Shown piece after piece: positions 1 through 39,759 of a stretch of 39,759 nt of DNA. A program made the position numbers and the translations under genes. The stretch spans positions 73,029 to 112,787 of the forward strand of contig PCUY01000074.1 of assembly GCA_002787815.1 (NCBI GenBank), written 5' to 3'. Below the pieces are notes generated by a model. That model was given only the letters and a program-made list of their open reading frames with translations. It was not told the DNA's origin and did not search any database. Numbering within the stretch: the first letter of the stretch is position 1; each line of letters begins with the position of its first letter. This DNA is from Bacteroidetes bacterium CG12_big_fil_rev_8_21_14_0_65_60_17. Its GTDB lineage: Bacteria; Bacteroidota; Rhodothermia; Rhodothermales; UBA10348.

Positions 1-127
1 CCACCCGTATCGCCGCCTGTATCGCCGCCACCCGTATCGCCGCCACCCGTATCGCCGCCGCCTGTATCGCCGCCACCTGTATCGCCGCCACCCGTATCGC
101 CGCCACCTGTATCGCCGCCACCCGTGC
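1..127. repeat. 15-bp tandem repeat encoding the (GGGDT)n linker
   Basis: Eight or more copies of a 15-bp unit (gccgccacccgtatc and variants with cctgtatc) run to the window edge. They are read on the minus strand as Gly-Gly-Gly-Asp-Thr. One unit, near positions 10-25, is 12 bp (GGDT), so the array varies in whole codons and keeps frame. Thr codons alternate between ACG and ACA, so it is not a fresh perfect expansion. Confidence 0.9.
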
Positions 128-1289
128 CGGGATCCGTTTCGCCAGGCTGAACGGTGGTGCCTTCGGCCTCTATCAGGCAGAGGACACCGTTCACGGTACA
201 GTCACTGGGGGGCTCAATGTCATCCTCGAACGTACCCGCAACAGGAAAAAAGATCGACCCCCCGCCACGTACGCGGCGCTTGCCGTTGACTCCATGCAGT
301 GTATACAGATCACCTGAGCGGGACCACGACACGTCGCTGCCAACGAACGTGATCCGGTCCTCCAGATTGAACCGCAGTGTCCAGGAGGACAGATCCTCCG
401 CCGACGGATTGATGAGTTCAATGAACCCTTCGAAGAGCGAGCCGGTAATTTTCTCAACCTTGAAAAACAGATTCATGCGCGGCGTTTCAATCAGCTCATC
501 AGGCTCGACGAACGTGCACGCTGTGCCGTTGATCTGGCAGGACGTGGGGAGTTGGGCGCTGCCAGAGTGAACGCCGGTGAAGCTGAAAAACACGAAATCC
601 TGCCCGCGGATGGCGCTCGTGGCGCCCGTGCCCCTGACTTCGTAGGATGACCCGCTCCGTGACCAGTCAACACCCTCCATACCCGTAATGAGGGATGTCG
701 TGGAAAAGGTCATGCGCCAGGGCTCAAGGTCCACGCCCGTCGGATTCCGGATAAAGACATGACCCGTGTATGTCGTCTGGTTCTGCTCGGCAATCCAGGC
801 GGCAATGCGCAGTTGCGACAGATCGGTTTCCTCGGCTTCCGGAGCGTCGGCGTCTTCTACGGTACACGCCGCACCATTGAAGGCGCACGATGCCGGTCGG
901 GGCGCCAGAGGACCACTCGTGACGCCGTGGATGGTGAACCAGACCACCTCGCCGGGATCAATGCGGTGTGTCCACCCTGCGCCGCTGACGCGGAAAAGTC
1001 CTCCGGTCTGCGTCCAGGTGACGTTGTCCATCTGGTCAATGGGCGAGGGAAATTCGAAAGCCAGCGACCATGATGTGATCGGGGCCGGTGTCACATTGGT
1101 CAGAAACACATTGGCGGTAAACCGACCACTTCGGACCTCTTCCACCTGGTATACCACGCGTACGTTCGCCTGGCGTGCGTCTGCGGCGTGCGGCTGCAGC
1201 GCCAAAGCGGCAAGTACACCCATGAATATGAGCGTCCAGTACACGCACCCGGAACGGGCAGTACCGGCAACGACCCGGGAAAAGGACAT
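1..1289 (-). CDS. Secreted protein with three tandem CBM2-like domains (3' end outside window)
   Basis: I translated this frame by hand; it is open from an ATG at 1289 to the window edge, so the C-terminus is missing. Residues 1-40 form a signal peptide (hydrophobic stretch about 17-31, then AHAADARQ-like polar residues). Three homologous domains follow at about 42-144, 157-261 and 271-372. Each has the CBM2 pattern: an FTANVFLTN-like strand, a conserved SW in the next strand, a W-x-R/Q-S/T-G segment, and a terminal C-x-(V/I/F)-NG-x-x-C motif (Cys pairs 135/142, 251/258, 364/371). From about residue 388 an acidic glycine-rich linker of GGGDT repeats begins, which normally separates binding modules from a catalytic domain. 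CBM2 modules bind cellulose, chitin or xylan outside the cell. The catalytic partner is not visible, so a glycoside hydrolase is only an inference. Confidence 0.8.
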   Translation of the reverse strand, partial: MSFSRVVAGTARSGCVYWTLIFMGVLAALALQPHAADARQANVRVVYQVEEVRSGRFTANVFLTNVTPAPITSWSLAFEFPSPIDQMDNVTWTQTGGLFRVSGAGWTHRIDPGEVVWFTIHGVTSGPLAPRPASCAFNGAACTVEDADAPEAEETDLSQLRIAAWIAEQNQTTYTGHVFIRNPTGVDLEPWRMTFSTTSLITGMEGVDWSRSGSSYEVRGTGATSAIRGQDFVFFSFTGVHSGSAQLPTSCQINGTACTFVEPDELIETPRMNLFFKVEKITGSLFEGFIELINPSAEDLSSWTLRFNLEDRITFVGSDVSWSRSGDLYTLHGVNGKRRVRGGGSIFFPVAGTFEDDIEPPSDCTVNGVLCLIEAEGTTVQPGETDPGTGGGDTGGGDTGGGDTGGGDTGGGDTGGGDTGGGDTGGDTG

Positions 1290-1376
1290 GGTTTCGACAA
1301 TAAGGGGACGATGGTAAAGCGGCGGTTCGTCCGCATGGAGAGTACGTCCGGAATTTCAATTTTTGCGATTCCGACG

Positions 1377-1391
1377 TGTCAGGCCCTGACA
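1377..1391. promoter_or_regulatory. Short palindrome upstream of the CBM2 gene
   Basis: TGTCAGGCCCTGACA is a perfect inverted repeat with 7-bp arms around one base, about 90 bp upstream of the CBM2-protein start. It lies in the 164-bp gap between that gene and the upstream BNR-repeat gene. It has no T-run on either side, so an operator is slightly more likely than a terminator. Function is unproven. Confidence 0.3.
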
Positions 1392-1453
1392 GGTCCCAAA
1401 GCACGTGGACCCCGGAAGGCCGCCCGAACGGATGCGTCGCGGCCGGTATGCCG

Positions 1454-4400
1454 CTATGGCCGGCCTGCTTTCACGACCGCTCGTGCGTCGCTCCCCGAGG
1501 CGGTGGTGATTCGGATGAAATACGTACCAGCGGCAATCGGTGCAGCCCGCCAGAACACTTCATGTCGTCCAGCGCTGCGAAACGCGTCCTCGAGCAGCGC
1601 GACATGCCGCCCCGTGATATCCACGGCCTCCAGGCGCACGTGCCCGGATTCCGGCAGGTCAAACGTGATGGTTGCCTGCCCATCAAGCGGATTGGGATAA
1701 ACGCCCGTCAGGGCCAGGCGCCGCGGAAGCGTCTCGTCGCGCTCGGCCACGTCGGTCGAGATCGGCGTTACGGCACCCACGGGCACGATCCACACGCCGC
1801 GCCCGTGCGTAGCCATGACGATTTCATTGTCGATGACTTTCATTCTCCAGATGGATGCGGCCGGAAGCCCACTGTCGGTGAGCTGCCAGGACGCGCCATC
1901 ATCTTCGCTGACAAAAAGACCGATCTCTGTTCCGGCCCACAGAATGTGTGGAAAATCCGGGATCACCAACAGATCATAGACCGCTACGTCCGGAAATCCG
2001 CGGGCACTCAGGATACCGGTGGAGCCTTCCTCGAAGCCTGAGAGGTCTTCCCACGTCTGCCCGAAGTCTGTCGTGCGCAGAATCTTGGGTCTGTTCGATG
2101 CGGAGAAGAGCACGTAGGCGGTGGCAGGGTCGGTGGGATGCGTGGCCAGCCCGGAAATCGGCGCAGGCGAGAGGGGCGACGGGATTGTTGCCAAGAACGT
2201 TTCTCCTCCGTCGGTCGACAGGTGGATCTGTCCGAGTACGTCCCCCTGCCCGTTGTCCTGCGGATCCATCTCGTAGCCGGCCCAGACCACGTCACCCGAG
2301 GCGAGCGAGGGCCTGACGACACCGCGTGCAGACGCCCTGAAGCCCCAGTCCGAGGCGGGTATGGGCCTGAGCTTCCAGGAACCCCCGAAATCCGTGCTCT
2401 TCCAGACCCCCGATCCACCGATTGCGAACAGGATATCTGAATCGAAGGCGTTGCGCTCCAGCGAGTTGATGAACGGGGCGTTGGGGCTCTCGCCCGTGTC
2501 GGTCAGTCCGCTTGTAGCCGATGACCAGTTGACGCCGCCGTCGAGCGAGCGCTGGAATCCGTTGAACTGGAATCCACCCATCAGCCAGGTGTCGTTTTCC
2601 TGGTGCCAGACCGCGTCGAATCCGTCGCCGCCGATGGCCGGTGTCCATCCGGGCACATTGCCCATGAATGGCGCGAATGAACGGAACGTGCCGTTGTCCT
2701 GCATGCCACCGACGTAGATCTGTGCGCCGGGCTTTTTGTCCACGCCATAGAACTGGCTTGTGTTGTAGAAGCGACTCCGCTCATTCCACGAGCTGCCGCC
2801 ATCGGGTGAGTGCCATACGCCACCGTCGTTGCCTGAAATGAGTTCGAACGCCTCGTTGCCAGCATCGGTGATATGCGGCAACAGGATGTGGTGATCCACG
2901 TGGACGGCCGCGCCGATCTGCGATTCGTTGAACGCAGCGGGCCCAGTGCCCCGCGAAAGCGTGAACCGGAGTGAGGATTCCGGGAGATTCTCCGGAGTCC
3001 ACGCCGCTTCGTCCTCCAGCATGGGCCAGATGAAGTACATCAGGTCCTGAATGAGTCCGCCACTCGATGAAATCTGCGGATCGGGAGCATTCGGCGTGTA
3101 CGTCCGGGCATGGATCAGGATATATTCCCGGCCCAGATTGTTGTCGTCCCGGGGTATGAGGTTGAATGCTCCGTCTCCGAGTCGGTCGCGGAAGGAGACA
3201 TGGAGTTGCCGGTTGTTCTCAACGTCCCATACCTCAAAGGGAACGTCCACGTAGTCGGCAAACGGATAGGAGGAGAACGGGATGCCCGGACCATCGGGTG
3301 GCGTGAAGCGGTGCGCCTTCTGCGAGCGGCCGGGCCCGAACCGGATTTCGGCGGACACCATATCCTCGGGTGCAATCACGGCCTCGTCGTCTGCCGTTCC
3401 AAGCCGCATGCCCCCCTGCCAGAATTCACCACCGAAATTGACCTTGGTCAAAAACGAACGGGTTCCGTTCTCTCCCACGTCAGCGCTGAAAAACGTGGTT
3501 TCACCGGCGAGCGTGAGCCGGTGCATGTTGACGCCGCCAACGAAGACCACGTCCGCATTGAACGGATGGGGGGTCACGGCCATATCGTACCAGCCCTGAT
3601 CCCGTGCCATGTCGGTGGTACTGTTCTGGGTGAGTTCGCCCCAGAGTGCCCCCCTGTTGTCCGATACATGGATGGTTTCCGGACCGTCGCTTACCTCTGC
3701 CATGGCAATGACGCGCCCGGGCTGGACCGGGGAAACGCCCAGTTCAATGCGGGCGCCCGGTTCAATGGACAGACCGCCGCTCGATGCGCTCCACGTGCGC
3801 CCGGCATCGACGGATTTCCATACGCCCACGCCGGTTACCGCTGCATACTGGTTGCGGAAATTGCCCGGCTCGTAGATGACCTGTGCCACACGGCCACCGG
3901 GGTCGGCTACGAGCGAGAAGGAGGCCCCTCCATCCGCCGTGCGGAAGAGCCCTGTGTTGGTAGCGGCGACAAGTATGTTTTCATTGTCCGGATCGACAAT
4001 AAGTCGATTCACGAAATTGAAATCCGCCAGCGCAAAGGTGGATGTGAGTTGAGCCCAGGTAAGACCACCGTCGAGCGACTTGAAAATGCCGGTCCCGATG
4101 ATGGCATCGACATTGAAAAAGCCTTCCCCCGTACCCGCATAGAGCACGTCGGGGTTCGATGGTGCCTGTACGAGCGACGAAATGGACAGCGTAGGCCAGT
4201 CGTCCGTCAAAGGCTCCCAGTCCTGACCTGCTGTTGTCGTGCGCCAGATACCGCCGCCCACACTTCCGGCAAGCCACGTGTCGCCCGACGTGTCGCGAGC
4301 ATCGACCACGATGGCCCGCGTGCGGCCTCCGACGTTCGACGGGCCGCGCTCTTCCCAGGGCAGCGGGCCGCGGGATGTTTTCCGGGCTACCTGTGCCGCG

Positions 4401-4675
4401 CGGTATGCCGCGATACGGTAGGACGGCGCATAGCCCTGCGTGGTCTCACCTTCGGCCGTTCGGATGAGCGCCTGCATCTGCTGAAAGCGGTCCGGATGCC
4501 CCTTTTCTGCTTTCGACGAGCGGGGAGCGCTGTTGCGAGCGTCACCGGCAAGACTGGCTTCGTTCGTATGGGGCCAGATGGGTCCGCCCCAGGCCAGGAG
4601 GGCGGCTACGGCGACCGCGAGGGTGGCCAGCAGTACCCCACGAACGGATTCTCTTTTTTTGATGGCAGGGCTCAC
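1454..4675 (-). CDS. Secreted BNR/sortilin-type beta-propeller protein with T9SS C-terminal sorting domain
   Basis: 1073 residues from a GTG start. An N-terminal signal segment (hydrophobic about 13-30) is followed by many Asp-box/BNR motifs: DGGLTW, DGGASF, DAGRTW, DGGSSW, DGGVNW, DFGGSW, DGGETF, DFGQTW and DDGASW. These are typical of the sialidase/sortilin (VPS10) multi-bladed propeller superfamily. Blades are interrupted at about 390-570 by an insertion without Asp boxes. The last ~85 residues start with GVYPNP and carry the GTYFIRI-type strand of Por/T9SS type A sorting domains, so the protein should cross the outer membrane by the type IX system and be released or anchored on the surface. 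No catalytic residues can be assigned. Many such proteins are annotated as glycosyl hydrolases without proof. The divergent neighbour is also exported. Confidence 0.85.
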   Translation of the reverse strand: MSPAIKKRESVRGVLLATLAVAVAALLAWGGPIWPHTNEASLAGDARNSAPRSSKAEKGHPDRFQQMQALIRTAEGETTQGYAPSYRIAAYRAAQVARKTSRGPLPWEERGPSNVGGRTRAIVVDARDTSGDTWLAGSVGGGIWRTTTAGQDWEPLTDDWPTLSISSLVQAPSNPDVLYAGTGEGFFNVDAIIGTGIFKSLDGGLTWAQLTSTFALADFNFVNRLIVDPDNENILVAATNTGLFRTADGGASFSLVADPGGRVAQVIYEPGNFRNQYAAVTGVGVWKSVDAGRTWSASSGGLSIEPGARIELGVSPVQPGRVIAMAEVSDGPETIHVSDNRGALWGELTQNSTTDMARDQGWYDMAVTPHPFNADVVFVGGVNMHRLTLAGETTFFSADVGENGTRSFLTKVNFGGEFWQGGMRLGTADDEAVIAPEDMVSAEIRFGPGRSQKAHRFTPPDGPGIPFSSYPFADYVDVPFEVWDVENNRQLHVSFRDRLGDGAFNLIPRDDNNLGREYILIHARTYTPNAPDPQISSSGGLIQDLMYFIWPMLEDEAAWTPENLPESSLRFTLSRGTGPAAFNESQIGAAVHVDHHILLPHITDAGNEAFELISGNDGGVWHSPDGGSSWNERSRFYNTSQFYGVDKKPGAQIYVGGMQDNGTFRSFAPFMGNVPGWTPAIGGDGFDAVWHQENDTWLMGGFQFNGFQRSLDGGVNWSSATSGLTDTGESPNAPFINSLERNAFDSDILFAIGGSGVWKSTDFGGSWKLRPIPASDWGFRASARGVVRPSLASGDVVWAGYEMDPQDNGQGDVLGQIHLSTDGGETFLATIPSPLSPAPISGLATHPTDPATAYVLFSASNRPKILRTTDFGQTWEDLSGFEEGSTGILSARGFPDVAVYDLLVIPDFPHILWAGTEIGLFVSEDDGASWQLTDSGLPAASIWRMKVIDNEIVMATHGRGVWIVPVGAVTPISTDVAERDETLPRRLALTGVYPNPLDGQATITFDLPESGHVRLEAVDITGRHVALLEDAFRSAGRHEVFWRAAPIAAGTYFIRITTASGSDARAVVKAGRP

Positions 4676-4701
4676 GGAAGCGTCCTATGTTCTGGTTGAC
4701 A

Positions 4702-4719
4702 ATTTCATCAGGATGAAAT
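4702..4719. promoter_or_regulatory. Perfect dyad in divergent promoter region
   Basis: ATTTCATC and GATGAAAT form perfect 8-bp arms around AG, centred in the 64-bp gap between the divergent BNR-repeat and M14-peptidase genes. It abuts a TTGACA hexamer (4696-4701). The placement suits an operator that controls both genes. No regulator gene is adjacent. Confidence 0.45.
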
Positions 4720-4739
4720 AAACGGCAAAAGGTCCATTT

Positions 4740-7397
4740 ATGATACAACCCCGGTCCTGCCGTCCGCTGACGGCGTCATTTCTCCGCATGGCTGCATGTG
4801 TTGTCCCGGTAGCATGTCTTCTGAGCGTATGGGTGCACGTACAGTCACACGCCCAGGCGCAGAGCCCGTCTGCGCTCGAATCTCCCGCCGAATTCCTGGG
4901 CTATGCGCTCGGTGAGCACTTCACGCGGCACGAGCGCATTCTGGCCTATGCCTACCATGTGGCAGCGCACAGCGACCGTGTCGAGATCGAACCCTATGGC
5001 ACAACCTACGAAGGGCGTACACTTGTACTCGTGTACATTTCTACACCCGGGAATCTGGAACGCCGGGAGGATATCCGTCGCGCCAATTTGGCGCGCGCCG
5101 GCCTCATGGAAGATGGGGTCACGCCCGCGGCGGTGACCACGGGTCCGGAGAGTGACGTAGCCATCGTGTGGCTCAGTTACAACGTGCACGGCAATGAGTC
5201 GGTCAGCAGCGAGGCGTCCATGCAGACGCTCCATGATCTGGCACGGGAGACACACCCCACGTCCGGCGCCTGGCTTGAAAACACGCTTGTCATCATGGAC
5301 CCCATGATCAATCCTGACGGACGGGACCGCTACGTGAACTGGTACAACCGCATGGTGGGCGTTCAGGCCGATGCTACGCCCTCTGCCGTTGAGCACAACG
5401 AGCCCTGGCCCGGTGGACGAACGAACCACTACTTTTTCGACCTCAACCGGGATTGGTCATGGCTGACGCAGACCGAAACAAGGCAGCGCATGGCCCGCTA
5501 CCGGGAGTGGTTGCCACAGGTCCATGTGGATTTCCATGAGCAGGGCGTTGACAGTCCCTATTACTTTGCGCCAGCCGCCGAGCCGTTCCACCCGGTCATC
5601 ACCGACTGGCAGCGTGAATTCCAGCAGGTCATTGGACGCAATCATGCGTCCTACTTCGATGCCAACGGCTGGCTCTACTTTACGCGCCAGGTCTTCGACC
5701 TCTTTTATCCCGGTTACGGCGACACCTTTCCGATCTACAATGGGGCCATCGGGATGACCTACGAGCAGGGCGGATCGGGCCGCGCCGGTCTGGCCATTGA
5801 AACCGCGGAGGGCGATACGCTTCGCCTCTCTCATCGTATTGCAGGCCACTATACGACCGGCATGTCCACGGTCGAAGTCGCCTCGCGTCATGCCGATGAG
5901 CTGCTTGCGCAATTTTCCGCCTTTTTCGCGGACACGTCGCCGGCCACAGTACACGATGCCGGCCAGGCCGCCTCAACAACCGGCTGGCTCGTCCGCGGCT
6001 CCGAGAGCCAGGAAGCCATGACGGCGCTCGCGCGCCATCTTCGCCTGCTCGGTATCCGCTACGGCCATGGCTCGAAGGTCGATACGCGGGTCGATGCAAC
6101 CGCTTGGCGAACGGGCGAACGTAAACGCGTGGATATCCGGCCAGACGATATCATCGTGCCCGCCGAGCAGCCTCGCCGCGTGCTCGCGCGCGTGCTCTTT
6201 GAGCGCACGTCCCCCCTGCCCGACTCGCTCACCTACGACATTACGGCGTGGGCGCTACCATATGCCTACGACCTGGATACCTACTCGCTCTCGGAGGACG
6301 TGGCGGTGGACATGGCGGAGGGCGACGCATCTACCCGGTCGACGACAGATGGTGGTACCGCGGCTACGGACACGGCTCCACCCGATACATATGCCTGGTT
6401 TTTCGAGGGAGATGACCCGGCGTTTCTGGCCACGCTGCTGCGCGAGGGTATCCGTGTGCGCTACAATACGGAGCCGATTACGCTCGGCGAGGACGTCTTT
6501 CCGCGCGGCACGCTTATCGTAACCCGCCGTGGAAATGAAGGCTTCGGTGAGGAGCTGGCCCGCGTGCTGGCGGACATGGCGGCCGCGCACGGGGAAACGG
6601 CCGTTTTCTCGGCAACGGGCATGGTGGATGGGGGTCCGGACCTGGGTTCGAGCGACATTCGGCACATCAAGGCCCCGCGGATCGTGATGGCGTTCGGCAG
6701 TCCGGCATCGAGCGCGTCGGCAGGTCAGATATGGCACTATTTTGATGAGGTGATCGGGTATCCGGTGACGCGAATGACACCGGACAATCTTCAGCGCGCC
6801 GATCTGAGCGCGTGGGATGTTGTCGTTCTGCCCTCCGGAAACTGGTCGTCGGTGTGGGACGAGGAGGGCCTCGGCGCCCTGCAGGACTGGGTACGGGGCG
6901 GAGGACGTCTCGTGCTCTTTGGCGGTGCGGCATCGTGGCTCGCCGGCAAGGAGGGGTTCGCGCTCAAGGAGGTCAAAAAGGATGAGACGCCGGCAGACAG
7001 CCTGCGCGCGGAGCGAGCGACAAGCAGGCGCTACGCCGAGCGGGAGCGTGACGGGCTGACCACCGACAATCCGGGGGCCATCTTCGAAGTTGCCGTCGAC
7101 GGCACGCATCCGTTGGGATACGGTTTCGGCAAGTCGTCCTGGATGCTTTCCCGTCGCGCCTCCGGACACGAAGTCATGCTGGAGGGATCGGCTTGGAATG
7201 TGGGCATTCTCGGCGACCGGGTATCGGGACACACCGGGTTCGAAGCCGAGAAGCGGATTGGCGGGACGTTGTCGTTCGGCGCCGAATCGATGGGTCGCGG
7301 CAGCGTCGTTTACCTGGTCGATGATCCCCTCTACAGGGCATTCTGGTACTCGGGTCGCCGCCTTGTGGCCAATGCCCTGTTTCTGGTAGGACAATAG
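4740..7397 (+). CDS. Exported M14-family zinc carboxypeptidase with GATase-like C-terminal domain
   Basis: 885 residues, with AAAAGG about 7 nt before the ATG. A signal peptide covers about 1-41. The M14 domain (about 50-390) shows the zinc motif HGNE (H150, E153), a substrate-binding NPDGR (191-195), the LNRD pair N236/R237, a third zinc ligand in DFHE (H266) and a likely catalytic Glu in IETAEG. This set of residues argues for an active metallocarboxypeptidase in the periplasm or outside the cell. The C-terminal half (about 640-885) holds a segment ending WVRGGGRLVLFGG that resembles class I glutamine-amidotransferase/ThuA-like folds, as in large M14 proteins of Bacteroidota and relatives. 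Substrate is unknown. It is divergent from the T9SS protein and convergent with the small membrane protein gene. Confidence 0.88.
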   Translation: MIQPRSCRPLTASFLRMAACVVPVACLLSVWVHVQSHAQAQSPSALESPAEFLGYALGEHFTRHERILAYAYHVAAHSDRVEIEPYGTTYEGRTLVLVYISTPGNLERREDIRRANLARAGLMEDGVTPAAVTTGPESDVAIVWLSYNVHGNESVSSEASMQTLHDLARETHPTSGAWLENTLVIMDPMINPDGRDRYVNWYNRMVGVQADATPSAVEHNEPWPGGRTNHYFFDLNRDWSWLTQTETRQRMARYREWLPQVHVDFHEQGVDSPYYFAPAAEPFHPVITDWQREFQQVIGRNHASYFDANGWLYFTRQVFDLFYPGYGDTFPIYNGAIGMTYEQGGSGRAGLAIETAEGDTLRLSHRIAGHYTTGMSTVEVASRHADELLAQFSAFFADTSPATVHDAGQAASTTGWLVRGSESQEAMTALARHLRLLGIRYGHGSKVDTRVDATAWRTGERKRVDIRPDDIIVPAEQPRRVLARVLFERTSPLPDSLTYDITAWALPYAYDLDTYSLSEDVAVDMAEGDASTRSTTDGGTAATDTAPPDTYAWFFEGDDPAFLATLLREGIRVRYNTEPITLGEDVFPRGTLIVTRRGNEGFGEELARVLADMAAAHGETAVFSATGMVDGGPDLGSSDIRHIKAPRIVMAFGSPASSASAGQIWHYFDEVIGYPVTRMTPDNLQRADLSAWDVVVLPSGNWSSVWDEEGLGALQDWVRGGGRLVLFGGAASWLAGKEGFALKEVKKDETPADSLRAERATSRRYAERERDGLTTDNPGAIFEVAVDGTHPLGYGFGKSSWMLSRRASGHEVMLEGSAWNVGILGDRVSGHTGFEAEKRIGGTLSFGAESMGRGSVVYLVDDPLYRAFWYSGRRLVANALFLVGQ

Positions 7398-7418
7398 GCA
7401 GGCCGTAAAAGGCCCTGC
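7398..7418. terminator. Hairpin between convergent genes
   Basis: GCAGGCC pairs with GGCC(c)TGC across a GTAAAA loop, with one bulged C. It fills exactly the gap between the M14-peptidase stop and the stop of the opposing membrane-protein gene. There is no T-run, so it is a weak bidirectional terminator candidate. Confidence 0.35.
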
Positions 7419-7892
7419 TCAGGGAGATGTCACTGTCAGATAGGCGTAGGCCAGAACCAGGATGTCAATCATGATGAGCAGAAACAGTACGACGGTCTCA
7501 AACATGGAGAAGTGACGTCGCGCCTCGTAGGCGCGCCGGACTTCACGGCTCTTGATGAAGCCTCGCCGATCGTTTGTCATCAGGATGGCGACCTGTACAA
7601 TGATGGCCGAGAAGGTCATCCAGGCCCAGCCCAGGTCGAGCGTCATGGGAAGTATGGCGCCGGCCGCCCCGACGGGAGCCACAAGCCAGAAAACAACGAT
7701 GGCTGGCAGACCGATCTTGCGGTCACCGAGGTCGTGACGCTTCGTCGTACGTACGGTGCGTCGTTGTCTCACGTTCAGGTCCAGGGTTTTCAGATTCACG
7801 GGTGCCTTGTTGCAGGGTGCCTTGTTGCAGGGTGCCTTGTTGCAGGGTGCACGGGAATATACGCTTCCCACATTCGGTGGCGCTACCTGCAC
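7419..7892 (-). CDS. Small membrane protein of unknown function with APCNK repeats
   Basis: Up to 157 residues from a GTG at 7892, 12 bp after the Nudix stop, so it is probably the last gene of the sulfur operon. The N-terminus holds three copies of Ala-Pro-Cys-Asn-Lys from a perfect 15-bp tandem repeat, then a basic linker. Two hydrophobic segments follow (about 62-82 and 86-106), then a charged cytoplasmic-type loop (NDRRGFIKSREVRR) and a final hydrophobic helix (about 130-153). I do not recognise the family. An alternative start is the GTG at 7799, preceded by AAGG at good spacing. That would give a 126-residue protein and put the repeats in the leader instead of the protein. Confidence 0.6.
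   Translation of the reverse strand: MQVAPPNVGSVYSRAPCNKAPCNKAPCNKAPVNLKTLDLNVRQRRTVRTTKRHDLGDRKIGLPAIVVFWLVAPVGAAGAILPMTLDLGWAWMTFSAIIVQVAILMTNDRRGFIKSREVRRAYEARRHFSMFETVVLFLLIMIDILVLAYAYLTVTSP
7801..7850. repeat. Perfect 15-bp tandem repeat, 3.3 copies
   Basis: ggtgccttgttgcag occurs at 7801, 7816 and 7831, followed by ggtgc. The copies are identical, which suggests recent slippage. On the minus strand each copy carries AAGG, a possible ribosome-binding core, just upstream of an in-frame GTG at 7799. Confidence 0.95.
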
Positions 7893-7904
7893 CCGGTGTG
7901 CGCC

Positions 7905-8570
7905 TCAGCCGGCCCCCCGCGGCGGCGTATGGGCCCGGAGCTGGTCTTCGACCCGTTGCAGCAGATGTACAAGCGTAACATGTCCCAGAACCGAGAGCGC
8001 CTTCTCGAATGAAAACCACTTGACGTCTGTTATTTTTTCGTCAAGTTGCGGGGTGAACTTCCGCTCGGGTGTCTGCATGTGGTACCAGTACGTCGTTTTC
8101 ACCACGAAGGTGTCGTCTTCCGGGTAGCCGTGTACGGTGGTGTCGAGAAAATCGAGTACGCGCACATTGCTGATGCCAAGTTCCTCGCAGACCTCGCGGT
8201 GCGCACACTGCTTTATGGTCTCACCGGGGTCGAGTTTTCCCTTGGCGATGTCCCATTTCTCTTTCCGGAAAATGAGGAGCACTTTCATTTTTTTCTTGCC
8301 CATGCGCGTGATGATCCCCCCTCCGGCCACGACCTCGCGCGTGGGCAGGAAGGGTCCGACATTGAGAATGGCTTCTTTCGGCAGCTTGCCGGCATCGGCG
8401 ACGGGCGAGGCGAGCTTGGTTGTATCGACCACGAGGACTTCTTTCTTTCCGGATTTCCCGGCTTCTTCCTCCGCTTCCCGGTGGTACCGGTAGAGCCTTT
8501 TCTTGGAAAAACGTTCTTCCGGAATCCCCTTTTTGGCCTTTCGGACTTTGTCGACGTAGAAGTAATACAT
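7905..8570 (-). CDS. Nudix hydrolase
   Basis: 221 residues from ATG at 8570 (MYYFYVDKVRK). The frame stays open 36 bp further upstream into the SulP gene end, but this ATG leaves a tidy 5-bp gap. The Nudix box is complete (G-x5-E-x7-RE-V-C-EE-LG-I, from GKLDPGE to EELGI, about residues 127-149), so the Mg-binding catalytic helix is intact. The preceding ~90 residues are a basic, Lys-rich extension (RFSKKRLYRYHREAEEEAGK). Such enzymes cleave nucleoside diphosphates linked to another group; the substrate cannot be told. It appears co-transcribed with the SulP transporters upstream, so activated sulfur nucleotides (APS/PAPS-like) are a tempting but unproven substrate. Confidence 0.85.
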   Translation of the reverse strand: MYYFYVDKVRKAKKGIPEERFSKKRLYRYHREAEEEAGKSGKKEVLVVDTTKLASPVADAGKLPKEAILNVGPFLPTREVVAGGGIITRMGKKKMKVLLIFRKEKWDIAKGKLDPGETIKQCAHREVCEELGISNVRVLDFLDTTVHGYPEDDTFVVKTTYWYHMQTPERKFTPQLDEKITDVKWFSFEKALSVLGHVTLVHLLQRVEDQLRAHTPPRGAG

Positions 8571-8575
8571 AATGG

Positions 8576-10270
8576 TCAAGATACTACGCTCAGTTCCCGG
8601 CCCCACATATGCATCAGGTTTTCGGCCGCCTGGTACGGACTCATGAAGAAGCAGGTGTCACCAAACTCGCGGATGAGTCCGGACTGGCGGAACAGATCCA
8701 TGACCGGGGGCTTGACGCCGCCAAAGACGAACGCGATGTGGCGCGAGGCCAGACTGTCATGCAGTTCCGACAATACGGCAAGCGCCGTCGTATCCATGTC
8801 ATTGATGGGCTGGGCGTCTATGATGATGGCCCGGCAGGGCGTACTCGCTGTCAGGTCCAGTATGGCATCGCGCAGGCGCTCGGCGTTGATGAACGTGAAG
8901 GATGCATCCATGCGGAGGGCCAGGATGTCTGGAAGCGGGCGCGCATCGACGTCATGCTCGAGTTCCTTGAATGTATGTGTGCCAGGAATGAGACCGAGGA
9001 CCGAAATATTCGGGCGGCTCTTGCGTGCGACGACGGCCAGGATTGAGAGCGCAATCCCTGTCAGGATACCCTGCTGGATGCCGACAATGAGTGTCACGAC
9101 AAACGTGATAAGGGCAATCAGGCCATCGGCCCGCTTCGTGCGCCAGAGGAAGCGCAGCTCGCGCACATCTATGAGCGTGGCCACCGACACGATTATGATC
9201 GCGGAAAAGGCGGCAATGGGTAAATGTGTGAGCAGCGGCGTCAGAAGGAGTATGCTTACAAGCACCACACATGCAGCCATGACGTTCGAAAGTGCCGTCA
9301 CGCTTCCTGAAGCGGCGGCCACGGCCGAACGCGAATAACTGGACGACGACGGCGGGGCGAGGAACAGGCTTCCGATGGTGTTCGCCAGTCCTACGGCCAC
9401 GAATTCTCGGTTGGCGCTGATCCGGTAGCCGAATCGGGACGCGAACAGCTTGCCGATGGAAATCGTGTTGATGAACTGGATTAGCGAAAGCGTGGCGACC
9501 GTGGGCAGGAGCGCCCGGACAGACTCCAGACTCACGGCAGGTACGTGTGGCCGCGGGACGCCGGGTGGCACCTGTCCAACCGTCTCCACGCCACGCCCTT
9601 CCAGTGACAGAAACCATACCAGAAGGCCCGTCACCATGACGGCCACCAGCGGACCGGGGACGCGTGGAAAAAAACGGCGAAGCAGTACGAGCAGTACGAG
9701 GCTCCCCGCGCCGATGGCAAATGTGGGCCCGTTGAACGCGAGCGCCGCCGCCGCTGCCGTTCTGAACAACTCGACGGCGCTCGTCTGCATGGGCACGGGC
9801 AGCCCCATGAGCCCCTTGACCTGGCTCAGTACGACGATGATGGCCGCTGCCGAGACAAACCCGGCCAACACGGGTCGGGACAGCAGGTTGACCACGAAAC
9901 CGATCCGCAACATGCCGAGCAGCAACTGGAAAATGCCAACCAGGAGTGTAAGCAGGAGAACGAGCGAGATATATTCGGGACTGCCCGGTGCGGCGAGCCG
10001 CGTAACGGCTGCTGCGATAATAAGACAGTCCACTGCCACGATTCCGAAGGCCACGTGCCGCCCGGTCCCCAGTAGACCATAGACCAGCAGCGGTACCAAT
10101 CCGGCGTACAGACCGTATGCAGCAGGAATGCCTGCCAGCACCGCATAGGCCATGCCCTGCGGGACAAGGATCACACCCACCGTGAGGCCTGAAATCACGT
10201 CGCCGCGGAGGGCGGCTCGCGAGTACCCGGAGAACGCTGGAAAAAAAGACGAAATGACCGAAGGTATCAT
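8576..10270 (-). CDS. SulP/SLC26-family anion transporter with STAS domain (second copy)
   Basis: 564 residues. The N-terminal SulP signature (GDVISGLTVG, then VPQGMAYAVLAG and YGLYAGLVPLLVY) leads into about ten or more membrane spans up to about residue 415. A C-terminal cytoplasmic STAS domain follows (about 430-550, core ILALRMDASFTF and AIIIDAQPINDMDTTAL). The family carries sulfate, bicarbonate or other anions into the cell. The start codon overlaps the stop of the upstream paralogue in an ATGA junction, so the two are translationally coupled. The close order beside an MBL-rhodanese gene favours sulfate or another oxidised sulfur anion as substrate, by inference. Confidence 0.92.
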   Translation of the reverse strand: MIPSVISSFFPAFSGYSRAALRGDVISGLTVGVILVPQGMAYAVLAGIPAAYGLYAGLVPLLVYGLLGTGRHVAFGIVAVDCLIIAAAVTRLAAPGSPEYISLVLLLTLLVGIFQLLLGMLRIGFVVNLLSRPVLAGFVSAAAIIVVLSQVKGLMGLPVPMQTSAVELFRTAAAAALAFNGPTFAIGAGSLVLLVLLRRFFPRVPGPLVAVMVTGLLVWFLSLEGRGVETVGQVPPGVPRPHVPAVSLESVRALLPTVATLSLIQFINTISIGKLFASRFGYRISANREFVAVGLANTIGSLFLAPPSSSSYSRSAVAAASGSVTALSNVMAACVVLVSILLLTPLLTHLPIAAFSAIIIVSVATLIDVRELRFLWRTKRADGLIALITFVVTLIVGIQQGILTGIALSILAVVARKSRPNISVLGLIPGTHTFKELEHDVDARPLPDILALRMDASFTFINAERLRDAILDLTASTPCRAIIIDAQPINDMDTTALAVLSELHDSLASRHIAFVFGGVKPPVMDLFRQSGLIREFGDTCFFMSPYQAAENLMHMWGRELSVVS

Positions 10271-11976
10271 GCCCGAAGATACCGTTCGGCGCCGAGGACT
10301 GCCTCATGCAAATCCAATCGGAGCACGTCCGCACGGAGCCCTGCCGCAGGCATGCTTTTTTCCAGGCTGTCACGAACGGGCCCCTTCGCCGCAGCAAACC
10401 ATATTTCGACACCGCGTTCGGCCAGATCATCGCGGAGCGCCTCAAGTTCATGGACGGCCGACGCATCGATCCTGTTGACCGGATACATGTCCAGAAGGAC
10501 AATCCTCGCCTCCGGCGTCTCCTCAAGCGCACGGTCAATCTCCTCCCTGACAAAACCCACGTTGGCAAAAAAGAGCGATGCATCGATTCGCAGAATGACC
10601 AGTCCGCGTGGCACCTCGGCGCGAGCGTCGCGCGCGACGCTGCGGTAGCGCGTCGTGCCGGGCAGTCGGCCGAGCCGGGCCGTATGGGGACGCGATGCCT
10701 GGTATGTGAACATCGCCAGCGAAAGCACAATGCCCAATCCTATGCCCTCGATGAACCCCAGCAACAGCGTCGCGAAAAAGGTGACCGCGAGCACGAGCGC
10801 GTCGAGCCGATGTGTGCGGCAGAGCCGTACCATCTCGCGCCAGGAGATGAGATTGGCTACGGCAATCAGGATAATGGCACCGAGCAACGCGTGGGGCAGC
10901 AGCCTGAACAGGGGTGTCAGCAGAAGGAGTGTGAGCGCCACCATACCGGCCGTGACAAGGCCGGCGAGCGTTGTCTGGGCACCCGCGTCGTGGTTCACGG
11001 CCGAGCGCGAGAGGCCACCCGTAGCGGGAAAGGCCTGGAACAAGCTGCCGAGTACATTGGCCGCCCCGAGGGCCCTCAGCTCCTGCGAAGGGTCAATGCG
11101 CGCCCCGGTTTGCCGCGCCAGGCTCTGCGCTATGGCGACGGACTGCATGAATCCGACGAGTCCTATGACAATGGCGGTCGGCGCAAGCGCCCGGACTTCA
11201 TGCCACGATGCGACGGGCACGGCCATCGAGGGCAATCCAGCCGGAACGGAACCGACAACACGGAGGCCCGTGTCGTCCAACCCGAAAAGCCAGGTCGCGA
11301 GGATTGCCAGGGTTACGGCGATCATGGCATCGGGTAGTCTTATCCCCGCGCGACGCGAAATGAAGCGCACGCCGAGCATGAGCGCCATACCCCCGAGACC
11401 CATCGCAAGCGTAGGCAGGTGTGTGTCGGGCAGGGCCCGCCAGAGCCCGGCCAGTGTCTCGAGGAAATCACTCCGGGGCATTGAAACGCCCAGAATGTGC
11501 TTAACCTGCGTGCTCCCGATGACAATCGCCGCCGCCGACATGAACCCGCTCAGCACCGGACGGGACAGGAGTGATGTCAGAGACCCGAGTCCCACCATGC
11601 CCAGGCCCAGTTGGAATGCTCCCACGAGGAGCGAGAGCACAAGTACCAGCCGCAAATAATCGGGAGATGCGGCGCTCTCCATCGACCCGACGGCCGAGGC
11701 CACAAGCAGCGAAACAATGGCTACCGGCCCGACGGCCAGCGGAGCGGACGTTCCCAGCACGGCATAGACCAGCAGCGGGACGAGTGCGGCATAGAGCCCG
11801 TAGATGGGCGGAACACCGGCGATCAGGGCGTAGGCCATGCCCTGTGGAATGAGCATTATGCCGACGGTCAGACCGGCATTCACGTCGCCGCCGAGCATGG
11901 ATTCACGGCGGTAGGTCCGGAGTGTGTGGACAAGCGGCACGAGCCTGGTCCAGGAGCTGCGCAGTCCGGCCTTCAC
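10267..11976 (-). CDS. SulP/SLC26-family anion transporter with STAS domain (first copy)
   Basis: 569 residues from a GTG start whose first bases overlap the stop of the MBL-rhodanese gene (GTGA). It has the SulP entry motif GDVNAGLTVG, IPQGMAYALIAG and YGLYAALVPLLVY, multiple membrane helices to about residue 420, and a STAS domain at the C-terminus (LVILRIDASLFFANV ... IVLLDMYPVNRIDASAV). It is clearly paralogous to the next gene but well diverged, so this is an old duplication and the pair could form a heteromer or differ in substrate. Position in the operon suggests export or import of sulfate/sulfite linked to sulfide oxidation. Confidence 0.92.
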   Translation of the reverse strand: MKAGLRSSWTRLVPLVHTLRTYRRESMLGGDVNAGLTVGIMLIPQGMAYALIAGVPPIYGLYAALVPLLVYAVLGTSAPLAVGPVAIVSLLVASAVGSMESAASPDYLRLVLVLSLLVGAFQLGLGMVGLGSLTSLLSRPVLSGFMSAAAIVIGSTQVKHILGVSMPRSDFLETLAGLWRALPDTHLPTLAMGLGGMALMLGVRFISRRAGIRLPDAMIAVTLAILATWLFGLDDTGLRVVGSVPAGLPSMAVPVASWHEVRALAPTAIVIGLVGFMQSVAIAQSLARQTGARIDPSQELRALGAANVLGSLFQAFPATGGLSRSAVNHDAGAQTTLAGLVTAGMVALTLLLLTPLFRLLPHALLGAIILIAVANLISWREMVRLCRTHRLDALVLAVTFFATLLLGFIEGIGLGIVLSLAMFTYQASRPHTARLGRLPGTTRYRSVARDARAEVPRGLVILRIDASLFFANVGFVREEIDRALEETPEARIVLLDMYPVNRIDASAVHELEALRDDLAERGVEIWFAAAKGPVRDSLEKSMPAAGLRADVLRLDLHEAVLGAERYLRA

Positions 11977-13391
11977 GGGGCGGCGTGGACGAATGCGTCA
12001 AAGTCGCCGCCCACATGGATCACATTATGCCCCCAGCGGGCAAGCAGTGCGGCGGCGACCGCCGACCGGGCGCCTGACTTGCAGTGCACGGCAATCGGCA
12101 GTGTGGTCGTGATCTCATTCCGGCGCGGAATGAGCCGCGTATAGGCAATATTCTGCGCCTTGGGCAAATGAGCCTCCGCGAACTCCACGCTTCCCCTGAC
12201 ATCGAGTACGTGGAGCGGAGCGCAGTCCGCGCGCGCGGCAAGGTCGGTGATGTCGATTTCCTCGATCGTTTCCATGTCTCCCCCCGCCTCTTGGTAAGCG
12301 CCGAGCGAATCGGGAGTGAGGTAGCCGATGATGTGGTCCAGCCCGATCCGGAAAAGATCGCGAACGGCCTCCTCGACGTGCTCCTCCTCGGCAAAGAGCA
12401 CAATATGCTGCGTCTCATCGAGGACGCTTCCCGCCGCCGCATTGAATGACTTGTTGAGCGGTGCATAGAGCGCGCCTGGAAGATGATGGGCCAGGAAGGC
12501 ACTCCGGTCAAGGCGGGTGTCCAGGACTACGACACGGTCTTCGGCCAGAAGCGCCGGGATGTCGCCTGCGTAAATATGTTGGGGGGACGGGAGTGCGCCG
12601 AGAACCGGTGGTCCGTGCCTGTTATCCCGCTTCATGCGTGCAAAATACATCGGGGGCTCGGGCTGTCCGTCGAGGATGGCCTTGACGAAGGCATCCGGCC
12701 CGCCCTCTGCCGCTCGGATGGCCGTGTTGTAGCGCCTTTCATACCCCACAGTCGATTCAGGAACGGCGCCGAGCGCCTTCCCACATGCCGAGCCAGCACC
12801 GTGGGCAGGCCATACCTGGAGGTAGTCGTCCAGTCCAAGAAAGCGTTGGACCGACCCGTAGAGCCGGTATGCCGACGGCTCCATGGCACCAGCAACACCA
12901 GCCGCCGACTCAAGCAGGTCGGGCCGCCCCAGATCTCCCACAAAGACAAAATCACCGGAAATGATGCCCATCGGTTCGCTGGCTCCACCGCCAAGATCCG
13001 TAACGAGGTACGATACGTGTTCGGGCGTGTGGCCCGGAGTATGCAGCGCCGTGAAGCGGATGTTGCCCACCTGGAACGTATCGCCATCGCGAAGAAGCAC
13101 ATGGTCGTAGGAAGACCCCTGGAGAAATTCGTATTTCCAGTCGTCGCCGCCTTCGTCGGAGGCGTAGACGCGCACGCCGCGCTCGGCGAACTCGCGAAGA
13201 CCGGACAGATAGTCGGCGTGGATGTGCGTGTCGGCAGCGGCTACGATGGCCATGCCCTCGCGTTCGGCCAGGGCAATGTACTGGTCTATGTCCCGCTCGG
13301 GATCGAATATGATGGCTTCACGCGTAGCCTGGCAGCCTATGAGATAGGCGTATTGTGCCAGTTTCTCATCGAAAATCTGTCGGAAAAGCAT
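11973..13391 (-). CDS. MBL-fold hydrolase fused to two rhodanese domains (Blh/persulfide dioxygenase type)
   Basis: 472 residues from ATG at 13391, 13 bp after the DUF6691 stop; the upstream in-frame extension lies inside that gene and is not conserved-looking. The metallo-beta-lactamase domain (1-~245) has the metal motif THIHADYLSG (H56, H58, D60), TPGHTPEH, and GDFVFVGDLGRPD, as in ETHE1/Blh persulfide dioxygenases. Two rhodanese modules follow. The first (about 275-365) lacks a catalytic Cys, while the second (about 380-472) has the active loop CKSGARS. Expected role: oxidation of glutathione persulfide to sulfite, with rhodanese sulfur transfer. This sits beside YeeE/YedE genes, as in BigR-regulated sulfide-detoxification operons. 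Confidence 0.9.
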   Translation of the reverse strand: MLFRQIFDEKLAQYAYLIGCQATREAIIFDPERDIDQYIALAEREGMAIVAAADTHIHADYLSGLREFAERGVRVYASDEGGDDWKYEFLQGSSYDHVLLRDGDTFQVGNIRFTALHTPGHTPEHVSYLVTDLGGGASEPMGIISGDFVFVGDLGRPDLLESAAGVAGAMEPSAYRLYGSVQRFLGLDDYLQVWPAHGAGSACGKALGAVPESTVGYERRYNTAIRAAEGGPDAFVKAILDGQPEPPMYFARMKRDNRHGPPVLGALPSPQHIYAGDIPALLAEDRVVVLDTRLDRSAFLAHHLPGALYAPLNKSFNAAAGSVLDETQHIVLFAEEEHVEEAVRDLFRIGLDHIIGYLTPDSLGAYQEAGGDMETIEEIDITDLAARADCAPLHVLDVRGSVEFAEAHLPKAQNIAYTRLIPRRNEITTTLPIAVHCKSGARSAVAAALLARWGHNVIHVGGDFDAFVHAAP

Positions 13392-13404
13392 GTGTGGGAA
13401 GAGG

Positions 13405-13833
13405 TCAGTGGGGCAGCCACGGCCGGAGCCGGCCGTACGCATATGTGCCCGCCAGCGCGGAAACAATGAGAACCGACATGACGCCGATGCCGTTCCCCAG
13501 GAGGGCAAACATGGGGGCGGGACAGGCGCCTGTGAGCGCCCAACCGAGCCCGAAGATGGTGCCCCCCAGCCAGTACTGGGTGCCGAACCGGGAGAGCGGT
13601 TGGGCAGGAAGCGCGACAGGCTCCCCGCTGGCGGTGGTCAGGCCCCTACGCCGTATGATACGGATGGATGCGGCGCTCACCGTGATGGCCCCCGCGATGA
13701 TGCCGTACATGTGGAAAGACTGGAAGCGGAACATTTCCTGGATACGGAACCAGGAAATGACCTCGCCCTTCGTGGCCAGAATGCCGAAGGCGATGCCGAG
13801 GAAAAGGTAGGGTAGGAGTGTGCGAAGCGTCAT
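13405..13833 (-). CDS. DUF6691 / YeeE-YedE half transporter
   Basis: 142 residues with four hydrophobic segments (about 5-20, 42-60, 88-108, 113-135). It contains the YeeE/YedE hallmark Cys in the motif LTGACPAP, on the same membrane half as a glycine-rich helix (GTIFGLGWAL). DUF6691 proteins occur paired with a short YeeE, and the pair corresponds to the two halves of full-length YeeE (thiosulfate uptake) proteins. The YeeE half is encoded just upstream and the MBL-rhodanese 13 bp downstream. Inferred substrate: thiosulfate or a related reduced sulfur species. Confidence 0.88.
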   Translation of the reverse strand: MTLRTLLPYLFLGIAFGILATKGEVISWFRIQEMFRFQSFHMYGIIAGAITVSAASIRIIRRRGLTTASGEPVALPAQPLSRFGTQYWLGGTIFGLGWALTGACPAPMFALLGNGIGVMSVLIVSALAGTYAYGRLRPWLPH

Positions 13834-13849
13834 TGTATACAGAAGCTTG

Positions 13850-13867
13850 GATCCGGCATGCCGGATC
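13850..13867. promoter_or_regulatory. Perfect 18-bp palindrome in operon spacer
   Basis: GATCCGGCATGCCGGATC is fully self-complementary and lies 17 bp upstream of the DUF6691 start, inside the 82-bp spacer of the sulfur operon. As RNA it can form a GC-rich hairpin. Possible roles are mRNA processing or stability, attenuation, or an operator for an internal promoter. Confidence 0.5.
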
Positions 13868-13881
13868 GGGGGGTCAGGTGC

Positions 13882-13925
13882 GGGATGTCAGATTCCGGAT
13901 GTCAGATTCCGGATGTCACATTCCG
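13882..13925. repeat. 14-bp direct repeat, three copies
   Basis: The unit cggatgtcagattc occurs three times in tandem (first copy gggatgtcagattc, third cggatgtcacattc). On the minus strand each unit contains TGA; the copy nearest yeeE supplies its stop codon and last residues. Each unit boundary rebuilds TCCGGA, a short palindrome related to the arms of the neighbouring 18-bp palindrome. Confidence 0.85.
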
Positions 13926-14449
13926 GAGAGGAGCAGCGGGAGCAGCAGATGCGTGGCAATCAAGCCGCCCGTGAAGAAGCCAATTATGGCAATGAGGCTG
14001 GGGAGTTGGAGTGAGGCCAGCCCCGTGATGGCGTGGCCCGAGGTACAGCCGCGTGCGTATCGGGCGCCAAATCCGATCAGGAAGCCGCCACCTGTCAAGA
14101 GTATGAGGCCTTCCAGGCGGCCGAGGCTCTGAAATGATATGATTTCGCGCGGAACGAGCCCCTGGAAATCAGTAATGCCAAGTAGTGCCAGGTCCTGACG
14201 GGTCGCCTCCGATATGGCAACGGGATCCGGGTTCTGCATGAAGGTAGCCACGAGTACGCCGCCCAGGAAAATGCCGGCAAGCATGGCCATATTCCAGGCC
14301 TCGTCGCGCCAGGAGTGGACGCCGCACATGGTCTGCAGGTTGACGGAAATGTCGAAGCGTTTACTGCCGAGCAGAAGCAGGGCAGGTACAACGAGTCCTA
14401 TGAGCGGCCCGACAACATACCAGGGCCACGGGCCGGTGAGAATGTCCAT
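13916..14449 (-). CDS. YeeE/YedE-family permease half
   Basis: 177 residues from ATG at 14449 (MDILTGPWPWYVVGP); the longer open frame upstream runs through AT-rich spacer and the recJ end and is unlikely to be coding. Hydrophobic helices lie at about 10-30, 52-72, 112-135 and 150-172. The conserved RYARGCTSGHAITG motif (Cys near residue 140) is the YeeE/YedE signature that handles thiosulfate sulfur in characterised members, and MCGVH carries a second Cys. First gene of the sulfur operon; its last codons are formed by the 14-bp direct repeat. Confidence 0.88.
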   Translation of the reverse strand: MDILTGPWPWYVVGPLIGLVVPALLLLGSKRFDISVNLQTMCGVHSWRDEAWNMAMLAGIFLGGVLVATFMQNPDPVAISEATRQDLALLGITDFQGLVPREIISFQSLGRLEGLILLTGGGFLIGFGARYARGCTSGHAITGLASLQLPSLIAIIGFFTGGLIATHLLLPLLLSGM

Positions 14450-14487
14450 TGAAATAAAGGAAAGGGTGTGTTGATACCAGCAATAGA

Positions 14488-14518
14488 TAATAACACGTAC
14501 TAACCTGTAATAACATGT
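14488..14518. promoter_or_regulatory. 20-bp-spaced direct repeat upstream of the sulfur operon
   Basis: TAATAACACGT (14488-14498) and TAATAACATGT (14508-14518) match at 10 of 11 positions with a 20-bp period, i.e. two helical turns on the same DNA face. They lie 39-69 bp upstream of the yeeE start, in an AT-rich gap between recJ and yeeE. This is where an operator for an ArsR-type sulfide sensor (BigR/SqrR role) would be expected. No regulator gene is seen nearby. Confidence 0.5.
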
Positions 14519-14534
14519 GTTCCCATGCCGGAAT

Positions 14535-16292
14535 CTACATGCCTTCAAGGCGGATGTCCTTCGCCTCGAGCTGGAGCGATGTGCGCCCGTTCCATGTGTT
14601 TTCCTGCACGGCGTAGAGCATTTCAAGCGGCACGCCCGTTGCCTGGCTCTCTGTCACGATATCCAGATGCTTGGCCAGTTTGAATCCGATCACATTCCGC
14701 TTGGCGCCGCCCTCGGTGTCCCGGACGGAAAACCGGAGGTGGGACCGGTCTTTGCCGACGGTGGAAATGGGTCCGGTCACGACCAGGTTGCGCGCCAGGA
14801 ATACGGGAATTTCGTTGTCTGGTCCATAGGGCGCGAATTGCCGAAGCGTTTTCCACAGGCGCTGATCGATCATGGAAACAGGGAGCTCTGCATCCATTTC
14901 CAATACCGGCGTCAGAATGTCGGCCGTAATGGCGTTTGAAACGGCTTCCTCGAAGCGCTCGGAAAACGCGTCCACCTGATCGATGGGTAGCGTCACACCG
15001 GCCGCAAAATCATGGCCGCCGAACTCGGTCAGCAGATCACTGCACGACTCGAGCGCCTGGTATATGTTGATTCCAGCCACGGAGCGCGCACTGCCCTTGG
15101 CCAGCCCGTTCACAGTTGTCATCATGACTGTCGGCCTGAAGTGCCGCTCCACAAGGCGACTGGCCACAATCCCGATTACCCCCATGTGCCAGTCTTCGTT
15201 GTGGAGCACGAGCGTATGGCGGTGACCGCGCGCCAGCAGCCGGTCGGCCGCTTCGAACGCCGTTTTCTGGGCCTCGCGGTCGAGTTCGCGCCGCTCCTCG
15301 TTGAGCCGCTCGAGCTGCCTGGCCCGCGCCGATGCTTCGATTTCATCGGGCGCCAGCATGAGCGCCACGGCGCGTTCGGCGTTGCCCACGCGACCTGCCG
15401 CATTGATCCGCGGGCCGATCGAGAAAATGATCTGCGATGCCGTACACGAGCTGAGCCGAAGCCCGGCTTCCTCGGCGAGCATGCGCAGTCCGACGCGTGT
15501 GCCCTGCCTCAGGCGCGCCAGCCCTTCCCGCAGCAGGATCCGGTTCTCGTCGGTGGCCGATACCACGTCGGCGGCCGTACCTAGCGCCACGAGGTCCAGA
15601 AAATCCAGCACATTCCCGCGTCGCCGTTTCTGCCGCTCTTCCAGGGCGGCTACAAGTTTGAACGTCAGGCCCACGGCGCAGAGGTCCTTGAATGGATATT
15701 CACAGTCGGCGCGCTTGGGATCGAGCACGGCTACGGCGTCGGGAAGCGTATCGAGTGTCGTGTGGTGGTCGCACACAATCAGATCCACACCCAGGCTACG
15801 GATGTAGGCCGCCTCTTGGATTGCGGTCACGCCGCAGTCGAGCGCGACAATCAGGTCGGCGCCGCCTGCAACCGCTTCATCTATTCCTTTCTGCGACAGA
15901 CCATAGCCGTGTTCGAACCGGCTCGGTACGAAGTAGGAGGCGTTGTTGCCAACATCGCGCAGATAGCGGACGAGGAGCGTCGTGGCCGTCGTGCCGTCCA
16001 CGTCGTAGTCACCGTAGACCACGATGCGCTCATCGCGGTCGAGGGCACGCTGCAGGCGGTCTACGGCGGGCTCCATGTCGCTCATGAGCCAGGGACTGTG
16101 CAGGTCAGCCGGTCCAGCCCGGAACCACGTACGGGCGGCGTCGAATGTGGTTATGCCGCGTACGCACAGCGCCCGGGCCAGTGGCTCCGGGATGTTGTTC
16201 AGTGCGGCGGCAAGGGCGTTAACGGTCGTCTCGGGTCCGGCAGGCTTCAGCTGCCACTTTCGAGCAGGGCTCGCGGGTGTTCGGCTCTTCAT
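14535..16292 (-). CDS. recJ: Single-stranded-DNA-specific 5'-3' exonuclease RecJ
   Basis: 585 residues, normal RecJ length. DHH-family motifs are intact: DYDVDG (95-100), the LDCGVT loop (151-156) and CDHH (D175-H177). The DHHA1 part shows the GGHDFAAGVTL motif near residue 430, and the C-terminal OB-like domain follows. RecJ degrades single-stranded DNA 5' to 3' in recombinational, base-excision and mismatch repair in the cytoplasm. It precedes the sulfur operon on the same strand, but an 85-bp AT-rich gap with a direct repeat suggests separate control of the two. Confidence 0.97.
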   Translation of the reverse strand: MKSRTPASPARKWQLKPAGPETTVNALAAALNNIPEPLARALCVRGITTFDAARTWFRAGPADLHSPWLMSDMEPAVDRLQRALDRDERIVVYGDYDVDGTTATTLLVRYLRDVGNNASYFVPSRFEHGYGLSQKGIDEAVAGGADLIVALDCGVTAIQEAAYIRSLGVDLIVCDHHTTLDTLPDAVAVLDPKRADCEYPFKDLCAVGLTFKLVAALEERQKRRRGNVLDFLDLVALGTAADVVSATDENRILLREGLARLRQGTRVGLRMLAEEAGLRLSSCTASQIIFSIGPRINAAGRVGNAERAVALMLAPDEIEASARARQLERLNEERRELDREAQKTAFEAADRLLARGHRHTLVLHNEDWHMGVIGIVASRLVERHFRPTVMMTTVNGLAKGSARSVAGINIYQALESCSDLLTEFGGHDFAAGVTLPIDQVDAFSERFEEAVSNAITADILTPVLEMDAELPVSMIDQRLWKTLRQFAPYGPDNEIPVFLARNLVVTGPISTVGKDRSHLRFSVRDTEGGAKRNVIGFKLAKHLDIVTESQATGVPLEMLYAVQENTWNGRTSLQLEAKDIRLEGM

Positions 16293-16343
16293 GCCGATTC
16301 ATACACCGAACCACAATGAAAGATCGCCCGTCGGCGGACGGAA

Positions 16344-17891
16344 TCAGGTCATCTTTCCATCCATGCGTCGGGCAATGCCGAGCGGATTGGCGTCGCGCAA
16401 TTCCAGGGGCAGGGCCTCCTCCACCATGTCCTGCCAGCAGAAGCGCCGCGTCCATCGGAAAATGGCGGCCGTTCCCACGGCCGTCTCCCGACCGTCGCTT
16501 GTCGCCGGATACGGACCACCATGCACCATGGCGCTGCAGACTTCGACGCCGGTCGGGAAGCTGTTCAGCAGCAAACGCCCCACGCGGCTCCGGAGAGCAC
16601 TCACCAGCGTCTCACTCAGAGGGCGGTCCGACTCATCGTAGTGGATGGTGCCGGTGAGCTGTCCCTCCATGCGGCGAATGACATCCGCCAGGGCATCGAG
16701 AGATGTGTAGGTAACGAGCGTTGTGGCCGGCCCGAATGCTTCTTCGGCCAGACGGCTGTCTGCGGCGAAGGCTTCGAGCGTTGTTTTGAAAACGAACGGT
16801 GCCATGGAAGCGCCGCCGTCGTCCTGCCCCCCGGCGGAATCTGAACCCGCGGCACCTACGACAATTTCCAGGTCGTCGCGTCCGGTCCGCGCTGCCACGC
16901 TGGCTGCGAACGATTCGGCAATTCCCCGGTGCAGGGCCGTACCGCCCTTGACATCGGCCAGTGCGGCGGAGAGTTCCTTCGCAAAGGCGTCGGCCGTGTC
17001 TTGCGGAACGAAAACGAGTCCGGGGTTGGTGCAGAACTGACCTGCGCCGAGCGTCACGCTGCCCGCCAGCCCCTTGGCAATGGCTGCGGCGCGGCCCGAG
17101 GCGGCGCCGGGAAGCAGGACGACGGGATTGATGCTCGACATTTCCGCGAACACGGGAATCGGCTCGGGCCGCGCCGCAGCCACGTCAGCGAGGGCAAGCC
17201 CACCCCGCCTCGAGCCGGTAAAGCCCACGGCCCTGATGGCCGGGTGCTTTACCAGCGGCACACCCACCTGCTGGCCCGTTCCCTGCAACAGAGAAAAGAC
17301 GCCATCCGGCATGCCCGTCTTGTCCGCAGCGCGGAGTATGGTATTGGCAACGACCTGGCTTGTGCCGGGGTGCGCCCAGTGGGCGACGGCGACGACCGGG
17401 CACCCCGCGGCCAGCGCCGATGCCGTGTCCCCACCCGCCACCGAAAAGGCGAGCGGAAAGTTCGATGCGCCGAAGACAGCGACCGGACCAAGCGGGATGA
17501 GCATGGAGCGGACGTCAGGCTTCGGGAGGGGCTCGCGGTCTGGCTTCGCCCGCTCGATGCGGGCATCGACCCAGGAGCCCTCCTCGATGAGATCGGCGAA
17601 CATGCGAAGCTGTCCCATGGTCCGCCCCAGTTCTCCACCGGCGCGTGCCGCGGGTAGTGCGGTTTCACGCGGAACAAGCGCTACGATTTCGTCTCGGACG
17701 CTTTCGAGCTCGTCCGCAATGGCGCGCAGAAAAGCTGCCCGCCCTCTGGCCTGCATGGCGCTGAACGGGCCGAATGCCCGGCCTGCTGCCTCGGCGGCGT
17801 GGCGAATCTGCTTGGGTGAAGACACCTCATAGCTGGTTTCGTGGGCCTTTCCGGTGGCAGGATTGACGGCTTGGACAGTGGCGTTCGACAT
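16344..17891 (-). CDS. NADP+-dependent aldehyde dehydrogenase, alpha-ketoglutarate-semialdehyde type
   Basis: 515 residues from ATG at 17891 (MSNATVQAVNPATGK). The catalytic Cys is in GQFCTNPG (C287), the general base in the AEMSSINPV motif (E250), and oxyanion N144 in GASNFPLAFS. The FAEMSSINPVV and GQFCTNPGLV wording, plus the missing classical NAD helix motif, matches the KGSADH branch (2,5-dioxovalerate to 2-oxoglutarate), known from L-arabinose, uronate and hydroxyproline breakdown. None of those pathway genes are nearby, so the physiological aldehyde is unclear. It follows recJ's start by 51 bp on the same strand and is divergent from the methyltransferase. Confidence 0.88.
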   Translation of the reverse strand: MSNATVQAVNPATGKAHETSYEVSSPKQIRHAAEAAGRAFGPFSAMQARGRAAFLRAIADELESVRDEIVALVPRETALPAARAGGELGRTMGQLRMFADLIEEGSWVDARIERAKPDREPLPKPDVRSMLIPLGPVAVFGASNFPLAFSVAGGDTASALAAGCPVVAVAHWAHPGTSQVVANTILRAADKTGMPDGVFSLLQGTGQQVGVPLVKHPAIRAVGFTGSRRGGLALADVAAARPEPIPVFAEMSSINPVVLLPGAASGRAAAIAKGLAGSVTLGAGQFCTNPGLVFVPQDTADAFAKELSAALADVKGGTALHRGIAESFAASVAARTGRDDLEIVVGAAGSDSAGGQDDGGASMAPFVFKTTLEAFAADSRLAEEAFGPATTLVTYTSLDALADVIRRMEGQLTGTIHYDESDRPLSETLVSALRSRVGRLLLNSFPTGVEVCSAMVHGGPYPATSDGRETAVGTAAIFRWTRRFCWQDMVEEALPLELRDANPLGIARRMDGKMT

Positions 17892-17959
17892 GAAATACAG
17901 GGCTTGAATGAAAAAGGGCAGATACGGTCGTAGATTGAGGTTCAAACTACACGAACGGC

Positions 17960-18685
17960 GTGTCCGTAGTCAACAGCACGCGGGCACTCTTCGCAAATCA
18001 ACCACCCTTCGCAATTCAACATGTAACGTCTGAGCCGGTGTCCGGTGCCTCACAATACGACGCGTGGTATGAGACGGAGCGCGGCCGCTGGATCGGGGGC
18101 TTGGAAACGGCGCTCATTCTGCGGATGCTCCATCCGCGGCCCGCGGAATCGCTGCTTGACGTTGGTTGTGGCACGGGGTACTTCACGCGGAAGCTGGCCG
18201 CAGAGATGAGCGGGCCCGTCGTGGGCCTCGATCCTGACGAGGAGCGGATTGCGTTTGCGCGGCGCCGTGCGTGCTGCGGTGAGACCTACCAGACGGGCAG
18301 TGCACTCGATATTCCCTTCGCGTCGAAGAGCATGGACCTGGCCATGTCCATCACGGCGCTCTGTTTCATATCCGGCGAAGATGGGGCCGTGTCGGAAATG
18401 GTCCGTGTGGCGCGGCGGCGCGTGGCCATGGGACTGCTCGGGTCGCACAGCCTGCTGTTCGCAGAGAAGGGGCGCGGCGGGGGCCGGGGTGCATACCACG
18501 GCGCGCGCTGGCATACAGCGCGCGCCGCACGGGAGCTTGCGATCGGCGCAGGACTGCGGAATGTAGCCGTGCGCAGCGCCGTGTTTTTTCCGTCGGGCTC
18601 GGCCTTGGCGCGGCGAGCCGAGCGCATCGTGCCAGAGCGCACGCCGTTTGGCGGCTTTCTGCTCGTAACGGGCGACGTGCGGTAG
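17960..18685 (+). CDS. Class I SAM-dependent methyltransferase (UbiE/Methyltransf_11 type)
   Basis: 241 residues from GTG at 17960; a later in-frame GTG is also possible because the first ~25 residues look variable. Motif I, LLDVGCGTGYFTRKLA (about 62-77), is the SAM-binding glycine loop, followed by the acidic VVGLDPDEE, then FASKSMDLAMSITALCFI (motif IV) and an ARRRVAMGLLG strand. The fold is certain, the substrate is not. Adjacent genes give no hint: it is divergent from the aldehyde dehydrogenase and convergent with hutI. Confidence 0.85.
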   Translation: MSVVNSTRALFANQPPFAIQHVTSEPVSGASQYDAWYETERGRWIGGLETALILRMLHPRPAESLLDVGCGTGYFTRKLAAEMSGPVVGLDPDEERIAFARRRACCGETYQTGSALDIPFASKSMDLAMSITALCFISGEDGAVSEMVRVARRRVAMGLLGSHSLLFAEKGRGGGRGAYHGARWHTARAARELAIGAGLRNVAVRSAVFFPSGSALARRAERIVPERTPFGGFLLVTGDVR

Positions 18686-18689
18686 GTCG

Positions 18690-18704
18690 GCGACGTACCG
18701 TCGC
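18690..18704. terminator. Small hairpin between convergent genes
   Basis: GCGACG and CGTCGC pair around a TAC loop just after the methyltransferase stop and before the hutI stop. There is no T-run. Position is the only argument for a terminator. Confidence 0.25.
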
Positions 18705-18736
18705 TCGGCGTTGTGCCACAGGCGGGGTCAGGCAGT

Positions 18737-19951
18737 TCAGTGCGTCTGCGGCGCGCCGCCCACCCAGAGGGTCTCCAGATCGCGCGTGCCCAACCAGTAG
18801 GTCAGATCCCGCGGATGATCCACGTTCCAGATTGCCAGGTCGGCGCGCCTGCCCGCAGCGAGCACGCCGCGGTCGGCAAGGCCGAGCGCCCTCGCGGCAT
18901 GCTGCGTGGCGCCCCGCAGGCACTCCTCGGGCGTAAGGCCGAAAAGGGCCGCTGCGAGCGACATGGCCGAGCGGAGCGAGGCCACAGGAGACGTGCCGGG
19001 ATTGCAGTCCGTAGCGACGGCAATCGGCACACCCTCCCTCCGCATGGCCGCTACCGGTGGCGCCTGTGTTTCTCCGAGCACGAGGAAGGCACCCGGTAGC
19101 AGCACAGCCACGCATCCGGCCGCCGCCATGGCGCGCACACCCGCCTCCGAGGAGTATTCAAGGTGATCGGCCGAAAGCGCGCCGTGCCTGGCGGCCAGCC
19201 CGGCGCCGCCCCCCGACGAGAGCTGATCCGCGTGCAGGCGCACCGGCAGGCCGAGAGTGCGCGCTTTGGTGAACATGCGGTCCACCTGCTCGGGGCCGAA
19301 CGCAATCGACTCGAGGTACGCATCTACCATGTCCACGAGCCCCTCGGTGTGCGCGGCGGGCAGGATCTCATCACAGATCAGATCCACATAGGCGTCCATT
19401 CGGCCTTCGAATTCAGGGGGCAGGGCGTGGGCGGCGAGGAGCGTACGGCGCACCGAAATGCCCGCTTCCCGGCCGAGCTCGGTGGCCGCGCGGAGCATGC
19501 GCAGTTCGGTGTTTCGGTCCAGGCCGTAGCCGGACTTGATCTCGACGGTTGCGCATCCATCGGCCATGAGGGCGCCGAGCCGGGGGCGCGCCGCGCGGAC
19601 GAGGGCGTCCAGGCTGGCCGTGCGCGTCGCCCGGACGGACGACATGATGCCGCCGCCACGGCGCGCTATGTCCCCGTAGCTGGCTCCGCCGAGGCGCTCT
19701 TCGTATTCTTCCGCGCGGCTGCCACCGAAGACCAGGTGCGTATGGCAGTCAATGAGGGCCGGTGTGATCCATCGTCCCTCCCCGTCGACGGCGTCGCGGG
19801 CCTCTCCTGCGGGCAGCGCGGTCAATGGCCCCACCCAGGCAATCGTGTCGCCTTCGAGGGCAATGGCGCCGTTATGGACAGCGCCGTACCGAGCCGGGCC
19901 AGTCATCGTGGCAAGATGTACATTCGTTATGAGTACGTCCCATTCGGGCAT
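18737..19951 (-). CDS. hutI: Imidazolonepropionase
   Basis: 404 residues from ATG at 19951 (MPEWDVLITNVHLAT). This amidohydrolase opens 4-imidazolone-5-propanoate to N-formimidoyl-L-glutamate in histidine degradation. Metal ligands in LIDCHTHLVFGG (H70, H72), the HutI-specific stretch RAEEYEERLGGASYGDIARRGGGI (shown in parts: RAEEYEERL about 79-87, ARRGGGI about 96-102), HADQLSS, SADHLE and the TDCNPGTSP segment are all present. It is divergent from hutF with an 86-bp gap. hutH and hutU are not in the window, so the pathway is split or those genes lie elsewhere. Confidence 0.96.
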   Translation of the reverse strand: MPEWDVLITNVHLATMTGPARYGAVHNGAIALEGDTIAWVGPLTALPAGEARDAVDGEGRWITPALIDCHTHLVFGGSRAEEYEERLGGASYGDIARRGGGIMSSVRATRTASLDALVRAARPRLGALMADGCATVEIKSGYGLDRNTELRMLRAATELGREAGISVRRTLLAAHALPPEFEGRMDAYVDLICDEILPAAHTEGLVDMVDAYLESIAFGPEQVDRMFTKARTLGLPVRLHADQLSSGGGAGLAARHGALSADHLEYSSEAGVRAMAAAGCVAVLLPGAFLVLGETQAPPVAAMRREGVPIAVATDCNPGTSPVASLRSAMSLAAALFGLTPEECLRGATQHAARALGLADRGVLAAGRRADLAIWNVDHPRDLTYWLGTRDLETLWVGGAPQTH

Positions 19952-20037
19952 GACAGCACACTGTTCAGCACATAATTGACAGATACGAGCGTTCCGCAAT
20001 GTAGCACCAAAGCGGGAGGCATGGAACGGGGAAAGCA
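19952..20037. promoter_or_regulatory. Divergent hutI-hutF promoter region
   Basis: An 86-bp spacer between the two divergent starts. It contains a TTGACA hexamer (19976-19981) directed at hutF, although the -10 match is poor, and two direct CAGCACA copies 12 bp apart (19954-19960, 19966-19972). Shared control of both genes is plausible. Confidence 0.4.
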
Positions 20038-21516
20038 ATGAAAACGAGCGCGACTGAAACCATTTTTGCTGCGTGGGCGCGCCTGCCTGGCGGGTGGGCG
20101 CGCAGCGTGCGGCTCACGGTCGCGGCCGGCCGGTTCGCCTCGGTTGAGCCGGATCAGCGTCCCGGACCCGGCGATATTCGGGTAGATACGGCGCTTCCCG
20201 GCCTTGTCAACGCACACAGCCATGCATTCCAGCGGGCGCTTGTGGCGCGCTCGGAGGCGCCCGCGCAGGCTGCTCCAGGCGAATTTGCCGGTGGAGACGA
20301 TGTCGGCTCCGCTGTCCGCTCGCCACGGGTCGATTCGTTTTGGTCGTGGCGCGAGGCCATGTACGACCTGGCCGCGCGTATGTCTCCGGATGCGCTGCGC
20401 GTGGTGGCGCGGCAGCTCTACGCCGAACTGCTCGCGGGGGGGTATACGAGCGTCGTCGAGTTCCATTACCTCTTCGCCGCAGAACCGGGGGAGCCGGGGT
20501 CACGCCGGGGAGCCCGGGTCATGATGGAGGCTGTGGCCCAGGCGGCCCGCGATGTTGGAATCCGGCTCATCTGGGTGCCCGTCCTCTACGCCTATTCCGG
20601 GTTCGGGGATGCGCCACCGGGCCCCGGTCAGCGTCCCTTCGTGCTGGCCGAAGACGATTATGTGGCGCATCTGGAGGAAGCCATGGAATTGGAGGGCGCG
20701 CTGTGCCGCGTGGGTGCGGGTGTTCACAGCCTGCGGGCCGCGTCGATGGATATGACGCAGCGCGTGGCGGCGTGGGCCCGCGGAAAAGGCCGGCCCATGC
20801 ACATCCATATCGCGGAGCAGCCGGCCGAGATTGAAGCCTGTCTCAAGGCAACGGGGCAGCGGCCGGTGTCCTTCCTGCTCGCTGAGGCGCGGCCCGATGC
20901 GTCCTGGTGCCTGGTGCACGCCACGCACATGGACGCGTCGGAACGGGACATGCTGGCCGCAACGGGCGCGGCCGTCTGCGTCTGCCCGACAACGGAGGCC
21001 AATCTGGGCGACGGGCTCTTTGGCCTCGCGCCGTGGCTTGCCGCTCGCGCACCGCTTGCCATCGGGTCGGACAGCCAGGTCGGCACGAACGCGTACGATG
21101 AGCTCCGCTGGCTTGAGTACGGTCAGCGCCTGGCAAGTGGCACGCGGAATGTGGCATCGCACGCCGAGGGCCAGGGGCGCGGCGCAGCGCGCTGCAGGCC
21201 GACGGCCGATGTGCTCTTCGACGCTGTTCTCCGGGGCGGGCACCGCGCGGCGGGGCTCGGTGGGGAGACGGAACGGATCGGGTTGGTGGCGGGCGCCGCG
21301 GCGGATCTCGTGGCATTCCGGGACGAGGCGGCGCGCTTTGCCGGCCACGCGGACGCGTCGCGATTATCGGCCCTTGTCTTCTCGGCGACCCCTCCGCGGG
21401 CGGACCGCGTCATGACGGCCGGGCGTTGGGTTCTCGCGGAAGGAGCCTGTCCGGGCCTTGCCGCATTGCGTCTATCGGAATTCGGCAGTATGATGGACTC
21501 GTGGTTCCAAGCGTGA
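20038..21516 (+). CDS. hutF: Formimidoylglutamate deiminase
   Basis: 492 residues, an amidohydrolase of the HutF branch. It deaminates N-formimidoyl-L-glutamate to N-formyl-L-glutamate plus ammonia. Visible: NAHSHAFQRAL (H60, H62), PMHIHIAEQPAEI, LVHATHMD and the HutF-diagnostic IGSDSQVGTNAYDELRWLEY (read in the third quarter). It is longer than typical (~450) because of a Gly/Ala-rich insertion around residues 75-95. Its presence with hutI means histidine is degraded through the formylglutamate route, which needs an N-formylglutamate deformylase (HutG) not seen here. Confidence 0.95.
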   Translation: MKTSATETIFAAWARLPGGWARSVRLTVAAGRFASVEPDQRPGPGDIRVDTALPGLVNAHSHAFQRALVARSEAPAQAAPGEFAGGDDVGSAVRSPRVDSFWSWREAMYDLAARMSPDALRVVARQLYAELLAGGYTSVVEFHYLFAAEPGEPGSRRGARVMMEAVAQAARDVGIRLIWVPVLYAYSGFGDAPPGPGQRPFVLAEDDYVAHLEEAMELEGALCRVGAGVHSLRAASMDMTQRVAAWARGKGRPMHIHIAEQPAEIEACLKATGQRPVSFLLAEARPDASWCLVHATHMDASERDMLAATGAAVCVCPTTEANLGDGLFGLAPWLAARAPLAIGSDSQVGTNAYDELRWLEYGQRLASGTRNVASHAEGQGRGAARCRPTADVLFDAVLRGGHRAAGLGGETERIGLVAGAAADLVAFRDEAARFAGHADASRLSALVFSATPPRADRVMTAGRWVLAEGACPGLAALRLSEFGSMMDSWFQA

Positions 21517-21543
21517 ACCATCAACCAGAAATCCGACGCCATC

Positions 21544-21897
21544 ATGACTGACAATGTATACTGGGTCCTTGTGGCCAACGTGAACGAAGGAAAACAGGAG
21601 GCTCTGCGGAAACTGGCATCGAAATTCGTTGCGCAGACGCAGTCGGAGCTCAGGGCGCTGGCCTACGAGTGGTCGTTCTCCGACGATGCGAGTCGACTGC
21701 ACATCTACGAGCGCTACACCGACAGCGAGGCGGCGCTCGCTCATCTGGCCAAAGTGGGCCCCGTGCTCGGGGAGCTACTGGCGCTTGTGACGCCCGTTCG
21801 GCTTGACTGCTATGGACGCGTCTCAGACGCATTTCGCGACGCCACGAAGGACCTCCCGATGGTGTATTACACCCAGTTCGACGGGTTCACGCGGTAA
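21544..21897 (+). CDS. Small ABM-like (antibiotic biosynthesis monooxygenase-type) protein
   Basis: 117 residues, 27 bp after hutF on the same strand. The pattern (VLVANVNEGKQEALRKLASKF, AYEWSFSDDASRLHIYERYTD, EAALAHL; given in parts) fits the ferredoxin-like dimeric alpha/beta-barrel ABM fold used by small quinol monooxygenases and stress proteins. The typical catalytic residues cannot be assigned by eye, so the enzyme function is open. It could be co-transcribed with hutF, but a functional link is not evident. Confidence 0.7.
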   Translation: MTDNVYWVLVANVNEGKQEALRKLASKFVAQTQSELRALAYEWSFSDDASRLHIYERYTDSEAALAHLAKVGPVLGELLALVTPVRLDCYGRVSDAFRDATKDLPMVYYTQFDGFTR

Positions 21898-21963
21898 CGG
21901 GTTCTGACGTAGTGTTACCAGGCCCTGCTGCGGATGCGGGCGTGGCTGCGGTGCCTACCGGGG

Positions 21964-23715
21964 CTACTTCAGGCGGCGCTTTCGCGCTTTGGCACCGTTG
22001 ATACCGGGGGCAGGTGTGTGCTTGGAGGGCACGCGCTTGCGGGGTGGTTTCGTGCCTCCCTGCTGGCCAGGCGTGGAAATATCGAGCTTCCGGCCGCAGA
22101 CCCAGACGTTCTTGAGTGCCAGAAACACATCCTTTGGCATACCGGCGGGCATATCCACCAGGCTGTGATCATCCCGGATATCGATCTGGCCGATGTAGCG
22201 GGCATCGAGGCCCGTTTCGTTGGCGATAGCGCCCACCAGGTTGCCGGGCTTCACGTCGTGTGATTGGCCGACCTCCACGCGGTAGGTAAGCATGCCGACG
22301 CGGCTTCCCGGTTCTCTGCTTTCCGGGTCGCGGCGGCCACTTTGGTCGCCCGATCGACTGCGCTCTCCGCGTCCGGAGCGATCAGGTCGATCAGAACGGC
22401 CGTTCCTGGTCTCAGCCTTGAGCACGAGATCGCGTCCGCCGAGAGCCATTTTGGCCAGGGCGGCAGCGATTTCAATGGCTGGTACGTCATGATCGGCCTG
22501 GTACTGCTCGACGAGTCGTTGCAGGAAATCGAGCTCGCCCGCGGCGAGGGTGTCCGTTATACCTTGCTTGAAATCGGCAATGCGCTTGTTGGATACCATT
22601 TCCACGGTCGGCAGCTTCATGGGCTCAACCTTCTGGCGCGTGGCGCGCTCAATGGCCTGCAGCATGCGCCGCTCCCGCGGGGCCACGAACAGGATGGCTT
22701 TTCCCTGGCGTCCGGCGCGGCCGGTCCGGCCAATACGGTGGATATAGGACTCCGTGCCGTGCGGGATGTCGTAGTTCACAACGTGCGTAATGCGGTCCAC
22801 ATCCAGACCGCGGGCCGCCACATCGGTCGCAACCAGGATATCCAGGCTGCCCGACTTGAGGCGCTCGACCATCTGCTCCCGGTGGGGCTGCGCCATGTCG
22901 CCATTGAGGGCCGCCGCAGAATATCCGCGCGCCTCCAGTCTTTCGGCCAACTCGGTTGTAGCTACTTTCGTCCGCACGAAGATGAGCATGCCCTCAAAGG
23001 GCTCGACCTCGAGGATCCGGGTGAGCGCATCGAGTTTGTGCATGCCGCTGACGAGCCAGTAGGTCTGCTCAATGAGGGCGGCGGTGGCTGTTTTGGCCTT
23101 GATCGCTATCTCATGGGCGTTGGACAGATGTTTTTTGGCAATACGGACAATCTGCGTGGGCATGGTCGCCGAGAAGAGCGCAATCTGTCGCGTGGGGGGC
23201 GTCTGTTCGAGCACCCATTCCACATCGTCAATGAATCCCATGCGCAGCATTTCGTCGGCCTCATCGAGGACGAGGGCCTGTAGCGCATCGAGCTTCAGCG
23301 TACCTTTGCGCATGTGGTCCATGACACGTCCCGGTGTGCCTACGATGGCCTGTACACCGCGCTTGAGCTGGCGTATCTGCCCGCCGTAGGCCTGGCCGCC
23401 ATAGACGGGAAGCACATGGAATCCGGGCAGATGGTGTGCATAACGCTGCAGGGCCTCGGCCACCTGGATGGCCAGCTCACGGGTCGGCGTGAGCACGAGG
23501 AGCTGCACGTTGCGGCTCGAGAGGTCAATCCGTGCGAGCAGCGGCAGCGCGAAGGCTGCCGTCTTGCCAGTACCCGTCGGGGCGCGACCTACCAGGTCGC
23601 GCCCCTCCAAGAGCGGCCCAATGGCCTCTTCCTGGATGGGGGATGGCGTTTCGTAGCCGACGTCGCGGATGGCCGCCATGAGTGGCTCCGGGAGGTTGAA
23701 GTCCGAAAAGGTCAT
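21964..23715 (-). CDS. deaD: DEAD-box ATP-dependent RNA helicase with DbpA-type RNA-binding domain
   Basis: 583 residues. It has a Q motif (FNLPEPLMAAI ... PSPIQ), motif I APTGTGKT (usually AQTGTGKT in this family), PTRELA, TPGRV, DEADEML, SATMP, and HRIGRTGR. After the helicase core, about residues 385-455 form a charged linker, and 490-560 (YRVEVGQSHDVKPGNLVGAI... DMP) is the DbpA/CsdA RNA-binding domain, followed by a basic KR-rich tail. Such helicases remodel rRNA and mRNA, often in ribosome assembly or cold adaptation. Its ATG is 6 bp after the stop of the upstream helicase gene, so both come from one transcript. Confidence 0.95.
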   Translation of the reverse strand: MTFSDFNLPEPLMAAIRDVGYETPSPIQEEAIGPLLEGRDLVGRAPTGTGKTAAFALPLLARIDLSSRNVQLLVLTPTRELAIQVAEALQRYAHHLPGFHVLPVYGGQAYGGQIRQLKRGVQAIVGTPGRVMDHMRKGTLKLDALQALVLDEADEMLRMGFIDDVEWVLEQTPPTRQIALFSATMPTQIVRIAKKHLSNAHEIAIKAKTATAALIEQTYWLVSGMHKLDALTRILEVEPFEGMLIFVRTKVATTELAERLEARGYSAAALNGDMAQPHREQMVERLKSGSLDILVATDVAARGLDVDRITHVVNYDIPHGTESYIHRIGRTGRAGRQGKAILFVAPRERRMLQAIERATRQKVEPMKLPTVEMVSNKRIADFKQGITDTLAAGELDFLQRLVEQYQADHDVPAIEIAAALAKMALGGRDLVLKAETRNGRSDRPDRSGRGERSRSGDQSGRRDPESREPGSRVGMLTYRVEVGQSHDVKPGNLVGAIANETGLDARYIGQIDIRDDHSLVDMPAGMPKDVFLALKNVWVCGRKLDISTPGQQGGTKPPRKRVPSKHTPAPGINGAKARKRRLK

Positions 23716-23721
23716 GCTGAT

Positions 23722-25050
23722 TTACCGCCTGCGCCGCGAGGAGCGGGAACTGGATGAACGTCCGCCAGAGGATGAGCGGCCGTTTGAAGATGCTCGGCTG
23801 CCGGATGAGCGGCCATTGGATGAACGACCACCGGAAGCGCGGCCCCCGGAGGACGAGCGACCTGCGGATGATGTGCCGCGCTGCGGTCCGTCGGCGTGCC
23901 TCGTGGCAATCCGTTCGTCGTGATAGGCGTGCTCCGTATCTACCGTGACTTTCTGCCGGATGATGTGCTCAATGGCGTGCAGGTAGGCGATTTCGTCGAA
24001 GTCGCAGAAGGAGAGGGCAGCGCCATCGGCACCAGCGCGGGCCGTGCGGCCAATGCGGTGGACGTAGCTTTCCGGTTCGTTCGGGAGATCGAAATTGATG
24101 ACGTGGCTGACATCGTCCACGTCAATGCCGCGCGATGCGATGTCGGTGGCGACGAGGACCCGCGTGCGGCCGTCCTTGAAGCCTTCGAGGGCGCGCTGGC
24201 GTGCCGTCTGGGACTTGTTGCCGTGGATGGCATCGCTGCCAATGCCCCGCTGGCCCAGGAATTTGGCCACGCGATTCGCGCCGTGCTTCGTGCGCGTGAA
24301 GACAATGGCGCGGTCGAGCGCGGGGTTGTCGAGAAGATCGTGCAACAGCTCGCGCTTGTTGGCTTTTTCAACGAAGAGAACGCGCTGGGACACCTTTTCG
24401 GCGGTTGTTGCTTCCGGCTTGATGTCAATGCGCTCGTAATCGTGAAGCAGCTCGGAGGCGAGTTTCGTGATGGCCTGCGGCATGGTAGCCGAAAAGAAGA
24501 GTGTCTGGCGGCGCGGGGGCAGCTCGGACACGATCTTGTTGACGTCGCGGATAAAGCCCATGTCGAGCATGCGGTCGGCTTCGTCGAGGACGAAGATTTC
24601 CACCGAGCCCAGGTCAATCCAGCCCTGGTCAATCAGATCGAGCAAACGACCGGGCGTGGCAATCAGTGTGTCGACGCCGCGCCGCATGGCCTGTACCTGC
24701 GGGTTCTGTCCCACGCCGCCGAATACGACGGTGTGACTCAGACGGAGATGCTTGCCGTAGGCGGTCATGCTCTCGCCAATCTGAATGGCGAGTTCACGCG
24801 TCGGCGTAAGGATAAGTGCGCGCGGGGCGCGGGGTTCGGGCCGGCGCCGCCTGGCGTCGAGCTGCTGCAGGATGGGCAGCGTGAAGGCAGCGGTCTTGCC
24901 GGTGCCGGTCTGGGCCACGCCAAGCACGTCACGGCCTTGGGCCGCGTGTGGAATGGCTGCAGCCTGTACGGGGGTGGGTGTGTCGTAGCCTTGGGCCGCA
25001 ACAGCACGCAGAAGGGGCTCAATGAGTCCCAAATCGGAAAAAGAAGTCAA
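23722..25050 (-). CDS. rhlE: DEAD-box RNA helicase, RhlE type, with Ser/Gly/Arg-rich tail
   Basis: 442 residues from a TTG start at 25050; the only in-frame start that keeps the Q-motif region ([11 protein letters not shown] ... PTPVQ), since a stop lies just upstream. [25 protein letters not shown] (RhlE signature), [14 protein letters not shown] and HRIGRTAR are complete. The last ~55 residues are a low-complexity SSGRSSGG/RRRR tail that likely binds RNA or drives condensation, as is usual for RhlE in many phyla. It is followed by the second helicase after 6 bp. Weak Shine-Dalgarno sequence. Confidence 0.95.
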
Positions 25051-25253
25051 AAAATCGGGGGAAAGAGTGCGGTCGCGCCGCCGTCGGAATAGAGCTGGAG
25101 CACCAGGATGGGGCGGTCAGATGTGAATGCTGGCGCCGCCTGCGCGAATCCTGGATGCTGTTGGCCAATTTGGGCCAGTCAAATAGAATGCTACCTATTG
25201 GGGATAGTTCCCCGCATGGGCACCCGAACGGGCACCACGGAATGGAAAAGGTG

Positions 25254-25327
25254 TGGGCGATGTAGGATTCGAACCTACGACCTCCTGTGTGTAAGACAGG
25301 CGCTCTAACCAACTGAGCTAATCGCCC
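25254..25327 (-). tRNA. tRNA-Val (anticodon TAC)
   Basis: Clover-leaf read on the minus strand: acceptor GGGCGAT/ATCGCCC with discriminator A, D-arm GCTCAGTTGGTTAGAGC, anticodon stem CCTGT/ACAGG with 7-nt loop CTTACAC, so anticodon TAC, and the T-arm with GGTTCGAATCC. CCA is not encoded. It lies 12 bp downstream of the Gly tRNA and is likely from the same precursor. Confidence 0.97.
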
Positions 25328-25339
25328 CCTGGCACGTGG

Positions 25340-25412
25340 AGCGGGAAACGGGATTCGAACCCGCGACCCTCAGCTTGGGAAGCTGATGCTCTACCAACTG
25401 AGCTATCCCCGC
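25340..25412 (-). tRNA. tRNA-Gly (anticodon CCC)
   Basis: Minus strand: acceptor GCGGGGA pairs with TTCCCGC (one G-T pair), D-arm GCTCAGTTGGTAGAGC, anticodon stem TCAGC/GCTGA with loop TTCCCAA (anticodon CCC) and T-arm with GGTTCGAATCC. CCA is not encoded. It is upstream of tRNA-Val and divergent from rpmH, with 127 bp between. Confidence 0.97.
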
Positions 25413-25539
25413 GAGCACAGTATATTACTCTGGTTTTCCGTGAAAGTCAATGCATGTTGTTGATATGCTCCGCATGTTCCGTATCTTCATCCGTCTATGC
25501 TGATTTCCCAAATCATCTGATCTCCCGTATCACACAGTC

Positions 25540-25695
25540 ATGAAGAGAACGTACCAACCCAGTAGACGCAAACGGGCCAATAAGCACGGATTCCGCTCCC
25601 GCATGGCCACCAAGAACGGTCGTCGTGTTCTGGCGCGTCGCCGCGCGAAGGGCCGCACGAACCTGTCGATCAGCGATTCAAAGCCCGGCAAGTAA
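25540..25695 (+). CDS. rpmH: Ribosomal protein bL34
   Basis: 51 residues, hand-translated: [18 protein letters not shown] with the bL34 core [19 protein letters not shown]. It belongs to the large subunit near the nascent-chain exit tunnel. The canonical order rpmH-rnpA-yidC follows at once; the stop (25693-25695) is one base before the rnpA GTG. The C-terminus is a few residues longer than in E. coli ([11 protein letters not shown]). Confidence 0.98.
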
Positions 25696-25696
25696 C

Positions 25697-26158
25697 GTGC
25701 AGGGCCGGTTTCCGCGCTCAGCCCGCCTGAAACGGCGGCGGCTCATCCGGGAACTTTTTGACCGCGCGGCTACCGGCACCATGTCATTCGGTGTGGGCTG
25801 CATCCGCGTCATGGCGCGCCGCGTCCCCTCCGATGAGGCTGGCCCCGGCCACGCGGTGAGAGCCGGATTTGCCGTTCCCAAAAAAACAGGCCATGCCGTG
25901 CGCAGAAACCGGATCCGGCGCATAATGCGGGAAACCTGGCGGGAAAAGTATTCATTCCGGGGCGAAGAAGACACGCTTGCCGCCGACAACGTCGCACAGA
26001 CAGATGTACTCACGGTCATGTTCCTTTTTCGGAACCCGGGTGCAACGGAAGAGGACCTTCGGCGTGACATGAGGGTTGCGGCAGGATGGCTCCGGACGGC
26101 GGCCGCTTCAGCGCGTTCCCAATCCCACCCACATTTCGACAGTCAAGCCCGTGGATAG
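25697..26158 (+). CDS. rnpA: Ribonuclease P protein component
   Basis: 153 residues from GTG at 25697. The longer frame upstream only reads through rpmH. The RNR signature is present as RRNRIRRIMRE (about residues 73-83), along with FAVPKKTGHAVRRN. RnpA supports the RNase P RNA in 5' tRNA processing. The stop overlaps the yidC start by 8 bp (GTGGATAG holds both GTG and TAG), so the two are tightly coupled. The C-terminus is longer than usual and low in conservation. Confidence 0.95.
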   Translation: MQGRFPRSARLKRRRLIRELFDRAATGTMSFGVGCIRVMARRVPSDEAGPGHAVRAGFAVPKKTGHAVRRNRIRRIMRETWREKYSFRGEEDTLAADNVAQTDVLTVMFLFRNPGATEEDLRRDMRVAAGWLRTAAASARSQSHPHFDSQARG

Positions 26159-28091
26159 AAACGTCGTTACAGCGACCGTGCTGATCGCCATCATCATGGT
26201 GGTGTGGCTCATGTGGCTCACGCCGCCGCCCCCACCAGTGGATGGACCGGTAGATGCGCCCGCCCAGGAAAACGTAACCGGACAGAACAGTGATCCGGGT
26301 CAGACTGCGGGTCAGGATTCGGCGGCGGAACGGCGCACGGCTGACCGCGAGTCCGAAATCCGCGAAGCGCCGCAGCGCGTGGGTTCGGTGATCCGCGTGG
26401 CAGATGGCGACTCGCTCGTTACGCCAGCCCGTGGGCGCGCCGAGCAGCGCTTCCGCGTGGAAAACGATTTGTATACGGCCGTGCTGTCCTCGCACGGCGG
26501 GACGTTCACGTCGTTTGAACTCGGCGAGTTCACGATTGCCGGATCGGAGCGCCCCGTGCAGCTTGTAGACACAACAAAAGCGGGCGCGCTGGGACTTATT
26601 TTCACGTCCCCCGCATCGCGCATCTACGATACGCGGGCCCTTCATTTCGATTCGTCTCGCCGGGACACGCTCATCCGCGTCTCGGGAGCCGGGGAAACGC
26701 TCACCTTCACGACGCGGATTGCCGGCGGCCAGGTGCGCTACGTCTACACCTTCCGGCCAGACACGTACGAGGTCGGCCTCCGCGTGGAGCTCGATGCACC
26801 GGAAACGTTCGTCACGCCGCAGGGCTACGAGCTGGCCTGGAATGGCGGCATTCCCTTCACCGAGAAGAACATCGAGTCGAGCTCGGCGCAGTCGGGCGCC
26901 TATGCGCGCAGTGGCGGCGAGGTCGAGGCCGTCCAGGTGGCATCGGATCCGTACGGCGAGAAGACGCTCAACGGAGCGGTGGATTGGGTAGCGGTCAAGA
27001 GCAAGTATTTCACGGTCGCCATCATGCCGCAGGCCACGACGCGCGGCGCCGACCTGATCGGGGAGCGCTTCGGCGACGTGTCGCAGACCTACCTGCGGCA
27101 CGACTACGTGGCGAGTCTGCGCATGCCGCTTCCGGATGCGGGGGGCGTGGCCGGAGGCGGGCATGATTTCACCATGTATATGGGACCCATGGAGGTACGG
27201 CGCATTTCGCGCTACAACGTGGACCTCTATGACATGGTCGACTACGGGTGGGACTTTTTCGAGGTCATCACGCGGCCGCTGGCCAAGTTCGTGTTCACGC
27301 CGGTCTTTGATTTCATGGCCCGGTTCGTGCCCAACTACGGGCTCGTGATCATTCTGCTCTCGCTGCTCATCAAGCTCGTCCTCTCGCCGCTCACGAAGAG
27401 CTCCTTCCGCAGCATGGCAAAGATGAAAGAGCTGCAGCCGCGCATGGAGGCCATCAAGGAGAAGTACCCGGACGATCCGACGAAGCAGCAGCAGGCCATG
27501 ATGAAGATGTACAAGGAGACGGGAGTGAATCCGCTCGGCGGATGCCTGCCGATGCTGCTCCAGTACCCGATCATCATTGCGCTGTGGCAGTTCCTGCCGC
27601 AGGCCATTGAGATCCGGCAGCAGGGCTTCCTGTGGGCGGCTGACCTTTCGGCACCAGATGTGATTCTGCAGCTTCCCTTCACGATTCCCTTTTTCGGGGA
27701 TTTCGTGGCGGGCTTCACGCTTCTCATGGGTATTTCGATGGTCTTCCAGATGAAAATCCAGATGGCATCGACGCCCTCGAACGCACAGGCCAAGATTTTC
27801 ACGTATGTGATGCCGGTCATGCTGTTCGTGATTTTCAACCGCCTGGCGAGTGGTCTGAGCCTCTACTATCTGTGCTACAACGTGCTCACGGCGCTGCAAC
27901 AGCGGCTCATCAACCGCCAGATTGCGGCCGAGAGTGAGGCGGCCAAGGCCGCAGGTGATGGCGTCGGCGCGGCGGGCGCATCCAGCGGAAATAAAGCGCC
28001 CAGAAAATCGCGGTTCAAGAAAGCGGCGCCACTCAGCAAGACCGGGAAGACGAAGCGTTCCTACCTTTCGTCAAGCAAGAAACGGAAGTAA
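26151..28091 (+). CDS. yidC: Membrane protein insertase YidC
   Basis: 646 residues from GTG at 26151. The N-terminal helix (VVTATVLIAIIMVVWLMWL, about 5-23) is followed by a Pro/Asp-rich periplasmic segment and a large beta-type P1 domain (about 95-375), as in Gram-negative YidC. The conserved insertase core follows (FVPNYGLVIILLSLLIK, then PRMEAIKEKYPDD, NPLGGCLPMLLQYPI, LPQAIEIRQQGFLWAADLS in parts), with five hydrophobic helices. The tail is strongly basic (RKSRFKK ... SSSKKRK), which favours ribosome contact. It inserts and folds inner-membrane proteins, alone or with SecYEG. Confidence 0.96.
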   Translation: MDRNVVTATVLIAIIMVVWLMWLTPPPPPVDGPVDAPAQENVTGQNSDPGQTAGQDSAAERRTADRESEIREAPQRVGSVIRVADGDSLVTPARGRAEQRFRVENDLYTAVLSSHGGTFTSFELGEFTIAGSERPVQLVDTTKAGALGLIFTSPASRIYDTRALHFDSSRRDTLIRVSGAGETLTFTTRIAGGQVRYVYTFRPDTYEVGLRVELDAPETFVTPQGYELAWNGGIPFTEKNIESSSAQSGAYARSGGEVEAVQVASDPYGEKTLNGAVDWVAVKSKYFTVAIMPQATTRGADLIGERFGDVSQTYLRHDYVASLRMPLPDAGGVAGGGHDFTMYMGPMEVRRISRYNVDLYDMVDYGWDFFEVITRPLAKFVFTPVFDFMARFVPNYGLVIILLSLLIKLVLSPLTKSSFRSMAKMKELQPRMEAIKEKYPDDPTKQQQAMMKMYKETGVNPLGGCLPMLLQYPIIIALWQFLPQAIEIRQQGFLWAADLSAPDVILQLPFTIPFFGDFVAGFTLLMGISMVFQMKIQMASTPSNAQAKIFTYVMPVMLFVIFNRLASGLSLYYLCYNVLTALQQRLINRQIAAESEAAKAAGDGVGAAGASSGNKAPRKSRFKKAAPLSKTGKTKRSYLSSSKKRK

Positions 28092-28095
28092 CGCC

Positions 28096-29472
28096 GTGCA
28101 TGAGGGGACGATTGTGGCGCTTGCCACACCGCGGGGCCAATCGGCGCTCGCGGTGATTCGCATGTCGGGGCCCGAAGCGATTTCGGTGGCCGACCGGGTG
28201 CTCTCGGGCGTGGATCTCGCGGCATCCGAAAGCCATCGCCTGCACGTGGGAAGCGTGCGGGACGCCGACGGCGCAGCGCTCGACCAGGTGGTGGCTGGGA
28301 TTTTCCGGGCGCCGCAGTCGGCGACGGGCGAGGATGTGGTTGAGATCACGTGCCATGGGGGCGATGTCGCGGCAACGCTTGTCATGTCGCGCCTTGTGGA
28401 AGCGGGGGCGCGGCAGGCCGGTCCGGGAGAATTCACGCGACGGGCATTCATGAACGGAAAGATGGATCTGGCGCAGGCCGAAGCCATTGCCGATCTGATC
28501 CATGCTCGCAGCGAGCGTGCGCATCGTGTGTCGGTGGCGCATCTGTACGGGCGCTATTCGGAGCTCATCCGTTCTTTCCGGGAGGACATGCTCGATCTGG
28601 TTTCGCTCATCGAGCTCGAAATGGATTTTACCGACGAGGACGTGGAGTTTGCGGACAGGCGGCGGCTCGATGCGCTCCTGGAGCGCGGGCTTTCGCTGCT
28701 TGGCGAGCTGGAGGCATCGTACCGCTACGGGCGGACGCTCTCGGACGGCATCCGCGTGGCCATTGCCGGGCGTCCGAACGCGGGCAAGTCTACACTGCTC
28801 AATGCGCTCGTGGGCGCAGACCGGGCCATTGTGTCGGCAGAAGCCGGAACGACGCGGGACAGTATCGAGGCGGAATCGCTGGTCGATGGGCACCGGATTG
28901 TGTGGGTAGATACGGCGGGGGTGCGCGCCTCCGGCAGTGCGATCGAGGCCGAAGGGGTGGAGCGCGCGCGGCGCGTAGCCGTCGGGGCGGATGTGGTGCT
29001 CTACGTGGTCGATGCCAAGGCGGGCATGCTCGACGTGGAGCGGCAATGGCTCGCCGGGGTCGATGCGGCGGCGTACGTCATGCTCTACAACAAGCGGGAT
29101 CTGATGCCGCGCGAATGGACGCCGCCCCAGGGCAGTTTGGCCGTGTCGGCGACGTCGGCCGTGTCCGAGGCCGGGGCGGCGGAACGGGGCGGGTTGCAAC
29201 CGGTACTTCATGCCGTGCTGGAAGCGGGCGGCGCAACGGGCGCAACGACCGATGAGCATCGCACGGTGACAAGTGCCCGCCACGCGGCGCATATCCGGGC
29301 GGCGCATGAAGCGCTTCGGCGCGCCGCCAATGCGTTTCGCTCGGGCGTAAGCCAGGATGCGCTCTCGATGGATCTGCGCGCGGTGCTCGATGAGCTCGGA
29401 ATGATCACGGGTGAGATCACGAACGAGGATGTACTGGCCCGGATATTCTCGCGCTTCTGTATTGGCAAGTAA
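28096..29472 (+). CDS. mnmE: tRNA uridine-5-carboxymethylaminomethyl(34) synthesis GTPase MnmE
   Basis: 458 residues from GTG at 28096, four bases after yidC; the track of open frame before it lies inside yidC. N-terminal folate-binding domain ([21 protein letters not shown]), a helical domain, and an inserted G domain with GRPNAGKST (about 225-233), DTAG (272-275), NKRD (332-335). The C-terminal FCIGK provides the essential Cys. With MnmG it makes the 5-carboxymethylaminomethyl group on U34 of tRNAs that read NNA/NNG. mnmG follows after 32 bp. Confidence 0.97.
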
Positions 29473-29504
29473 AAGGGAGACAAGGAGTTAGGTGGAACTT
29501 GGAT

Positions 29505-31451
29505 ATGACTGACCAGGCGTTTGATGTGATTGTCGTGGGCGGTGGCCATGCGGGTGCGGAGGCAGCTTCGGCAGCCGCCCGCTCGGGTGCGCGCACGCTG
29601 CTCGTGTCAATGAGCCTGGAGGCGCTCGGGCGCATGTCGTGCAACCCGGCCATCGGGGGGATCGGAAAAGGACAGATTGCCCGCGAGGTGGATGCGCTCG
29701 GCGGGATCATGGGCCTCGCGACAGATGAAAGCGCGCTGCAGTTCCGGATGCTCAACCGCTCAAAGGGGCCCGCCGTCTGGTCGCCGCGCGCGCAGTGCGA
29801 CCGCCAGGCGTATGCCGCGGCCGTGCGGCGTCACCTGGAGCGCGAAGCGAATCTCTTCATGCGTGCCGACATGGTGACGGATCTGGCGGTCGAGGATGGG
29901 CGCGTCGTGGGCGTTGAGACGCAGCTTGGCATGCGCATTGCCGCGCGGGCCGTCGTGCTCACGAGCGGTACGTTCATGAACGGGATCATCCACGTGGGTG
30001 CGAAGCAGTACGGGGGCGGGCGCATGGGAGAGGGTGCATCGAAGGGGCTGACGGGCGCGCTGCACCGGCTGGGTTTTGAGAGTGGGAGGCTGAAGACGGG
30101 TACGCCTCCGCGCATTGACGGCCGGACCATTGATTATGGCGCGCTGGAGGAGCAGTCGGGCGACGAGGTGCCAGCGCCGTTTTCCTACATGACGGACGCG
30201 GTCACGACGCGCCAGCGCAGCTGCTGGATTACGTATACAAGTCCCGAAGTTCATGACATCCTGCGCTCGGGCTTCGATGACAGTCCCATGTTTTCCGGGC
30301 GCATCCAGGGGACGGGGCCCCGCTACTGCCCATCGATTGAAGATAAGATTGACCGGTTCGCCGACAAAAACCAGCACCAGCTGTTCCTGGAGCCTGAGGG
30401 GTGGGATACCGAAGAGGTCTACGTAAACGGCTTTTCGACAAGCCTTCCCGAGGAAACGCAGCGGCAAGCGCTGGCGCGCATTCCGGGTTTGGAGCGCGCC
30501 CACGTGCTGCGGCCGGGCTACGCCATTGAATATGACTACTTTCCGCCGCATCAGCTGCGCTACACACTCGAGACAAAGCGCGTTCGGGGTCTGTTCTTTG
30601 CCGGTCAGATCAACGGCACAACGGGGTATGAGGAGGCCGCGGCCCAGGGGCTGATGGCCGGGCTGAATGCAGGCCGGTACGCCGTGGGCGGGGTCACGGC
30701 GCCCGCCGGTATGGCCTCTTATGGTGCGGCGTCCGAGGGGATTGTGCTGAAGCGCTCCGAGGCGTACATCGGCGTTTTGATTGACGACCTGGTGGCCAAG
30801 GGCACGGAGGAGCCCTACCGGATGTTTACGTCCCGCGCCGAACACCGCATGCTGCTCAGGCAGGATAATGCCGACGACAGGCTGACCGACATGGCAGCGT
30901 CGTGGGGCCTTGTCGGTGAGGAGCGGATGGCGCGCCTTGCGGCGCGGAGGCGCTCGGCGCAGCGCCTCACGCAGTGGCTGGAGTCGACTAATGCGCAGCC
31001 GGACGTCGTGAACGACTGGCTGGCATCGCTCGGAACGTCCCCCATCGTACGTCCGGAGCGGCTTTCGCGGCTGGTTTTGCGCCCTGAAGTGTCACTTTCG
31101 GCGCTGATCGAGCGGTGCGGTCCGTATCAGGGGGAGGAGCCGCTCCTCACGGGCCCGAATGGCGTCGTGGAGCTCGTGGAGACGAATTTCAAGTATGCCG
31201 GGTACGTGGAGCGCGCGCAGGACGAGTTGGACCGCTTTGAGCGCACGGAGGCGCAAGCCCTGCCCAGGAATATCGCCTACGATCAGATAAAGAGCCTCTC
31301 CATGGAAGCACGGGAGAAGCTGCAGCGCATTCAGCCGGACAATCTGGGCCAGGCATCGCGCATTTCGGGCGTCAGTCCTGCCGATATATCCGTACTCATG
31401 ATGCTTGTGAAGGCGGGGCGGGTGCCGAGCGCGCCGGTGGAAGCAAAGTGA
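29505..31451 (+). CDS. mnmG: tRNA uridine-5-carboxymethylaminomethyl(34) synthesis enzyme MnmG (GidA)
   Basis: 648 residues from ATG at 29505; a TTG at 29499, closer to the AAGGAG at 29482-29487, would add two residues, so the start is uncertain by six bases. FAD Rossmann motif [15 protein letters not shown], followed by [23 protein letters not shown] (in parts: [22 protein letters not shown]), the [10 protein letters not shown] segment, and the C-terminal tRNA-binding helical domain ([16 protein letters not shown]). Partner of MnmE in wobble-uridine modification. The stop is 1 bp before the first parS-like site. Confidence 0.97.
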
Positions 31452-31452
31452 A

Positions 31453-31468
31453 TGTTACACGTGAAGCA
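31453..31468. promoter_or_regulatory. Degenerate parS-like site
   Basis: TGTTACACGTGAAGCA differs at two positions from the perfect 16-bp ParB-binding sequence TGTTTCACGTGAAACA found 59 and 119 bp downstream. It begins the tandem-repeat array and sits right after the mnmG stop. Confidence 0.6.
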
Positions 31469-31511
31469 ATGGGGGGTGGATGGTACCTCGTGCCGCGTGT
31501 TGGGACGGAAA

Positions 31512-31527
31512 TGTTTCACGTGAAACA
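31512..31527. promoter_or_regulatory. parS: parS centromere site
   Basis: TGTTTCACGTGAAACA is a perfect palindrome and the universal bacterial parS consensus bound by ParB to seed chromosome-segregation complexes. It lies beside the mnmE-mnmG-rsmG cluster, its usual place near oriC. Confidence 0.93.
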
Positions 31528-31571
31528 ATGTGGGGGTGAACGGTGTCCTTTGCCGCGTGTTGGGACGGAAA

Positions 31572-31587
31572 TGTTTCACGTGAAACA
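31572..31587. promoter_or_regulatory. parS: parS centromere site
   Basis: Second perfect TGTTTCACGTGAAACA, 60 bp after the first in the same repeat. It ends 15 bp before the rsmG start, so ParB bound here could also affect rsmG expression. Confidence 0.93.
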
Positions 31588-31602
31588 ATGTGGGGGCCAA
31601 GG

Positions 31603-32379
31603 ATGCCGCTGATGCCTCCCATACCGCTGTCGGAACAGCAGGAAGAGCGTCTGCGCTCCTTTGAACGATTGCTTTGCGATGTGAATCAGCGCTTCAATCT
31701 GGTTTCGCGGGGCGAGGAAGGTGCTATCTGGGAGCACCACATTCTGCACTGCTTGGTGTGCGCTGTGCGCGGCGCACCGCGCCGCGGCTGTGTCGTGGAC
31801 TGGGGAACAGGCGGCGGTCTGCCCGCCATTCCGCTCTCGATCGCGTGGCCGGAGACACCTGTTTTCGCGGTCGATTCCAACGCCAAGAAGACGCGGGCCG
31901 TGACGCTCTTTGCGCGCCGCCTGGGCCTTGACAACTGCACGGCGGTGCCTGTCCGCGCCGAGCAGATTACGGCCCGTGACTTTCGAGAGGCACCTCCTGA
32001 CGGGCGTCCGTACGAGGACCACGGCTCGCTTCTTTCCGTTTCCCGCGCCACGGCGCCGCTTTCGACGCTCTGGGCGTGGCACGAACGGGCGCGCGGCCTG
32101 CGTGCGCCGGGCGATAGAGGACCAGAGGGGCGTGCTGAGAGAGCAGCGGGCCTGGACACGCCCTCAGGAGCACAGCCGGCAGCGTCGGGCCCCGCGCCGT
32201 GGGAGCCGGGTCTACTATGTCTCAAGGGCGGGGATCTGCGGGAAGAACTGGGCGCGTTTGCATGGCAGTATCCCCAGGCGCAGGTGCGCGCATACGATGT
32301 CCGTGACTACCTTGACGATCCCTGGTTCGAGACCAAAAAACTGCTGCACATAACCGAACCCCATGGCACAGAATCCTGA
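31603..32379 (+). CDS. rsmG: 16S rRNA (guanine-N7)-methyltransferase RsmG
   Basis: 258 residues from ATG at 31603; an ATG at 31612 with AAGG nine bases upstream is an equally good start. The frame upstream reads through parS as NVSRET and is not part of the gene. RsmG signature: LLCDVNQRFNLVSR, then the SAM loop VDWGTGGGLPAIPLSIAWP and a DSNAKKTRAV acidic strand, and late LLCLKGGDL. It methylates G527 of 16S rRNA (E. coli numbering). Between SVSRATAPLSTLWAW and LLCLKGG there is an extra Ala/Gly/Pro/Arg-rich insertion of about 35 residues. It overlaps the WYL-regulator start by 17 bp. Confidence 0.93.
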   Translation: MPLMPPIPLSEQQEERLRSFERLLCDVNQRFNLVSRGEEGAIWEHHILHCLVCAVRGAPRRGCVVDWGTGGGLPAIPLSIAWPETPVFAVDSNAKKTRAVTLFARRLGLDNCTAVPVRAEQITARDFREAPPDGRPYEDHGSLLSVSRATAPLSTLWAWHERARGLRAPGDRGPEGRAERAAGLDTPSGAQPAASGPAPWEPGLLCLKGGDLREELGAFAWQYPQAQVRAYDVRDYLDDPWFETKKLLHITEPHGTES

Positions 32380-33367
32380 CAAGGAAGGCACGCGAACGGA
32401 CCGGCTGTTTGCCATGATCCTGCTCCTGCAGCAGCGCCCGAGCATGACATCGCGCGATCTGGCCGAGTATTTTGGCGTAAGCCGGAGGACGATATTCCGC
32501 GATTTGCGCTCACTTACCGATTCCGGCGTGCCCCTTGCGTATTCGGAGGGCGGAGGCTATGAAATACTCGAAGGGTACCAGCTACCGCCCCTCATGGTGA
32601 CCGCGCGTGAGGCGGCCACGCTGCTCGTCGGCACCGAGTTCATGAAGCTCCAGGGTGAAACGGCGCTTGGCCGGGACGCCGAAGAAGTGGCGCTCAAGAT
32701 CAAGGCCGTGCTACCGCGCGAAGTCAAGGATTTCGTGAGTACGCTTCTTGACCGCACCGTACTCGATCCGTTCTGGACGCAGGCCGTGGCGCATGAGGCG
32801 GAAGAAACGGAGCGCTGGCACAAGGTCAGCGAGGCTGTAGCCCGAGGGCAACGTGTGGTCATGGAATACTGGGTGGAGAGCCGGAAGGAGCTGACGAAGC
32901 GGCGCGTGGACCCGCTTGGACTCGTCTACTACACCGACCACTGGAATCTGATTGCCTTTGACCATCTGCGCAGTGAAGTCCGCAACTTCCGCTTGGACCG
33001 CGCCAAGAGCCTTTTTGTGTTGAGCGAGCGCTTCACCTGGCCTGAGGGGTTTGATCTGCCAGCGTATCTACTCGAGCGTGGTATGGGTGCCGACGCGCCA
33101 CAGATCACGGTCGACGTGGCGCGCAACGTGCTTCGCCGCTTCGAGGCTGAACTGCCGGCGCGGCTGGAGCGGGAAAATGCGTCTCTTCCGCCGGAGCCAG
33201 CGGACGAGGGTAGGGATCCGGTGCGCGTCACCTTCCAGTTTGACAACCTGGACTACATGGCGGCGTGGCTGCTCCGCTTTTCGGCCGATGTGACAATCAT
33301 TTCGCCCGATGCGCTCATCGACCGGCTGCGCTCCGCACTGTCAGCCATCGCCAGCAAATACGAATAA
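32363..33367 (+). CDS. WYL-domain helix-turn-helix transcriptional regulator
   Basis: 334 residues. The N-terminal winged helix (about 12-65, RDLAEYFGVSRRTIFRDLRSL) is of the DeoR/YafY type. The WYL domain is at about 145-215 (VVMEYWVESRKELTKRRVDP, then YYTDHWNLIAFDHLR with the typical arginine near RNFRLDR), followed by a WCX extension. WYL regulators sense nucleic acids or other ligands and act in DNA-damage, phage-defence and metabolic control. Overlap with rsmG suggests co-transcription. Target genes unknown. The canonical parA/parB at this place is absent. Confidence 0.9.
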   Translation: MAQNPDKEGTRTDRLFAMILLLQQRPSMTSRDLAEYFGVSRRTIFRDLRSLTDSGVPLAYSEGGGYEILEGYQLPPLMVTAREAATLLVGTEFMKLQGETALGRDAEEVALKIKAVLPREVKDFVSTLLDRTVLDPFWTQAVAHEAEETERWHKVSEAVARGQRVVMEYWVESRKELTKRRVDPLGLVYYTDHWNLIAFDHLRSEVRNFRLDRAKSLFVLSERFTWPEGFDLPAYLLERGMGADAPQITVDVARNVLRRFEAELPARLERENASLPPEPADEGRDPVRVTFQFDNLDYMAAWLLRFSADVTIISPDALIDRLRSALSAIASKYE

Positions 33368-33393
33368 AAAGTAATGATTTTTGTGGCATGTTT

Positions 33394-33416
33394 GTAATAT
33401 ATCTATAATATATTAC
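33394..33416. other. AT-rich perfect inverted repeat between convergent genes
   Basis: Arms GTAATATAT and ATATATTAC (9 bp) surround CTATA, in an otherwise GC-rich genome, between the WYL-regulator stop and the mfd stop. It could be a weak bidirectional terminator or a protein-binding/DNA-unwinding site. An all-A/T stem is thermally weak, which speaks against a classical terminator. Confidence 0.5.
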
Positions 33417-33477
33417 CGCGCAACGCGTTACAGCCACTACAAGCGCACTTCGGACCGCCTGAGACGCGCAAAATTCA

Positions 33478-36400
33478 TCAGGACCGGGTGAGCATGTGAC
33501 CGCGTGCGGTCTGAGCGCCTTCCAATCCGGCCCGCTCCAGGGCATCAGATGCAATGTGACCAAGCACCCCGCAGGCCTCGTCGATCGTAGCCACCTCCTG
33601 GACAATGGCGCGAAGCTTCCGGCTGCGACTCTCCTTGAGTACGTAGCGTTGGTTGAGTTCGGCAAGCGCCGCGAGCAGCGGATGGAAGAGATGTTCGAAG
33701 AACCACGGATCCTCGTCGTTGTCCGGGACCGTCAGGAAGAGCCGCTCGTTCTTGAACACGACCCGTGGCAGGCGGAGCTTTTCGCCGAGCAGCTTGAGAC
33801 GCATGCCGGCGAGGAGCTGATCCACTTCATCGGGCGCAGGTCCGAAGCGGTCCTCAAGCTCCTCGCGGATTTCCGCGAGCGCCTCCTCGGTAGCCGCCTC
33901 GGCAATACGTCGGTAGACATTCAGCCGCTCAACACGGTTCTGCACAAACGAGTCGGGAAGCAGCGCGTCCGCATCCACATCGACAACGGTTTCCTGCGCC
34001 CGCGTCGGCGCGGGCGCGGCGCCCTCTGAGCCGAATACTTCCCGGAACTCGGTCGTTCTGAGCTCGTCGACCGCCTCGTCCAGAATCCGGTGGTAGGTTT
34101 CAAAGCCCACGTCCTCGATGAAACCGCTCTGCTCGGCGCCCAGCAGGCTTCCCGCCCCGCGGATGTCGAGATCCCGCATGGCCAGTTGGAACCCGGCGCC
34201 GAGATTGCTCAGTTCCTCGACCGCCTGCAATCGCTGGCGGGCCTCGCGGGTCAGACCGTGGATGGACGGCACGAGCAGGTAGCAGAACGCCTTCCGGCCG
34301 CTGCGGCCGACGCGGCCCCTGAGCTGGTGCAGCTCCGAGAGCCCGAAATGATCGGCCCGGTTGATGATGATCGTGTTGGCATTTGAAATATCCAGCCCGT
34401 TCTCGATAATCGAGGTGCTGACCAGGACGTCGAACTTCGCATCCACAAAATCCATCATCACCTTCTCGAGTTCGGAGCCCTTCATCTGGCCGTGCGCCAC
34501 ACGGATACGCACGTCGGGAATGAGCATGCGGAGCGTATCGGCGATTTCGTGGATGCTCTCAACGCGGTTGTGGATGAAAAAGACCTGCCCGCCGCGCGAA
34601 AGCTCGTGCACGATGGCATCGCGGATGAGATCCTTGTCGTAGGTGTGGATTTCGGTCAGGATGGGCTGCCGGTTGGGGGGCGGCGTGGCAATGATAGAGA
34701 GGTCGCGCGCGCCGAGGAGCGAAAACTGCAGCGTGCGAGGGATGGGGGTAGCCGTGAGCGTCAGCGTATCGACGTTCACGCGCAGGGTGCGCAGTTTTTC
34801 CTTGACGCCTACGCCGAAGCGCTGCTCCTCATCCACGATCAGCAGGCCGAGGTCCTTGAACGCGACATCTTTTGAAATGAGGCGGTGCGTGCCGATGGCC
34901 ATATCGATGGTGCCGTCCTTGAGGCCCGCAAGCGTTTCCTTGATGCTGGATGCGGACGCGAAGCGCGACAGAATACCAATGCGGACCGGAAAATTGGCAA
35001 AGCGGCGCTGGAAGGAGCGGTAGTGCTGCGCAGCGAGCACGGTCGTCGGGACAAGAACGGCGACCTGTTTGCCGTCCTGGACGGCCTTGAACGCCGCGCG
35101 CATGGCGACTTCTGTTTTGCCGAAACCCACGTCTCCGCAGACGAGGCGATCCATCGGAACCGCCTGCTCCATGTCCTCTTTGACCGCTTGGGCGGCCGTC
35201 GACTGATCGGGCGTATCCTCGAACTCGAACGATGCCTCGAGCTCGCGCTGCCAGACGCTGTCCTCGGCAAAGGCGTATCCGCGGCTTTCCTTGCGCTTTG
35301 CGTAGAGCGCAATCAGCTCGCGCGCAATATCCTTGACACGACTTTTCGTGCGCGACTTGGCCTTTTCCCACTGCCCGCTGCCGAGCTTCGTGAGAACCGG
35401 CTGATGTCCCTCTTTTCCCTTGTATTTATGCAGTTTATGCAGGGCATTGACGTTCACGTAGAGCGTATCGCCATTGAGGTAGGAAAGGCGCACGGCTTCC
35501 TGCTGTCTACCGCGCACTTCAATGCGCTCCAGGCCCGAAAAGCGGCCAATGCCGTAGTCGATATGCACCACGAAATCGCCGGGCGAAAGGTGCTGCAACT
35601 CGCGCAGGCTGATGCCGCCGTAGCGCTGCTTCTGTTGCCGGGTCGTCGGCCTGTGGTAGCGCCCGAAAATCTGATGGTCCGTATAGAGGGCGAGCCCGGC
35701 GTCCGGCAGGTCGAACCCCTCGTGGAGCGATTCGACGCGGAGCTGGACGCACCCCTCCTCGACGTCTTCCTCTAAAAGCTCGAGCAGCCGCCCTTCCTGG
35801 CCCTGATTGTCACAGAGAATCGTGGTCTGCAGCCCGCCAGCGTGGTTCTCGGCGAGCCGCTGCCGAAGAAGGGCTATTCTCGATGCGAACGCGGGCTGTG
35901 CACGCGCGCCGAAATCAATCGTGACGGGAGATGCGTCGCTTTCCGGCACACCCGGACCGCCCGATTCCTGGAAGCTCCCGAACTGCAGTGTCACAAGCGC
36001 CGAGAGTGCCGCCCGGATACCGTCTGTAGTGCTGTAAAAGGCAGCGGCGGGCGGCACCTCCCCGCCCGATCTGCCCGTCTCCTTCCCCGACTCGACGAGC
36101 GCGCTTCGCCGCGATGCTACATCATCGTAATATGCGGCGGCCTGCTCGTACAGCGCCTGGCTGTCCTGCATCATGACGACCGTCGTATTTGGCAGGTAGT
36201 CGAGGATGGAGACCCAGGCGGCGCCCGCCGCCGCCCCGGCACCCGTTCCCGAAGCCGGCGCCTCCAGATTCGGCACAATGCGGGCCGATGTGCGCCGGCT
36301 CACCGAGCGCTGCGTGTGGATGTCAAACTCGCGGATTGAATCGACCTCGTCCCCGAAAAACTCAATCCGCAGCGGATACGATCCGGTGAACGGATACACG

Positions 36401-36954
36401 TCCAGAATCCCCCCGCGAAGCGCCATGTCGCCCGGTGCCTCCACAAACTCCGTGCGCGTAAACCCTTGGCCCACAAGCCGGTCTATCAGGCTTTCCGGCG
36501 CCACGCTCTGCCCCGTCTCGATGTCGAGCGCGGCGCCGCGGACAACACTTGCCGGCGGCACTTTCTCGACGAGCGCATGGATACTGGAAACCAGTATTCC
36601 ACCGAACCCCTTCTCCAGTACCTGCAGTACTTCGCCGCGCTGGATAACCGGCTCGGGGCTTGGCACATGCTCCGGATCGAAGGGCCGGTTGTCCGACGGT
36701 GGCAGCAGCAGCACGCCCTCCTCGCTCGCCAGGATCTGCTCAGCATCGCTCGCAAACCAGGCCGCGCGGTCCGCATCTTCCAGAATGACAAGAACGGGGC
36801 GCTCATGCCGCCCCCCGATGTGGGCCGCTACGAATGCAGGAAGCGATCCAGCCACGTCGCGAAGCCGTGCGCTCCGCCCCTCGCCGAGCGCGCTGTCAAG
36901 CGCTTTCGCGGCCGGTGTCGCAGAGAACGAGGCAAAAAAGGGAGCGAGCGACAT
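33478..36954 (-). CDS. mfd: Transcription-repair coupling factor Mfd
   Basis: 1158 residues from ATG at 36954, normal for Mfd. N-terminal UvrB-like part (about 1-340, including FDPEHVPSPEPVIQRGEVLQ in parts), the RNA-polymerase-interaction domain (DFVVHIDYGIGRFSGLE and KYKGKEG), then a RecG-type translocase: GDVGFGKTE (about 604-612), DEEQRFGV (about 705-712), TATPIPRTL, and GLSELHQLRGRVGRSGRKAFCYLL in parts. C-terminal TRCF domain present. It removes stalled RNA polymerase at lesions and recruits UvrA. Its start is 7 bp after murQ. Confidence 0.98.
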   Translation of the reverse strand: MSLAPFFASFSATPAAKALDSALGEGRSARLRDVAGSLPAFVAAHIGGRHERPVLVILEDADRAAWFASDAEQILASEEGVLLLPPSDNRPFDPEHVPSPEPVIQRGEVLQVLEKGFGGILVSSIHALVEKVPPASVVRGAALDIETGQSVAPESLIDRLVGQGFTRTEFVEAPGDMALRGGILDVYPFTGSYPLRIEFFGDEVDSIREFDIHTQRSVSRRTSARIVPNLEAPASGTGAGAAAGAAWVSILDYLPNTTVVMMQDSQALYEQAAAYYDDVASRRSALVESGKETGRSGGEVPPAAAFYSTTDGIRAALSALVTLQFGSFQESGGPGVPESDASPVTIDFGARAQPAFASRIALLRQRLAENHAGGLQTTILCDNQGQEGRLLELLEEDVEEGCVQLRVESLHEGFDLPDAGLALYTDHQIFGRYHRPTTRQQKQRYGGISLRELQHLSPGDFVVHIDYGIGRFSGLERIEVRGRQQEAVRLSYLNGDTLYVNVNALHKLHKYKGKEGHQPVLTKLGSGQWEKAKSRTKSRVKDIARELIALYAKRKESRGYAFAEDSVWQRELEASFEFEDTPDQSTAAQAVKEDMEQAVPMDRLVCGDVGFGKTEVAMRAAFKAVQDGKQVAVLVPTTVLAAQHYRSFQRRFANFPVRIGILSRFASASSIKETLAGLKDGTIDMAIGTHRLISKDVAFKDLGLLIVDEEQRFGVGVKEKLRTLRVNVDTLTLTATPIPRTLQFSLLGARDLSIIATPPPNRQPILTEIHTYDKDLIRDAIVHELSRGGQVFFIHNRVESIHEIADTLRMLIPDVRIRVAHGQMKGSELEKVMMDFVDAKFDVLVSTSIIENGLDISNANTIIINRADHFGLSELHQLRGRVGRSGRKAFCYLLVPSIHGLTREARQRLQAVEELSNLGAGFQLAMRDLDIRGAGSLLGAEQSGFIEDVGFETYHRILDEAVDELRTTEFREVFGSEGAAPAPTRAQETVVDVDADALLPDSFVQNRVERLNVYRRIAEAATEEALAEIREELEDRFGPAPDEVDQLLAGMRLKLLGEKLRLPRVVFKNERLFLTVPDNDEDPWFFEHLFHPLLAALAELNQRYVLKESRSRKLRAIVQEVATIDEACGVLGHIASDALERAGLEGAQTARGHMLTRS

Positions 36955-36961
36955 GCGGGCC

Positions 36962-37927
36962 TCAGTCCTTTTCCCGGGTAGATGCGCCGGACGCCGCCGG
37001 GCTGTACGCTTCGCCCCTCGCCGCCGGGCGCACAAAGCCCGATGCGCGGGCAAGACGCCTTTCGGCATCGCCCCGGTCCGTATCTGCCAGATGCATGACA
37101 AGCGCCGTTTTGACGTGGCCACCTGCCTCTTCCAGCAGCGCCGTCGCCTGCGCATAGTCAAGCCCCGTGACTGTCATCACTGTGCGGCGCGAGCGCTCAA
37201 TGAGCTTGGCGTTCGTCATCTGGAGATCCACCATCATGTTCTCGTAGACTTTTCCCATGCGGATGAAGGCGGCCGTCGTGAGCATGTTCAAGACGAGTTT
37301 CTGCGCCGTGCCGCTCTTCATGCGCGTCGATCCCATGATGACTTCGGGGCCGACGACCGGGCAGATGGCCACGTCAACCGGGAGCGTGAACGCCTTGCGC
37401 GGCGTGCAGGTCACAAAAAGAGTCCGCGCGCCGATGTCCCGCGCTTTTTTTACGGCGCCCACGACATAGGGTGTGCGCCGGCTTGCAGCAATGCCGCAGA
37501 CCACGTCGCGCGCCGTAACGCCCGCCTCCTCGATGGCCTGGGCGCCGTTTTCCTCCAGGTCCTCCGCGCCTTCCTGCGACTTGAAGACCGCAGGCGGGCC
37601 GCCCGCAATCAGGCCCTGCACCATTTCCGGGGGGCTGCCGAACGTCGGCGGGCACTCGGATGCATCGAGAATGCCAAGCCGCCCACTCGTTCCCGCTCCC
37701 GCGTAGAACAGCCGCCCTCCGGCCCGGAACGCATTGACAATGATCGTTACCGCCTCCTCAATGTATGGCAGCTCAGTGCCCACCGCCTCCGGCACCAAGC
37801 GGTCCTCCGCGTTCATGATGCGAAGAATCTCGCCGACCGTTGCCACGTCAATCTGCATGGACCGCGGATTGCGCTGCTCGGTGGCAAGATTCCGGAGCTC
37901 GTTGAACAGGTCGGACGTGTTGGGCAT
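36962..37927 (-). CDS. murQ: N-acetylmuramic acid 6-phosphate etherase
   Basis: 321 residues; ATG start in the 37.9 kb divergent region. SIS-fold lyase that cleaves the lactyl ether of MurNAc-6-P to GlcNAc-6-P plus D-lactate in peptidoglycan recycling. Visible: FYAGAGTSGRLGILDASECPPTFG (in parts FYAGAGTSGR, DASECPPT) and the GIAASRRTPYVVGA segment, and ST-rich GSTRMKSGTAQKLVLNMLTT. The C-terminal ~25 residues are an extra Ala-rich tail. The mfd gene starts 7 bp after its stop, so the two form one operon. Common alternative pairing is with anmK or a PTS, not seen here. Confidence 0.96.
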   Translation of the reverse strand: MPNTSDLFNELRNLATEQRNPRSMQIDVATVGEILRIMNAEDRLVPEAVGTELPYIEEAVTIIVNAFRAGGRLFYAGAGTSGRLGILDASECPPTFGSPPEMVQGLIAGGPPAVFKSQEGAEDLEENGAQAIEEAGVTARDVVCGIAASRRTPYVVGAVKKARDIGARTLFVTCTPRKAFTLPVDVAICPVVGPEVIMGSTRMKSGTAQKLVLNMLTTAAFIRMGKVYENMMVDLQMTNAKLIERSRRTVMTVTGLDYAQATALLEEAGGHVKTALVMHLADTDRGDAERRLARASGFVRPAARGEAYSPAASGASTREKD

Positions 37928-38041
37928 GTTGGGGGCGCGAAGCAGAAGTCGTTCGAAAGGGCGAAGTTAGGGCGTACGCGGGCCAATACGAAAAAGCCCG
38001 CCCCAGGATCTCACGTTGCCCCCTTGCCGGGTGAGGCTTCC
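37928..38041. promoter_or_regulatory. Divergent murQ / membrane-protein promoter region with hairpin
   Basis: 114 bp between divergent genes. It contains an inverted repeat, GCGGGC (37978-37983) and GCCCGC (37996-38001), with a 12-base AT-rich loop. GAGG, five bases before the ATG at 38042, is the ribosome-binding site of the rightward gene. Promoters must lie here but I cannot assign them. Confidence 0.4.
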
Positions 38042-38479
38042 ATGAACAATATCAACTTTTCCAGGGCCGAAAAAGCAGCAACGCGGCTACATTACAGACT
38101 GAACTACGGCTCCAAAGCCGCCGTCCCGGGAGTCGGGGCATTCTGGCTGCCCATTGGGCCCGTCACCATGCTGATTGTTGTTCTCACCCTCCTCTTTACG
38201 CCCTTTCTGCTCTGGCGCCTGCATCAGATGGGCTGGTACGGTTGGTTGGCCACTTTCATTGTAATCGTTCTCATTCCACTGGTCGCGATCCGCCCGCTCG
38301 TGGATCCACAAGCCATGCTCTGGTGGTACACCTTCACCGTAGGGCCTGTCGTCACGTTCTACCTGTACATATGGATACTGAAATATGCTCTCGGCAACCA
38401 TGTGGATGAGGTCAATGCCCTACGTGCCATGGCCGCAATGGATCAGAGCCCCTCGCCGTCCAGCGGACTACGCACGTGA
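38042..38479 (+). CDS. Small integral membrane protein of unknown function
   Basis: 145 residues from ATG at 38042 with GAGG five bases upstream. Only this C-terminal part of a long open frame is real; the rest lies opposite murQ and mfd. A basic amphipathic N-terminus (NFSRAEKAATRLHYRLNYGSK) is followed by three hydrophobic helices (about 34-59, 64-84, 97-115) and a soluble tail with HVDEVNALRAMAAMDQ. I do not recognise the family. Its last 37 bp overlap the 3' end of the opposing integrase gene, which is unusual for such gene pairs. Confidence 0.75.
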   Translation: MNNINFSRAEKAATRLHYRLNYGSKAAVPGVGAFWLPIGPVTMLIVVLTLLFTPFLLWRLHQMGWYGWLATFIVIVLIPLVAIRPLVDPQAMLWWYTFTVGPVVTFYLYIWILKYALGNHVDEVNALRAMAAMDQSPSPSSGLRT

Positions 38480-39426
38480 TGCCCCTTGGCGAGCACATGC
38501 GTGTATATCATCGTCGTTCGCACATCACTGTGACCCAGCAGCTCCTGCACAGTCCGAATATCGTATCCATTTTCAAGCAGGTGTGTCGCGAAACTATGCC
38601 GGAGCGAATGACATGTCACGCGTTTTGTTATTCCAGCCGCCCGCGCCGCCGACTTAACGGCCTTCTGGGCCGTACTCTGGGACATGTGATAGCGCGTGCC
38701 ATCCACATCTGAAATAACCGCGCTCGGAAACACGTACTGCCAGTTGAACGACCGTGCGGCCCGGGGCGACTTCCGGGCGAATGCATGCGGAAGTGGAACA
38801 GCGCCTCTGCCTGCCTCCAGATCCCGTCCGTGCGTAGCACGCACATGCTCAATTTGCCTTTGCATGGGCCCAAAAAGCCGCCTGGGCAGCATGGTCTTAC
38901 GCGCCTTCACGCTCTTTGAGTGGACCACATGGACGAGGCCGTATTCAAAATCCACGTCCTTAACCCTCAACGTTACGGCCTCCGATACACGCAGCCCCGA
39001 ACCATACATGAGCCGTACGGCAAGCCCAATCTGTCCGTCGATATGCATGAAGAGTCTTCCCACCTCGGATGAAGACAGCACGACCGGCAGATACCGGTGC
39101 CTCTTGGCTCGCACGAAAGACTCGACTGCCTCCACGTCTTCGCCGTATACCTTCTTGTACAGAAACAGAAGTGCATTGAGCGCCTGATTCTGAGTCGATG
39201 CGGCTACCTTCCTTTCGGTCGCCAGATGCGACAGAAAATGACCAATTTGCTCTACGCCCATTTCCTCTGGATGACGCATGCCGTGGTAGCGAACAAATCG
39301 GCGGACCCAATGGAAGTACGACCGTGCCGTATTTGACGCCAATCCGCGTCGACGGCACTCCGTAAAAAGCGCCCGCTTCAGGCTGCCGGGACGCCTGGCA
39401 CACTGTTGCAGCGGATGTTTCGGCAT
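38443..39426 (-). CDS. intI: Integron integrase-type tyrosine recombinase (IntI)
   Basis: 327 residues. The SAM-like N-terminal domain (about 15-110) is followed by the tyrosine-recombinase catalytic set: R146 (SGLRVSE), H273 and R276 (CHSLRHSFATHLL), H299 (LLGHSDV) and Y308 (MIYTHV). The stretch at about 207-250 (LPHAFARKSPRAARSFNWQYVFPS and RYHM, in parts) corresponds to the additional domain found only in IntI integrases, and the C-terminal GYDIRTVQELLGHSDV, TTMIYTHVL and HHVRSPLD match class 1-type IntI wording. This separates it from XerC/XerD and phage integrases. IntI recombines attC cassettes into attI, upstream of its own start. No cassette is visible in the remaining 333 bp. Confidence 0.88.
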   Translation of the reverse strand: MPKHPLQQCARRPGSLKRALFTECRRRGLASNTARSYFHWVRRFVRYHGMRHPEEMGVEQIGHFLSHLATERKVAASTQNQALNALLFLYKKVYGEDVEAVESFVRAKRHRYLPVVLSSSEVGRLFMHIDGQIGLAVRLMYGSGLRVSEAVTLRVKDVDFEYGLVHVVHSKSVKARKTMLPRRLFGPMQRQIEHVRATHGRDLEAGRGAVPLPHAFARKSPRAARSFNWQYVFPSAVISDVDGTRYHMSQSTAQKAVKSAARAAGITKRVTCHSLRHSFATHLLENGYDIRTVQELLGHSDVRTTMIYTHVLAKGHHVRSPLDGEGL

Positions 39427-39759
39427 GTTCTATACCCTCCGTGTCGCCATATGACACATTCGGGCCAGAAACGTACCCTCGTCCTATATGGACGGAACTG
39501 TGCCCTATACGGATTCATCCTATACGGCCCTCCCGCGCCTACCACAACCACGCAAAAAGCCGCTAACTATACGGATTTTATTGCACCAAGCCGGTGTCGG
39601 GCTTATACTTACCAACAGTAACGCCGGAATATCCCCGAACAGCTGTCGCGGGGCGGTTCCGTATAAGATAAGTTCTACGCCGCCAGATTTGGCAGTAATC
39701 ACGTCAGGGCAGCGGAGCGTTCTGCAGTCGAGAAGCGCGGCGAGGGGTCCTGTCCGCAT
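39427..39759. other. Region upstream of intI with repeated CTATACGG motifs; no gene seen
   Basis: No convincing gene; the open frames are short and lack conservation clues. Direct repeats CCTATATGG (39483), CTATACGG (39505), CCTATACGG (39519) and CTATACGG (39567), plus inverted CCGTATA (39659-39665), crowd the first 240 bp. This is where attI, the intI promoter and the cassette promoter should lie. I could not find a GTTRRRY core or a complete attC. Confidence 0.5.

Follow-up and report, generated by a model that had tools for sequence, protein, structure and literature searches.

We have identified an array of parS sites between mnmG and rsmG that, with a probability of about 94%, represents the origin-proximal chromosomal centromere, or part of it, of a Rhodothermales bacterium. 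Judged by its sequence, the array appears to be an ordinary chromosomal centromere, an element of a kind already known. It lies in a window of 39,759 nucleotides, the whole stretch of DNA that was analysed, and consists of the following features.

31451-31602, unstranded: tandem array with units at 31451-31509 (59 bp) and 31510-31569 (60 bp) and a partial unit at 31570-31602
31453-31468, unstranded: degenerate parS copy TGTTACACGTGAAGCA, 2 mismatches to TGTTTCACGTGAAACA
31512-31527, unstranded: perfect parS TGTTTCACGTGAAACA, 0 mismatches
31572-31587, unstranded: perfect parS TGTTTCACGTGAAACA, 0 mismatches, 15 bp 5' of the rsmG ATG

The gap of 151 bp between mnmG and rsmG is occupied throughout by a 60-bp tandem repeat in about 2.5 copies, and Tandem Repeats Finder reported a period of 60 with 2.5 copies and 89% matches at 31451-31596. 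In a gapped alignment, the first and second units are identical at 52 of 61 positions, and the partial third unit (31570-31602) equals the second over its first 27 bases and then enters the rsmG start. The perfect sites spaced 60 bp apart arose through local tandem duplication of the 60-bp unit. The first copy is decaying and has lost two core bases, one of which is position 5, which is free in the published consensus tGTTNCACGTGAAACa as printed in PMC7022226. All three sites are 16-bp palindromes of this consensus type, two of them perfect and one with 2 mismatches. Accordingly, direct reading of the sequence bore out the description in the earlier note of two perfect palindromes and one degenerate palindrome in near-identical repeats of 59-60 bp.

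When the window was scanned for TGTTTCACGTGAAACA with up to 3 mismatches, matches were found at 31453 (2 mismatches), 31512 (0), 31572 (0) and 17661 (3), the last of which is unrelated to the array; the shuffled window gave a mean of 0.05 matches and never 4. A first-order Markov model predicts 0.00026 perfect sites in 2.9 Mb, and an expectation of about 0.0003 per 2.9 Mb excludes chance as the origin of the array. The genome-wide count of parS sites that the earlier note had called for showed that the array sites are the only ones with up to 2 mismatches in the 2.9-Mb draft genome of the window (90 assembled contigs, 95.5% complete); further parS sites may lie in the DNA that the draft lacks. 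The looser pattern GTTNCACGTGNAAC with 1 mismatch was uninformative in this genome, giving 8 matches and 8 for the reversed control pattern.

The array is embedded in the gene order rpmH-rnpA-yidC-mnmE-mnmG-[parS]-rsmG-WYL regulator-mfd, whose members are located as follows.

25540-29472, plus strand: conserved block rpmH-rnpA-yidC-mnmE upstream of mnmG
25540-25695, plus strand: rpmH, recognised by inspection of a 51-aa open reading frame
25625-26158, plus strand: rnpA
26076-28091, plus strand: yidC
27922-29472, plus strand: mnmE
29499-31451, plus strand: mnmG (gidA), upstream neighbour of the array (Pfam GIDA, 9e-163; TIGR00136, 795 bits)
31603-32379, plus strand: rsmG (gidB), downstream neighbour of the array (Pfam GidB, 1e-22), start placed by homology
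32363-37161: downstream part of the conserved block, with the WYL regulator and mfd
32363-33367, plus strand: WYL-domain regulator
33478-37161, minus strand: mfd

In NCBIfam, the sole match of rsmG is TIGR00138, under its cut-off. The rsmG start at 31603 (ATG) was chosen from the alignment starts in relatives, and alternative in-frame starts are present at 31588 (ATG) and 31543 (GTG); the distance of 15 bp between the last site and rsmG given in the earlier note is true for the homology-supported ATG at 31603. Considering that the palindromes sit right after mnmG and before rsmG, they might mainly serve the transcription of the mnmG-rsmG operon, as a terminator or as an operator for an unrelated regulator, with the likeness to parS being secondary, and the parS palindromes that are extended to 32-34 bp in two relatives (G013 and G018, loci L134 and L144) could form hairpins. 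We consider this very unlikely, because the core matches the universal parS sequence exactly and is also found elsewhere, beside mfd, in other families. A terminator or promoter was also rejected in its own right, as no terminator- or promoter-like match was found in 31300-31700.

Other features of the window were recorded alongside. At 8576-13508, a pair of neighbouring SulP-type sulfate permeases that carry STAS domains lies beside a metallo-beta-lactamase/rhodanese protein, and the AT skew there rises to about 0.23. A pair of DEAD-box RNA helicase genes in succession, one of which has a DbpA domain, is located at 21964-25412, and two tRNA genes (25254-25412) adjoin this pair. Short tandem repeats are present at 1-125 (15-bp units, 8.5 copies), 7800-7850 (15-bp units, 3.4 perfect copies) and 13883-13927 (14-bp units, 3.2 copies).

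In the ParABS system, ParB is loaded onto DNA at parS in the form of a CTP clamp, slides, and builds the partition complex for ParA and SMC. A genome-wide search showed that the genome of the window encodes one HTH_ParB protein, on contig C23, with parA directly upstream of parB; the array is on another contig. Against the PDB, this ParB matched Spo0J at 5e-50, with the N-terminal and DNA-binding domains covered. The protein keeps the nucleotide-binding motifs GERR and ENxQR and has the equivalents of the specificity residues R173 and G201 (positions that we read off alignments), and arginine and glycine at these two positions are absolutely conserved in ParB orthologs (PMC7383237). A cognate ParB that combines the CTP motifs with DNA-binding residues of the parS type is present in the same genome. 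Together with the canonical motif and the family-conserved position of the sites, this canonical ParB upholds the identification of the palindromes as parS.

On the other hand, the best full-length NCBIfam match of this ParB is the Noc model, though well below its cut-off (246.8 bits against 315), and the array might accordingly be a ParB/Noc site for nucleoid occlusion rather than for segregation. Noc sites, according to PMC4331003, have another sequence than parS and are scattered round the chromosome, whereas the array sites are confined to the origin region and the ParB has the parS-type arginine and glycine, which makes a role in nucleoid occlusion extremely improbable. A Noc-binding site (NBS) was likewise rejected as a class: neither the NBS sequence nor a QKKR-type Noc was found, the sites being parS and the ParB having the R and G residues.

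The position of the array relative to the origin of replication was derived from two relatives with near-complete chromosomes, G028 and G038, since the genome of the window is itself in 90 contigs. In G038, the GC-skew minimum and a DnaA-box cluster coincide near 12.7 kb and parS is found at 59-61 kb, a distance of about 46 kb from oriC. In G028, the GC-skew minimum and a DnaA-box cluster coincide near 31.5 kb, and parS is at a distance of 88-94 kb. By gene order, the equivalent of the G028 DnaA-box gap in the genome of the window is C52:55456-55733, about 49 kb from the array. This segment exceeds its surroundings in AT content and coincides with the local minimum of the cumulative skew. Across the 113-kb contig, it is the only place where two relaxed DnaA boxes lie within 400 bp; the boxes are weak, few are recognisable at this predicted oriC, and the DnaA-box support in this genome itself is weak. 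The dnaA gene is 86 kb from the array. These results support an origin-proximal array, predicted to lie about 49 kb from oriC. The GC-skew check proposed in the earlier note, run in the two relatives and transferred by synteny, agrees with its placement of the array near the origin, not far away.

Two further observations concern parB and dnaA. In G028, parB is found at 503.6 kb and in G038 at 689.4 kb, which places it some 470-680 kb away from the oriC deduced for these genomes, whereas parAB is usually origin-proximal. Also, the genome of the window encodes two DnaA proteins, as do most family members and several other families of the order: one is a 498-aa open frame at C52:17983, and the second, at C51:1-2216 (L128), is truncated by the end of the contig and immediately precedes an mreB-like gene.

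The sites are conserved among relatives in their place. A parS with up to 1 mismatch was found in 51 of 60 genomes, including that of the window, often beside mnmG/rsmG or mfd. All 20 family genomes with an intact gap have at least one parS in the mnmG-rsmG gap or at its edge, and 11 of them have at least two; family members in which rsmG is absent or the gap is broken by a contig end were left out of the 20. The spacings of the sites in the family are 44, 57, 58, 60, 67, 68, 101, 102, 114, 238 and 432 bp, on which grounds a conserved 60-bp spacing or helical phasing was rejected. Clear likeness between the flanks of neighbouring sites is limited to the genome of the window and to G047, a member of another family, with weak hints of likeness in G041 and G028, and a common tandem origin of the family pairs was rejected as well. 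Accordingly, clustering by tandem duplication, as claimed before, stands for the genome of the window and does not extend to the other pairs of the family, which have no recognisable tandem origin, though two sites are common. By comparison of these sequences, the tandem duplication of 60 bp took place locally and is, within the family, seen in this genome alone. In G047, three parS sites in a 56/57-bp tandem repeat adjoin mfd, and this triple is an independent case; other families of the order carry the same parS core beside mfd.

Among 34 sites of the family, base pairs 1-3 outside the core are complementary in 56, 53 and 44% of cases, where 25% would be expected, and none of 2000 re-pairings of the flanks attained the excess seen over the first six outer pairs. 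The sites in the genome of the window are without this excess outside the 16-bp core. No specific report came to light in literature searches that combined parS with mnmG/rsmG or with Rhodothermus.

The earlier note had read the tandem duplication as selection for a strong ParB loading zone. This was not supported, as one of the three copies has decayed, which argues against strong selection for three sites. Considering also that roughly half of the family members have just one site in the gap and that one parS suffices in Pseudomonas aeruginosa, according to PMC4368675, the duplication may be a neutral product of slippage, with one parS being enough and the extra copies drifting. However, pairs recur in the family, in three genera whose spacers are unrelated and whose cores are intact, and cores that are kept while the intervening DNA varies bear the signature of purifying selection acting on the sites. 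This recurrence suggests that pairs are maintained, and we give neutral duplication, which is compatible with a centromere, somewhat less than even odds.

If the array is a centromere, ParB dimers from the parAB operon on C23 would dock on every 16-bp parS, form closed clamps in a CTP-dependent manner and slide to the flanking DNA. A partition complex would then form, which ParA would move and which may load SMC; with 60 bp between them, the two sites could take up two dimers simultaneously, which may be of some advantage. A more extended proposal is that the whole centromere of the family is confined to the short mnmG-rsmG gap, at a distance of tens of kb from oriC, while parAB has been relocated by hundreds of kb, that sites turn over by duplication and spacer remodelling under selection for at least two, and that ParB over the rsmG start could tune rsmG expression; taken jointly, we regard this as unlikely. 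The array offers a compact comparative example of a centromere gaining and losing ParB sites, in which the place is fixed, the cores are conserved, the spacers change freely and tandem duplication is occasional. Additionally, it serves as a marker for the origin region in an order that has been little studied.

Compared with known systems, the array is like the chromosomal parS of Bacillus subtilis, Caulobacter and Pseudomonas in its 16-bp palindrome type, its origin-proximal position and its canonical ParB. Its sites are 60 bp apart within a tandem repeat, whereas about 5-39 kb separate the strongest sites of Bacillus, and Caulobacter has five strong sites inside 5 kb (PMC5815017); the authors of that study argued that new parS sites are best tolerated next to old ones. 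The earlier statement that parS sites are usually scattered singly was too strong in view of the clusters published in Caulobacter (PMC5815017) and Myxococcus (PMC3899335). As a dense repeat of parS near the origin, the array resembles the cluster of Myxococcus xanthus, which differs in having far more sites, 22 in 3 kb with the consensus TGTTCCACGTGGAACG, and parAB about 4 kb away (PMC3899335) rather than on another contig. Within the Rhodothermales, the array shares its syntenic region (mnmG-rsmG and mfd) with the clusters of G028, G042 and G052 and with the G047 triple. Unlike in the array, the sites in G028 and G042 form two clusters of 3-4, separated by about 5 kb, and the G047 triple is a separate 56/57-bp tandem repeat next to mfd.
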